Assembly: GCA_963565915.1 (NCBI GenBank)
Contig: OY751496.1
Location: 3,100,001 to 3,164,000 of the forward strand
Direction: 5' to 3'
DNA from: Entoloma clypeatum
Taxonomy: Eukaryota; Basidiomycota; Agaricomycetes; Agaricales; Entolomataceae
DNA: 64,000 nt
The notes under the pieces were generated by a model, which saw nothing but the letters and a program-made list of their open reading frames with translations, ran no database searches and was not told the origin of the DNA. The position numbers and the translations under genes are program-made. Of this stretch, positions 1 through 64,000 are shown piece after piece (the first letter of the stretch is position 1; every line of letters begins with the position of its first letter).

Positions 1-543
1 GATGTGAACTCGGGGTAGATATCTCGGAAGCTACAGGCTTGGTTCGTACAGCCGGCTGTAATGCGGGCAACGTGAGTTCGCGAAAAAAAAAAAATTCAAT
101 CTATCGATTCCAGGTCATCGAGTCACGAGTATCTGCCTTTGGAACCAAGAAGAGTACGACACCTTTTTCTGAAGCCAGTTCTGCAATCTGAATGTCCTCA
201 TTCTGTTCATTCTTGAGCGTCAAGCTTGGGAGAGCGTCGCCAATGTCAAGGGACGCGAGCTTCGGCTCAACATCGGGGGATTCGCCTTCCTTGGAGCCGG
301 ATTTGACTTGGGACGACATTCGTCAGGCAATAGTTCTTGAATTCATGGGGACTCCTACCTTCTTCTTGGAACTCGAAGCTTCCTCCCCTTGAGCATCGCC
401 AGTATCTGCTGATTCGATAGCAGCGCGTTTCTTGGATGTCACAGTCGTCTTGACTGCTTTCCCCTCCTTCTGCAGAGCAGATATACGCGTCGAACGTCTG
501 GGTTCTTCAGAATTTGACCCGGCTGGGGCTTACGAGGCGGCAT
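1..543 (-). pseudogene. Broken partial duplicate of the Dot5-type peroxiredoxin gene
   Basis: This stretch is an almost exact copy of 4732-5275, covering exon 1 and the start of exon 2 of the intact peroxiredoxin gene. It runs off the left edge of the window. The reading frame is damaged. The first codons after the ATG are replaced by a different short stretch that throws the following Ser-Glu-Glu-Pro segment out of frame. A one-base loss near 333 creates a TGA, and a one-base gain near 311 restores the downstream frame. The donor site has GTGACT where the intact copy has GTGAGT. The conserved segment around the peroxidatic cysteine is otherwise kept. I read it as a non-functional duplicate. 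Whether the rest of the copy exists lies outside the window. Confidence 0.75.
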
Positions 544-1082
544 GAAAGTAAGGAAGTGGGTCAGGATAGGAGTCTGGGCATCAACATGACTGTGACCAAA
601 TCGCCACAGTCACACCCATGCTTCCTCGATGACCATATGTAAAGCTGCTGCTGGCGAAAATGGCAACTTCACCAAGCCAACATTGGAGGTGACGGTACTT
701 TCGGAAGTAACCGCCTGGTCCGAAAATAAAACACAACAGGTTTGGCGATTCTCTGATGGAATACTGACAGGCTGTCACCGGAACGTCAAAGGCTCCCCTC
801 TCATAACCTCAAGATGAAGCGCTGGCGGCGTCGACGAATGCAGAGCACTCAGATACGTCTTGTGAAGCAATAGTAGACCTGGCCAACCAACTTCAGGACA
901 TGAGGAAAACAGGAACTTTTCGCTCGCGATGGTGAACGACAAGCACTCTACTCTGAGGCTTCTTAGACGCATCAACCAGGGTCGACCCCTCAGCGCTGAG
1001 CGCTCACGGATTGACAGCCCCCTTGAGAGGTAAGTTATAGTTGAGCGCCCCTTTCGTTCCTCCAAAGCTCACACTCACTGTC
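544..1082. other. Intergenic, nothing recognised
   Basis: Between the duplicated peroxiredoxin fragment and the SUR7/PalI gene. Short open frames occur on both strands but none carries a recognisable motif or splice pattern. The right part should hold the promoter of the gene starting at 1083. Confidence 0.4.
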
Positions 1083-2065
1083 ATGGCCCGTATACCTGGC
1101 ATCTTTTTCATCTTTTCTGCCTTCGTTCTCAATCTCTTGACCTCCATTTCCCTGCCTTACATTGCTTCACTGGACATTACCCGCACCCATTTCAACCAAG
1201 GCGTTATCCTGTTAGATACGCAGACTAATCAAGTGACAGAGTTGCGCGTGAGTCTCACCTTGTTTTTAATCTTTTATTACTGAAAGCAACCTTTAGTTTG
1301 GCGTTTGGTACATCAGCATGTATGAGAAAATCATTGTTTGAATTGATATCATGTCTGCAGGGCACCTTGCTTCTACAATGAGGACGACCAGAAAACTTGC
1401 TTTACTTCAGGTACGCGCGAGGGTTGTTTATGTGTGCACTTTCAAGTCTGATTTCAAGAGTGCAGGACATGGATACAATATCTCCATCTCAAATGAACAG
1501 AAGACTGCCAACGTGACCATTAGCTCCTCTTGGACCCAAGGTCTCGCAGTACACCCCGTCGGTACGCCCCATGATCTTTTCTCGTCCCGCCTATTCCCTG
1601 ATTTATTTCTTTCATCAAATTAGCTGCTGGAGTCACCTTCGTCGCTCTTCTGCTCTCTCTGTATCAAAACCTCACCGCCACCTTACTTGCATCCATTACC
1701 TCCTTCCTCGCCGCCCTTTTGACATTCATCGCTTTCGCCAATGACATCGCATTGTTTGTCTACCTCAGGCACCAAGTCAACAAGCTCCCAGGAGTCCAAG
1801 GAAAGACAACCCCTGGACCTGGTAAGCCTCGCTGCTCTCTCGGTATTCCACGATATCAATTGCTCTTATCCCAGGATTTTGGTTCACCTTGGCGTCCTTC
1901 ACTTCACTCCTTCTCGGAGGTTTCATTGTCTGCTTCGGCCGCCGCAGCGACCGCCAGTCGGCCCGCCGTGCACATGACAGGACCAAGAAATCGCCCGGAC
2001 ACAAGATATCGCCCGGACACAAGAATGCGCCTGGACACAAGAAACCCAAGCCCTCCAAGAATTGA
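1083..2065 (+). CDS. SUR7/PalI-family membrane protein
   Basis: Six exons join in frame: 1083-1247, 1297-1307, 1361-1410, 1466-1561, 1624-1821 and 1875-2065, all with GT-AG introns, giving 236 residues. A hydrophobic segment lies at residues 5-26. It is followed by an extracellular loop with the claudin-like pattern F-G-V-W-A-P-C and a second Cys about 10 residues later, then three more hydrophobic segments, the layout of SUR7/PalI proteins. This family sits in the plasma membrane; members act in eisosome domains or in ambient-pH sensing. The cytoplasmic tail ends in three near-perfect repeats of a six-residue unit containing Pro-Gly-His-Lys, then a basic end. The start is the first ATG in frame, with the membrane segment directly after it. 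Which subfamily it belongs to is not clear. Confidence 0.85.
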
Positions 2066-3062
2066 ACCCTCATGATCGACGTGTTCGTTTCTCATCTCAT
2101 GCTTCATATATCTATACCTTTTCTGGTAGGGTCAAATACATACCTGCCCCTTCTATGGTTGACCCGATGAGTCTTCTTTCTTTTTCCCTTCTCCGTGCGC
2201 CTCCAATGGGGTCCTTGAGTCACATACTCCACTTACTCATGCGACGCGAACGATCTCACCTCCAATTATCTGTCCACGGTACAGTACCCTTTCTGACAAC
2301 TTGCAAAGCGTGACGTATTAAGCGACCCCGTCCATCTCGTTTTCTTCCAAATCGTGTGGCTTGAACTACGATTCGAAAAGTCTCCGAGAGACGGGTCGAT
2401 CAGCCTCTGCTGCATACTTACATACCTCGCCGCGTCGTCCACCCACCCTAGATTCGTTTCCGCAACCCGGGTCAAGTATCTCGCTGTTCTAAAGGCACGA
2501 AAAATAGGTCATTGGAAATCGTAGATATTACAAGCTCTGACGAGATGATTGACCTCAACCCGTCCCAGCAGTCGAATGGTAGGAGGTGTGTTCTCCTTCA
2601 GAAATATGCATGCAATGATTCGCCGATTCAAGTTCACAGGTTCTGGGCAGAGAGATTAAGGAACAACCGCTCGCCTTCCTTTACTTATCGTTCCTCGTCT
2701 GTTCATTTTTGTGGTCGTTCAGGAAATCTGGAGGTCGTCAATCAATGATAATGTCACGGGATAATGTGTTATAAATATATTGCGATTGATATTTTGCGAT
2801 CGATATTTTGCGATCGTATCCGAGCACTAAAGTGGTGTACCCTTCAGACCTCGGACCCGATACCTGGTATGATAGGCAGCGCGTTGATGAGGTCTACTGC
2901 GTTCTTCCAGAAGTTTTTTGGGACCTGGAAGGCACTGTTGGACGGTGACCCAATCCAAAATTCGACGGGTGAAGGTTTTGTTCTATGCATACCCAGCAGT
3001 TTTCGGATGCAGTACTCGGGGTTTCAGAAGATTTTCGTGGCGGCTGAAACACCCCGGAGTCC
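2066..3062. other. Intergenic, nothing recognised apart from a short tandem repeat
   Basis: No convincing gene. Around 2778-2818 a short unit close to TTGCGATCGATAT is repeated about three times in tandem. Open frames here lack motifs and splice structure. Confidence 0.35.
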
Positions 3063-3518
3063 ATGGACAATGTGCGGCGTGCGTTGAGCCCATCCGAAGC
3101 AGAAGTTCTCGAGCTTCAACAGGAGAAGCTTGAGACGAAGTCACCCCTTGTACCTTCGAATTCCCAAACCTCGCGCTCACCGACCTGCTCCGCAAGCGTG
3201 AAAGAACAGCCAGCTGATCCAAGGGATGTCAGGCGCCTCAGCTCGCAAATTGTTCTGAGATCAACGATCGATTTCGGACCGAAGAACCCCATGCTTGACT
3301 TCACGGGGGACATTGAGCTCCAAGAGACCATAGTTTTCGCGCTTTCCCAGAGAGCCTTCCCAAATGTTTGCTCCATTACTTTGGACAACTACGTGACGTG
3401 GCAAAAGCTTCGCTATCACACCAAGCGGCATCGCCAGAAATGTTCAAGTGGAGTTTTTCACATACGCAAGACCAGATTCAGGGAAAGTCTTTGCGCCCTG
3501 TTCAACGAAGGTTATTAG
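3063..3518 (+). CDS. Hypothetical protein, 151 codons
   Basis: An uninterrupted frame starts with ATG at 3063. The product is polar, rich in Ser, Arg and Gln in its first half and basic near the end, with no membrane segment and no motif I recognise. It may be one exon of a larger gene or a chance frame. There is no supporting neighbour or splice evidence. Listed because it is the only sizeable ATG frame between 2.1 and 4.3 kb. Confidence 0.25.
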   Translation: MDNVRRALSPSEAEVLELQQEKLETKSPLVPSNSQTSRSPTCSASVKEQPADPRDVRRLSSQIVLRSTIDFGPKNPMLDFTGDIELQETIVFALSQRAFPNVCSITLDNYVTWQKLRYHTKRHRQKCSSGVFHIRKTRFRESLCALFNEGY

Positions 3519-4357
3519 ATAAAAGGATGATGGCCTGAGAGGAGCAAACGGGGGACACATAACTCCAATGATCGCAACTCCCTTTTCCAACTTAACTCTC
3601 AACAGCGCCAATATTCTCGACTGGAAGGGATTCAGTACGGTCTGTCTTTACACGAGTTGAAAATACCACTGCGTCCTCGTCTTCCGGCCGCTCGATAGAA
3701 CCGTACCTTCCCATCTGAGAAGCTTTCCCACTTTTATTGCTCATTAATATCAACGAGTCGGATCCCTGCTGGAACAGAAGGTTTACGATCGCGTTTGAAC
3801 ATCAGACCAGCAAAAGGGAGCGACTCACCTTCTCAGTCCCCGGAATATTAAATAAATGGATACCAACCTGCGGGGCAACGGTGAATTGATCCCGAGTACG
3901 CATGGTTGTTTTGGCTTTAGGACTGGGAGTCAAAACCCGCTGTCAAGTCGGGACGTGACATGGCAGGAGCAAATGAAGTCCGAGTCCAGGTGCTCACCTA
4001 CAAGAATACCAAAGATTCGGATTTATCCTCGTTATGACACGGCGATTCGGATCGTTATCCTCAAGAACTCATGCACAATGATATCCTGAGCAATACATTC
4101 ACCATCAAGTACCATCATACCAAACGGTCCGGTTCCTAAACTTACCCAATGTAAGGGAAACACCAGCAGACTCACGTACACGTGCTTCAATGGAAAAAAT
4201 AAGAAGGCAACGAGAGCCAGAAGAAGATCGCGCTTCCCTCAGGAGGAAGCGCGCGAATGAACGATACCCAAGAAATACGATATACCACGGCATCATGCAA
4301 AGGTTTGATTTCCCAGAAAACTCAATACAATTTCCATTGCTACTTGATGGGAGACGT
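3519..4357. other. Intergenic, nothing recognised
   Basis: About 840 bp between the hypothetical frame and the 3' end of the peroxiredoxin gene. It should hold that gene's terminator on the minus strand. No other motif seen. Confidence 0.35.
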
Positions 4358-5265
4358 TCAGAGGTTCTGGATAAATTCCAGGGCGAGTTTGGGGCTACAT
4401 ACGGATTGAGCATCAGTCATTTTATAAGTGAAGATTGTAACGATCCTTACCTATCAACCGGTTTGACTGGAAGCTTCTTATCAAGAAGCTTGCCGCCCTT
4501 CTCGAAAATGAAATGGCTTCGCTTGGTCTTGCCACCCTCTCCAGCTCCCAAGGCCGTGATCAGTACTCGTTTAGGATCGGATATCAACGGATAGGGTAGT
4601 TCTTTCTGATTGTGGTGAGGTGTGGGGGTTAGATTGATCGATGATGTGAGATGGCAGAAATCACCTTGGTCTGCCATTTCGTTTGAGCGGTCGGGCTATC
4701 TGCGCTCAAGCAATACACATCATAATTCAAGGATGTGAACTCGGGATAGATATCTCGGAAGCCACAGGCTTGGTTCGTACAGCCGGCTGTAATGCGGGCA
4801 ACGTGAGTTCGCGAAAAAAAAAAATTCAATCTATCGATTCCAGGTCATCGACTCACGAGTATCTGCCTTTGGAACCAAGAAGAGTACGACACCTTTTTCT
4901 GAAGCCAGATCTGCAATCTGAATGTCCTCATTCTGTTCATTCTTGAGCGTCAAGCTTGGGAGAGCGTCGCCAATGTCAAGGGACGCGAGCTTCGGCTCAA
5001 CATCGGGGGATTCGCCTTCCTTAGAGCCGGATTTGACCTTGACGACATTTGTCAGGCAATAGTTACTTGAATTCATGGGGACTCCCACCTTCTTCTTGGA
5101 ACTCAAAGATTCCTCTCCTTGAGCATCGCCAGTATCTGCTGATTCGATAGCAGCGCGTTTCTTGGATGTCACAGTCGTCTTGACTGCTTTCCCCTCCTGC
5201 GGCAGAGCAGATATACGCGTCGAACGTCTGGGTGCTTCAGAATTTGGGGCTTTGCGAGGCGGCAT
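4358..5265 (-). CDS. Dot5/PrxQ-type thiol peroxidase (peroxiredoxin)
   Basis: Four exons on the minus strand: 5265-4857, 4786-4665, 4605-4451 and 4394-4358. Introns are 70, 59 and 55-56 bp with GT-AG ends, giving 240 residues. The first intron interrupts the active-site motif; after splicing it reads T-P-G-C-T-N-Q-A-C-G-F-R-D, the hallmark of the bacterioferritin-comigratory/PrxQ class. By family the peroxidatic Cys is residue 139 and the resolving Cys residue 144. Downstream come the conserved L-S-A-D-S and the S-D-P-K-R segments. The first 70 residues are a basic, Ser/Lys-rich tail with R-R-S-T-R and K-K-R, resembling the nuclear localisation tail of yeast Dot5. Expected role: thioredoxin-dependent reduction of hydroperoxides, probably in the nucleus. 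Start chosen at the only upstream ATG giving this tail. Confidence 0.9.
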
Positions 5266-5564
5266 GAAGGCAGACTAAAGTAAGGAAGTCGTTCGGGACA
5301 GGAGTCTAGGTATCAACATGACTGTGACCAACTTAATCGAAGCGTCACGAATGCATTCAGGTTGGCCAATCGCAAGCGCGCACCGTGTACCTGTGGGATC
5401 CCAAAAACCCTTTCATCGACGGACTGGGACGTGCGCCCAAACCAGTCTCAACGTAAGATGAGCACTGAGAGTGTCGATCTCCTACCCTCTCAAAGTCATT
5501 TATCTCGAAATTATCAACTTACAACTTTGTCGATAGGTATTCTTGGATAGGTAAGGATGCTTCG

Positions 5565-6374
5565 ATGTTTTTTGGCATGTGCAGTGGAATGGACTCCAGA
5601 TGTCGGTGCGCTTCAAGCTCCAATATTAATGGACTGGGATTTAGACGAGACAACCCCCTCCAGCCCATCTCCAGCTCTCTGGCTCAAGAGTCAAGGCTGA
5701 CACCCATCGCCACTGAGATCTACCTGGAAACCCTGGATCATTTTGCCAATACTATGTATCGCGAGCGACAGACGCTGCAAGAAAATCGGAAAATCATCTC
5801 AAATAACATGCTTGTCTGTCGGCTCTTCCACTCTATCGCCTTTCCTGAACTCTTTCGCTCGGTATAAAGCTCACACTACTTCGACGACGCGACTCTTTCT
5901 CTCCCGGCGCCGATGGTAAACTTGATACCTGGACAGCGTTTGGTCTCAGTCAATCTATGACACCCTGTACGGCGAACCTAGCGATTACGTTCAATGCCCC
6001 CCTCCGACCTCTGAAGTTCTTGATCTAAGTTCAAACGAACATTGCCCGACGTTCAAGTTTTGGCTATGCCCACGCTCTTTTATTTTCTCATACCATTTCA
6101 TCGCACCTTCCCTTCCCGTGCCTGAAGGATCTTCACTACAAAATCAATCACCACAACGAAATGACAAAAATCAGGTCGCTACAATTCGAAGAGGTAAGCG
6201 TGGTATACCCTGGAAATGCTCTCCTGCGATAGACTGATAATGCTTCCTTATGTCCTTGAGGTGATTCAAAGGCTGGCGGAACAATGGCCGCCGATGCCAT
6301 CGATACTGCAACTGCACTTGCGGTTTGGAAACTTTATCAGTGATGTGTTCAAGACGAGTGTCTGGATGCGTTAG
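5565..6374 (+). pseudogene. Decayed F-box-like gene
   Basis: The frame from 5565 (or the inner ATG at 5589) encodes a segment with the fungal F-box pattern: P-I-A-T-E-I-Y near its start and N-M-L-V-C-R-L-F-H-S-I-A-F-P-E-L-F-R-S at its end. It stops at TAA just after (about 5865). A continuation that looks coding runs in a shifted frame (leucine-rich, about 5866-6030), then stops again. A last plausible exon with hydrophobic leucine-rich character ends at TAG 6372-6374. The break directly after the F-box looks like a one- or two-base indel, although an intron starting GTATAA at the same place is possible. I lean towards a decaying relative of the F-box gene at 7272. Confidence 0.5.
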
Positions 6375-6437
6375 CAGGCTATGGTCACTGTTTTCACTCA
6401 TTCCTTTCAAGCCCAACGTTCGCGTCGTTTCCTTTGA

Positions 6438-6800
6438 TCACGACAAAGAGTGGGGTAAAAACTCGCGCGATAAATCTTGGAATCCCAGAGGTATGCAACA
6501 GCGCCACTGCAACGACGCCGAGTACTGTACTGAGTCTTCAGGTTTATCTTCGAGCCTGAAGTCCTCCGGGTAGGGCATAATGGTAGCTGGCTGAGGTGGT
6601 GTGTGATCGTCTGTGGCAGGCAGCGCGCGTCTGGTGAGTTGCTGAACGTAAAATTTGATCTTGTTGGGATCACTCGGAGGAGAGTTCGAGGACGCCGTGG
6701 GTTCAGACCCTGCAGCATGCTGAGAATGTTCCAAGCCTCCATTGATCTTCTGCCCGAGGTACTTATCGATGGATCGACTACAAGAAAATGGTTCAAATTC
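6438..6800 (-). CDS. Hypothetical protein fragment
   Basis: An open minus-strand stretch whose predicted peptide is rich in Pro, Ser and acidic residues and reads like a genuine disordered protein. It contains K-I-N-G-G-L-E-H followed by a Pro/Ser-rich part and a D-F-R-L-E-D-K-P-E-D segment. No ATG-to-stop gene model is convincing, and a second overlapping minus frame is also open. No family recognised. Confidence 0.25.
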   Translation of the reverse strand, partial: EFEPFSCSRSIDKYLGQKINGGLEHSQHAAGSEPTASSNSPPSDPNKIKFYVQQLTRRALPATDDHTPPQPATIMPYPEDFRLEDKPEDSVQYSASLQWRCCIPLGFQDLSREFLPHSLS

Positions 6801-6855
6801 GTCAATCGAGTATCTAGCTAAGAACGTCCACCGTGACTGCGTGCCTGCCTTCCAG

Positions 6856-6989
6856 CATACTTCCTCGAATGGAAGGAGATGACGACGAACATTGATCGCA
6901 TCACGTCGAGGGCGGAACGTGACCAGGCCGAATGCGGAATCAAACGACTTGAACAATTAGAACATCTAATTTTAGAAACAACAAGTTGA
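6856..6989 (+). CDS. Possible C-terminal exon of an unidentified coiled-coil protein
   Basis: After a TTCCAG acceptor an open stretch of 44 codons ends at TGA 6987-6989. Its peptide is charged and helical, with L-E-W-K-E-M near the start and spaced Leu/Ile residues (R-L-E-Q-L-E-H-L-I-L) typical of a coiled coil. Upstream exons could not be joined with confidence, and the region also has an open minus frame. It may be a relic. Confidence 0.25.
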
Positions 6990-7271
6990 AGGTTCCCCTT
7001 GAACACTGCCCTAGTAGGTTTTCCCTTCCCTCTCACGTTGAACATTAAGTTCGTTGAACCTGATCTATCTACCCTAGATTTCATTGTTATTGCGCGGTTC
7101 TTGGCGTTCTGGAGTGCTGGAGCACAGCTGACAGGGAGACTCGTGTTTACCGCGTTCCACCCACGAACTTACGGCGCGTTCTGGCAAGTCAGATCGGCCG
7201 CCGCACAACCTCGGAATATCACCTACCCCTCTTCCATTTATGACTGATCCATATATGAACTAGCCAGAAAA

Positions 7272-8817
7272 ATGTCCCCTCCGGCCGTTTTCAGTCTTCC
7301 GCTCGAGCTTTTGGAAGAAATCACCGAAATCGTCCCACTCGATGAACAGCTGGCCCTATGTCGCGTTTCAAAGCTTTTCCACTCGTTCACCAGCCGCTGT
7401 ATATACCGAGACGTCTCCCTTGATAGTCCATCCATTGTCATCGCGTGCTGCAGGACCCTGGTTGCCAATACTATCGCTGCCAGTTCTATGAGGCAATTGT
7501 CGATTACATATACGTGCGCCCCTTCCTCAATTGTTGTTATCTACATCTCAACCTGACAATAATAGCCCCGCCGAACCTACAAAAACACAATACTTCTCTA
7601 CCTTCTACTCCACCATCTCCAAAGCGTTGTCATGCCTCTCTCAGCTCCAAGAACTCCGCCTCATGGTGTACGATCCAAACTACATCCACACCCTCCCCTC
7701 CACCCACTTTCCCCAACTCCGTCGCTTTGAATGCTACCTCACCCTCACACAACCGCTCGCTTCATTCCTAAACCACCACCCGACGATAACCTACCTCCAA
7801 ATTGCCCCGCACGAAGCCCTGGGACCATCCTCCCTCCACCCTGCGTGGTATTCGCACCCTCCAACAACCGCATCAGAACCCCAACGCTTGAATGTACGTC
7901 TTCCCGCCCTGCAGTACTTCACTGGTAACGCAGAGTGTATCTCCCTGCTCTCCCCCGCGGGCGCTTCCCTACGGGCGGCCTTCCTGCTCTGGGACGCCGT
8001 CGATGCGACTCCCCAAGACGCCATCCGCGCACTCGAGCGCTCGAGTGGGGCAACGCTCAATGTTGTCAGCTGTCGGAGGCGAGGGTGGAACTTGGACCTT
8101 TTCGATCTCATCTCGGGGTGGTTGCCCGATGTGTACGTGTTGAGCGTGACGAATCTATTGGTTGTTGATTCAAAGCCTACCGAGGTAAGGTTTCTTTTCT
8201 TTTTCTTCCCTCCCTTTTGATTTTTCGTTGACTCATGCTGAGGTAGGCGTACCTGAACACAATAAGAACACTCCTCCCGCGGTTTTCCACTCTCAGGAAG
8301 CTCCACTTGCACTGCGTTGATACGTGGAAGATGGCAGACATCAAGAGTAATCTGGATGACGATTATTCGACCGTGAACGCATGGAGCGGGGCGTGTCCGT
8401 CGCTTGTGGAATGTATTCTGCCTCGTGAGTTTCTCTTGATATGCGTTGATCTACATTCGGACTAAAATACGAAAAAAACCTATATCAGATTCAAATAACC
8501 TCAAATGGATCCGCATCCAGATCCCTCTTTCCTCGTCGCACGTATGGATCCCGGACCCAAATGATTCTAACAATGCTGGTGTCGAATGGACATGGAAGAC
8601 CCTGACCTCTTTCCCGAAAAGGACCCAACAAGACACACGATGGGAGTGTTTTGCGGAGGTTGTCAGGGAGCGAGTAGGCAGGAGCGTGGGTGTCGCGAGG
8701 GGCAGAAGTTCTAGCTTGTATGTTGGAAAGGTACACCGGAGGGAGATGCAGTTGAGGTATGAGGCCACGGTAGATGTGTTGAGAGAGTTGAGCTGGGGTG
8801 AAGGTGATGATAGTTAA
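7272..8817 (+). CDS. F-box protein, 455 residues
   Basis: Four exons, 7272-7513, 7566-8184, 8247-8424 and 8489-8817, join in frame through introns of 52, 62 and 64 bp. The F-box occupies residues 6-48: L-P-L-E-L-L-E-E-I, then L-C-R-V-S-K-L-F-H and R-C-I-Y-R-D-V. The remainder is a long leucine-rich region with motifs such as L-S-Q-L-Q-E-L-R-L and F-S-T-L-R-K-L-H-L, as in the large expanded F-box families of agaricomycetes. F-box proteins generally recruit substrates to SCF ubiquitin ligases through Skp1; the substrate here is unknown. The first ATG directly precedes the F-box. Intact, unlike its neighbour at 5565-6374. Confidence 0.85.
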
Positions 8818-9540
8818 TTCGGGGCTGGTGTATTCGGGGCAGCGGTCGCTGAGAGGCGCCGTCAATGTCGAAGGAGAGGGAGAGGTGAATTGGGATTTCA
8901 CTAAACGAGGCCGAAATCGATTCTTCAAGCAGAACTTTAAACTTTGATCCTCCAACTATCACTTTCCTTATCATACACCTTGGTATACACCTATTACTTA
9001 CTGTCGTTTCTGTGTCGATATTGTTCGGAAAGGTAAGTAGCCTTACTTTACATACCACTCTGGATGTCCCATAACATACATATGGACATCGTAATGACTT
9101 GAAGTTGTTTCCTCTCAATATTTTGGCTTTTTAATCAATACAAAATGTGGTCAGTGGGTGTCAGGAGGGGATTTCAGAAATCCCAACATGGATGTTGACG
9201 CGTCGCGGCGCGTAAACACATGGTACATCACGTGGATCACGTTTGCAAGCACTGCTAAAGTATCTCACTGCCACAATGTTCAAAGGTTCACTGGCAATGC
9301 TATTTCAACGTGTAGACCGCCTGCTGCTTCTACAGCAGCTCATCATCCCACAAGACGCATTTTCAGCGCGAAGATACTAAATGATGAATACAGCTGATCA
9401 CCAGAACCTTCTGACCGGTTACGACACTCTCCCGAGCAATGACCCACGTCACACTTCAGCCTGGGGGAAAGTCGTCGCCGTCAAGTTGTTCAAGCAGAGT
9501 TTGATAATTGATAATGCCGCGACTGTAGTCCGCGAATAAG
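8818..9540. other. Intergenic with possible 5' exons of the ULD gene
   Basis: Nothing secure. Around 9440-9530 an open plus-strand stretch (G-K-V-V-A-V-K-L-F-K-Q) could belong to the N-terminus of the gene downstream, but I could not fix its splice sites. Confidence 0.35.
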
Positions 9541-10310
9541 AATCGGGAAGAATTCCATGACCTTGCGACGAGTCTCGTTCTGACAGTCGTTGCGATTCGG
9601 GATACACTCATCTCGCATGCCGATGAGCATGTATCTTCGGCAAGTTTCGTGATGAAATGTCAGGAATACGTTCAGTGAGTAGCCTACTAGAATGATTCCT
9701 TATGTTAACCGAGTGCTTTTAGATCTCTTTTAAAGATATTGACGCACATCAATGGTACAGTACTTTGTCCGCAAAACTCGATCATGAACATGGTTTTTAA
9801 AATACAAATCAATTCGGGACCAAATAGGGCTAGCTAGGAAGCAGATTGACGATTTGCGCTCGACATTCACGGTCAGTTTATGTACCCCTTCCTCGCCGTA
9901 TATCCTACTGATAAAAAGACAACAGCTGATGACCATGATCGACTTGCATCTTCACGTTTACAAGAATACACCTCGTGAAATCTCGGTCTGGGGGAAGTCT
10001 AAACCTGTCCACTTGATTGATGTTATGAACGTAGCGATTGATCTACCGATGGAGTTTTGCACCACGCGTGAGGTACCTCTCGTCTTTGCCCCGCCCGCAA
10101 TGACCCTCGCTTTGGCTGATAATGCCTCATACACAGCACTTTGCTGATCTCCTGAGGTTCATGTTCCGAAAACGTCGTGGACGTCGTTATGTCGAACTTG
10201 GTCGATATAATCTAACAGATGTCCTTGAAACTGACCAGCCTCTTACCACGACCTTGTGGCCCTCGAAAGTCAAGCCTGGATCAACGATTACTCTGAAGAT
10301 CCTCCTTTAG
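9541..10310 (+). CDS. Fungal ULD (ubiquitin-like) domain protein, 5' end unresolved
   Basis: Five exons can be joined in frame: about 9541-9674, 9723-9754, 9828-9871, 9926-10072 and 10137-10310 (stop). All introns are GT-AG. The first part is an amphipathic helical region (E-E-F-H-D-L, then a stretch rich in Val, Ile and Ala). The last two exons encode a domain with P-V-H-L-I-D near its start, D-L-P-M-E-F-C in the middle, R-Y-N-L about 30 residues later and V-K-P-G-S-T-I-T-L at the end. That is the order of conserved points in the ubiquitin-like (ULD) domain common in basidiomycete proteins with N-terminal helical bundles. Function in this family is not well established. The start codon was not found, so the gene may be truncated at its 5' end. 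Confidence 0.6.
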
Positions 10311-10778
10311 CGATTCGGGAACGAAGACACGGCAGATAGCCGCCGTTGCCCCGCTTGCCAGTATCTTTGCAGTGGAGCCTCTCTTGGTGACGATGTTGCG
10401 TGGTTAGTCTTAAGTTCCTTTACTGCGTGTGACCCCACTTATTATATCGCTTCTCGGGCAGCCCTTCATGCACTACTCTGTTCCGTGTTTCGCGTGGCTT
10501 TATCGAAGATGGCCAAGCCGATGCATCGTCATCGCCAGGGGAGTTGGCGCAAAATAACAGCCAGCGTTCCGCACTTAACATGCCGACACAGAGATCGACG
10601 ACTCAGATTTCAGGGAGGCGGGCCTCGGATTCTGCACTCAGTGATGCACTTGACATCCAGCATTTCCGTCGTTTTCATATTCTACATTCACAATACGGTC
10701 GCTCAAGAACCCTACATTCGGATGGTGCCGCGCCCGAGTGCGCCCGAGTCCACATATCCAGCCCTCTTCTGATATTTT
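10311..10778. other. Intergenic, nothing recognised
   Basis: Between the stop of the ULD gene and the FHA exons. Open frames overlap on two plus frames (10485-10801) but neither has a motif. Confidence 0.3.
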
Positions 10779-11361
10779 TTGGGCGACACCTCCATACCTA
10801 AACGGATTGTTTTAGTGACTACCGATGCGAAGTTGGTGTGTAGTTGGCATGCAGATATCTGGACGGAATCAAACAAGGTGGTTTGGGACCATGACTTTAA
10901 ACTTCGAATTGCTGACATCTCGGCAGATTTTCATCCGGGATACGAAGAGTTTGAATGGTACATTTATTAACGGTGAGCGGCTCAGCCTTGAGGGTCTTAA
11001 ATCTGCCCCATTCGAACTTAAGACCGGTGATATCCTCCTGGTGATGCAGTTTTTTCTCTCGATTATCCACGAAAAGTGAAAATTCATCATTTGTCCGGCT
11101 TTTCAGAAATTTCTTTTTGGCGAGGATGATAAGACCATCATACACCACAAGGTCGCCGCACGTGTTCTTTGCGCACTCGATGAGGCGGATGCCAAGACGG
11201 CACGTCATATGCACCTGTATCGTGCCTCTCACCCCGGTACGACTCTGGGCAGCATTTCAGAAAAATTTCCCCCACTTCCGAAGTGGATGAGGTATGACGC
11301 GATTGAGGCCTTCGCCGAAATGTTCAGGCATTCTTCTTCAGGAACGTTCTCGGTACCTCAG
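10779..11361 (+). CDS. FHA-domain protein fragment
   Basis: Exon 10779-10877 joins exon 10927-(about 11040) across a 49-bp GT-AG intron. The joined peptide gives an FHA core: W-H-A-D-I-W, then F-I-R-D-T-K-S-L-N-G-T-F-I-N-G-E-R-L and L-K-T-G-D-I-L. FHA domains bind phosphothreonine peptides. The canonical S-R-x-H is C-S-W-H here, so a key binding Ser/Arg pair is missing. A further open stretch from about 11104 to the TGA at 11359-11361 begins F-L-F-G-E-D-D-K-T-I-I-H-H-K-V-A-A-R-V, resembling the continuation in fungal Far9/Far10/SLMAP-like FHA proteins of the STRIPAK complex. The exon border between the two parts is unclear and the N-terminus is short. This may be a truncated, decaying copy. 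Confidence 0.55.
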
Positions 11362-12057
11362 TGAGTTTCCGAACAAGCCGATCTACACCCCAACTAAACC
11401 TGTTTTCAGCCGTCCGCACCGCCCAAAGGAAAGACTGGGAAATCACTTCGCATAGAGATCATACTAGGAGGCAGCTTCATACATGATAGTAGGTACATGC
11501 AGTTTAATTCATATTGACTTTTGGAAATGGGGTCGGGTATATACACTTTTCCTCTCAAAGCCTGGCCAATTGGAACGAAGTATGGCCCTCCGAAGTGGAG
11601 CTCAACGTTCACGGTTCAACCACCTATATATATATTGAACCACTGAAGACTCGGGTTTGGACAATGTCCCAACAAAACGCCTTGAGGGTCTGGGTTTCGA
11701 ACGACGATGTTCTGACAACTTCAATTCCGGGGTGAGGCGGAGCAAAATATTGCGTCTGACATAACTAACTTATGGGCATCTTGCGCGCATCCGCCTTCGC
11801 TGGCATGTTGACAAGTCGCCAGCATGCAACTAGCTTTGCAGTGAGACCGGTGGCCCTGCCTTGTGTGTTTCCATGGCTAGAAAACAACGGTCAACAAGCC
11901 AAGGCCATGATTAGTTTCATTACTGAGGAAAACCTAACACAAGAACCAGTAACTACAGATAGGGAGCAGCAAAAGGGGTTCGTACAAAACACGTTACACT
12001 AACATCGCCAAAAAGAGACGTTTGCATTGTCGTCAAAGATCCTCCAAAACTCTCGTC
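11362..12057. other. Intergenic, nothing recognised
   Basis: Convergent region between the FHA fragment and the transporter. A possible small last exon of the FHA gene after a TTTTCAG near 11409 is not secure. Confidence 0.3.
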
Positions 12058-14277
12058 TCACGCAAGGGACTTTTCCGTCGCAGCAGCCTGCACCTGCGCG
12101 ACATGTCCCTCCTTCAACCTATTCAGCTCATCCTCCCTCGCGTCCAACTTCCTCACGCTGAACCAGAACACGAACCCAGCCACACCCGCCAGGACCGCCA
12201 TCACACCATAGTTCCACACCAACAGCGGGTCCGCCGAGAGCGCGACGAACGCCTCACCGATCGCAGCCGAGATGGAGGAGGTGAACAGGAAGACGGACAT
12301 GACGAGCGAGCGCATGTTGGTCGGTGACTTTGTGAAGGCGTACTCGAGGCCCGTGATGGAGGCGAAGATCTCGGAGAAGGCGAGGAGGATGTAGGAGCCC
12401 GTTTGGATCCAGACGTTCAGCGGGGAGACGAGGGGGTCGCCGCTGGCGTCGACGCAGGTGGAGGCGTGTTCGCTGCAGGGGTTGGTCTTGTAGACGTAGT
12501 GCTGGACGACGGCGGCCCAGATCATGGCGGCGGTGCCGGTTGCGAAACCCCAGGTGATCTTCTTGAGAGGGCTGAAGTTGATGCCGGCGCGGCGGAGGAA
12601 GGGGTAGATCTGTGGGTATAATTGTGGGAAAGGAGATATGGCTGAGGAGGAGCAGGAAAACTCACGACAAGATCACAGATGGGGATGAAGATAATCAGCG
12701 CGAGGGGATCAAGGTTGGACAGGATGTCATTGGGCAATCCGTTTGTTGTCATCGTCGCCGCCTGAGATGTCAAGTTGTTGTTCAGTTGGTTGTATGTGAG
12801 CCCTGTCAAATGACGTCAGTACTGTCCCCTTGAGCAGAGCCACAGAGGCTTACAATAGATGGGGAACCAGCAGAACACGGCGCAGGCCTTGAGACCACGG
12901 GAGACCTGGTCAACCCACTCGTCGTCGAACGTCATCCATTCAGGCTTGTTAGTCTGTTTGCTGGGCTTCGCGTTCTCCCAGAAGTCGGGAGCAGTCAGTT
13001 GGCGGTAGGTCTTGAAGGGGTTGAGACTCCAGCAGCCACGGCTGGCGAATCGCCAGAGGCGCCAGCAGGTCGGGAGAATAGACCCGGTCGGTGGGGAACG
13101 GGCGTAACGATTGCGGCCAATCCAGAGGATTATGGGGCAAAGGAGGAAGACGACGGTGGGGAGGGTGTAGGCAAGGTAGAAGCCGACGTACTGTCCAACA
13201 GATCAGCGAAAAAGGATAGATAGATGATGGAAGAGGGAGAACCTTCTCTGAGTAGGTCATTGCAATTTGACCTACTAGAGCTCCGATGTTGATCAAAAGA
13301 TAGAAGTACTGTAGAGAGTTGGAATTAGTGGCCGTCGTGAGTGGGATGTAAATGGCCTCACCATGTACACTCTGGAAACCGTGATGACGGGGTCAACAAT
13401 GACTCTCTCGCCATTTCTGGTCTCGACGAAGAGCTTCTTGCGCTTGTACTGCTCAGCGACCAAGGGTGAGATGTTGCTCTTGAACAAGCCCGTTCCTAAT
13501 GGAAATAGTAAGATTCCGGCCTTGCCAGATGAACCAAAGAAAAGAACCTAATCCAGTGACGATCAAAGCAATAGAGAAGCATGCCACTGAACCGCTGGCA
13601 TGCTCAATAACGCCGGGAACAGCAGATATAATGAGGATGATGTGACCAACGAGAGCGATGACGACAGCGATACAAATTGTGTTGAAACGGCCGAGATAGG
13701 TGTCGGCAATATAGGCGCCGAGTAGCGGCGTGATGTAACACCTGCCCGGGAGATAGGACTTTAATGACTGTTCATTCTTTTTGGGGAAATGGATTTTACC
13801 AAAATTGATAGAAAGTCGTAAGCCCTGTTGAAGCACGCTGACCGAGACCCAGGGCACCGGATTGGCCGTTGGCGAACCCTGCACCCGTGTGTGAGCCTGA
13901 TGGAAGAGGCTGCTGGATGAAATTCGTCTGTAGTAAAGACGGACATGAATATATGATAAACAGTCTGAAGGAGAGAGGAAGACATACGAAGACGACTGAA
14001 GATCCATAAAAGGAAAATCGTTCTGCCAATTCGACGAGACCAATGACTGGGAAGGGAACTTGAGGAAAAGAAACGAACAGGCTCGAGTGAGGGACGTACG
14101 GTAAGCGTTCCAGGGAATAGCATCAGAGACCCTCCTCAACGTCGCGATTTCCTCCTCAGTTGGGAACTCCAACCCCGCATGAACTTCATCATACTCTTCC
14201 AGTTCCGAATCAGAGACTCTCTCCGAGACCGAGGGCGCCTTCTCGTCGATACTGTCCTTCTTGGATGGGGACGCCAT
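12058..14277 (-). CDS. PTR2: PTR2-type proton-coupled di/tripeptide transporter
   Basis: Nine minus-strand exons join cleanly: 14277-14100, 14046-13988, 13927-13800, 13741-13548, 13495-13362, 13308-13243, 13190-12854, 12802-12666 and 12609-12058, giving 594 residues. The POT-family signature V-E-L-A-E-R-F-S-F-Y-G lies near residue 65. It is followed by Y-I-T-P-L-L-G-A-Y-I-A-D-T-Y-L-G-R and by G-T-G-L-F-K-S-N-I-S-P-L, both typical of fungal PTR2. About twelve hydrophobic segments follow, with the usual C-terminal block ending in an acidic/Lys tail. Expected role: proton-driven uptake of di- and tripeptides at the plasma membrane. The start is the ATG at 14277, which gives the normal acidic cytoplasmic N-terminus (S-D-S-E-L-E-E-Y). 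Intact. Confidence 0.92.
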
Positions 14278-15805
14278 CTCGGCAGTTATGTGTTCTGTCG
14301 GGAGGTGATCGAGTGGGCAAGCTTTCCGTTGGTATCTGAGGCCCTTAAATTTGCTCTCCGGAAGGACCCCAGTCGCCACACGACCTGCAGCATATGGTCG
14401 TCTTACAACTTGGTGGCCTAATTGGGGTTATCTACATGTGAATTTACCCTTAAATATTACGTGAGACATTTTTTTGATTGATTTCGGGCGGCAACAATCT
14501 GGAACCGACTGAAATCACCGAGGACCACGAGAAAATTGGAAACAGAAAATCTGATCATGAAAATGGCTTTTCCCAGCTTGCGACTCGTATGTTTATGCAG
14601 AGATCTCGTATGGCCTGACCATTCCAATCAGTGCCGCTCCGACCAGCAAACAAGCTTCAGCGTGATCTGGAATGTTGTAACATATCTCCGATGAGTCTGG
14701 GCGCCGAGTGCTTCATCCACATGACATGCTATCAAAAACCCATTAGTGAACCCAATCTTGATTCTTGCTTTATATGACGACCTCTCTGTAGCTTGGCAAG
14801 GTGGAGAGACATTTGGTGCGTCTGCACACCCCATGTGAGCTTGAGGATGTCGTGGGTTCATTACCTGATCTGTGATCAGACTCTGCTCCCACGCGACTTA
14901 ACTCGCATTTGAAAAAAAAAATCCCCATTCCCCCCCACCCCCGCAATCATTTGGAAGAAGTTCTGTTCAGGGCACATCACCGGCCTGATAATTGCGACCA
15001 AGGAGACTTTGTAAACACCACCAGGCTCCTAAAACCATCCGCAAAAGGGCGAGGTTTGTGAATGTTTGATCTGAAATCTTATCTTTGTTTGTTCATCCCA
15101 ATATATCCAAACTACAAACAAAACTGAAAACCAACCACGCTCCATAGCGGCTGGCAAAACTTCGAATCACATGACTTTTGGGCATTAAGGTGTTCGGCAA
15201 CTGTTCCCACAGTATAAACCCACTTAGGGTTAGGTGTCTCCCTCACATAATCCATAATATATGCATCAGACACATATATTGTAAGAACCTAATCCTAAAT
15301 GGATAAAGGATTCTCAAGAGGAAATCACAAAGAACAAAGAAAGAAGATTGATACAAAGGGGGACCCTGAATCCCACACATGGGGTGGGGGGGTGCAGGAG
15401 GGTCTCAGTCGCAGAAAAAAAATTTTGACACCTCAAATCAATGATGTCATATGAGGTAAATAGGTAGTCTGATGCCCTCATTGGGTGTTTTGCATGAAGG
15501 CACAGCCGGCGCAGCTGATCTACAGTCTTCAAATAAAAGTTTTCCCCACAGTCGTTGAACAAAGCTACAATTAACACATGGACATGGTGGACAAGAAAAG
15601 CGCACCTTCTGAGTCTCAATGTGTGTATTTGTGGAATCACAGTCACAGATGCCAGATGTACATTTTATATTTTGGCAAATTTTTTTTTCATGGAAAAACA
15701 AAACACGTGAGACAAACATACTATATTAGAAAGGTGGTGTTACGGCAATAGCCTACAATTGGTACAAGGTTCTAGTCACATGGGTTCGTACTGTTTCCAC
15801 ACAAG
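14278..15805. other. Gene-free border between host genes and the transposon cluster
   Basis: About 1.5 kb holding the PTR2 promoter at its left end. Includes a C-rich tract near 14930-14945. A minus-strand open frame at 15314-15719 has a cluster of Cys residues but matches no family I know. The direct repeat ACAAG at 15801-15805 is the target duplication of the adjacent LTR. Confidence 0.4.
15801..15805. repeat. TSD ACAAG, left copy
   Basis: The same five bases follow the other end of the split old LTR at 29281-29285. Confidence 0.75.
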
Positions 15806-16161
15806 TGTTATGCTTAACAAACCATTCCAAGGTTTGGGCAGAGTATGCAGGAAGTGGAAAGGTGAAGAGCAATGTGATTGCTAAATCTAAGGAATCTATC
15901 TACAGTACAAGACATTTATATAGGTACTGACTTATAGGCGATAGCAGATGAGTTAGTACTGTGGAAGGCAGTGTGCATGAGTAAGGCGACTGTGGAAGGC
16001 TATGTACCATGAGTCATACATACTGCAGAGTGAGTAACACTACTGTGGAAGGCAAGTCAGCACAGGAGTGAAGTGAGAGAAAAGGAGATGCTGTGTTATA
16101 GTGAATAAGTAAGAGGGCACCGTGGTGGGCCGATGAGTAAAAAGAATGATGAGGTCGTCAA
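15806..16161. repeat. Old gypsy-A-family LTR, left part (split by copia-1)
   Basis: Begins TGTTATGCTTAACAAACC and aligns by eye along its length with the LTRs of gypsy-A1 (21636-22005), including the block TTGCTAAATCTAAGGAAT, the TTTATATAGG box and the repeats ending CTGTGGAAGGC, with many substitutions. It breaks at 16161, where copia-1 starts. The last 26 bases of the LTR reappear at 29255-29280 after copia-1. With ACAAG on both sides this is a solo LTR or the remains of one. Confidence 0.8.
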
Positions 16162-16473
16162 TGTTGAAACTTTTCCATCACATAGATTAGATTAGATTAG
16201 ATTACATCACGTGACCATTTACATATCTTCGATTACATACTTATTTGGTTGGTACAAACAGTAGTACGGTATATAAGACCAGGAAACTGTCAATATCAAC
16301 AAGTTGTCTCTTGACTCTTGACCAGCTCCATTGCTCTTATCAGCCTCAGCCGCTCTCACCAGCCTCACCCTCCCAAACCATGTAAGTGGCTAGAATGGTT
16401 AAGTAGAGTACTTCCACACTGTAGCTGTGTTGCTCAGTACACCTGTGGCTAGCGCCCAGGTGGAACTTCAACA
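16162..16473 (+). repeat. Copia-1 5' LTR
   Basis: Starts TGTTGAAACTTTTCC and ends GGAACTTCAACA. Contains four tandem TTAGA units near 16184-16204 and a TATATAAGACC box near 16270. Differs from the 3' LTR at roughly a dozen positions. Confidence 0.9.
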
Positions 16474-16488
16474 GGTTATGGGCCCCGG
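16474..16488 (+). other. Copia-1 primer-binding site for half initiator tRNA-Met
   Basis: The 12 bases directly after the LTR, GGTTATGGGCCC, are complementary to the anticodon-arm 3' end of eukaryotic initiator tRNA-Met (GGGCCCATAACC), not to a tRNA 3' CCA end. Drosophila copia and yeast Ty5 use such a cleaved half-tRNA primer. No TGG start, as expected for this mode. Confidence 0.75.
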
Positions 16489-16824
16489 ATAGCAGAGGGA
16501 CTTGGGAACACTGGCAACAGTGAGTACCTGCCCACTCTACCCTGGTTGGCAAAGAACCGATCGAAAGATCTAGGTTCTGAGTCTTACTTCTTCACACATG
16601 AACCTGGGAACGTCATTACGACAAGTACCTGTCATGAAGCGTCCCTAAGGGGATTGACTTAGTACACATCATGTGGAAACGTTGATCATACCTCACACAC
16701 TTCTGACAAAAAGGGTTTTTCCCACAACCGCTATTCCTAAAGGGAATATGTTATGAGGAATCATTTATTTGTTTTCTCTAAAATCAAGAACATTTCTGAT
16801 TGGGAAAACTCCTTTTAGATTCAT
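16489..16824 (+). other. Copia-1 leader, gag 5' part missing
   Basis: About 335 bp with no open frame joining to gag. It ends ...CTTTTAGATTCA followed by TCGG, the very four bases at which element C is inserted in copia-2. A GTGAGT near 16523 and the TTTTAG at 16818 could form an intron, but copia-2 shows at least 85 codons of gag that are absent here. Confidence 0.5.
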
Positions 16825-17604
16825 CGGGACCCTGTTTCAGAAATCGAGCGCCTTGGGTCACTCTTTGCTCGCCTTAGCGACTCAAAATTCATTGTGCCTG
16901 ATCTGATGCAGGCTATGATCTTGGCAAGTGCCATTCCTGATGCTTGGTCATCTCTCTCCACCGCCCTCTTTCAGGTCTATGATGCCGACAACTTCACATG
17001 GCAGGCCGTCACTGACAGCATCGTTTCAGAGTACAGGTGCAAGTACGCGATAGGGTCTACTCGGGCGTCCAATGAGCAGGCCTGGAAAATCTCCGGGACT
17101 AAGCGAAAGGGGCAAGACCCCAAATGGGAAAAGCAGACAGCGCCGAGTACCTCGCATAACAACGCTGACGAGCAGCCTAACTCGACCGACCCAAGTACCG
17201 CTTCTGAAAAGAAGAAGGGAAAGGGACGCTGGCGCAACCAGAAGAAACGCGCCAACAATGTAGACAACAACTCCGACCATGCCGAGGAGATGGTCGAGTT
17301 CATTGCACCGGCCATTGAGCAACCTCCTCGTCATGCACCTGCCTTTACCACTATAACAGGTCACAGGAAAACTTCAAGTACCGCACAGCCTGAGTCGGAA
17401 AGAATGCAGTCACTCCTGCAATGCATGAACCTGCCTCCTTCTCAGTATACCGGGCTTCCTTCCAGAAAGCCGTCAGCATGGAAAAAGAACGAGAAAGTGC
17501 GAAAGCTTGCCCGAGAAATCGGCGCACGACCCTCTGGGTCGAACCTTCATATCTTGGACACTATCATTCCAGACATCGACGAGAGGCCATCAAAACAGCG
17601 TTGA
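16825..17604 (+). pseudogene. Copia-1 gag, 3' part
   Basis: From the R-D-P-V-S-E-I-E-R segment onward, about 260 codons. It has a gag helical region (S-L-F-A-R-L-S-D, A-I-P-D-A-W-S-S-L) followed by a basic linker with K-K-K-G-K-G-R-W-R-N-Q-K-K-R. No ATG at its start; the N-terminal gag half is missing (see leader entry). TGA at 17602-17604 falls before the protease frame. Confidence 0.75.
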
Positions 17605-17634
17605 GTTACTCCGCCGTTAGACCAATCGCTGAAA

Positions 17635-18057
17635 ATGATGGACATCGACCAGGAATGGATGGGGCCGGATGAGTTTGATTACAAAATAGAACTTGACGGT
17701 CCGTCAAACCCTTTTCTTAAACCTTACCAAATGTGGAAAGCTAATTATGCCTCTCAACAGACGTATAATATATTAGCTAGTACCACTACAGAGTGCGTAG
17801 ATCACTTCAGCAGTGATCTACACAAAAAATATATTAAACATTTTGCCTCTTGTACACACTGTAAGGAAAAAGAACGCGCGCAGTGGATATTAGACTCCGG
17901 CGCCTCGTTACACTTCACCTATGAGTTTAAAGACTTCACATACTATAGACCTCTCACGGTCAAGCGATTTGTCCAAACTGCAGCTAAAGGGAAGAAACTG
18001 GAAATATTAGGAGTTGGGGCCGTTCCAGTACGGCATACCCTGAAACGGGGAAATTAA
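17635..18057 (+). pseudogene. Copia-1 aspartic protease
   Basis: 140 codons with W-I-L-D-S-G-A-S-L-H-F near the middle, the D-S-G-A active site of copia proteases, preceded by a C-x2-C pair in C-T-H-C-K-E-K. Ends at a TAA after R-H-T-L-K-R-G-N, where the intact element should read on. Copia-2 has the same stop. Confidence 0.8.
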
Positions 18058-18094
18058 AACTCATCTTCTCAGACCAGTATTCTACATTCTGGAC

Positions 18095-19399
18095 ATGGAC
18101 ACACACCTATTGTCCCTAGGCATCTTCCTTAACCATGGTTACAAAGTAGATGGGACTTGTGGAGAACTCAATATCTCCAAAGGGCTGAACAAAATCCAGT
18201 TTTCGCCTCACATCCTTGGTCAAACCATTTACTGGTTAGACACTGAAATATGCTATGACCAGATCCATGCGATCTCAAGCGAAATCACTGTCGAAACATG
18301 GCACAAGCGCCTTGGTCACCCAAATGATCAAGCACTCCGAAAGATTCCCACCAGTACCAAAGGGGTACCTGAAACACTAGTACATGAGAAATCACAGGAA
18401 AGTTGCACAGGTTGCCTCAAAGGGAAAATGCCAAATCAGTCATATCCCAATTCGATGACAAGGGCAACCAAAACCTTTGATCTGATCCATTCCGATCTCA
18501 AACAGATATCCACAGCATCATACCATAAATATAAATATTTCCTCACGTTTTTGGACGATTTTTCATCCCACGTCTGTCTGGGTTGTCTTGCTTAGAAAGA
18601 AGTCGGATGCCATCACGGCACTGCGACAATTTCTTGCAATGATCCAGAATCAGTTCGCCGGCACTCCTAAAAAATGGTGAGTTGATGGAGGTGGAGAGTT
18701 TGACGAATACAAGGATGTACTTGCCGATCATGGAATTCTGATCGACGTCACGCTCCCGTATCAGCACCAGCAGAACGGTAGAGCAGAACGGATAAATCGA
18801 ACCCTGTGGAGAAATCTCAGGCCTTGCGCTTCGACGCGTGCTTACCCCCTATGTGGTGGGAATTCTGTTTGGAACATGCAGCGTTTCTCTACAAAAGAAC
18901 CCCCATGCAGCGTCTCGAATGGAATACCCCTTACTTCAGGGTGACCAATGAGATCCCCGATATGTCAAGCATCAGAGTCTTCGGATGTCAGGCATATGTG
19001 TATATCCCAAAGGAAAAACGTAGAAATTCCCTGGAGTCTAGATCTCGATTGATGATTTATCTCGGATCAAAACCAGGGGTCAAAGGATACCGTTTCATGG
19101 ATCCTGAGACTAATACAATTTTCATGGGTGGGAAAGCTATCTTTGATGAAAGCAAGTACCCTAGATGCCACATCGACCCTTTGCCAGACAACCATCCAGA
19201 AATGGAAAACCCAGAACCGGCTGATGAGTTTGAGGACCTCATCCCCAGAAACGATGACAATGACAGTCATTACAAAAAACCTCACGACCCTGTTCCCACT
19301 GGACAGGATCACCCTGAATCAGACGATGACTTGCCATCTAGCAAGCCCGACGATGAACTGCGAGTACCCACTCCGGAACCCAAACAAGTACCAGATTGA
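18095..19399 (+). pseudogene. Copia-1 integrase, frameshifted
   Basis: First frame (18095-18595) carries the zinc-binding W-H-K-R-L-G-H-P...C-T-G-C-L-K-G-K-M pattern, then the core with D-L-I-H-S-D-L-K and T-F-L-D-D-F-S. It shifts frame near 18580; the continuation carries G-G-G-E-F-D-E-Y and H-Q-Q-N-G-R-A-E-R, the second Asp region and the catalytic Glu. A stop follows A-G-T-P-K-K-W. Frame 18806-19399 is the C-terminal part (Y-L-G-S-K-P-G-V-K-G-Y-R) and an acidic linker. All defects recur in copia-2. Confidence 0.8.
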
Positions 19400-19507
19400 C
19401 CGATCAGAGAACAATGAGTTCGGAGAATGCCAGGTAGCATCTATGGGGAAGACACCCCTGCTTCTGATCTTGAAAAAATGGATTGAAGACGTAGATTAGG
19501 CGGTCAA

Positions 19508-19887
19508 ATGGCATGGATGAACGATCTTCTAATGGAGGCAATCTCTATCCAAGTGGGCATCATCGAAATGTCACACAAAGATATATACTCTCTTCCGAAC
19601 AAAGATTGGTATGCGGCAGAACGAAAAGAGCTAGACATGCTCAAAAGCCGCGGGGTGATCATGGAGTTAGTACCCCTACCTACAGGGAGGAAAGCTCTGA
19701 GGAACAAATGGGTTTACAACGAAAAATCCGATGGGCATTTGAAAGCGCGCCTTGTCGCAAAAGGTTTCTCACAGGTAGAAGGGATCGACTTCGATCAGAT
19801 CTTCTCACCAGTAGTGAGGTACGAGACCATCCGGTTGATTCTGGCATTGACAGCCCTTGAAGGGTGGTTCATGACATTCTTGGACGT
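19508..19887 (+). pseudogene. Copia-1 reverse transcriptase, first part
   Basis: Copia RT start with K-A-L-R-N-K-W-V-Y, K-A-R-L-V-A-K-G-F-S-Q and F-S-P-V-V-R-Y-E-T-I-R. Cut in the L-D-V/S-S-A-F-L-Y-G motif by the 19888-21074 insert. Confidence 0.85.
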
Positions 19888-21074
19888 TGAGAAGATGGTT
19901 CTGAATGGACGGAGAAATGTGTCGAACACCGAGTGAGTGCCCGAAAAACACCTCTAACCAATCACTAACACAATCCTTCAATAAGTTCTAGGTGGGCGGG
20001 ACGAAATCCCTTTGTTTCGGTGAGGTTCGGGGGGGTTTGTCTGGGGTGTGAAATTCAACTCGCAAACACGCGTTGAAATCCGGGTATGTGATTCAATAAA
20101 GAGTTTTTAAGGAATCGGTTTTGATCTCAAGGTCCACAGAGTCCCTTTCGATCCAACAGGCAACAATCAAGGTTTCAACAAGGCAACAGGTGAGCACTCA
20201 GGTTCCAACAATCAACTGGTTCAATATGAGACTTAGACAACCACAGCGCACTCAAACACACAGAGGAGAGAGCTACGTTATGATCTGGGGAAGACCCGGC
20301 CTAATTCTACAGTACATGACAATATCGAGAGGTTTTTATACATGAGACGGCAATTTAGAATAAAGTTTATCATGAGTAAAAGGTAAAATCAAATCGGTCC
20401 GTGGTATATTGTCCATTGCGAGCATGTGAAAGGGTCACCAGGGACCATATCTGATGTTTTTCCATGCGTCGAGAGGGTTACGGACCCTAACGGAGTGGAG
20501 CGACAAGGGCGCGTTGTTTCGCGAGCATTCCAGAGCATCGCATCAATATTGATGGAGTCGATCAAGGGTCCGGTTTCCATGAATCAAGGGTTTGGGCCCT
20601 TGGGTACCAACTCGGTGCCTCGGCAGCCATCAACGATCCCGTTTCCAAGGGTCGTTCTATTTCGGGTAAGTTACGCATTTGGCATTACGGCTTCAGTGAT
20701 CGCACATCACATTTCGTGATGCTGGGCATTAATGCTTGATTATAAGTCCCCCGGGCCTCTGTAGTGTCCATAGACCATAGTGTTGTATATTGGATAGGGT
20801 GATAGGTCAAAGAAATATTATTACTGCCTCCCTCACTGGTCTTATCCAGTGAGAATAGAAAGTTTGTGTCAAGCCTATAGTTAAGCCCTCAGAATGTGAC
20901 TGTTCCTATGATCATGACCAAAGGTGGTTCAGTGGTATTTAGACACTCTTAGGTAGCCAGTAGTACCATCAGTTCCAATAGAATAATGTTTAACGGAGCC
21001 GATATAATGTTCTTTCATTGACAAAACCGTGGGAATTTCGCAAATTTGGCTGTAGCCGCGCGACGGTCGTATCA
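19888..21074. mobile_element. 1187-bp non-coding TG...CA insert, probable solo LTR
   Basis: Copia-2 shows the uninterrupted sequence GGACGTCTCATC at this place. Here it is split as GGACGT / insert / ACGTCTCATC, so ACGT (19884-19887 and 21075-21078) is a 4-bp target duplication. The insert begins TGAGAAGATGG and ends GGTCGTATCA, contains an AATAAA near 20095 and no coding frame of note. TGA...TCA ends with 4-bp duplications are the same boundary style as element C, though the sequence is different. A solo LTR of an unseen long-LTR family fits best; a small non-autonomous element is the alternative. Confidence 0.65.
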
Positions 21075-21078
21075 ACGT

Positions 21079-21635
21079 CTCATCAGCCTTCCTCTATGGA
21101 ACACTCCGTGAGGTAATTTACATGCGACAGCCTGAGGGCTACATAGTAAAAGGGAAAGAACACTTCATGTACCGACTATACAAAGCCCTATACGGACTTA
21201 AGCAGGCCGCATTAGCCTGGTGGAGGGAACTCGATTCCTCCATGAAAAAGCTCGGTTTTGTCCGGCTTCACTCCGATGCGGGAGTTTTCATTCACACAAG
21301 TACCAAAGGGGAAACTGTAATCGCCGTCATTTATGTTGATGACTCTGCTTTTCTCGGCACAAACCAAGAGTACACGCTAGAGAAAAAGAAGGCCTTCATG
21401 ACAACATGGGAATGTAGGGACCTCGGGCACCTGGTGTCTGATGGTGAACCAAAAGAGTTTCTCTCGATCCAAATAAGGCAACGTGGGAAGCAGATCCTCA
21501 TCGATCAAGTACCTTACCTTGAGAAAATACTCACACGTATGGGGATGAGCAAATCCAATGCCACCCATACCCCACTTCTGATGGGATACAAACCCATGAA
21601 GTCCAAAGATGAACCCAATGCGGAACTTAGGTCCA
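21079..21635 (+). pseudogene. Copia-1 reverse transcriptase, middle part
   Basis: Continues with S-S-A-F-L-Y-G, M-R-Q-P-E-G-Y, L-Y-G-L-K-Q and the catalytic V-I-Y-V-D-D-S-A-F. Ends where gypsy-A1 is inserted after GTCCA. Confidence 0.85.
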
Positions 21636-22005
21636 TGTTATGCGTAACAAACCGTTCCAAGGTTCAGGCAGAGTATGCAGGAAGATGGAAAGGCGAAGAG
21701 CAATGTGATTGCTAAATCTAAGGAATGTAGCTATGGTACATGAGGTTTATATAGTACTGACTATGAGCGGTAGCGAATGAGTCAGTAATTGCGGAAGGCA
21801 GTGCGCATGAGTAAGGCGACTGCGGAAGGCTATGCACTAATGAGTAAGCTGACTGCGGAATGAGTCAGACAGCTGCGGAAAGCGAGTCAGCGCGGGAGCG
21901 AAGTATACTAAAGGAAATAAAGTATAATACGATATGTGTAAGCGGGGGCCGATGAGTAAAAGTAAAAAGGTAAGCGTATACGTCCGTAGTCGTTAGTCCG
22001 TAACA
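21636..22005 (-). repeat. Gypsy-A1 3' LTR
   Basis: TGTTATGCG...CCGTAACA, 370 bp. In element sense it has CTGACTCAT boxes, repeated CCGCAGT units, TATATAAA and a transcript-start block AGATTTAGCAA. Confidence 0.92.
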
Positions 22006-22042
22006 TGTTCCCCTCCTCAAGGTCTGTGTCCTCACAGACTAC

Positions 22043-22411
22043 CTACTCCCATCCATCGTTGCCATTTGGATCGGCCCAGGCAGGGTCAACTCGGTTACCC
22101 CAATCCTTTATCAGTTCATCGTTTACCGCCGTGGCAAACTCTAAACCTCGAACGGCGAGGCGAAGGCGTCGATTCTTGACAGCAAGGGTGTTGGTATAGT
22201 TTTTGAGGATGAGCTTCTTCTCAGTGGTGGGGGCGGTTGGTAAATTGGAGAGGGTATGAAGGCGGATATGCATCTGCCGGTGGAGGATGTCGGCGACGGA
22301 GGTTTCGAGTGCATGGATCTGGTCGCGCATGGAGAGCGCTTCGCCGATGAGGGTGGTGATGGTGGGGTTGATATCGGAAGCATCGGTGGAGGCGGCGGTG
22401 ATGTTGGACAT
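22043..22411 (-). CDS. Gypsy-A1 extra ORF downstream of pol, 122 residues
   Basis: An intact ATG-to-stop frame in element sense, lying between the pol stop (22529) and the 3' LTR (ends at 22005 on its inner side). The peptide starts M-S-N-I-T-A-A-S, has a heptad-like helix (I-H-A-L-E-T-S-V-A-D-I-L), a basic stretch (K-N-R-R-L-R-L-A-V-R-G-L) and ends D-G-W-E. No signal peptide or membrane segment, so not an envelope. Short ORFs at this place are not part of the standard Ty3/gypsy plan. Function unknown. Its equivalent in gypsy-A2 would lie beyond that copy's break. Confidence 0.6.
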   Translation of the reverse strand: MSNITAASTDASDINPTITTLIGEALSMRDQIHALETSVADILHRQMHIRLHTLSNLPTAPTTEKKLILKNYTNTLAVKNRRLRLAVRGLEFATAVNDELIKDWGNRVDPAWADPNGNDGWE

Positions 22412-22528
22412 GGCAGAAATGATGTTTGATAGGTATAAGAAGAACGGCGTGTTGGGCGAGAAGAGTTGGAGCAGGGAACTCGATGTGACAGAAGTCGATG
22501 TGGAAAATGGTTCTCAAAGTTTGTTCTT

Positions 22529-25500
22529 TTATCGTGGACGCGATGGATTTTTCCGATGAAAATCTCGGATCAAGTCTTGAGCGTTCTGAACATTAGTCCG
22601 AGGTTCCCACGTGTTCTCTTCTGGGCCATACCCTTCCCATTGGACAAGGTACTGGATCTTTCCACGGAATTTCCGAGAGTCTAGGATCGTGGAGACATGG
22701 TATTCTTCTCGTCCTTCGATGATGATCGGATCAGGGGCTGGCTTCTTTTTCTGGATGGCATACTTCGGGGTTTCGTATGGCGATAACAGGGTCTCGTTGA
22801 ACACAGGGTGGATCATCTTCCAGGTTTTGGGAAGATCAAGACGGTATGCGCTAGCTCCTTTCTTCTCTAGGACTTTGAACGGTCCGTGTCGGAGGGCGTC
22901 AAGTTTCTTTGAGGGACGATCAGTCCTGATGTTAGTCCCTTCCAGCCACACCTTGTCTCCGATGTGGTAATTCCGAGACGGGCTTCGTCGTGTGTCAACT
23001 GTCTTCTTCATCTGATCCTGGGCCTGTTTCAGTGCTGCGTTGGCTTCTTCTCGTGCCTGTTTGAGTTTTTTCAAGAAGTCGTTTGCCGCTGGATTGGTGT
23101 CTTCCAACACAAGTTCTCCCTTCCAAGGATGCAGACCGTAGTTGAGATAGAATGGTGTGTACTTTGTCGTTTGATGTTCTTTGTCATTGTACTGGAATTC
23201 TGCGATTGCGATCCATTCCGCCCAATCATCTTGTAGATGGTTGACAAAGTTTCGTAAGAACACCTTGGTTTCCTGATGCGATCGTTCGGCTTGTCCATCA
23301 GTTTGTGGATGGTACGCAGTGGACAGGTTTCTCTTGATTCCCAACATGCAGCAAAGTATCTCCATGAACTTCGCGGCGAACTGTGGTCCTCTGTCGCTAA
23401 TGATCTTCTTAGGGATCCCATGAAGCTTCCATATCTGGTCCTGATAGATCTTGGCTAATCCTTCAGCTGATAGTTCCACAGTTGTCGGGATGAGATGAAG
23501 CATCTTTGAATGTCTGTCCGTGATGACCAGAATTGCGTTCTTCCCATCAGATTCTGGTATCGGTCCCACGACGTCAATCCCTATGTCTTCCCATGGTTGA
23601 CTTGGCGCGGCGTTAGGGTGTAGAGGGGCGTGTCTCCTTTGGCAGCTGATCTTGTTACGTTGACAGGTGTCACAACCTTTCACATACTTCTTTACGTCAT
23701 GTAGGATGGTGGGCCACCAGTAGGTGCGAGTGAGGAGTTCATGTGTTCGATATTGTCCTGGATGTCCTGCCACTGGTGCGTCGTGCGCTTCAAACATCAG
23801 TTCTTGGCGCAATTGTGGGTCTGGTGGAACATAGACTCGTTCTCCTGCGTAGGTGATGCCATTTTCCTGCTGGTACCAGTGAGGATTCTTCTTCAGACCC
23901 TGGGCTACTTCTGTCTCCATGCGATTCGAGGCCTTGATGCGTGCGATCCATGGGTTTTCGATGGTTGTGATGTTTCCGATTTTGATGGAATCAGATGTTT
24001 CACCCCCTTCAAAGAATTGTTCCTCCGTGAACATCTCCATTTGTATCACATCTTCTGATTCCAATCGTTTCAAAAATAGCCCCTCCTTGAGCATTTGGTC
24101 ACTGTCCTGCGGTTCGAGTTCCGTCTCATACCAGGGTAAACATGACAGGATGTCTGCTTTCGCGTTCGTCTTCCCAGGTACATGTCGCAATTCGAAGTCA
24201 TAGTCTTGTAACTTCATCTTCCAGCGCCTCTGTCGTTGGTTTAGGTCCTGAGGACGCCGGAAATACTCCAGGTTTTTGTGATCGGTTAAGATCTCGAAAC
24301 GTTCCTTGGCTTCAAGTAAATAATGTCGCCAGTCCTTCAGTGCTTCCATGACTGCCAAGAGTTCCTTGTCATATATCTCGTAATTCTGTTCAGCCGCGGA
24401 CATGGTCCGTGACAAGAACACGATAGGATGCCACTTGTCGTCTTGTTTCTGTGAAAGTACCGCTCCAATCGCATAACCCGATGCATCGGTTTCGACCCTG
24501 AACTGTCCGTCCGGTTTGGGCAATGCCAAGACTGGTGCCGTCATGATTGCCCGTATGAGACCTTCAAATGCTTCTTGCGCCGCTGGTCCCCACATGAATG
24601 CTGTATTTCCCGTAAGTGTTGTGAGTGGCTTTGCGATGTTTGAGTATCCTTCAATGAAGCGTCGATAAAAATTGGCAAATCCCAGGAACCTCTGGACTTC
24701 CTTTTTTGATGTGGGTACTCGCCAGTTCCGGATTGTGTCCACCTTTTCAGTTTCCATCTCAACACATCCTTCTCCAACGACATATCCCAATATGGGGCAT
24801 TTCGTTACTTCCCAAAGACACTTCTTCTCCTTTAGGAACAGGTCATTGTCTGACAGAATCTGCAAGATCTCTTCGGTGTTCCAGGCGAGTTCTTCCTTGG
24901 TTTTACCAATAACCACTATATCATCCATGTAAATCACACAGATGCGCCGACGGATCTGATCCCTGAATAGGCTGGCCATCATCCGAGAGAACATTCCCGG
25001 GGAGTTGCAGAGACCGAAAAACATGACCAATGGTTCAAACAATCCTCGGCTGGTCAGGAAGGCGGCTTTCCATTCGTCACCCTTCTTAATCCGCATGTTA
25101 TTGTATCCCCACATGATGTCCATTTTGTTGAAGTAGACTGCGTCCTTCAATACATCCAAGAGGTCGTTGATGCGTGGGAGTGGGAATTTGTCCTTAACCG
25201 TGAATTTATTGACCGTGCGATAATCCTGTACCAATCGTTTGGAACCGTCTTTCTTGTTAATGAAGAAGCAGGGTGATGCATAAGGGGATTTGGACGGTCG
25301 GATCTTTCCGGTTGCCAGGCCTTCATCGATGAATTCGTCCAGTTCTTCTTGCTCCTTTTGGGTCATAGGATACGTGTTTCCTCCTAGCTCCTTTGGTGCG
25401 TCCGGTGTAAGTTCGATGCTGTGGTCCCATTCTCTTTCCTTTGGGATCTTGTCAAAGTTTTCTTTTTCAAAGAGATGGGCAAAACGTTCAACGTATGAGG

Positions 25501-26137
25501 GTCGTTTGGTTGTGGGAGGTGGTGTGGGAGTAACTGCTTCCAGTATGGGGTCTCCGGGCTTCCATTTCTGATCCGATTTCTTGGGCGCGTCCTTGTCTCG
25601 TACTTCCACCATGCGAACCCGATGTTTGCGACCATTAAGGTTAACCCTGAAATCCGAGTGTTTGGTTTGACATGTTGATGGGCACCGGTTGAATGTTACA
25701 GCGCCGGTCGTCCAATTGATTGTGGGGTTGTGGTGCACCAACCAGTCATGTCCCAAAAGCATGTCCGTTCTCCCAATGTCCAATACCATTGCTTCCATGG
25801 TTTCCTGGTGTGTTCCTAAGTCCAGCTTGACTTCGGCAAGTTTTTCTGCTTTCTGTTGTCGGTTCGGCGATCCATCCGCATTTAGGATTGATATGGGCTT
25901 TATTCCACGTGTGGGAAGGTTCTGTTCGCGTACTATTCTGGGATGGATACATGTGCATTCACATCCGCTATCAACCTCGGGTCGAATGGCCTTTGGTCCT
26001 CGTCGTGTTTTGATCTGAGCTTGCAGCTTGATCTCTCGTCGTTTCGGAGGTTTATCTCCCTTGACAATCTTAGTTGACGCAACGGCTTGCTTTGCAGGGA
26101 TAACATAAGTTATATTGTCTGTAACTGCACCAGGCAA
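22529..26137 (-). CDS. pol: Gypsy-A1 pol polyprotein with chromodomain
   Basis: One open frame of about 1200 codons. In order: aspartic protease (E-V-D-S-G-C-E near residue 57); reverse transcriptase with Y-M-D-D-I-V-V; RNase H with E-T-D-A-S-G-Y-A-I; integrase zinc finger (H-D-A-P-V-A-G-H...C-D-T-C-Q-R-N-K), core D...D...E (D-V-V-G-P-I, I-S-D-R-G-P-Q-F, Q-T-D-G-Q-A-E-R); and a C-terminal chromodomain (Y-L-V-Q-W-E-G-Y-G-P-E-E-N-T-W-E-P). This is the chromovirus plan; chromodomains target integration to marked chromatin. There is no ATG at the start. The frame extends upstream to about 26205 and overlaps the end of gag in the -1 frame across GATTTTCCCGAAGGG, so pol is probably made by frameshifting. 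Confidence 0.93.
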   Translation of the reverse strand: MPGAVTDNITYVIPAKQAVASTKIVKGDKPPKRREIKLQAQIKTRRGPKAIRPEVDSGCECTCIHPRIVREQNLPTRGIKPISILNADGSPNRQQKAEKLAEVKLDLGTHQETMEAMVLDIGRTDMLLGHDWLVHHNPTINWTTGAVTFNRCPSTCQTKHSDFRVNLNGRKHRVRMVEVRDKDAPKKSDQKWKPGDPILEAVTPTPPPTTKRPSYVERFAHLFEKENFDKIPKEREWDHSIELTPDAPKELGGNTYPMTQKEQEELDEFIDEGLATGKIRPSKSPYASPCFFINKKDGSKRLVQDYRTVNKFTVKDKFPLPRINDLLDVLKDAVYFNKMDIMWGYNNMRIKKGDEWKAAFLTSRGLFEPLVMFFGLCNSPGMFSRMMASLFRDQIRRRICVIYMDDIVVIGKTKEELAWNTEEILQILSDNDLFLKEKKCLWEVTKCPILGYVVGEGCVEMETEKVDTIRNWRVPTSKKEVQRFLGFANFYRRFIEGYSNIAKPLTTLTGNTAFMWGPAAQEAFEGLIRAIMTAPVLALPKPDGQFRVETDASGYAIGAVLSQKQDDKWHPIVFLSRTMSAAEQNYEIYDKELLAVMEALKDWRHYLLEAKERFEILTDHKNLEYFRRPQDLNQRQRRWKMKLQDYDFELRHVPGKTNAKADILSCLPWYETELEPQDSDQMLKEGLFLKRLESEDVIQMEMFTEEQFFEGGETSDSIKIGNITTIENPWIARIKASNRMETEVAQGLKKNPHWYQQENGITYAGERVYVPPDPQLRQELMFEAHDAPVAGHPGQYRTHELLTRTYWWPTILHDVKKYVKGCDTCQRNKISCQRRHAPLHPNAAPSQPWEDIGIDVVGPIPESDGKNAILVITDRHSKMLHLIPTTVELSAEGLAKIYQDQIWKLHGIPKKIISDRGPQFAAKFMEILCCMLGIKRNLSTAYHPQTDGQAERSHQETKVFLRNFVNHLQDDWAEWIAIAEFQYNDKEHQTTKYTPFYLNYGLHPWKGELVLEDTNPAANDFLKKLKQAREEANAALKQAQDQMKKTVDTRRSPSRNYHIGDKVWLEGTNIRTDRPSKKLDALRHGPFKVLEKKGASAYRLDLPKTWKMIHPVFNETLLSPYETPKYAIQKKKPAPDPIIIEGREEYHVSTILDSRKFRGKIQYLVQWEGYGPEENTWEPRTNVQNAQDLIRDFHRKNPSRPR

Positions 26138-26178
26138 GCGAGTTCGTTTAATGGATAAGGGTCGCGACTTAGCGTCGT

Positions 26179-27267
26179 TTAATCGGACCCTTCGGGAAAA
26201 TCCTTCTCATCGGTCTCTATGGTGATGGTTTCATCATCATCGGTATCTCCATCAGACACCTTCCTAATCTTTCCAGAGTTCTTCTTCGGCTTGCGGCAGT
26301 TGTGCGCGATATGTCCTTCTTGGTCGCAGTTGAAACACTTACGACCATCTTTCTTCTTTGGGGCTTTGCAGTCTTTGGCAAGGTGACCAAAGCGCTGACA
26401 GTTGTAGCAACGGGCTACTCCTGCTTTGTCGATCTCCATGGCTTTGCCTTGACCACCATAAGTGGTGCCCAATCCGGTGCGTGTGTCGCCACCCCCTCGG
26501 ATGACTAATGCATGTCCCTCCATCTGTCGTCCCTTGTTTCGGATCTCCTTTGCGTAATCAGTGTACGTCTTGCCATCGCTAGCCACTTGTTCAGAAATTC
26601 TGCGGTTGACGTTCTTTTCCAGGATGTATTTCCCAGTTTCTTCACCAAGGTTTGACAGCTTCAAGAGCTCTTCGAATTCGTCCAAGAATTCGTCGATGGT
26701 GCGTTTCTCCTGTTTCAGGACTTCGAGTCTCGCCTTGGCCGCTGCCGACTTGTTGGCAATCGAGAATCGCGTAGCGATGTCGTCTGAGAAGCCTAACCAG
26801 GTGATGTTCTCGCCATCGGTGGCAAGGTCGTCTAACTTGTTGCTGGCCCAGTGTTTACCGGACCCTTCCATCATGCGGGATAACACCGCAAGAATTTTCT
26901 GATCGTCGGACAGGCCCTTCTGGAACCTGATGTATAATTTGGTGGCTTTCCACCACTCGTCGAAGGTGTGTCTGTCTTTGAACATCCCAGGATCTTTGAT
27001 GATCTTGGATGTATCCATTGTTTGTACTGTCGGTGCTTCTGCCATGTCTAGAACCTGCGGAGTAGGAGAGGTGTCGGATTGTTGGGATGAAGATGGGGTT
27101 CGGGATACAGGTAGGGGTTGAAAATCAGTCCCTGTTCTAGGCGTCTGTTCGGTATCTGACTGCGCGGAGTCAAAAGTAAATTCGTCAGGGGACTCATCGG
27201 CGGAATCGGTGGCAAAACGTTCGGGGTATTTCCTCTGTAGATCTCTAAGGAATCTCTGTTCCTGCAC
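26179..27267 (-). CDS. gag: Gypsy-A1 gag with two zinc knuckles
   Basis: Open frame covering the capsid-like retrotransposon-gag region (D-E-W-W-K-A-T-K-L-Y-I-R-F-Q, T-I-D-E-F-L-D-E-F-E-E-L) and two CCHC knuckles, C-Y-N-C-Q-R-F-G-H-L-A-K-D-C and C-F-N-C-D-Q-E-G-H-I-A-H-N-C. Ends in an acidic tail at TAA. An inner ATG near 27044 (M-A-E-A-P-T-V-Q) is the likely start if translation begins here; upstream the frame continues without ATG into sequence that overlaps the next frame. Confidence 0.85.
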   Translation of the reverse strand: MQEQRFLRDLQRKYPERFATDSADESPDEFTFDSAQSDTEQTPRTGTDFQPLPVSRTPSSSQQSDTSPTPQVLDMAEAPTVQTMDTSKIIKDPGMFKDRHTFDEWWKATKLYIRFQKGLSDDQKILAVLSRMMEGSGKHWASNKLDDLATDGENITWLGFSDDIATRFSIANKSAAAKARLEVLKQEKRTIDEFLDEFEELLKLSNLGEETGKYILEKNVNRRISEQVASDGKTYTDYAKEIRNKGRQMEGHALVIRGGGDTRTGLGTTYGGQGKAMEIDKAGVARCYNCQRFGHLAKDCKAPKKKDGRKCFNCDQEGHIAHNCRKPKKNSGKIRKVSDGDTDDDETITIETDEKDFPEGSD

Positions 27268-27829
27268 GTCTGTTGGTCGCGAGAAGGGGTCAAGTCTCTC
27301 GTTTCGTGCCCAACGGTTGTACTCGGTCTGTTGCTTGTCGGTGGTGAAGTGGGCGTAGATCTGCTGCTTCGAGTAAGACGTGGTGATGCGGCTCTGGGAC
27401 GTCTCGACGTGAGCGTCCTAATCAATCTTCTGATAACGGTTGTCTGGACACCGATAAACTCTCTGATCTCTGTGATCCGACCTGTCTGAGGTCCTTCTTG
27501 AACGCGAAAGCTTTCGAGTTCGTTCTGTCGGGCGTTGTAGCGCGCGATCTGGTGTTGCCGAGCAAGATGGATGCTCTCTGCTATCTCGCCGTGGGGGCGA
27601 TGCTCGTCGTTGTCTAGTTCTTCGTCAAGCACCTGCTGTAGGATGTGACGGATCTCCGATTCGATGTACTGCTGGATGAGTGTAAAATCGATACTGTCTC
27701 GAGGACTTAGCTCCTCCTGTCGGGCTTCTGGCGTGCTGAATGGGTTACTGGTGAAGTCTTCAAAGAAGCGCGACGTCTTGACTTGTCTGGTAGTTGCTCT
27801 CTTCGCTCTGGGTGAACCTAACGAGATTT
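27048..27829 (-). CDS. Gypsy-A1 leader-proximal frame, possible gag N-terminus without ATG
   Basis: From just after the primer site an open frame runs about 250 codons, overlapping the start of gag in a different frame. The first half (V-K-T-S-R-F-F-E-D-F, E-S-E-I-R-R-I-L-Q-Q) looks like real protein and is preserved in gypsy-A2. No ATG is present in that half, so it needs non-AUG initiation, splicing, or is read by shifting into gag. The second half (Arg/Ser/Pro-rich) is probably only the shadow of gag. Confidence 0.45.
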
Positions 27830-27834
27830 AGCAA
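27824..27834 (-). other. Gypsy-A1 primer-binding site, self-primed type
   Basis: In element sense the LTR ends ...CATAACA, then AG, then TTGCTAAATCT. This 11-mer is the exact reverse complement of AGATTTAGCAA inside the same LTR (27910-27920 on plus). That copy lies about 30 bases after the TATATAAA box, where the transcript should start. It matches the Tf1/sushi self-priming scheme and no tRNA 3' end. Confidence 0.75.
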
Positions 27835-27836
27835 CT

Positions 27837-28206
27837 TGTTATGCGTAACAAACCATTCCAAGGTTCGGGCAGAGTATGCAGGAAGATGGAAAGGCGAAGA
27901 GCAATGTGATTGCTAAATCTAAGGAATGTAGCTATGGTACATGAGGTTTATATAGTACTGACTATGAGCGGTAGCGAATGAGTCAGTAACTGCGGAAGGC
28001 AGTGCGCATGAGTAAGGCGACTGCGGAAGGCTATGCACTGATGAGTAAGCTGACTGCGGAATGAGTCAGACAGCTGCAGAAAGCGAGTCAGCGCGGGAGC
28101 GAAGTATACTAAAGGAAATAAAGTATAATACGATATGTGTAAGCGGGGGCCGATGAGTAAAAGTAAAAAGGTAAGCGTATACGTCCGTAGTCGTTAGTCC
28201 GTAACA
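27837..28206 (-). repeat. Gypsy-A1 5' LTR
   Basis: 370 bp, same ends as the copy at 21636. The TATA box is at 27948-27955 (minus sense), with the presumed transcript start around 27920. Confidence 0.92.
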
Positions 28207-28211
28207 GTCCA

Positions 28212-28873
28212 AATACCAATCAGTCATTGGATCATTATTATACTTAATGATTGGGACAAGACCCAACATTTGTTTCGCTGTAATCAAAATGTCTCAATTC
28301 TCCGCAAACCCCACCAAACGCCATTTAGAAGTGGCTAGGGATATTTGCAGATATTTGAAGGCAACGAAAAATTACGCGATCATGTATGATGGTGACTCCG
28401 GGAAAGGAATCTACGCTTTCACAGACTCTGATTGGGCGTCAGACGAAAACACCAGGAAGTCCACCACTGGTTACTTCATATCGCTGGCATCTGGAGCAGT
28501 AACATGGGTTTCATCAGCGCAAAAAACCATTGCCCTCTCATCTACGGAAGCAGAATATATGGCGCTATCAGATTGCAGTCGCGCAGTGGCATGGCTTAGA
28601 AGCATGCTTGCCGAACTTGGAATGCAGATCGGATCAGTTCCGATCTATGGAGACAACAATGGCTCCGTCTTTATCACATCCAATCCTGTAACTGAGAAGC
28701 GATCCAAGCACATCAACATGTGATTCCACTTTGTCAGAGAAAAAGTATCCGAAGGGATTATTACGGTCGAATTCATTGAAGGAGTGAATAACCCTGCAGA
28801 CCTTTTAACTAAGAATCTGGGGAAAATCCTCTTCAACAAGTTTATCCCGTACTTTGGATTACTTAAAAACTAG
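28212..28873 (+). pseudogene. Copia-1 reverse transcriptase end and RNase H
   Basis: Resumes copia after gypsy-A1: G-T-R-P-N-I-C-F-A-V, then RNase H with A-F-T-D-S-D-W-A-S-D, S-S-T-E-A-E-Y-M-A-L and Y-G-D-N-N-G-S. A TGA follows K-H-I-N-M (28721-28723), where copia proteins normally read on into the H-F-V-R-E-K segment, which is present and open to TAG 28871-28873. Same TGA in copia-2. Confidence 0.85.
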
Positions 28874-28941
28874 ACGAAGAAAGAGTACCTATATGGGAAA
28901 AAGTAAGATGTATTTAGAAATATGTACTAAATATGGGGGGG

Positions 28942-29254
28942 TGTTGAAACTTTTCCATCACGTAGATTAGATTAGATTAGATTACATCATGTGACCATTT
29001 ACACATCTTCGATTACATACTTATTTGGTTGGTACAAACAGTAGTATGGTATATAAGACCAGGAAACTGTCAATATCAACAAGTTGTCTCTTGACTCTTA
29101 ACCAGCTCCATCGCTCTCATCAGCCTCAACCGCTCTCACCAGCCTCACCCTCCCAAACCATGTAAGTGGCTAAGAACGGTTAAGTAGAGTACTTCCACAC
29201 TGTAGCTGTGTTGCTCAGTATGCCTGTGGCTAGTGCCCAGGTGGAACTTCAACA
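28942..29254 (+). repeat. Copia-1 3' LTR with preceding polypurine tract
   Basis: TGTTGAAAC...CTTCAACA, directly preceded by the run ATATGGGGGGG (28931-28941), the plus-strand primer site. Confidence 0.9.
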
Positions 29255-29280
29255 GTCAACATAGCATATAGTCCATAACA
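29255..29280. repeat. Old gypsy-A-family LTR, right end
   Basis: GTCAA (copia-1 target copy), then CATAGCATATAGTCCATAACA, the diverged last bases of the LTR begun at 15806 (compare GTAAGCGTATACGTCC...GTAACA in gypsy-A1). Followed by ACAAG at 29281-29285. Confidence 0.75.
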
Positions 29281-29403
29281 ACAAGTCTCTTAGTAGGACA
29301 ACTTGTTCAAGATCAGTGAGTTCCTCAATAGGACGACTCGGTTTGGGTCTTGCAGAGCTAAGTCCTCGCAATGAGAGCATTCAGAGAAGTAGACAGATAA
29401 GCA

Positions 29404-32400
29404 TTAATTGCCTGGCTTCAGCAACAGCAGCATTGATGCATAGAAAAAATCATTCAGATCTTCATTGTCATACCGCCACGTGAAATAACGGCCAACAAAG
29501 TTAATATTGTTATGTCCTTTGCTCCGCCTGATGTGTATCTTCTTGTCACTGCATGGATGGTCTGCAGTGTAGGGTATTCGCTCATTGCATGGCCCAACCC
29601 CAAGCTTTCGGTTTCTTTTGTAGTTCTTCCTGTTCACTGACAGCATTTACCTCGGCCAAAGTTGTGCTTTGACTTTGAGTGTGGCTCTTCTCTCATATCG
29701 GTGAAAAATGTGTATACGTTTAACGACTCTAGGGCTTTTCCATGGCATCTATAGTCTTTGCTTGATTTGGACTATAGAGCCTGCCTTATTGAGCAAATTC
29801 AAGATTCACAGTTTTGTCACCATTCTTATTTCAAACTTGTCAGCAATGAACATATAATGTGGTGGAATGAATTCAATGACCTGGGCAAGATCATCTTCTG
29901 GGTTCTCTGTCATCATCAACCTGCCCTCATCATTGGGTACTGTGCTACCACTATCTGGGTTGTTCTTTGCTGTCACATCCTCTTGAACATGTGTCGCACT
30001 ATGCACTCCATGAGCAAATCTTGCTTTCTCCTGGACAAGTTCCAGATACTCATGAAGCAAAACAGACATGAATTGAGACCAGTATACTGCCATATACTGA
30101 TGAGATGTGTAGGTGTCTCCCCATCCCATTAGGAACGATATCACCATTGGCGCCACAAGTTCCTGATTGCTGTTCATGGCATTCACAATCCTGAAAAGAA
30201 GTAGTCGCTACTTGTCCTGTAGTGACTTGACATACTCTGATTGTTCAATGTGGTACGTGAGCCTGCGTGTGACAACGGATGATACATTGTGGTTCTTCTG
30301 TTGGTTTTTATGGGAATAGCCCATGATGTAGTAGGTCATTTTCATCATTTTGGATCTATTAAGGAGTATCTTCAAATCATTGTTACATTTGACACAAATG
30401 CTGATGGATGGGTTCCAGGCATTGAAGTATGCAAAGTATCGCTCTGGACACCACATATCATTCTCATTAACATACAGAGCTTTGCAAACTTTGAACGGCA
30501 CTCTGCACTTGCACACAATCATGCCCTTCGCATTTACCTGAAGACATCTGCAAAGTTTGCAGGTATGGACCTGGCAACATGACACTCATACACATTGCAT
30601 CACTACTTCGCACTCCCCCACATCCTCTAGAGTTTTGGAATCTGAGAGGAATTATAAATCATCAGAACTGAAAATTCCTCATCAGAATCCAACAGGATTC
30701 CGCTCAGATTCCGCTCAGAATGACATATTCCGATCAGAATAATATATTCTTATTCTGATCAGAATTTTAAATTAATATTGGAAAATTAAATGTTTTGTAC
30801 TACAAGTTATTATAAGAAGCAATTATTTTTTGCTTGCCTTTTTACAGGCTTCTAAACCATTCCCTCGACAAGCTTGAATGTGTTCGCTATGCTATATATG
30901 TCATCCAAATGTTGTCCAGCGCTCGCAAATGTTGACACATGACGCGCTCCCAGTTCTTTCCTCCTTCCCTTGACCTTATCTTGAAATAAACAGGCCAAGG
31001 ATTCTGTTAATTGATTAAAGGCTACCAGTGAGTCATTTTGGATGGTGGTTTGGTGATGTGTGTTGAATGTATTGAGGTGTGCCATGTGGGACGACATACA
31101 AAGTAGTTAGTATGGGTGGATAAAGGATCAGGAATTGAGTAGCTTGTTAAGCTAGAGGAGAGTTTAGAGACAACTGATGTGGTAGGAACTGGAAGAGTTC
31201 TTATTCTGCAACTACGTTACAGGTCTACTGTTTATACTAATATATGCACACAGACCATGTTGTGGTCTGTTTGTGTGTTCTACAATAAACTCACATATAT
31301 AGTAACTCATGGAATGTTCCAGAGAATGACATCATGGATGATGTCAGAGATACATCATAATGATGTAGTGATCATGTGTTTGATCACATGCTGGATCCAG
31401 TAGTTCCAACAATGTGTCAGGACGAGGGCAGCTGGGGTGAGGTCGGAAGGGGGCTGTGCGCGGGGGGCGGCCTCGCTTGTCAGGTTTTGGTGATGTGGAA
31501 TGGCGAGGGCAGGTGGGCAAGGTCAGGAGGCAATGTGCCAGCTGTTGGCGTTAGTCATCTGGTCTGTCAGTGCAGGGTAATGTTAATGAGGGTTGAGGTG
31601 GGCTTACCTGTCACAGCGACAATGCCAGGCGTGGCAGTCGGCGGTCATCAGTCTGGATATATGGTGAGGTGGTGTTTGAGAGGAAGGGGTGGTGTGTTGT
31701 TTGTTTGTTATTTGTGATGGCCCTCGGGAATTCCTGAGAGGTGGTGCATTCCGATGGCATTCCTATGGAATTCCATAGAAAATCCAATAGGAATTTGAGC
31801 ATTCCAAAAGGCAATTCCTATCAGAATTTCATTCTGCTCGGAATCCAATCGGATTCCTGTCGGAATTTTACAGCCATTTCCTCTCAAATATATGGCTGAA
31901 AATCTGATAGGAATCTGATTGGATTTTTTGATCCTGACATGACACAGTTAACCCCTGTCACAAACAGTTGCAACCCAGTCGGCCCAACACCATGGTCTCT
32001 ATTCCCAGAATGAGGCGGAGAGAGGAGGAAATCACAGAGGCGGGCCATGTTGAAGAGGCGGAGGGTGTACTTGACCGAGACAAAGAAAGCTCTGTAGGTT
32101 CCCAGCGACACTCGACATGAATCTGATTGAATTCTGCCAGAGGATGTGGGGGAGTGCAAAGAACTCCATTGCATTCAGATTTGTATGCCTGGTTTTCTAT
32201 TGATGGGTTCAGAGGACCAGAGTATGTGATATCTGTTTTGTTCAGAATGGATCTAACATCAATTGCTTTGTCCACTCCTGGTAGATGGGCTCGTATATTG
32301 GCTGTCATGAATTTCAGCAACTTCTCTCAAAACACTTGCGTTTTGAGCAGCCAATGCATTTCTGTCAAACCTGGGGCATTCTGTAACCACAGTAGAATGT

Positions 32401-32644
32401 GAAGGTGAAGGGTGCCATGCTCTTGGGACTCAACGACTCCAAAGTAAGCTGATAAATAGCCAAAAATGCCCTGTACTGCTGCCTCTCGATTCCAAAGAGC
32501 ATGCTCAAGATCACCTGGATCATGAAATGAAAATATTTTGACGATGCATATGGATCCTGTGCAATATTCTGTGCCCGCTTCTGACCTTACGATCCAACAA
32601 CTCCAAAGTGCTCCGAAGCGACTCCGACGTCGGACGACTTGCAA
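29404..32644 (-). pseudogene. Helitron Rep/helicase relic
   Basis: Separate minus-strand frames give segments of the fungal Helitron protein. From the 5' side: 32327-32644 (F-S-F-H-D-P-G-D-L-E-H-A-L, then G-T-L-H-L-H-I-L-L-W-L with the H-x-H pair of the Rep domain), 31958-32320 (F-M-T-A-N-I-R-A-H-L-P-G), 30208-30585 (L-V-C/I-V-C-K-C-R-x-P-F, A-W-N-P-S-I-S-I, C-N-N-D-L-K-I-L), 29806-30186 (V-A-P-M-V-I-S-F-L-M-G-W-G-D, H-Q-Y-M) and 29404-29646 (W-R-Y-D, F-Y-A-S-M-L-L-L-L-K-P). The frames are broken and the middle is interrupted by about 1.3 kb of unrelated sequence. No helicase core or termini were seen. Clearly dead. Confidence 0.7.
30620..31950. mobile_element. Unidentified AT-rich insertion inside the Helitron relic
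   Basis: Separates two Helitron segments. Its edges carry many copies of short motifs resembling GGAATC, CAGAATC and GATTCC in both orientations (30645-30770 and 31735-31925), giving an inverted-repeat character like a non-autonomous DNA transposon. The exact ends and any target duplication were not found. Inside there is no coding frame I trust; 31400-31720 is G-rich. Confidence 0.35.
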
Positions 32645-33066
32645 GGGAAATCCAAAGTTAAATTAGACTCTATGAAGTACAATACAAGGCATACCTTGCA
32701 AGGGAAATCCAAAGAGAAAGTTCTGAGGATTCCCTTGCAGGCTAGACAGCTATATAGATGACGAGAATTGGAAATGAGGAGAGGAATGTTGAAATACGAC
32801 AAAGATCGGGAGTAGGGATGGGAACAGAATATGTAAATCGGAAGTGTGCATGTGGTGGTATAAATCATTGCTCCGACGTGCACTCCGATGTGGAGGTCGG
32901 GTCGGAAGTGTCGGAGGTCAGAGGTGTCGAAGGATAGATGGAAACGAAAGGAAACGTAAAGTATAGTAATATAAATAATAGACGTACCACAACGGTCGGA
33001 GGGTCAGAGGATGGGTCGGAGGTGTCGGAGGTGTTGGATTGAGGAAATTGGATGGTTGCCCTTATA
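32585..33066 (-). repeat. Gypsy-B1 3' LTR, outer end truncated
   Basis: In sense starts TATAAGGGCAACC (TG changed to TA) and should end ...GTAAGGTCGCCCTTACA as in B2, but stops at GTAAGGTC. Contains TATATAG near 32755 and, about 30 bases later in sense, AGAACTTTCTC, complementary to the B-family primer site. Confidence 0.75.
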
Positions 33067-33092
33067 TTACCCCCCTTCTAAGGCGCGGTGTC

Positions 33093-33617
33093 TCAACGCG
33101 CAAGGCGAAATGTACAGGACTTGAAGGCAGTTGCAGCGATTTGACGCCGAGCTCCTGGGTGTTGGCGGTAAAATTCCCAGACCAGGCGCGGAGCGTGGAC
33201 ATCCTCCTCCGTCTCCCATGAGTTTTCCTCATAGCCATACCCCTTCCACTTGACTAGGAACTGCAGCTTGCCTCGTTGAAGCCGACTATCCAATATCATT
33301 TTGACTTCATATTCCATTTCTTCTCCGACTGCAGTCGGAGGCGGAGGGATATGGACATCTCGTCGGAAGGGGTCTTCCAGAGCCAACAACAGTTTTACAA
33401 TGTGGAATACGGGGTGAATGCAAGACATAGAAGGAGGGAGTTTGAGTTCGTACGCATGTGTTCCGACAGGTTGGACAACCGGAAACGGGCCTACATATCT
33501 ATGAGCCAGCTTTTTGGTTGGTCGGGTGGTTTTGAGGTCGGAGGAATCCAGAAAGACCTTGTCGCCCGGTTGGAAGGTCGGAGTAGATGTCCGACGCTGG
33601 TTGTAGTACCATGCCAT
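33093..33617 (-). pseudogene. Gypsy-B1 integrase C-terminus and chromodomain
   Basis: Frame ends with a chromodomain: E-V-K-M-I-L-D-S-R, L-Q-F-L-V-K-W-K-G-Y-G-Y-E-E-N-S-W-E. Upstream part has the usual P-G-D-K-V-F-L-D and H-R-Y-V-G-P-F-P-V integrase tail. Out of frame with the integrase core at 33499-34437. Confidence 0.8.
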
Positions 33618-34437
33618 GTTGTCTTTGGCCTTCCGCTGCTCGTGCTTCCTCCAATGCGGACTTCATCCGCTTGCTGAAATCCTCTATGGCCTCGATCTCT
33701 GACGGTCTTTGTCGGGGCTCAAAGCCCATACATGGGTGACGTCCGGTGTCAACATAGAAGGGGGTTTGGCATGTGGACGTGTGGACATGGTTATTGTACA
33801 AAAACTCTGCCATTGGAAGCCATTCATCCCAATCGTCCTGTCGCTCATTGACAAACAGTCGGAGGTATTGTTCCAATCCCTGGTTCACGTGTTCCATCTG
33901 TCCGTCTGACTGCGGATGGTAGGCCGTTGAGGCAGCGACCTTGATACCTAACAGCCTGTACAATTCCTGCATGAACTTGGCAACGAACTGTGGTCTGCAA
34001 TTGGAGACAATGGCCTCTGGAAGACCGTGAAGCTTCCAAACATGTTGAACATAAGATTTCGCGGATCCGAGGGCGGAGAGAGTGGAGTGCGTCGGAATGA
34101 AGTGTCCGCGTTTCCCGACTGAGTCTACTACTACCATGATAGCGTCATACCCATGGGCTTCTGGTAGTTCAGTGATAAAATCAACACTAGTTACCTGCCA
34201 TCGCTCTGACAGGACTGGGAGTGGATGGAGTTCACCAGAGGGTGCGGAGCGTCGGACCTTGGTGCGGAGGCAGGGGTCGCAAGTTTTGCAATACTGACCA
34301 ATTAAACGTGCCATGTGGGGCCACCAATAAGTGTGTGATACCAACTCTAGAGTCTTCCAGCGTCCTGGGTGTCCGACCACCAGATTGTCATGGTGTTGCA
34401 TGATGATTTGTTGGCGGAGCTGTGGGTTGTTGGGCAC
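33499..34437 (-). pseudogene. Gypsy-B1 integrase core
   Basis: H2C2 finger (H-H-D-N-L-V-V-G-H-P-G...C-D-P-C-L-R-T-K), then core with D-F-I-T-E-L-P, a second site where the expected S-D-R-G reads S-N-C-R (catalytic Asp region altered), and Q-S-D-G-Q-M-E-H in place of Q-x-D-G-Q-x-E-R. Confidence 0.8.
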
Positions 34438-34746
34438 ATAAATGCGATCTCGGAAGTACAGTAAACCCTCCGACTGTCGCCATTCCGCTCCGCAGATGGA
34501 TGCAGCTCCGACCGTCGGAAGGGATTTGATGACCTCCGCTATGTTATCCTCTAGAAGGCCATCGGGGATGCCCTGTCGGACCTTCCGGAGGACATTGCGC
34601 TCCTCACCTTGAGTGGCTACTCACCGAGTGGCCCATATGGCAAACAGCTCTGGTCGGAGTAGGACTATGTCCTCGTTGTCCCGTGAGCCATCTCCATGGT
34701 CCGCCCGACGCGACAGTGCATCGGACTTCCCCATCAACTTCCCTGG

Positions 34747-36060
34747 TCAATGGTGCATCTTGAAATCAAAATGCGCTAGGTATAGAGACCACCGCGCTTG
34801 TCGCCGATTGAGCTTCTGGGCAGTCATGAGGTATTCGAGGTTTTTGTGATTGGTCCAAATTTCCACCATCTTCTCCGCTCCTTCAAGGAAATGTCGCCAT
34901 TCCTCCAGCGTGCGGATTACAGCCAGCATCTCCTTGTCGTGAATTTCGTAGTTGTGTTCCACTGGGCTAAGGCTTTTGGAATAAAACGTGACAGGGTGCC
35001 ACTTACCGTCCTCCGACGGTTGGGACAGTACCGCTCCAGTCGCAAAGTCGGAGCTATCCGCTTCGACTCGCCACTCCTTGCTGTGGTCGGGGAGGACAAG
35101 TGTCAGAGCGGAGGTGATCCTCCGCTTCAGACCTCCAAAGGCCCCCGCTTCCTTGTTGCCCCAGGACCATACACAGCCCTTGATTGTGAGTCGGAACAGA
35201 GGACGTGCGATGTTGGAGAACCCTTGGATGAAACGACGATAGAAGTTAGTGAATCCAAGGAAGGACTGTACCTCCTGCACGTTAGTCAGAGTCGGCCACT
35301 CCGACACTCCAGCTACCTTGACGGGGTCCATTTCCACACGTCCTTTCTCAATAATAAGGCCAAGGTATTCGATCCGTGTCTGCTCGAATTCACACTTCTC
35401 CAGTTTGAGATACAATCCGTGTTGTCGGAGCCGCTCTAATACTATGTGTGTGATCCTCCGATGCTCCGACAGGTCCGATGTAAAGATGAGAATATCATCA
35501 AGATAAACACATACACCGATCTTGTAGGATATTGTTCATCATAGTCTGAAAGGTTGAAGGACTATTAGTGAGTCCGAAGAACATTACAAGGGGTTCAAAG
35601 AGTCCCCAATTTGTCTGAAAGGCCACTTTCCATTCATCTCTGGGCTTGATTTGGACATTATTGTAGCCCCATCGGATATCGAGCTTGGTGAAGTATTGAG
35701 CATTCTGGAGTTTGTTGACTAGTTCGGAGATGAGCGGAAGAGGTTACTTGTTTTTGATAGTCTTGGAATTGAGCGATCGATAATCCTGAACGAGTTGGAG
35801 GGAACCGTCCTTCTTCTTAATGAAAAAGACTGGAGAGGCCATCGGAGATTTTGAAGGTCAGATCTGACCAATGGCCAGATTTTCTTCCAAGAATGCATCA
35901 AGTTCCTTCTGTTCCTTCAGAGCGAGTGGATACACCTTGCAACCCGTCGGAGTTGCGTTGGGGATCAGCTCAATGGCATGGTCCCATACACGTTCCTCTG
36001 GCAGATTGTCAAAGGAGGTCTTGGAAAATACATCTTCAAAATCATGTAAGTGATTAGGTA
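34747..36060 (-). pseudogene. Gypsy-B1 reverse transcriptase and RNase H
   Basis: 34747-35415 holds the end of RT (F-L-G-F-T-N-F-Y-R-R-F-I) and RNase H (V-E-A-D-S-S-D-F-A-T-G-A-V-L, Y-E-I-H-D-K-E-M-L-A-V). The upstream RT core is in pieces to about 36060: segments matching [10 protein letters not shown] and the G-Y-N-N-V region are visible, with a frameshift around the catalytic site near 35520. Confidence 0.75.
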
Positions 36061-36136
36061 CAGAATCGCGAAAAGACTTGGGTTTCTGTTTTTGGAGGAA
36101 TGCCTCTGATAGGCGTTGTGAGGTAGTTGACGATGC

Positions 36137-36900
36137 TCAGACGAATTCCGACGTCGGAGGTAGGGCTTCGATGGAGAGGCGATCTCCCTCTTTGAACTTG
36201 TCTTCCTCCTTTGCATCGTCTTCCAACGGCTCATCCAATGATTGTGCTTTGTCCTCGCTTATGTCTTCCACCCAAGGGCCTCGTGGGGCTTCCGCCACTA
36301 ATCCAGCATCTGGCGTCGGACCTATCCGACAAGTGCGGATGCATGCCTGCTCAAATTTGCGGACCTTCCACTCCTGAATGGCCTCCTGATGGCAAGTCCG
36401 ACAGCGAGTGGGACAGCGACTCATTCTCACCTCCCCGGAGGTCCAATCTACCTTGGGATTGTGCTCCTTGAGCCACATGAATCCAAGTACAATATCCTGC
36501 TTTCCCAGTCCAGTTACAGCGAGCTGGGTCCGCTCTGTGTGATCCTGATATCAGAGTATAATGTTCAGGACCTCCGATATTGCTCCGGCGTTGTTCGGAG
36601 TACCGTCGACATTGTAGACAGGGATTGCACATTGTAGCCTTTAGGTACTGGGTCGATGTTTCTCTACCAGGGAGTGGTCAATGAAGGAGCCAGTTGCTCC
36701 GCTATTGAGAAGAGCCTTTTGTGAAAGGGTATCCTTGGTGTCCGTTGTCTCCAGAACAACATCTAGTTCAATAGCATTGTCGGAGCCGTCGGAGGCCAGG
36801 ATGTATTTTTTCGGAAGTCATTGTTCCCATTTTCGGAGTCGGGGTTGGACGACTTTCAGAGTCGGGGTAGGTGTGACTGAGGGTTCATTCTGCGCCGAGT
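36137..36900 (-). pseudogene. Gypsy-B1 protease region
   Basis: 36137-36478 carries M-W-L-K-E-H-N-P-K-V-D-W-T-S-G, the conserved end of the chromovirus protease (G-M-x-W-L-x-x-H-N-P-x-I-D-W), and an acidic linker. Upstream, broken frames show A-L-L-N-S-G-A-T-G-S-F-I-D (36690-36720), the active-site region, with Asp changed to Asn. Confidence 0.6.
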
Positions 36901-37134
36901 CATAGGGAGAAGAAGTAAAATCTGATTCATCTATAGACAAGGAAGCATAACGATTGCTAGTGGACAACGAGGGCACACCATTCACTTGTTGTCGGGGGAA
37001 AAATCCTCTTGTTTGTCTTCTGCTTGCTCTGACGCTTCGGCAACGTCGGAGGTAGATGTCACTGCAGCTTTAGCAGCTAGTTGGTCCATCATCTACTCCT
37101 CCTGTTTGTCCAACGTCATGAATCAGACGTTGAA

Positions 37135-38151
37135 TCGGAGCGGACACTCGCGACTGAAATGACCAGTTTTACCACATCTGAAGCATACATTGGCGTTCTT
37201 ACCCCTGACGCGAGAGGCATTGATATCCATTGCATTGGGGTCGCAGACGGTCGGAGTCAGAGCAATGACTGTCGGAGGTGCACGCGGAATATAGGGGATG
37301 AAAGGCCGGGGAAATACAGATCCTGCCGCTGCCTTCGGTGCGGTTGGAGCAGTGCAGAAAGGGTTCGGGCGTGTTGGAACTGTGGACTTGAAAGCTTTAT
37401 TGGCAATTGAATTATCATTGTTGACTCGTGCGGCTGCATACCAGGCATCCGGGTTGTCATCCGCAGGTCGTTCAAAAGTTAGTGTCGCAATTTTGGATTG
37501 GATGTCGGATCAGAGGCCATGTCGGAACTTAAGTACTATGTTCGTTCCTTCGGTGTACCCAGCCTTTTCGACATAATCCTTGAAGTCATCAATGTAAGCC
37601 TCCACATCCCGACTACCTTGGTAATAGGCTTCTCCCTCAAGAATGAGCTGTGCATCTTGTTCTTCGTTTTTCGGAGTGAACTCCGTGATGAACACAGTTC
37701 AGAACTGCACCCAGGTCTGGTGACACGGAGCTCCGGTCCGACGCTCTTGTCAAATGATGTGGTCAGCAAAGTGCGCAGCATGTCCACTCTTCATGAAGGA
37801 AAGCGCCCAATAGATCCTAGCATGATCATCTGCAAACTGTTCCGGAACCAGTCCCATATACAGTTCGCAAGAATTAAGAAAAGTCCAACCAGTGGTACGT
37901 GCTCCGTCGAAGTCCGACGGAGTTGCGGGTTTGGCCTGACGCACACCTGGATTGGCAGGTGTGATCAGGGCTGGCAGGAAGGCTGGAACTGGGGCCTCCG
38001 CTGGAGGGGGGATCAGGTCAGGGTTGGGAATGGGAACAGGTGGAATAGCGGCATGGATAAGTTGTTCGAGTTGAGCGGTAATGTTGGTGAGGGTCTGGTG
38101 ATGTTCCTGGAACTCGCATTCAAGCGCAGTAAGACGTTCGGGGTCGTCCAT
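37135..38151 (-). pseudogene. Gypsy-B1 gag
   Basis: ATG at 38151 begins M-D-D-P-E-R-L, close to the gag start of B2 (63110). The capsid-like part follows (W-T-F-L-N-S-C-E-L-Y-M-G, A-L-S-F-M-K-S-G), then frameshifts near 37750, the segment F-T-P-K-N-E-E-Q-D-A, and a CCHC knuckle C-F-R-C-G-K-T-G-H-F-S-R-E-C near 37140-37185. Confidence 0.8.
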
Positions 38152-38198
38152 TTCTACGTGCGATATGGAGTCACCAGTTACAGAGTGGTAGGCAGAAT

Positions 38199-38656
38199 TG
38201 TTATGGATTCGCTATCCATGGCATTGATCGCTCAGACAAGATACAAGACATAGAGGCCTTATCTGATTAATGGCCAGTTTCATCTTATCTATTGGTTTCA
38301 TGCTTACTATTCACTTTTACATCATTCGGGCCCCGGCCTCCGCTTACTCACTACAGTATGGTCATCGTTACCATATCTAGATGGTTACTCTCACACATCC
38401 TTGACATCGTGTTACTTATTGGACTATATTTAGATACTCTGACTCATGCCGCAGCAGTTACCATAGACACCTACTCCGGGTCCGCTTCTGGAGTCAGACC
38501 GGAACCGCTCTAGAGTCATCTAGATGACTCGACCTTCTAGTATATATAGGGTACATACATTGCATGTATTCCCCAGATCTAGCAATCACCTTGGTATCCG
38601 CCTTTGCTACTTAAGCCTCTCTGCCTAAGCATCGCATGGGTTTGTCAACCATAACA
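38199..38656 (+). repeat. Solo LTR inside the gypsy-B1 leader
   Basis: Begins TGTTATGGATTCGC, ends GTCAACCATAACA. AGAAT is duplicated at 38194-38198 and 38657-38661. It has a TATATATAGG box and downstream CAGATCTAGCAATCACC, related to the AGATTTAGCAATCAC start block of the gypsy-A LTRs, so it is a distant member of that group in plus orientation. No internal domain remains. Confidence 0.8.
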
Positions 38657-38790
38657 AGAATGGTGGGAAGAGGGATCGGAAGGGGTGTCAGATGTACTGG
38701 AATCGGAGGAGGGCGGACTCGAGTCCGTGTCGTCAACTCCGAAGCGCGGAATAGCTTCAATGGTACAATTTGTACCCAGTCCATTTGGAG

Positions 38791-38800
38791 AGAACTTTCT
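38791..38800 (-). other. Gypsy-B1 primer-binding site, self-primed type
   Basis: In sense the LTR ends CCCTTACA, then GT, then AGAAAGTTCTC. This complements AGAACTTTCT, which lies just after the TATA box in the B-family LTRs (perfect in the 3' LTR near 32716-32727, one mismatch in the 5' LTR). Confidence 0.65.
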
Positions 38801-38802
38801 AC

Positions 38803-39035
38803 TGTAAGGGCGACCTTACAATCCAACAACTCCGAAGTGCTCCGAAGCGACTCCGACCTTGGAGGACTTGCAAGGGAAATTCAAAGTTAAATTAGACTCT
38901 ACGAAGTACAATACAAGGCATACCTTGCAAGGGAAATCCAAAGAGAAACTTCTGAGGATTCCCTTGCAGGATAGACAGCTATATAGATGATGAGAATTGG
39001 AAATGAGGAGAGGAATGTTGAAATACGACAAAGAT
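38803..39035 (-). repeat. Gypsy-B1 5' LTR, inner part, cut by copia-2
   Basis: Matches 32585 onward of the 3' LTR closely until 39035, where the copia-2 LTR begins. The rest is not found in the window. Confidence 0.8.
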
Positions 39036-39345
39036 TGTTGAAGTTCCACCTGGGCGCTAGCCGCAGATGTACTGAGCAACACAGCTACAGTGGAAGTACT
39101 CTACTCTACCATTCTAGTCACTTACTTGGTTGAGAAGGGTGGGGCTGGTGAGAGCGGTTGAGGCTGGTAAGAGCGATGGAGCTGGTTAAGAGTCAAGAGA
39201 CAACTTGTTGATATTGACAGTTTCCTGGTCTTATATACCATACTACTGTTTGTACCAACCAAATAAGTATGTAATCGAAGATGTGTAAATGGTCACATGA
39301 TGTAATCTAATCTAATCTAATCTACGTGATGGAAAAGTTTCAACA
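39036..39345 (-). repeat. Copia-2 3' LTR with polypurine tract
   Basis: Plus-strand reading TGTTGAAGTTCC...GTTTCAACA, followed at 39346 by CCCCCCC, the complement of the G-run seen at copia-1's 3' LTR. Confidence 0.9.
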
Positions 39346-39563
39346 CCCCCCCATATTTAGTACATATTTCTAAATACATCTTACTTTTTCCCATATAGGT
39401 ACTCTTTCTTCGTCTAGTTTTTAAGTAATCCAAAGTACGGGATAAACTTGTTGAAGAGGATTTTCCCCAGATTCTTAGTTAAAAGGTCTGCAGGGTTATT
39501 CACTCCTTCAATGAATTCGACCGTAATAATCCCTTCGGATACTTTTTCTCTGACAAAGTGGAA

Positions 39564-41012
39564 TCACATGTTGATGTGCTTGGATCGCTTCTCAGTTACA
39601 GGATTGGATGTGATAAAGACGGAGCCATTGTTGTCTCCATAGATCGGAACTGATCCGATCTGCATTCCAAGTTCGGCAAGCATGCTTCTAAGCCATGCCA
39701 CTGCGCGACTGCAATCTGATAGCGCCATATATTCTGCTTCCGTAGATGAGAGGGCAATGGTTTTTTGCGCTGATGAAACCCATGTTACTGCTCCAGATGC
39801 CAGCGATATGAAGTAACCAGTGGTGGACTTCCTGGTGTTTTCGTCTGACGCCCAATCAGAGTCTGTGAAAGCGTAGATTCCTTTCCCGGAGTCACCATCA
39901 TACATGATCGCGTAATTTTTCGTTGCCTTCAAATATCTGCAAATATCCCTAGCCACTTCTAAATGGCGTTTGGTGGGGTTTGCGGAGAATTGAGACATTT
40001 TGATTACAGCGAAACAAATGTTGGGTCTTGTCCCAATCATTAAGTATAATAATGATCCAATGACTGATTGGTATTTGGACCTAAGTTCCGCATTGGGTTC
40101 ATCTTTGGACTTCATGGGTTTGTATCCCATCAGAAGTGGGGTATGGGTGGCATTGGATTTGCTCATCCCCATACGTGTGAGTATTTTCTCAAGGTAAGGT
40201 ACTTGATCGATGAGGATCTGCTTCCCACGTTGCCTTATTTGGATCGAGAGAAACTCTTTTGGTTCACCATCAGACACCAGGTGCCCGAGGTCCCTACATT
40301 CCCATGTTGTCATGAAGGCCTTCTTTTTCTCTAGCGTGTACTCTTGGTTTGTGCCGAGAAAAGCAGAGTCATCAACATAAATGACGGCGATTACAGTTTC
40401 CCCTTTGGTACTTGTGTGAATGAAAACTCCCGCATCGGAGTGAAGCCGGACAAAACCGAGCTTTTTCATGGAGGAATCGAGTTCCCTCCACCAGGCTAAT
40501 GCGGCCTGCTTAAGTCCGTATAGGGCTTTGTATAGTCGGTACATGAAGTGTTCTTTCCCTTTTACTATGTAGCCCTCAGGCTGTCGCATGTAAATTACCT
40601 CACGGAGTGTTCCATAGAGGAAGGCTGATGAGACGTCCAAGAATGTCATGAACCACCCTTCAAGGGCTGTCAATGCCAGAATCAACCGGATGGTCTCGTA
40701 CCTCACTACTGGTGAGAAGATCTGATCGAAGTCGATCCCTTCTACCTGTGAGAAACCTTTTGCGACAAGGCGCGCTTTCAAATGCCCGTCGGATTTTTCG
40801 TTGTAAACCCATTTGTTCCTCAGAGCTTTCCTCCCTGTAGGTAGGGGTACTAACTCCATGATCACCCCGCGGCTTTTGAGCATGTCTAGCTCTTTTCGTT
40901 CTGCCGCATACCAATCTTTGTTCGGAAGAGAGTATATATCTTTGTGTGACATTTCGATGATGCCCACTTGGATAGAGATTGCCTCCATTAGAAGATCGTT
41001 CATCCATGCCAT
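39564..41012 (-). pseudogene. Copia-2 reverse transcriptase and RNase H, uninterrupted
   Basis: 482 codons open: K-A-R-L-V-A-K-G-F-S-Q, F-L-D-V-S-S-A-F-L-Y-G, V-I-Y-V-D-D-S-A-F, G-T-R-P-N-I-C-F-A-V, T-D-S-D-W-A-S-D and S-S-T-E-A-E-Y. This is the reference that shows what is inserted into copia-1. Ends in the shared TGA after K-H-I-N-M; a further 50 codons are open beyond it (to about 39414). Confidence 0.88.
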
Positions 41013-41120
41013 TTGACCGCCTAATCTACGTCTTCAATCCATTTTTTCAAGATCAGAAGCAGGGGTGTCTTCCCCATAGATGCTACCTGGCATTCTCCGA
41101 ACTCATTGTTCTCTGATCGG

Positions 41121-42425
41121 TCAATCTGGTACTTGTTTGGGTTCCGGAGTGGGTACTTGCAGTTCATCGTCGGGCTTGCTAGATGGCAAGTCATCGTCTG
41201 ATTCAGGGTGATCCTGTCCAGTGGGAACAGGGTCGTGAGGTTTTTTGTAATGACTGTCATTGTCATCGTTTCTGGGGATGAGGTCCTCAAACTCATCAGC
41301 CGGTTCTGGGTTTTCCATTTCTGGATGGTTGTCTGGCAAAGGGTCGATGTGGCATCTAGGGTACTTGCTTTCATCAAAGATAGCTTTCCCACCCATGAAA
41401 ATTGTATTAGTCTCAGGATCCATGAAACGGTATCCTTTGACCCCTGGTTTTGATCCGAGATAAATCATCAATCGAGATCTAGACTCCAGGGAATTTCTAC
41501 GTTTTTCCTTTGGGATATACACATATGCCTGACATCCGAAGACTCTGATGCTTGACATATCGGGGATCTCATTGGTCACCCTGAAGTAAGGGGTATTCCA
41601 TTCGAGACGCTGCATGGGGGTTCTTTTGTAGAGAAACGCTGCATGTTCCAAACAGAATTCCCACCACATAGGGGGTAAGCACGCGTCGAAGCGCAAGGCC
41701 TGAGATTTCTCCACAGGGTTCGATTTATCCGTTCTGCTCTACCGTTCTGCTGGTGCTGATACGGGAGCGTGACGTCGATCAGAATTCCATGATCGGCAAG
41801 TACATCCTTGTATTCGTCAAACTCTCCACCTCCATCAACTCACCATTTTTTAGGAGTGCCGGCGAACTGATTCTGGATCATTGCAAGAAATTGTCGCAGT
41901 GCCGTGATGGCATCCGACTTCTTTCTAAGCAAGACAACCCAGACAGACGTGGGATGAAAAATCGTCCAAAAACGTGAGGAAATATTTATATTTATGGTAT
42001 GATGCTGTGGATATCTGTTTGAGATCGGAATGGATCAGATCAAAGGTTTTGGTTGCCCTTGTCATCGAATTGGGATATGACTGATTTGGCATTTTCCCTT
42101 TGAGGCAACCTGTGCAACTTTCCTGTGATTTCTCATGTACTAGTGTTTCAGGTACCCCTTTGGTACTGGTGGGAATCTTTCGGAGTGCTTGATCATTTGG
42201 GTGACCAAGGCGCTTGTGCCATGTTTCGACAGTGATTTCGCTTGAGATCGCATGGATCTGGTCATAGCATATTTCAGTGTCTAACCAGTAAATGGTTTGA
42301 CCAAGGATGTGAGGCGAAAACTGGATTTTGTTCAGCCCTTTGGAGATATTGAGTTCTCCACAAGTCCCATCTACTTTGTAACCATGGTTAAGGAAGATGC
42401 CTAGGGACAATAGGTGTGTGTCCAT
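41121..42425 (-). pseudogene. Copia-2 integrase, same frameshift as copia-1
   Basis: Frames 41925-42425 and 41121-41714 mirror 18095-18595 and 18806-19399, with the same break after F-L-D-D-F-S-S-H-V and the same stop after the second-Asp region. Confidence 0.85.
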
Positions 42426-42462
42426 GTCCAGAATGTAGAATACTGGTCTGAGAAGATGAGTT

Positions 42463-42885
42463 TTAATTTCCCCGTTTCAGGGTATGCCGTACTGGAACGG
42501 CCCCAACTCCTAATATTTCCAGTTTCTTCCCTTTAGCTGCAGTTTGGACAAATCGCTTGACCGTGAGAGGTCTATAGTATGTGAAGTCTTTAAACTCATA
42601 GGTGAAGTGTAACGAGGCGCCGGAGTCTAATATCCACTGCGCGCGTTCTTTTTCCTTACAGCGTGTACAAGAGGCAAAATGTTTAATATATTTTTTGTGT
42701 AGATCACTGCTGAAGTGATCTACGCACTCTGTAGTGGTACTAGCTAATATATTATACGTCTGTTGAGAGGCATAATTAGCTTTCCACATTTGGTAAGGTT
42801 TAAGAAAAGGGTTTGACGGACCGTCAAGTTCTATTTTGTAATCAAACTCATCCGGCCCCATCCATTCCTGGTCGATGTCCATCAT
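42463..42885 (-). pseudogene. Copia-2 aspartic protease
   Basis: As copia-1 (D-S-G-A site); the Cys pair reads C-T-R-C here against C-T-H-C there. Same terminal stop. Confidence 0.85.
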
Positions 42886-42915
42886 TTTCAGCGATTGGTC
42901 TAACGGCGGAGTAAC

Positions 42916-43696
42916 TCAACGCTGTTTTGATGGCCTCTCGTCGATGTCTGGAATGATAGTGTCCAAGATATGAAGGTTCGACCCAGAGGGTCGTGCGCCG
43001 ATTTCTCGGGCAAGCTTTCGCACTTTCTCGTTCTTTTTCCATGCTGACGGCTTTCTGGAAGGAAGCCCGGTATACTGAGAAGGAGGCAGGTTCATGCATT
43101 GCAGGAGTGACTGCATTCTTTCCGACTCAGGCTGTGCGGTACTTGAAGTTTTCCTGTGACCTGTTATAGTGGTAAAGGCAGGTGCATGACGAGGAGGTTG
43201 CTCAATGGCCGGTGCAATGAACTCGACCATCTCCTCGGCATGGTCGGAGTTGTTGTCTACATTGTTGGCGCGTTTCTTCTGGTTGCGCCAGCGTCCCTTT
43301 CCCTTCTTCTTTTCAGAAGCGGTACTTGGGTCGGTCGAGTTAGGCTGCTCGTCAGCGTTGTTATGCGAGGTACTCGGCGCTGTCTGCTTTTCCCATTTGG
43401 GGTCTTGCCCCTTTCGCTTAGTCCCGGAGATTTTCCAGGCCTGCTCATTGGACGCCCGAGTAGACCCTATCGCGTACTTGCACCTGTACTCTGAAACGAT
43501 GCTGTCAGTGACGGCCTGCCATGTGAAGTTGTCGGCATCATAGACCTGAAAGAGGGCGGTGGAGAGAGACGACCAAGCGTCAGGAATGGCACTTGCCAAG
43601 ATCATAGCCTGCATCAGATCAGGCACAATGAATTTTGAGTCGCTAAGGCGAGCAAAGAGTGACCCAAGGCGCTCGATTTCTGAAACAGGGTCCCGA
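42916..43696 (-). pseudogene. Copia-2 gag, 3' part
   Basis: Equivalent to 16825-17604. The open frame runs a few codons into the LTR of element C, but copia sequence stops at 43696 and resumes at 57743. Confidence 0.85.
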
Positions 43697-44977
43697 TGAT
43701 AAGGCCGCGATGCGTCTAGGCCTAAAATCTGCGCGTTTTGCACCCTTTCACACTATCTCTAAGGGATATAGAGAGTCCTAGATGAGCTCCGATTCTGAGG
43801 ACTTAGTGGCGACGTTAGAGAGAGAGACCAGCGACCCTGGCAATGTAGGACATAGCGCTGGTCACCACTATGGGCTTAGCTATGATACTCGAGAGCTATG
43901 GGATCGTCTCGCGAGATAGAAAAGACTATTGAGTGCCTCTCGCGACGAAGCGTGAAACAAGGAGATGGGTTATATTGGAGTTATCGATGACACTAGCACT
44001 GTCTACCATACATCGGGGCTTGACCGGAGACATTCTCACGAGAGGTTTGGTCAATGTGCGCTGTGCTCCACGTCCAAATCGTCCATATCAGGAATATCGA
44101 AATGACATCAGATGATACAGACCGAGATCGGGTTTGATACGTTGCGATCAACGTGACCTTATGGTGAACTTTGATAGGGACCGAATCTGATGGGTGGCTT
44201 ATCAAGGCGACCCTTAATTGATGCAGCTGATACCTCACGGTAACTAATCGGCATCGTCCTGGGTACATCGCAAAACCAAGATATTGAAATAGTGGCCTCT
44301 CCAGTGTGGCAGAGGTTTGGATATGGAAAAGGGGCGTACCTGTGGCGTTGTCTACCACATGGGCGCATCGAAACGACTCTAGCGAAGGTCACTTGACTGG
44401 ATACCATTTATCGATACCACATGCAACCTTTTTCTATATTTATTGCTGCTCATGTATAAAATCTCGTAGTTTCGTGGTAGATAGGTTAGGTTAGATTGTG
44501 CCCCAGAATTGATAGCATTTGTCTTGTGCATCTGTCGTCGTTCGCGAGTATCATTGAAGCCTCGAGATCGTTTGGTTTGCATCGGAAGTCAGTCGCAATT
44601 GTGTTTTGTGTGTTCGAGAACTTGTCAATCGTCAAATTGTGTTATCTATCAGTCGTATTGGTCATTGTTGTGTTCGTATTTGGTCGAGATCGTGTTCGCG
44701 AAGTCTTGTTGGTCCGGAAGTCACAAACCTCGGTTCATTATCTATTGAGAACTATCTCTAAGTCTTGTTCAAGACCTATCGAGCCATCGCTAAACGAGTT
44801 ATTCAATTGTTGTTTGAAAGAGTCGCATCCTGAGTGATCCCACTCATCACCCCGAACTATATCGATTGAGAAGTACACATCACGAGACTTGTTCGGTCTT
44901 CGTTGTTGTGTTTGGTGTTTGTGTGTGTGATAGAGATATCGCTCGCGCTCATCCCCAGACTCACTTCCTTCGTTTCA
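43697..44977 (+). repeat. Element C 5' LTR
   Basis: 1281 bp. The two differences noticed from the 3' copy (CCGCG/CTGCG near 43705; CACGTCC/CACATCC near 44072) are both CpG transitions. It contains TTCTATATTTAT and TGTATAAAATCTC boxes (about 44430-44465) and four TCGCGA sites. Confidence 0.93.
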
Positions 44978-44979
44978 TC

Positions 44980-44996
44980 TGGAGCCCACCGCGAGG
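44980..44996 (+). other. Element C primer-binding site
   Basis: Two bases after the LTR comes TGGAGCCCACCGCGAGG, the reverse complement of a sequence ending in CCA, hence a normal tRNA 3'-end primer site. The tRNA was not identified. Confidence 0.65.
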
Positions 44997-44997
44997 G

Positions 44998-45460
44998 GTG
45001 GTTCTAAAATAACAAATTTACTCAGTATCGGCTCGATACAGTTCCTCTCAAGGAATTAGTTATAGTTCTCGCTTGAGAGATAACCCTGTCCTCTACAAGC
45101 AAACCCACTGTTGCATCTAGCAGCAAACTCGTTAAAGCAAACTTGTGGAAGCCTCCAGTTCATAAAAGAGGTCTCGTGAGTAGTCATAAACCGAAGACAA
45201 CGTCTCTAAAAGCGTCATCTTCAAAAGCAACAAATTCACAATCTATTGAAACGGCTCGCGAGCGCGTGACCCGTAGTCTATCGAAAGCAGGAGCAGAACT
45301 AGTAGGACCTCTCGAAGAGCCCATAAAGCATACTCGAAAGAGAATACTAGAAAACCTTGAATCGGAAAGGCTACTAGCATCGCGAGAGCATTCAGTATTC
45401 ATTGTGCAACCAATACAAACTCAAAATCAAAATCTTAACAGTCAATTGTCGACATATACA
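44998..45460 (+). other. Element C leader
   Basis: Open in the gag frame from about 45143 but without ATG until 45461. The peptide would be basic and Ser/Lys-rich. Probably untranslated leader or non-AUG extension. Confidence 0.4.
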
Positions 45461-47116
45461 ATGGCTACAAATACACAGAATGTTGCTGCAACTGCACCAA
45501 GGAATGGTTTGAGAATGCCGCGTTGAAGTGAACGAGGAGCGCCGAGATTTGATAAAGAAAAAGCCTCCGAGCTTTTAAGATTCATTGATGAAGTCGAAAT
45601 CTGCTTTGACCATGCAGGTATAACCGATATTGTGGAAAAGAAAAAGTTAATCGGAGACTATGCAGATAGTGTCTCCGAAGAAGAATGGACAACCCTCGAT
45701 TCCTACGCTAAAGGAACATGGGAGGAGTATAAGAAAGAGTTAATAAACAACTACCCAGTGGTAGCGAGCGGACGCGACGGTACCTTGGCCAGATTATCGA
45801 GTATCTGCAAGGAGCACAGTCGTCTGGGACTAGGAAATCTGGATGAAATTATGTCCCTAAAACGTAGTTTCAAAGCCGAAGCTAAGAAACTGACCGGTGC
45901 AAATGGTTGTATCTCCAATCGTGAGCTCGTGGGGAGGTTCTTGAGTTGTTTAAATGACGACTTCGCAGAAGCGGTCAAGTTGAGATTGTCCATGGTGGAC
46001 ACCGCGGCCACAGCAAATAATGCCGCGGCACCTGCAGTGAGACATCAGGATAATCTCGTAGACTTGAGTGACATAATAGAAATTGTCGAGAAAATGGCGA
46101 GGCACCATAACGGTTTCACTGCTTCCAATAATTATACGTCACGGGCCGCTCCCTCCAATGTTGCTATTCCTATGTCCAATCCGTCATCGGCGGTAAAGAT
46201 CGAGCAAATGCTTGACTCTGTGGCGCAGAGTCAGGCATTGTTGACCGATAGAGTTGAAGGCTTCGAGAAATCTACGCAAGGAATTATGAAAACGCTTCAA
46301 GCGATGCAGGCAGGCCCTCAGCAACAGTACAAACAGGAACCGCGAGTGGCACCCAGTGGTGGGGCGCCTCCGGGATGTTGTCACTATTGCTACAAGCCGC
46401 ACCATTTCCTTCGAGAGTGTACCGAACTTCAGACGCATCTAGCGCAAGGAAAAATTAAAGCCACCCCACAAGGGATCCGTTTGCCAGATGGAGGCTACAT
46501 TCCTCGCGAGCCTAGTAATATTAGTCAGAAGGATCGGGTAGAGCAATTGTCGGCCAATAAGCAATTGTATCAAGGATATTTCGAAGACGAGCAAGCTCCT
46601 GGCCTACTCAACCTTGCGCAAATACAGGACAATTCAGACTACTCTCTGTTTACAAATAAGCCTCGCGATCAGCGAGACGAGAATCTGCGGTTGATGCAAG
46701 AAGGGATGGCCAAGCGCGACCAACAGATCGTGGCATTGAACAATCTCATAGCGCAACAACAGGCCGGTACGGCAGTCCCACCGTTAAACCCAGTTCAGCA
46801 GCCATTTAATAATTTCAATATGTATACGCAACCATACGGTACTGCTCCGGCGGTTCCCGTACACTATACCCCAGTTCAGAATTCTTTTATGTCTGGAATA
46901 TCAAACCCAGTTCCCCAAATTGTGGCACTGCAGAATCGAGTCGCGATGCCGGGAATGATGCCAGTCCAGCAACAGTTACCCATCAATGAGCCTGAGGGTA
47001 CTTCGGGAAAGCCTGATATGCAGGAAGCATTCCTCGCAATGACTAAAGTGATGCAGGACATCAGTCAATTCGTAGTCACCCGATCGGGGAACGCCAAGAA
47101 GGAATCGGGTTTTTAG
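45461..47116 (+). pseudogene. gag: Element C gag, one in-frame TGA
   Basis: From the ATG at 45461 (M-A-T-N-T-Q-N-V) the frame meets TGA at 45524-45526, then is open for about 530 codons. The capsid-like part has L-L-R-F-I-D-E-V-E-I-C-F and L-R-F...W-T-T-L-D-S-Y-A. One CCHC knuckle reads C-H-Y-C-Y-K-P-H-H-F-L-R-E-C. A Gln/Pro-rich tail ends at TAG. The TGA could come from CGA by one C-to-T change. Similar long gags with a single knuckle are known from agaricomycete retroelements. Confidence 0.75.
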
Positions 47117-48402
47117 AACGTTCGAGGAAGGCGAAGCAGATTCCAGCAAGGTCTTGGGTTGAAAAGAATCGTGCCAAATCGCCGGAGAAACGGACTGAAA
47201 ACCGAGACCCAGATAGTGAAACAGAAAATGAAATAGAAAAAGATATTGAAGAAGTCGAGGAAGTAGATAGCGATGATGATGAGGCAGAACCTGAGTTAAC
47301 GCCGAAGCCATCGGCCAAGACAAAGTCTGTCACCCAAAAAGATAGTGACCGAGCGTTTACCCGCGAAGAAGTCACTAGACCAGCAGTTGATTTGCCGTTT
47401 CGTGATGTACCAGAAGTCGCTTTCGTTCCCCTTGGTAAAAATAAAAGACCCGACCGCGAGACCATCCCCGACGTTGATTGAAAGGGACCGGCGTTTCGCA
47501 GCAAGGCACCTATCGAAGAACAATTGAAGGGTGTCGCGGTCTCGGCAGTGCTCGAGACTCCGATCACGATTGCATTGGGTGATTTATTGAGGGCAGATAA
47601 AGTAGTACAAGAGGAATTGCGAAAGCTATTGACTAGGAAGAGAGTACCTGCGAACGTTTGAGCGTTGAACCTGCTAGATTCAATGGACGACAGCCAGTTG
47701 TCATATTGGAAAAAGTTTGCCCAAACAAACGAACTAGAAGATATAGTTAAAGTAGATGAATTGCCAGTGGCGTCGTTCATGATCATGGAACAGACTATAA
47801 ACAACCTACCTGTCGGTTCGGTGGTCATCTCGGACCCCGTCTTACAGTATCTCGAGAGTTTGCCGCCTGGGACAGCACCTAAATCAGTATATGTCGCACA
47901 GGAATCGCAGAGTCTTCGGACAGTAAGTGCCGTGGTGAATGGAATGATGGAAGAACAGTGTATTCTTGATGGAGGCTCCCAGATCGTCTCGATGTCGAAG
48001 GCTGCAGCCGTCGCGATGAGGCTTTCGTGGGATCCAGATATATGCATCCATATGCAAAGTGCCAATAAGCAAATCGAAAAGTCGCTGGGACTATCGCGAA
48101 ATGTGCCGTTCCGTTTTGATCACATTGTAGTCTATCTGCAGGTCCATATTATAAATGAGCCAGCCTATAGAGTGCTTTTGGGGCGACCTTTCGACGGGGT
48201 AACTTGTAGTAATTATCAAAATGATAGAGATGGAGGACAACTCCTGACCATCAAGTGTCCGAATACTATTCAGAAGATCACGATTGCGACGTCGGAACGA
48301 GGAAAGGATCCTGATCTATTGAAGAGGAAACGGCCCACCACTGAAGCAGATGGTACGGGTTTTCAATCTTTGATGAACTGGTCGGCCACCAGGGAGAGAT
48401 AA
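47117..48402 (+). pseudogene. Element C linker and aspartic protease
   Basis: After gag the frame shifts. An acidic linker (D-P-D-S-E-T-E-N-E-I-E) is followed by TGA near 47481 and another near 47659, and then the protease region 47665-48402. The active site reads C-I-L-D-G-G-S-Q-I-V-S-M-S, with D-G-G where aspartic proteases have D-S/T-G. R-V-L-L-G-R-P-F-D is the usual second landmark. The end is out of frame with the RT frame that follows. Confidence 0.7.
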
Positions 48403-48443
48403 TTATAAACATCGATTCTAGCGATATTGAGAGACCATATATA

Positions 48444-49796
48444 ATGGCTTATGGCATTGCGGAAAATGGAAAATTTACGAGAGACGAAATTAGAGACCTG
48501 TATCTCGAAGCGTCGCGAGATAGTGTCGCGGACGAGAACGCACAGGTCCTTTTAGGGGCATATTGGGACGGAAAATCGAGGGAACATCCAGAATGGCATT
48601 GCGATGACGAACAAGAAATATTAGACCAATATCATGGTGGGATTGTACAAGTGCTAGCAGGTAAGAAATATAAACCCGTCGACAAGAAGGTGCGACCAGT
48701 ATTGGGAGAGTTGTCCGAGACATTTCACATAGTTCGCAAGATAAAAGGGGACCCCCTTGCGGAGTTACCAAAGTTGAACCCAAAACCACCGGGGTTTGCG
48801 CCCAAGGGTCGCTACACCCAGGAAAGGATGGAGCACATGGACAGTATACACGACCATGATTTTCTCTGGAAAGAAGAAATGAAACTAATACATCATTTAT
48901 TGAGTGAACAGAATCAGGCTTTTGCATGGGATGATTCGGAGCGTGGTAGCTTTCGCGAGGATTTCTTTCCTCCGGTACAGATACCCGTGGTACCGCACAC
49001 TCCGTGGGTACTAAGAAATATTCCTATTCCGCCTGGGATACATGATGAAGTGTGTAAGATAATAAGGACAAAGATGGCCGCGGGCGTGTACGAACCGTCG
49101 AATTCCTCATACAGATCCCGGTGGTTCTGTGTATTGAAAAAGGATGGCAAGAGTCTCCATATCATACACAGTCTAGAACCGTTGAACCAAGTCACTATAG
49201 CACATTCGGGCCTTCCCCCGGCAACAGAGGAATTAGCCAACCATTTCGCGGGACGTGCTTGTGGTGGAATGTTCGATCTCTATGTGGGATATGACGAGTG
49301 CAAGTTAGCGGTCCAGTCTCGCGACTTGACTACATTTCAGATGCCATTCGGTGCTCAAAGATTGGTCACTTTACCAATGGGTTGGACAAATTTGGTACCG
49401 ATCTTTCATGATGATGTTACACATATATTGCAGGACGAAATACCAGATGTTACTATTCCCTACATCGACGATGTGGCGGTTCGCGGCCCATCTACGCGAT
49501 ACGAGTTGCCTGATGGCAGATACGAAACTATAGAAGAAAATCCAGGCATTAGGCGATTTGTATGGGAACATGTACAGAATGTGAATAGAGTGTTACAGAG
49601 AATGCGATATAGTGGAGGAACGTTCTCTGGGTATAAGTCGCTAGTATGCGCGGGCGAGATAGTGGTAGTTGGCCATCGTTGCACGTATGAAGGACGGAGA
49701 CCCGAGACAGATAGGTTCGGAATTATCAGCCGCTGGGGACCTTGCAAAGATATACATGATGTGCGGTCGTTCCTTGGAACGGCTGGCACTTGTTGA
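48444..49796 (+). pseudogene. Element C reverse transcriptase
   Basis: 450 codons; upstream of the ATG at 48444 the frame continues (G-E-I-I-I-N-I-D). RT blocks: S-R-W-F-C-V-L-K-K-D-G, the P-x-G block Q-M-P-F-G-A-Q-R-L, T-L-P-M-G-W-T-N, and the catalytic P-Y-I-D-D-V-A-V. Stops at TGA (49794-49796) inside the F-L-G-T...N-F-I-R-D-F motif, a place where a one-base CGA-to-TGA change explains the break. Confidence 0.85.
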
Positions 49797-52217
49797 AACT
49801 TTATTAGAGACTTCGCGAAGAAGGCGGAACCTCTAGTCAAGTTGACGCGAAGTCGTGAACTCTTTGTCTGGGGATCTGAACAGGAGAAGGCCATGCAAGA
49901 CATAAAGGATGCTTTAGCGGCGTCCCCCGCAATCAAGCCAATAGATTATCATGGTGGAGGTGCGGTGGTCCTTTGCGTAGACTCCTCGTGGCGGGCGGTT
50001 GGATTCTATATCTGTCAAGAGGAGGAGGGTGATTCTAAGAAGAGGACATATGCGAAGTTCGCATCGATAACACTAAACGAGCGTGAGGCGAGGTATTCGC
50101 AACCAAAGCGAGAATTGTATGGTTTATTTCGCGCATTGAAAGAGGCGAAGTTTTGGCTCTTGGGCTGTCGGAACCTAGTTATAGAGACCAATGCGAAGTA
50201 TATCAAGGGGATGCTCAATAATCCTGGTCTTGGACCGAACGCTGCTATAAATCGGTGGATTGATTACATTTTGATGTTCCACTTCACACTAAGGCATGTG
50301 CCAGGCAAGACCTTCGCACCCGATGGTCTATCGAGGCGAGAAGCGCAACCGGGGGATGAAACCTACCATATCGAGGAGGACTGGGTGGATGAACCAGATG
50401 GACCGCCACGGTACGAGTATCCTGATAAGGAAAATGGTATCCCTAATGCGGAAAAGAATGACCCGTTAGAGTTCGACGATTTTAAAACAAAGATAGACAC
50501 ATGCGGTGGTTATCTTTGGGCTACGTCAGTTGAAGACTTCCGGGGAGAGCTTGCTGATGCTCGCGAGAGATCGAATATTGAACGGTTATATCTTGGGCGA
50601 GTGTGTAAGGCTGGACTGCTCTCGCAATTCGTGGGGGAACCGGCGTTGCCCGACGACTCTTTGAAATGGGATGAATCGATGCGAGAACCTTATGATGAGG
50701 ATCATCGCATGATAACCGCGAAGTTGCAGGATGACCGCATTCCTGACATCAAAATTTGGCTCAAGGACCCTTTTGTGAGACCAAACGGCCTGAATGACCG
50801 ACAGTATAAACAGTTCGCGCAGCGTGTGAGACGATTCTTTGTCGCTGATGATGGCTGGCTCTATAGAAGAGGTAGCGAGGGAAAGCACAAACTAGTGGTC
50901 GAGAAGGGGCATCACATGTACATGATGAGGGCGTCCCATGATAGCCTTGCGCACCGCGGCTTCTATGCAACAAAGGAGCTTATTGCGCAAAGATTCTGGT
51001 GGCCAGAATATGAGCGCGACGTTCGCCTATATGTCCAGACTTGTCATATATGTCAGCTGAGACAGAAGACATTGGTTCGCATTCCTCCTATGGTAACCCA
51101 TACGCCGGGTCTGTTTCAGGTCCTGCATGCCGATACGCTACACATGACGCCGGCGTCGAACGGTTGTAAATACATTGTTCACGGCCGCTGTGCACTATCG
51201 ACATGGATGGAAGGGCGGCCGCTAAGGCAAGAAACGGGTCGGACTGTTGGGCACTGGCTCTTCGAAGACATACTATGTAGGTGGGGCGGTATGGTAATGA
51301 TTGTGACTGATAACGCGGGGCCATTCAAGAAAGCTTTGGCCTGGATAGAACAGAAGTATGGAATTAAGGGGATTATGATATCGGCTTATAATTCTAGAGC
51401 AAATGGATGGATCGAGAGGCCGCATTGGGACGTTTGTCAGGCTTTGTTTAAGGCCACAGGCGGTGATATCGGCAAGTGGTTCTGGTTCTTCCACCATATG
51501 ATGTGGGCAGATAGGATCACGATTCGGAAGGGTTTGGGATGCTCGCCATATTTCGTGTGTACAGGGGCGCATCCCATCCTTCCCCTAGATATTGTTGAGG
51601 CGACGTGGCTAGTGAAACTTCCAGATGGGCCGCTGTCAACGGCGGACCTGATCGGATTTAGGGCTCGTGCACTCGCGAAGCACAAAGTGCACGTCGATGA
51701 GATGCGTAAGCGGGTTACGCATGCCAAGATGACAGCGGTACTTCGTTATGAGCAAGAGCACCGGCATAAAATCAGAGATTATGACTTTAGAGAGAGAGAT
51801 CTAGTGTTAGTCCGCAATACAGCGGTTGAAAATAGTCTCGACAAGAAAATGAAGCCCAGGTACTTCGGTCCTATGGTGGTCGTCGCGAGGAATAAAGGTG
51901 GAGCATACATCATCGCGGAACTGGATGGGTCGGTATGGCATGAGAAGGTTGCAGCATTTAGGCTCGTTCCCTACCATGCGAGATGTGCCATTGCAGTCCC
52001 TAAAAGGGTGTTAGACTTCATCGATATTACAAAAGCGACATTGGAAGGATTGAAAAATTCGACCGAGACTGCTAAGGACAGTGGTGAGGACCTGTGGTTC
52101 GACGGGACGAGGCTGGACATAGATAAGAATGACAGGTTTGAGGATACGCCTCGCGAGGTTACCGTAGATGATGCGGGGGCAGTCTCGGACGAGGATTCCA
52201 GCTCGGATGATGAATGA
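49797..52217 (+). CDS. Element C RNase H and integrase
   Basis: Open from just after the TGA to 52217, about 800 codons. RNase H: C-V-D-S-S-W-R-A-V-G-F, R-E-L-Y-G-L-F-R-A-L. Integrase: H-D-S-L-A-H-R-G-F...C-H-I-C-Q-L-R-Q-K finger, then the catalytic triad in H-A-D-T-L-H-M, V-T-D-N-A-G-P-F and N-G-W-I-E-R-P-H. The C-terminal tail is acidic and has no chromodomain, unlike families A and B. It would be intact if f the TGA were read through. Confidence 0.85.
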   Translation, partial: NFIRDFAKKAEPLVKLTRSRELFVWGSEQEKAMQDIKDALAASPAIKPIDYHGGGAVVLCVDSSWRAVGFYICQEEEGDSKKRTYAKFASITLNEREARYSQPKRELYGLFRALKEAKFWLLGCRNLVIETNAKYIKGMLNNPGLGPNAAINRWIDYILMFHFTLRHVPGKTFAPDGLSRREAQPGDETYHIEEDWVDEPDGPPRYEYPDKENGIPNAEKNDPLEFDDFKTKIDTCGGYLWATSVEDFRGELADARERSNIERLYLGRVCKAGLLSQFVGEPALPDDSLKWDESMREPYDEDHRMITAKLQDDRIPDIKIWLKDPFVRPNGLNDRQYKQFAQRVRRFFVADDGWLYRRGSEGKHKLVVEKGHHMYMMRASHDSLAHRGFYATKELIAQRFWWPEYERDVRLYVQTCHICQLRQKTLVRIPPMVTHTPGLFQVLHADTLHMTPASNGCKYIVHGRCALSTWMEGRPLRQETGRTVGHWLFEDILCRWGGMVMIVTDNAGPFKKALAWIEQKYGIKGIMISAYNSRANGWIERPHWDVCQALFKATGGDIGKWFWFFHHMMWADRITIRKGLGCSPYFVCTGAHPILPLDIVEATWLVKLPDGPLSTADLIGFRARALAKHKVHVDEMRKRVTHAKMTAVLRYEQEHRHKIRDYDFRERDLVLVRNTAVENSLDKKMKPRYFGPMVVVARNKGGAYIIAELDGSVWHEKVAAFRLVPYHARCAIAVPKRVLDFIDITKATLEGLKNSTETAKDSGEDLWFDGTRLDIDKNDRFEDTPREVTVDDAGAVSDEDSSSDDE

Positions 52218-52415
52218 CCGGGCTCGCGGGACTTACTTTGAAGGAAATCACCACTGGTATGATCTCGCGAGGCCTAGGGCCATGTTGGAATGACTTAGCA
52301 ATCATATTGAACGCCTATGTGCCAGCAGAGGAAGACCTGTATTACGGACTATACAGTAAAAACCTCTACAAGGGGACATGTGGCTTTTGCGGTGGCAGGA
52401 AAGGTGAAGGGCAGT

Positions 52416-53785
52416 CTACTCATACTGCTCCTTCAATTCGGAGAGGAGAAGGTTGTGTCGCTGCTTAAGGTATTGTGCATACTTTAAGTTGTAATCAAGA
52501 GAAGAAATTGTAGTGAGAAATTGGGATCGGACGAGGGTCTCGGTGTCACGAAGGGACTTCTCGGTGTGTGTCAAGGGCATCTCCAGGATCGACCCAGTCT
52601 CCGAGAGGATCTTGTTTGCAAGAGGATTGTCCATCGCGAAGCGAGTGGCTGCGGGGTGACATATTAGCTTGGATAAGGAAGGCGGATACATTTAGTATGG
52701 TACCTTCTTTGTGGAAATTGCCTCGCTGCTCCACTTGTGCTGGTCCCTGTCCTTGAACGGGGCTTCTTTGGTCTCCAGCCGCGGTTTCTTGTTGGATTTG
52801 GGACCCGGGGCCGATTTGCCCTTCGACCCAGATCCTTTCTGTGATATGGGGAAAATTAGCGGAGATTGTCGGGGGCAGTATGTCGACGTACCGTGCCGGA
52901 CGATGATTTCTCCGTCGGGGGAGCTGTAACGGACTTCTTGGCAGACCCATCGTCCGCAGTAATGGGATGGAGGGTCTCGGGGTCGACGTCCATCTCCTTG
53001 CACAGTAGCGAGAAGCGGCTTCAATACCATTGGAAGTTGGAAGGTAGTATACAAATAATGACAGACCTCATGATCAGATTCATCATCTCGCGATCGCTTA
53101 CGAGGTTCGGCGGGGCGCTCGGCGTTTCCATCGCTGTCGTCGCTGTCCCCGACTGGGTTAGTTCGGGTTCCGCGGCGGCGGACGGGCTGTTTGCATCCGG
53201 GATATTAGAGACGTCGAGATTGAGATCGGCGTCGGGATCAGTTACCTTGACCTGGTCGAGCCATTCAATTAGTGCGGGGGACGGACTCCAGCTCTCGCGT
53301 CGACTCACTTCGGGTTTCTCGCTGTTGGCCGGAGGATCACTTGCAGGTGGAGGCGCGGTCTCCTCGGTGGCTGTAGGTCCTTGACGCAGGTATCGTATGT
53401 ACGCGACCATGTCCTTGAGGGTAAAGAACATGGGCGGGAGTCTCCAAGACTTGTTCTTGTCATGGAACGCCTGTAGGCCGTTCCTAGCTACGAAAACATG
53501 GTCCGCGAGTTGTGCGTCCTTGAGGTACTCATTGGAAATATGTGCATGACGGAGATTTAGAGGCTGACGGAATAGTTGGAATGGTCAAACAAGGTTCGGT
53601 GCGCTGTCGCGACGTACTTTGAGGTTGTCATACGCGTACCGACAGATGAGGTATGCTTCGGAGCAGGTTGGCAGTTTCTTGGGGGGTGCCTGAGGATCGT
53701 CCGGGAATGAACCGATGAGCGAGGCTAAGACCTTTTTCACGGCCTGGGTTTCGTCTTCGTTAGACATCTCTTTTAGAGGCGGCAT
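52416..53785 (-). CDS. Element C antisense gene A, about 392 residues
   Basis: Minus-strand exons 53785-53618, 53563-53067, 53018-52892, 52838-52704 and a last exon ending at TAG 52416. The first three introns are normal GT-AG (about 48-54 bp) and keep frame. The last border keeps frame only with a very short 36-bp intron (exon from 52667); the more natural 55-bp acceptor would shift it. Peptide: M-P-P-L-K-E-M-S-N-E-D-E, then a folded-looking part (E-A-Y-L-I-C-R-Y-A-Y-D-N-L; H-V-F-V-A-R-N-G-L-Q-A-F; M-V-A-Y-I-R-Y-L-R-Q-G), an acidic Pro/Ser/Thr-rich region, a Lys-rich patch and a C-terminal helical part (Y-N-L-K-Y-A-Q-Y-L-K-Q-R). No known family. It lies downstream of pol and tail-to-tail with it. 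Confidence 0.6.
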
Positions 53786-54459
53786 GTGACCCGAGGGCAA
53801 GTTTGTCTAGCGGTGTTGATTTGTGCTAGGGTGAGGGTAGAGTTGACTCTTCGAGTGGTCGCGGGCTTTTATAGCTTCCCTGGCGACTTAGTAACAAAAG
53901 TTTTTTTTGAGGCCGTGCTATACCGGATGGTAGTGGCACCCGGGATTGCGTGGTTAGGCACGGCGGTTCCCTCTACGAGGGGATAGTCAGTCCTTGTGAT
54001 AGTCGACAGGGGTACCTTCGTGATGCTAGTTTTGCCTTCACGGAATAGAGCGATGTCCAACTCGGAGAGTTGTATTCTTTAGTGTGGGGGAGTGGGGGGT
54101 CGCGAGCCTGTTCCAGTACAATTGCAAACCTCAAATCGCCATAAATGAAACAGAACATGAAAGAGCGGAATCTCGGAAGGAGATATCAGAAAGACATAAT
54201 CACCATCAAATAGATATACCAAACCCCTGAGTGCCAAACAGCATAACGATCAAAGTAAAACGAGACTTCGTCCAACGTCTTCGCGATAGACTTAGAAATA
54301 CTGTAGTTCTGAACAGGAGGCCCTTAATGGACTTAATCAAAGAACGAAGAAAAGCAATATATTTGGGCGTAAGCCCCCAGCGAGTGTATACAGAGAAAAT
54401 ATAAGGGCGTATAGCCCGCGACATGTGCAAATATAAAAAAGAAAGAAGGCCCGCAGTAC
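53786..54459. other. Element C, spacer between antisense genes A and B
   Basis: No coding frame trusted. Should contain the promoter of gene A (right of 53785) and the 3' end of gene B. Several TCGCGA sites (about 54103, 54281). Confidence 0.4.
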
Positions 54460-56102
54460 CTAGGCGACATCGCGAGACGACCCCTGAACGAACAGATCCT
54501 TCGCGACTTCATCGGCCTCTTCCTCCACAGGGGAGTCCTCGTCAGAAGCCGAGTCTGATTCATGGACAGGCGAAACCTTCTTGACAAAGATGGGATTCTC
54601 GTGGGAGGACTGTTGACCAGTGGGAGGGTCGAATCGAGCGAGGCCAAAGACTTCGAAGAGCTCCTGGCGAGCCCCCTCATCAGCTACCAGGCCCTGAGGA
54701 AAGTCGCCCTCGCGACGATACAGCTGAGCCAGCTGGTGAAGGAAGTGGGTAATGGACCGCTCGCGACGAGCGGCGATGGCCGACAAGGCTTCCGAGAGGT
54801 GGAAGTGGAGAGCAGTCGAGGCCTGGATGTCGACAAGAGTCTCGCGGATGGCTGGAAATAAATTGTCAGTGGCTAGAAAGAGGGCAGATGGTAGAACACA
54901 CCAGCCGTGCTCGATTGACCGAAGGCGTGGGCCATGGTCGCGAGGAGTTCCGCACGTTCACCACTCACCTCAAAAGAGCACCCTACCCGGCTACCGCTCT
55001 GGCAGTTGGAGCACTTCTTGCCCCAACCTTGGAAACGGCAGCGAGCCGCACTTGGTCCACCAGCGCAAATGAGGCAGGGAAGGCTGGGCTAAGAAAAGTC
55101 ATATTTAACTATAGAATGAGTCAGGAAGAAAGAAAATGTACCACAACGGGCAACGCAACACGGAGTTGTCGCAACTCATCTGCCTTGAGGGCAGTACCTT
55201 CTTTCGCGTTGACCTGCAGTTCTTTCGCGACCGTGGCGGGTTTCGGTTCGGGTTGAGGAGGGGGCCTCGCGGGCGCTTTCTGAGTGGCCGCGGGCGCTGT
55301 TACGACACGGGGCTTTTTAGCGACGGGTTGAGGTCTGGCGGGGGTGTGCACATCAACCACCTCGACGACGTCGTCCTCGCTGTCTGCTTGCAAAGCTTGA
55401 CGACCGATATCGGAGCGACGTTTCTGGAAGGAAATTTAGTAAGAAGTAAAAGAAATGATCAGGAAGTTCACCTTGAGAGCTCCCTGACTGGGAGGCGAAT
55501 GGGGAGCCACACGCTTACCGCTAGCACGGGTCACAGGCTTAGATCGTGCAGCGCGAGAGGTCGACTTGTTCTTGTCCTCGATGTTGGGTGAAGTTGGACT
55601 GGCAGTCATGTACTCCACGCCTTTTGCGATGAGCTTTGCGGGTCGTTTCCCGCTAGAGATGGACGGTTCGGGGACGGGGACGGCCTCGTCCTCTTCCAGT
55701 AGGCGATCCTGCATAAATGTAATGTGGAAATTAGCAAAACAAATAAGCAAACGACTCACCTCGGGGAGGTCTTGGAGGGTTTGCCCATGAAGGTCGGGCC
55801 ACCATTTCCACCAGCGGCGGTCCATTGTGTAGCCGGAGCGGTATAAGTTGTACGCGATGGTGTTTAAGAGCCGCTTGGCGTAGTCATCCACACAACCTGC
55901 AGCCGCGACCTGAAAGAAGAAATGTTTGAGTAGGAAATGGGGTCTCGCGAGCATCACTTACCAGTGTATCGTGAAGTTCTGATAAGATTTCCCGAATCCG
56001 TGCTTCTCCGGACTTGCGGAGTCGGTTGAGATCGGTGAGGATATTGAGTTCGACCTCGAATTTAGAGAGGCGAGTGTAGAGCTCGTTCGGAGACGTGGTC
56101 AT
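54460..56102 (-). CDS. Element C antisense gene B, Zn2Cys6-like cluster protein, 462 residues
   Basis: Six minus-strand exons join without a break: 56102-55962, 55909-55760, 55708-55472, 55423-55142, 55088-54902 and 54851-54460; all introns GT-AG, 49-53 bp. Start ATG at 56102 (M-T-T-S-P-N-E-L), stop TAG at 54460-54462. Domains: helical N-terminus (about 1-47); W-rich part R-R-W-W-K-W-W (near 80); disordered basic, Pro-rich part with K-K-P-R (about 100-265); a Cys cluster at residues 275-307 with spacing C-x2-C-x8-C-x8-C-x2-C-x7-C; helical region; acidic C-terminus (S-D-E-D-S-P-V-E-E-E). The cluster resembles fungal Zn2Cys6 domains (C-x2-C-x6-C-x5-12-C-x2-C-x6-8-C) but has two extra residues in the first gap. 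A nuclear DNA-binding regulator is inferred, not shown. Confidence 0.75.
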
Positions 56103-56461
56103 GTTGAACGAGAGGAAAAGTGAGAACTGGGGAATGAGGCAGACTGCCCCAGCCTTTATGGGAATTGGAAGTCTCGCGAGGCTACTGCGGAGGAAGTTAT
56201 CTGTCAAAATCCATCAGTGTGGAGTTAGGTCGCGAGAACGGCAAACCTTTGATGTTACTTGGTATAGGCGAACATGAGGCCAGTGGGGGCCGAGTGCGGA
56301 CTTTGTGTGTCCACAGTGCGGCATGTCAAATGGGGCCGTCTCGCGAGAACACGTTTTGAGGTGGAACTCGAATATATGGAAAGCGGTGCTAGAGTGGACT
56401 GGTCATATCACTGTTGTTAGATAGGATTGACTGGGACAGTCAGGATTTAGTGTGGGGGAGA
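56103..56461. other. Element C, region upstream of antisense gene B and polypurine tract
   Basis: Promoter region of gene B on minus; holds three TCGCGA sites within about 170 bp (56174, 56230, 56341). Ends with GTGGGGGAGA, the polypurine tract before the 3' LTR. Confidence 0.55.
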
Positions 56462-57742
56462 TGATAAGGCTGCGATGCGTCTAGGCCTAAAATCTGCGCG
56501 TTTTGCACCCTTTCACACTATCTCTAAGGGATATAGAGAGTCCTAGATGAGCTCCGATTCTGAGGACTTAGTGGCGACGTTAGAGAGAGAGACCAGCGAC
56601 CCTGGCAATGTAGGACATAGCGCTGGTCACCACTATGGGCTTAGCTATGATACTCGAGAGCTATGGGATCGTCTCGCGAGATAGAAAAGACTATTGAGTG
56701 CCTCTCGCGACGAAGCGTGAAACAAGGAGATGGGTTATATTGGAGTTATCGATGACACTAGCACTGTCTACCATACATCGGGGCTTGACCGGAGACATTC
56801 TCACGAGAGGTTTGGTCAATGTGCGCTGTGCTCCACATCCAAATCGTCCATATCAGGAATATCGAAATGACATCAGATGATACAGACCGAGATCGGGTTT
56901 GATACGTTGCGATCAACGTGACCTTATGGTGAACTTTGATAGGGACCGAATCTGATGGGTGGCTTATCAAGGCGACCCTTAATTGATGCAGCTGATACCT
57001 CACGGTAACTAATCGGCATCGTCCTGGGTACATCGCAAAACCAAGATATTGAAATAGTGGCCTCTCCAGTGTGGCAGAGGTTTGGATATGGAAAAGGGGC
57101 GTACCTGTGGCGTTGTCTACCACATGGGCGCATCGAAACGACTCTAGCGAAGGTCACTTGACTGGATACCATTTATCGATACCACATGCAACCTTTTTCT
57201 ATATTTATTGCTGCTCATGTATAAAATCTCGTAGTTTCGTGGTAGATAGGTTAGGTTAGATTGTGCCCCAGAATTGATAGCATTTGTCTTGTGCATCTGT
57301 CGTCGTTCGCGAGTATCATTGAAGCCTCGAGATCGTTTGGTTTGCATCGGAAGTCAGTCGCAATTGTGTTTTGTGTGTTCGAGAACTTGTCAATCGTCAA
57401 ATTGTGTTATCTATCAGTCGTATTGGTCATTGTTGTGTTCGTATTTGGTCGAGATCGTGTTCGCGAAGTCTTGTTGGTCCGGAAGTCACAAACCTCGGTT
57501 CATTATCTATTGAGAACTATCTCTAAGTCTTGTTCAAGACCTATCGAGCCATCGCTAAACGAGTTATTCAATTGTTGTTTGAAAGAGTCGCATCCTGAGT
57601 GATCCCACTCATCACCCCGAACTATATCGATTGAGAAGTACACATCACGAGACTTGTTCGGTCTTCGTTGTTGTGTTTGGTGTTTGTGTGTGTGATAGAG
57701 ATATCGCTCGCGCTCATCCCCAGACTCACTTCCTTCGTTTCA
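56462..57742 (+). repeat. Element C 3' LTR
   Basis: 1281 bp, near-identical to the 5' copy. Followed by CCGA and the resumed copia-2 gag. Confidence 0.93.
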
Positions 57743-58007
57743 CCGACCAGACAGTTTGAAAGAGGCTGTGGCTTTGAAATCGCCAAATATGGTGGCGGGG
57801 GAGACCTTTGAGTATGTGTCTTTCAATGATGTCCAGGCTTCTTTTGAGGACTTGGCGTCCTTGATGTGCCTCCTGATCGCCTCGGAGACTTTGAGGCAGA
57901 TGGAACCCAGAGCCATGTCGTCGTCCCTGATCCAAATCTTCCTTTCCTTGTGGAAGGCGGGTTGGTCGACGGTAGTGGTGACCACTGGAGGTTGGGTTGC
58001 AGATGTA
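57743..58007 (-). pseudogene. Copia-2 gag, N-terminal part
   Basis: About 88 codons with the UBN2-type gag pattern: D-D-D-M-A-L-G-S-I-C-L-K-V-S, S-K-E-A-W-T-S-L-K-D-T-Y, F-K-L-S-G-R. Joins directly to 43696 across element C. Cut at its 5' side by the Tc1 element at TA (58006-58007). This segment is absent from copia-1. Confidence 0.8.
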
Positions 58008-59404
58008 CAGTGCCTCACAAAACTGATTCAATGTTTGCTACTTTGTGAATACCTTCAAAATAACTTTGCAAATAATGCCAATCAAAAGAAGGTATTGGTA
58101 CCTGGTTAAAAGCCCTGCTTCAGGACTCTCGGAATCTGCAATAATTCCCACAAAGAATGATCAATATATGATCAAATTACTCCAGGGACTCATTGAATCA
58201 GTTTTGTGAGTATGTACAATAAATACAGTATTTTATACTTTAGTACTTGGTATTACCCCCCTTAGCTTTGATTACTGCCTCTACCCTTCTTGGCATACTT
58301 TCTATCAGGTTTTGACACACTTCTGGCTCTATATTATTCCACACCTCTGCTGCTCTGTTCCCAAATCTCCCAGACTCTCTTGGGTGGTGTTGGATATTCA
58401 TTCAACTTCCTTTTAATATGAACCGAGAGGTGTTCAATAGGATTGAGATCTGGGGACTGTGCAGGCCAATCCAGCAGAGCAATATTCTTGCTGTCCATCC
58501 ATTTTTTGGCCTTCTTGGAGGTGTGCTTGGGGTCATTGTCCTGCTGAAAAATGATCTCCTCTTCAGAGATTCCACTCTCCTCCATGCTGGGCAGCAAATT
58601 GTCCTCCAAAATGGACACATACTGATCAGCATCCATCCTCCCCTCAACCTCTGCAAGTCTCCCCACACCTTCCCAACCCATACAACCCCAAACCATAATA
58701 TTTCCTCCCCCAAACTTGACTGTGCCCTGAACCTCTCTTTCAATAAGCCCCTCACCCTTCTTTTTCCAGACCCATTCCTTGCCATCTGACCCAAACCTGT
58801 TGATTTTGGTCTCATCTGACCAAATGACCCTCTTCCAGTCCTCCACTGTCCATTCCCTGTGCTTCATAGCAAATGCCAACCACCTCTTCCGATGTATGGC
58901 CTTTAAGAAAGGTCTTTTCTTCTTTGTTACAGCCTTGAATTCATGTTTTCTGAGAACCCTTCTCACAGTTTCTGGGGAGACAGGATTGGAGATGACAGTG
59001 TTGATGTGTTTGGTAGCCTGCACAGCATTGGAGGCTCTCCCTGAGGTGATTTGTGAAAGTATGTTTTGTATGTTGGTGGGAGAAAGCTTGGATGGACGAC
59101 CACCAGAAGAGAGATTGTGATGAGGAAGAAGATTCTGAAGCACTCTGGAGACAGTTGGTTGGCTGACACCCAGGTTAGAGGCAATATGACGAGTGGAGTG
59201 ACCATTGGAGACCAGAGAAAGAATGTTTTCCTTGTGGGAAGAGGAGATAGGGCACATGATTAATTATGGAGGCTGTTGAGGTTGGATTCTTCTTATACAA
59301 CTTTCCTTGACAACCCATCAGGGTTCTATTCAAGTTCCATCAGTAAGTCATGACAACTGGTTACCATACAACCAGTGAAGCATTTGATTCTGATAATTGC
59401 CATA
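58008..59404 (-). mobile_element. Tc1/mariner-type DNA transposon, right end missing
   Basis: Left end CAGTGCCTCACAAAACTG follows TA in copia-2 gag. An 18-base stretch of this end (58016-58033) recurs inverted and perfect at 58190-58207, so the left non-coding part can fold into a hairpin. Transposase lies on minus. The matching right terminal repeat is not found before gypsy-A2 starts at 59405, so that element probably inserted into this one. Confidence 0.75.
58240..59257 (-). pseudogene. Tc1/mariner transposase, C-terminal frameshift
   Basis: ATG at 59257. N-terminal paired helix-turn-helix (H-I-A-S-N-L-G-V-S-Q-P-T-V-S-R-V; G-R-P-S-K-L). DDE core: V-I-W-S-D-E-T-K-I-N, I-F-Q-Q-D-N-D-P-K-H-T, and D-L-N-P-I-E-H-L with the 34-residue spacing of DD34E Tc1 elements. 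The main frame ends at 58334. The usual tail (W-N-N-I-E-P-E-V, then K-G-G-N-T-K-Y) is present in another frame and ends at TAA 58240-58242, so one indel near 58355 broke the gene. Otherwise open: recently dead. Confidence 0.88.
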
Positions 59405-59792
59405 TGTTACGGACTTACCGGTTTGTATGTTACGCACTTTTCCCTTGCATTGTACCTTCATTATTTCTTTGACTCATCGGACCGCTTATTCATTTACCTT
59501 TACTCTACCATTCTCCTTTAGTATACTTTGCTCCCACGCTGACTCGCACTCCGCAGTAGGGATTACTCAGTCCGCAGTTGTCTGACTCACTTTGCACTGC
59601 CTTTCCGCAGTTACTGACTCATCCGCACTGCCTTCCGCAGCTACTGACTCACTCGCTACCGCTCGTAGCCAGTACTATATAAACCCCATGTACCATAGCT
59701 ACATTCCTTAGATTTAGCAATCACTTTGCTCTTCGCCTTTCCACTTCCTGCATACTCTGCCCGAACCTTGGAACGGTTTGTTAAGCATAACA
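59405..59792 (+). repeat. Gypsy-A2 5' LTR
   Basis: TGTTACGGACTTACC...AAGCATAACA, 388 bp. TATATAAA at 59676-59683, presumed transcript start AGATTTAGCAA at 59710-59720. Contains GACTCA motifs repeated with CCGCAGT units. Confidence 0.85.
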
Positions 59793-59794
59793 AG

Positions 59795-59805
59795 TTGCTA
59801 AATCT
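59795..59805 (+). other. Gypsy-A2 primer-binding site, self-primed type
   Basis: TTGCTAAATCT two bases after the LTR, exact complement of 59710-59720 in the LTR; same arrangement as gypsy-A1. Confidence 0.75.
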
Positions 59806-61459
59806 CGTTAGGTTCACCCAGAGCGAAGAGAGCAACTACCAGACAAGTCAAGACGTCGCGCTTCTTTGAAGACTTCACCAGTAACCCATTCAGCACGCCA
59901 GAAGCCCGACAGGAGGAGCTAAGTCCTCGAGACAGTATCGATTTTACACTCATCCAGCAGTACATCGAATCGGAGATCCGTCGCATCCTACAGCAGGTGC
60001 TTGATGAAGAACTAGACAACAACGAGCATCGCCCCCACGGCGAGATAGCAGAGAGCATCCATCTTGCTCGGCAACACCAGATCGCGCATTACAATGCCCA
60101 ACAGAACGAACTCGAAAGCTTTCGTGTTCAAGAAGGACCTCAGACAGGTCGGATCACAGAGATCAGAGAGTTTATCGGTGTCCAGACAACCATTATCAGA
60201 AGATTGATTAGGACGCTCACATCGAGACGTCCCAGAGCCACATCATCACGTCTTACTCGAAGCAGCAGATCTACGCCCACTTCACCATTGAAGAACAACA
60301 AACCGAGTACAACCGCTGGGCACGAAACGAGAGACTTGACCCCTTCTCGAGACCAACAGACGCGCAGGAACAGAGATTCCTTAGAGATTTACAGAGGAAA
60401 TACTCTGAACGTTTTGCCACCAATTCCGCCGACGAGTCCCCTGACGAATTTACTTTTGACTCCGCGCAGTCAGATATCGAACAGACGCCTAGAACAGGGA
60501 CTCATTTTCAATCCTTACCTGTATCCCAAACCCCATCTTCATCCCAACAACCCGACTCCTCTTCTCCTCCGCAGACTCTAAACATGGCAGAAGCTCCGGC
60601 TGTACAAACAATGGATACATCCAAGATCATCAAGGATCCTGGGATGTTCAAGGACAGATACACCTTTGACGAATGGTGGAAAGCCACCAAACTATACATC
60701 AGGTTCCAAAAGAGCCTCACAGACGATCAGAAGATTCTCGCGGTACTATCCCGCATGATGGAAGGGTCCGGCAGACACTGAGCCAGTAACAAGTTAGACG
60801 CTCTTGCTGTTGACAACGAGAACATCACCTGGCTAGGTTTTTCCGATGATATCACCACACGATTCTCCATCGCCAACAAGTCGGTCGCTGCCAAAGCGAG
60901 ACTCAAAGTCCTGAAACAAGAGAAACGCACTGTTGATGAATTCTTGGATGAATTTGAAGAACTCTTGAAACTGTCAAACCTTGGCGAAGAAACTGGGAAA
61001 TACATCCTAGAGAAGAATGTCAACCGCAGAATCTCTGAACAAGTGGCCAGCGATGGCAAGACGTACACCGATTACACAAAGGAGATTTGAAACAAGGGAC
61101 GACAGATGGAAGGACACGCACTGGTCATCCGAGGTGGCGGCGACATGCGCACCGGATTGGGTACCACTTATGGTGGTCAGGGCAAAGCCATGGAGATCGA
61201 CAAAGCAGGAGTAGCCCGTTGCTACAACTGTCAGCGCTTCGGTCATCTGGCTAAAGACTGTAGCGCTCCAAAGAAGAAAGATGGTCGCAAGTGTTTCAAC
61301 TGTGACCAAGAAGGCCATATCGCGCGCAACTGCCGCAAGCCGAAGAAGAACTCCGGAAGGGTTAGGAAGGTGTCCGAGGAAGATGCCGAGAATGATGAAA
61401 CCACAATCTTAGAAGCCGACGAGAAGGATTTCCCGAAGGGTCCGATTAAACGACGCTAA
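59806..61459 (+). pseudogene. Gypsy-A2 gag
   Basis: Same leader-proximal frame as A1 (59806-60220), then the gag frame with M-A-E-A-P-A-V-Q at 60584, capsid region, and knuckles C-Y-N-C-Q-R-F-G-H and C-F-N-C-D-Q-E-G-H-I-A-R-N-C. Stops: TGA where A1 has Trp (after G-S-G-R-H, 60779-60781) and TGA at about 61087 where A1 has Arg (E-I-R-N-K-G). Confidence 0.8.
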
Positions 61460-61499
61460 GTCGCGACCCTTATCTATTAAACGGACTTGCTTGCCTTGT

Positions 61500-62513
61500 A
61501 TGACTGCAGACAATAGAACCTATGTCATCCCTGCCAAGCGAGCCGCTGCGTCAACTAAGATTGTGAAGGGAGATAAACCTCCAAAAAGACGAGAAATCAG
61601 GCTGTTAGCGCAGCTCAAAACATGACGAGGACCAAAGGTTATCCGACCTGAGGTTGACAGCGGATGTGAACGCACATGCATTCATCCCAGAATAGTACGC
61701 GAACAGAACCTCCCCACGCGAGGAATACCACCCATAGCAATTCTAAATGCGGATGGATCACCAAATCGACAACAGAAAGCGAGCCAACTTGCCGAAGTCA
61801 AACTGGATTTGGGAGCACATCAGGAAACCATGGAAGCAATGGTACTGGACATTGGGAGGACGGACATGCTCTTGGGACATGACTGGTTGGTACACCACAA
61901 CCCCACAATCAATTGGACAACCGGCGTGGTAACATTTAACCGGTGCCCAACAACATGTCGAACCAAACACTCGGATTTTAGGATTAACCTTAATGGTCGC
62001 AAACACCAGGTTCGCATGGTTGAGGTGCGCGACAAAGATGCACCCAAAAAGTCGGATCAGAAATGGAAGCCTGGAGACCCTATTTTGGAAGCCGTCACTC
62101 CCACACCACCTCCCACAACCAAACGACCCTCATATGTTGAACGATTTGCTCATCTTTTCGAGAAAGAGAACTTTGACAAGATCCCAAAGGAGAGGGAATG
62201 GGACCATGGTATCGAACTTACACCGGACGCACCAAAGGAACTAGGGGGAAATACATATCCTATGACACAAAAGGAACAAGAAGAATTGGACGCATTCATT
62301 GATGAGGGTCTAGCAACGGGAAAGATCCGCCCGTCCAAATCCCCTTATGCCTCCCCTTGCTTCTTCATCAACAACATTGTGGTTATCGGTAAAACCAAGG
62401 AAGAACTTGCACGAAACACTGAAGAAATCCTACAGATCCTATCGGACAATGATTTGTTCCTAAAGGAGAAGAAGTGTTTATGGGAAGTAACGAAATGTCC
62501 TATATTGGGATAT
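61500..62513 (+). pseudogene. Gypsy-A2 pol, reverse transcriptase core deleted
   Basis: Begins M-T-A-D-N-R-T-Y-V-I-P. TGA near 61624 where A1 has Arg. Protease E-V-D-S-G-C-E present. After S-P-Y-A-S-P-C-F-F-I-N the sequence jumps in frame to I-V-V-I-G-K-T-K, removing about 120 residues including the Y-M-D-D catalytic motif. Ends at I-L-G-Y where the B2 LTR starts. Confidence 0.85.
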
Positions 62514-62947
62514 TGTAAGGGCAACCACTTTCACTTTTCACTTTTCCTTTACTTTCCTCCTTTCCTTTCTATTCCACCATCTCCGACGTCCTCCGATCGT
62601 ATCCGCTGTCTCCGACATCTTATCCGCCTCTCCGCATCTGACGACTCCGCCCCCATCCGCTACTCCGCACGTCGGATCGCAGGTACTATCATTCATCTTG
62701 TTTCCATTCATCCTTCATCGCTACTCCCGATCATTGCTCATCATTCATGTGTCTCGTTTTATCTCTTATTTCATATCTCATTTTACTATTTATCGCAGCT
62801 AGCTTGCAGGGGAATCCTTAGAACTTTCTCTTTGGATCTCCCTTGCAAGGTGTGTGTTGTATTACTTATCAGACTGCTCAATCTAAACTTTGGATCTCCC
62901 TTGCAAGTATCTGAGTTTGAGTCTTGGATCGTAAGGTCGCCCTTACA
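62514..62947 (+). repeat. Gypsy-B2 5' LTR
   Basis: TGTAAGGGCAACC...GTAAGGTCGCCCTTACA, 434 bp, with inverted ends TGTAAGGGC/GCCCTTACA. AGAACTTTCTC near 62821 is the presumed transcript start. Confidence 0.85.
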
Positions 62948-62949
62948 GT

Positions 62950-62960
62950 AGAAAGTTCTC
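62950..62960 (+). other. Gypsy-B2 primer-binding site, self-primed type
   Basis: AGAAAGTTCTC shortly after the LTR, complementary to GAGAACTTTCT-like sequence in the LTR (AGAACTTTCT near 62821-62830). Confidence 0.65.
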
Positions 62961-63109
62961 ATCTAATTGGACCGGGTCCGATTGCATCGTTGTCACGATT
63001 CCGCGCTTCGGAGTAGCTTCGTCCGCGTCCGACTCCGATACATCTCACACCCCTTCCAGTTCTTCTAATTACCTCTCCGTAACCGGTGATTCTGCTCCGC
63101 GCATAGTAA

Positions 63110-64000
63110 TGGACGACCCCAATCGCCTTGAACAGCTCGAGCACGAGTTCCAGGAACAACGTCAAACTCTCGCTGATATCTCGACTCAACTTGACCAACT
63201 CCTCCTCGCCTTCAACGCAATTCCTGCCCCAGCTCCGCCACCTATCCCACCTGCTCCCGCACCCGCACCTCCACCTGCTCCGCTCGCTCCGGCCAATCCG
63301 GGCGTGCGTCGAGCAAAACCCGCCAATCCGTCAGACTTCGACGGATCGCGCGCAAATGGCTGGACCTTTCTAAACTCCTGTGAATTGTTTATGGGGCTGG
63401 CTCCGGAACAGTTCGCAGACGACCACGCTAAAATTTATTGGGCCTTATCTTTCATGAAGAGTGGACGCGCAGCACGCTTTGCGGATCGCATTATCCGACA
63501 AGAGCGGAGGACCGGTGCTCCGCCTTATCGGACTTGGGTGGACTTCCGCGCCGTCTTTACAACGGAGTTCACTCCGAAGAATGAGGAACAGGACGCGAGA
63601 CTGATCCTCGAAGGAGAATCCTATTATCAAGGTCAACGGGATGTCGAGACCTATATTGACGAGTTCAAAGACTACATTGACAAAGCAGGCTATCAGGAGG
63701 ATACCAATATAGTACTCAAATTCCGCCATGGTCTCCGTTCCGACATTCAGAACGAGATCGCCACCCTGACCCACGGACGGCCTGCGGACGACAACCCCGA
63801 TGAGTGGTACTCTGCAGCACGAGTCAACGACGACAATAGAATTGCCAACAAAGCCTTCAAAGCCACTGCTCCGACCCGCACATCTGCCTTCCGCAACGTC
63901 GTTGGACCAAGAGTACCTGGCACCTCAGTATTCCCTCGCCCCTACATTCCATTCACTCCGCGTCCAGCTCCGCTCGCATCCGCAACCGCTCCGCCGACAA
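63110..64000 (+). CDS. gag: Gypsy-B2 gag, intact as far as seen
   Basis: ATG at 63110 (M-D-D-P-N-R-L-E-Q-L-E) and open for 297 codons to the window edge. An N-terminal coiled coil is followed by a Pro/Ala linker, then the retrotransposon capsid region (S-D-F-D-G-S-R, W-T-F-L-N-S-C-E-L-F-M-G, A-L-S-F-M-K-S-G, F-T-P-K-N-E-E-Q-D-A-R-L). It is the undamaged counterpart of B1 gag (37135-38151), with which it is collinear. Confidence 0.88.

What the first reader, a model, noticed from the sequence alone, without database searches (positions are those of the whole stretch)
43697..57742. Fungal gypsy retrotransposon carrying two spliced genes on the strand opposite to gag-pol
Between the pol stop and the 3' LTR, 4.2 kb holds two minus-strand multi-exon genes (52416-53785 and 54460-56102). 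Gene B joins six exons without any break while gag-pol of the same copy has at least four in-frame TGA codons and a frame change. The LTRs are almost identical, so the insertion is young and the genes move with it, unless captured just before. Antisense accessory ORFs are known from some plant gypsy groups; I know of none like these in fungi. Introns in the minus genes would survive retrotransposition because the element RNA is the opposite strand, which explains why they are kept.
Basis: partly seen in the sequence, partly recalled or inferred. Interest (0 to 1): 0.92.

Follow-up and report, generated by a model that had tools for sequence, protein, structure and literature searches.

The report
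Spliced antisense genes in fungal retrotransposons
A family of jumping genes in this genome, probably a fungus, carries two intron-containing genes written on the opposite strand, and comparison of its copies indicates that natural selection has kept them as working parts of the element; whether they are expressed could not be tested here.

Summary
The element is exactly 43697-57742: LTRs of 1281 bp with 2 differences, 4-bp target duplication. Minus-strand gene B is open across six exons (462 aa). Minus-strand gene A is also a six-exon gene, but its window copy is broken by a 10-bp deletion that 20 of 20 other copies lack, and its conserved start is 53767, not 53785.

The genes belong to the family. 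Of 30 pol copies with an intact 3' end, 26 run straight into gene A; none of the other four is a clean gene-less element. On internal tree branches the N/S ratio is 0.43 of the neutral expectation for B (p 9e-8), 0.38 for pol and 0.59 for A (p 0.006; weaker overall). Wrong frames of B and pol show no such constraint.

A second gypsy family in this genome (gag 32% identical, LTRs 100% identical) carries other antisense multi-exon genes, with protein-level relatives beside a third pol and at one further locus.

Antisense accessory genes are known in plant gypsy elements and in fungal Boty (brtn), so this is a new variant of a known kind. My reading: nuclear accessory proteins, B probably nucleic-acid-binding through a six-cysteine cluster. 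Expression is untested.

The parts
43697..44977 (+). 5' LTR (1281 bp)
   Evidence: 99.8% identical to the 3' LTR, TG...CA ends, TSD CCGA
44980..45000 (+). primer-binding-site-like stretch TGGAGCCCACCGCGAGGGGTG just after the 5' LTR
   Evidence: sequence; the same stretch follows the 5' LTR of the second family; tRNA not identified
45077..47116 (+). gag region, interrupted by TGA ending at 45526
   Evidence: 27-32% aa identity to gags of other families over most of the length
47662..48402 (+). protease-like part of pol
   Evidence: weak Pfam gag-asp_proteas/Asp_protease_2, below cut-off
48345..49796 (+). reverse transcriptase part of pol, ends at an in-frame TGA
   Evidence: weak Pfam RVT_1, below cut-off
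49797..52217 (+). RNase H and integrase part of pol (806 aa)
   Evidence: Pfam RT_RNaseH_2, RT_RNaseH, Integrase_H2C2 above cut-off; 1604 relatives at E<=1e-10
52416..53767 (-). gene A, six exons; window copy has a 10-bp deletion in exon 5
53868..53873 (-). TATA box (TATAAA) 106 nt upstream of the gene A start
   Evidence: kept in 20 of 21 copies
54460..56102 (-). gene B, six exons, 462 aa, intact in the window copy
54902..55088 (-). gene B exon 5 with CX2CX8CX8CX2CX7C cysteine cluster
   Evidence: each of the six cysteines kept in all copies readable at that codon, 20 or 21 copies
56449..56461 (+). polypurine tract AGTGTGGGGGAGA
   Evidence: same tract in the second family
56462..57742 (+). 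3' LTR (1281 bp)

Best explanation
This is a Ty3/gypsy element family whose genome normally includes two protein-coding, intron-containing accessory genes on the strand opposite to gag-pol, between pol and the 3' LTR. SHOWN: the genes are at a fixed place in the family, keep their introns, and their frames were under purifying selection while the element was spreading (strong for B, moderate for A). INFERRED: they are transcribed from minus-strand promoters of their own (a conserved TATA box lies upstream of A; none was identified for B); the introns survive because the packaged RNA is the plus strand, where they cannot be spliced. INFERRED, my committed mechanism: both proteins act in the nucleus (basic stretches such as RKRSRDDE and KKPR; B has a six-cysteine cluster) and regulate transcription, silencing or integration of the element, as has been proposed for antisense proteins of plant gypsy elements and as retroviral HBZ does. 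I put the protein-coding accessory-gene part at about 0.9 and the nuclear-regulator part at about 0.4.
For: Fixed position after pol in 26 of 30 pol 3' ends. All five B introns GT-AG in 16 of 16 full copies, all five A introns in 20 of 21. B open end to end in 9 of 16 full copies, A in 6 of 21. Parsimony N/S relative to the neutral expectation, 16 copies: B internal 0.43 (p 9e-8), terminal 0.86; pol 3' part (12 copies) 0.38 and 0.67; wrong frames on internal branches 1.37 and 1.93 for B, 1.32 and 1.19 for pol. A with 21 copies: internal 0.59 (p 0.006), exons 1-2 all branches 0.58 (p 2e-4), wrong frames of exons 1-2 0.95 and 1.39. 3' flanks: 10 of 10 loci with a readable LTR end share no similarity by BLAST, and the window's, compared by eye, differs too, so these are separate insertions. 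Six cysteines and TATA box conserved. No non-element relative of the tested exons (A exon 2, B exons 5 and 6) in the genome beyond one chance-level match. A second family with identical LTRs also has antisense multi-exon genes inside its LTRs, with protein-level relatives on C11, antisense beside a related pol, and on C8.
Against: No RNA or protein data were available. Gene A support is weaker: with 16 copies the internal-branch test is borderline (0.66, p 0.049), its +1 frame gives 0.73 (p 0.11), and terminal branches look as constrained as internal ones; with 21 copies exons 3-5 (0.84, p 0.15) and exon 6 (0.74, p 0.12) are not significant over all branches. A is broken in 15 of 21 copies, the window included. 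A codon-composition scan did not favour the antisense strand clearly (227 minus against 207 plus in the A/B region; 191 against 243 in the second family). The cysteine cluster has no Pfam or PDB match and its single-sequence model is useless (pLDDT 45). Three of seven second-family copies lack most of one antisense gene, so it is not needed in cis by every copy.
Confidence: 0.75

Rival explanations
1. The antisense transcript, not the protein, matters: A and B loci make minus-strand RNA that pairs with element RNA and tunes or silences it; the reading frames are relics.
For: Antisense non-coding transcripts are known for other retroelements (PMC7264820 section 8, passage seen). A conserved TATA box lies upstream of gene A.
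Against: Substitutions respect codons in the proposed frames; B's shifted frames show no constraint; six cysteines are invariant where readable.
Confidence: 0.08
2. Captured host genes carried as passengers, with no role for the element.
For: Intron-containing genes in antisense orientation are what capture of genomic DNA would give; some elements are known to transduce host genes (PMC7264820, passage seen).
Against: No non-element homologue of the tested exons (A exon 2, B exons 5 and 6) in the 60-Mb genome; constraint persists on internal branches; present throughout the family as far as seen.
Confidence: 0.1
3. A and B serve the host (cargo or domestication), and selection acts for host benefit.
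For: Constraint alone cannot tell element benefit from host benefit.
Against: Many near-equivalent copies, most of them decaying, with terminal-branch relaxation for B, is the pattern of an element gene.
Confidence: 0.07
4. Chance reading frames opened by permissive splicing.
For: With free choice of GT-AG introns long frames can be built in many sequences; a composition scan gave similar total coding scores on both strands of the A/B region and a higher one for the sense strand in the second family.
Against: Frame-specific constraint with shifted-frame controls; protein-level conservation of the other antisense genes between families.
Confidence: 0.03

Closest known systems
Boty-like gypsy elements of Botrytis cinerea with antisense gene brtn (Zhao et al. 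2011; title seen in reference lists of PMC8365987 and PMC4227169; paper not read)
   Same: Fungal LTR element with an extra gene antisense to gag-pol between pol and the 3' LTR (PMC7264820 section 5)
   Different: One antisense gene is named for Boty, with a chromodomain in gag-pol (PMC4227169 passage); here two six-exon genes per element, and no chromodomain match in the window pol parts scanned. Sequence relation to brtn and its intron content not tested.
Plant gypsy elements with antisense aORFs: maize Grande gene23, rice RIRE2, Silene Retand (TRP28)
   Same: [quoted passage not shown] Grande gene23 is transcribed from its own promoter and its product is nuclear (PMC7264820 and PMC11963269, passages seen)
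   Different: No TRP28 or other Pfam domain here; the word intron does not occur in either paper's main text, whereas here each gene has five introns
HTLV-1 HBZ antisense gene (mentioned in a PMC11963269 passage; splicing recalled)
   Same: Antisense gene of a retroelement encoding a nuclear regulator
   Different: Retrovirus; no sequence relation claimed; a works-like comparison only
Fungal Zn2Cys6 transcription factors (PF00172; spacing recalled)
   Same: Six cysteines in order C-x2-C ... C ... C-x2-C ... C in gene B exon 5
   Different: First loop is 8 residues where the recalled pattern has 6; no Pfam or PDB match

Membership tests
Ty3/gypsy LTR retrotransposon | LTR pair, short target duplication, polypurine tract | tested here: met
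Ty3/gypsy LTR retrotransposon | pol with RNase H and integrase downstream of RT | tested here: met
   RT_RNaseH and Integrase_H2C2 above cut-off in 49797-52217; the RT match upstream is below cut-off
Antisense-aORF gypsy elements (aORF-3R) | extra gene antisense to gag-pol between pol and 3' LTR | tested here: met
Antisense-aORF gypsy elements (aORF-3R) | present in most copies of the family | tested here: met
   26 of 30 directly; of the other four, two interrupted by insertions, one keeps B exons, one has remnants 5 kb on
Antisense-aORF gypsy elements (aORF-3R) | conservation similar to other element proteins | tested here: met
   B 0.43 against pol 0.38 on internal branches; A weaker, 0.66 with 16 copies and 0.59 with 21
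Antisense-aORF gypsy elements (aORF-3R) | transcribed from its own promoter; nuclear product | not testable with these tools
   only a TATA box upstream of A, kept in 20 of 21 copies
Retand lineage | TRP28 domain (PF04195) in the antisense ORF | tested here: not met
   no PF04195 match
Zn2Cys6 cluster (PF00172) | six cysteines at the family spacing and Pfam match | tested here: not met
   six conserved cysteines but a different first loop against the recalled spacing; no Pfam match
Boty/brtn | sequence homology to brtn | not tested

The most novel reading that the evidence does not exclude
A whole lineage of fungal gypsy elements carries exchangeable modules of spliced antisense regulatory genes: A+B in one family, an unrelated-looking set (A2 and its paralogue D) in others, some copies losing a gene and probably relying on siblings. 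These would be HBZ-like nuclear regulators that evolved independently of retroviruses and are kept by selection at the level of the element.
Probability: 0.4. Interest if true: 0.75.

Novelty: new variant of a known kind. Interest (0 to 1): 0.62.

Why it matters
In the papers I saw, antisense accessory genes are described from plants and from one fungal family, with unknown function. Here are two intron-rich antisense genes per element, with frame-specific selection measured among copies of one genome, plus other antisense genes conserved at protein level between divergent families of the same genome. That makes the open question of what such proteins do for the element testable in a fungus, and it warns that such genes could be annotated as host genes.

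Tried and rejected
Homology of A or B to known proteins: Pfam, PDB sequences for B exon 5 and the large protein collection (A exon-2 frame, B) gave nothing significant. The collection does hold relatives of this pol (1604), but its length filter and intron-broken predictions make the negative for B weak.

Homology of gene A to the antisense genes of the second family: I thought I saw it by eye; tblastn, HMM search and profile comparison did not support it (where 39 of 100 column shuffles scored as well). Rejected.

Structure of the cysteine cluster: pLDDT 45, not searched further. L032 looks like a nested copia element and was no use. A short antisense segment (L031 986-1545) shared with a third gag family at 72-78% is not clearly coding; frames differ. 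No relatives of pol in viral contigs. Gene A start at 53785 rejected. The codon-composition scan did not separate the strands. A basidiomycete precedent was not found in the listings (open-licence papers only; listings are capped at 10-20 titles each; six papers were opened, for passages or one section).
Full report
WHAT IS THERE. The window is G000:C15:3100001-3164000 of a 60.1-Mb, 20-contig genome. The element spans 43697-57742. Its LTRs are 1281 bp each and differ at two sites; the flanks give a 4-bp duplication CCGA. It appears to sit inside a copia-type element: frames with a weak copia-gag match flank it.

GENE MODELS. Gene B joins six exons through five GT-AG introns of 48-53 nt into 462 aa with one terminal stop. 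Gene A also has six exons (introns 53-70 nt). The acceptor of A exon 4 is the least certain junction (my choice among AG sites). The window copy of A has lost 10 bp in exon 5 that 20 of 20 other copies have. A TATAAA box 106 nt upstream of the A start is kept in 20 of 21 copies. The gag-pol of the window copy is broken by at least two in-frame TGA codons and by frame changes; I did not confirm four TGA codons.

COPIES. A DNA search with 52416-56102 returned 51 pieces, 16 of them full length including the window, at 91-100% identity; 40 of 61 candidates were scored, so this is a lower bound. Of 30 listed pol copies with an intact 3' end (40 of 79 candidates scored), 26 continue into gene A 108-118 bp further on, or at 17 bp where the start of the region is missing. 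Two of the others enter the A region and are then interrupted by other repeats (L029, L030). One has B exons 2-4 about 0.6 kb after pol, so A is missing there. One has remnants 5 kb on, not inspected. No clean copy without the genes was seen. The 3' LTR end was readable in 10 of 20 fetched loci; their flanks share no similarity by BLAST, and the window flank differs by eye, so these are separate insertions.

AGE. The window LTRs differ by 0.16%, but the nearest other copy differs by 1.9% in the A/B region and the median by 2.9%. The genes were therefore in the lineage before this insertion.

SELECTION. Changes were placed on a tree of 16 full copies by parsimony and compared with an expectation that uses the mutation spectrum of the non-coding columns, CpG apart. 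Observed over expected N/S: B internal branches 0.43 (76 N, 82 S; p 9e-8), terminal 0.86 (218 N, 117 S; p 0.1); internal against terminal p 3e-4. Wrong frames of B: 1.37 and 1.93 on internal branches. The 806-aa part of pol (12 copies): 0.38 internal, 0.67 terminal; wrong frames 1.32 and 1.19. Gene A: 0.66 internal (45 N, 32 S; p 0.049), 0.67 terminal (p 0.002); its +1 frame gives 0.73 (p 0.11) and its +2 frame 1.40. With all 21 copies holding A: 0.59 internal (58 N, 46 S; p 0.006), 0.74 terminal (p 0.005); exons 1-2 over all branches 0.58 (p 2e-4; wrong frames 0.95 and 1.39), exons 3-5 0.84 (p 0.15), exon 6 0.74 (p 0.12; internal branches alone 0.36, p 0.03). An earlier count of shared against private changes agrees. 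B is therefore constrained almost like pol; A is constrained, mainly in exons 1-2, with weaker evidence. Caveats: recurrent CpG changes, possible gene conversion between copies, several tests, and one genome only. A crude codon-composition scan did not separate the strands: 227 minus against 207 plus in the A/B region, 191 against 243 in the second family.

INTRONS. All five B introns keep GT-AG in 16 of 16 full copies and all five A introns in 20 of 21. This is expected if copies pass through plus-strand RNA, in which these introns cannot be spliced.

PROTEINS. B exon 5 holds CX2CX8CX8CX2CX7C, and each cysteine is kept in all copies readable at that codon (20 or 21). It resembles but does not match the recalled Zn2Cys6 spacing, with no Pfam or PDB match. 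A has acidic and basic low-complexity stretches (RKRSRDDE, KKPR) and a probably helical C-terminus (inference). Searches of this genome with A exon 2, B exon 5 and B exon 6 found element copies, one remnant on C2 and one chance-level match. The protein collection gave nothing for the A exon-2 frame or B.

OTHER FAMILIES. The gag search showed other gypsy families at 27-32% identity. One, on C14, has LTRs of 1191 bp that are 100% identical, a CCGG duplication, and the same primer-site-like and polypurine sequences as the window element. Between its pol and 3' LTR lie about 5 kb with minus-strand multi-exon genes. Seven copies reach through this region (an eighth piece covers its first 891 bases only); three of the seven share a deletion of L031:2026-3740, which removes most of the gene I call A2. 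Whether those three are separate insertions was not tested. A2 exons have protein relatives at C11 (39-42%) and C8 (32%). At C11 they lie antisense to and downstream of a pol end 80% identical in DNA to that family; the element context of the C8 locus was not examined. A second gene, D, is also shared with C11 (44%) and is a paralogue of A2. Between C14 and C11 mismatches concentrate at third codon positions: A2 exon 2 29/20/39, D exon 1 28/14/41, D exon 2 9/11/21. C11 against C8 gives 14/12/28 and 16/10/23; C14 against C8 shows no such excess (29/23/29). In the C14 copy the A2 exon-2 frame is 118 aa against 135 in three other copies, so that copy probably has a frame shift; not examined. These genes are not detectably related to A or B, so the architecture is shared but homology is not shown.

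KNOWN WORK. [quoted passage not shown] PMC11963269, passages; PMC8365987 and PMC4227169, passages). PMC3248453, a survey of fungal LTR elements, has no occurrence of 'antisense' (passages), nor has PMC3411680 on Laccaria. I found no report of a basidiomycete case, or of antisense genes with several introns, in the listings; the library holds open-licence papers only, and Zhao et al. 2011 was not read.

MECHANISM. Shown: place, frames, introns, constraint, separate insertions. Inferred: minus-strand transcription from own promoters, nuclear action, regulation of the element. The alternative that only the antisense RNA matters is disfavoured by codon-level constraint. Host cargo cannot be excluded but fits the decay pattern less well.

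Noticed in passing
57743-57746 and 3' flanks of L010-L012, L014, L016, L017, L019-L021, L023: The first four bases after the 3' LTR have CG in the middle in 9 of 11 insertions; the second family also has CCGG. Suggests an NCGN target preference. Both sides of the duplication were checked only for the window and C14 elements.
   Followed up: partly
45077-49796 and G000 gag copies: Window LTRs are nearly identical yet gag-pol is broken; three other gag copies have the same 529-aa open frame length. The copy may have been moved in trans by a sibling, or the TGA arises repeatedly.
   Followed up: no
L031 2026-3740; G000:C1:290948, C5:56091, C15:3454413: Three of seven copies of the second gypsy family share one internal deletion removing most of antisense gene A2, with a 12-13 bp overlap at the join: gene-deleted derivatives.
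   Followed up: partly
L033-L036 (G000 C12, C2, C9, C6): Another gag family has a segment about 4.3 kb after gag start that is 72-78% identical to an antisense segment of the second family; the spacing suggests elements short of a full pol.
   Followed up: partly
48345-52217 and proteins P0001-P0120: This pol belongs to a large clade (1604 hits). Of the 120 listed, 118 have neither RVT_1 nor the integrase core among their precomputed Pfam domains; in the window RVT_1 is below cut-off.
   Followed up: no
16920-19887 and 40633-43600: Two inverted copia-type pieces of 2968 nt with 100% complementarity flank a chromodomain gypsy at about 21.6-28.1 kb; much of the window is nested transposons.
   Followed up: no
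58334-59263: Open frame for a Tc1/mariner-type transposase (HTH_Tnp_Tc3_2 and DDE_3) just beyond the element.
   Followed up: no
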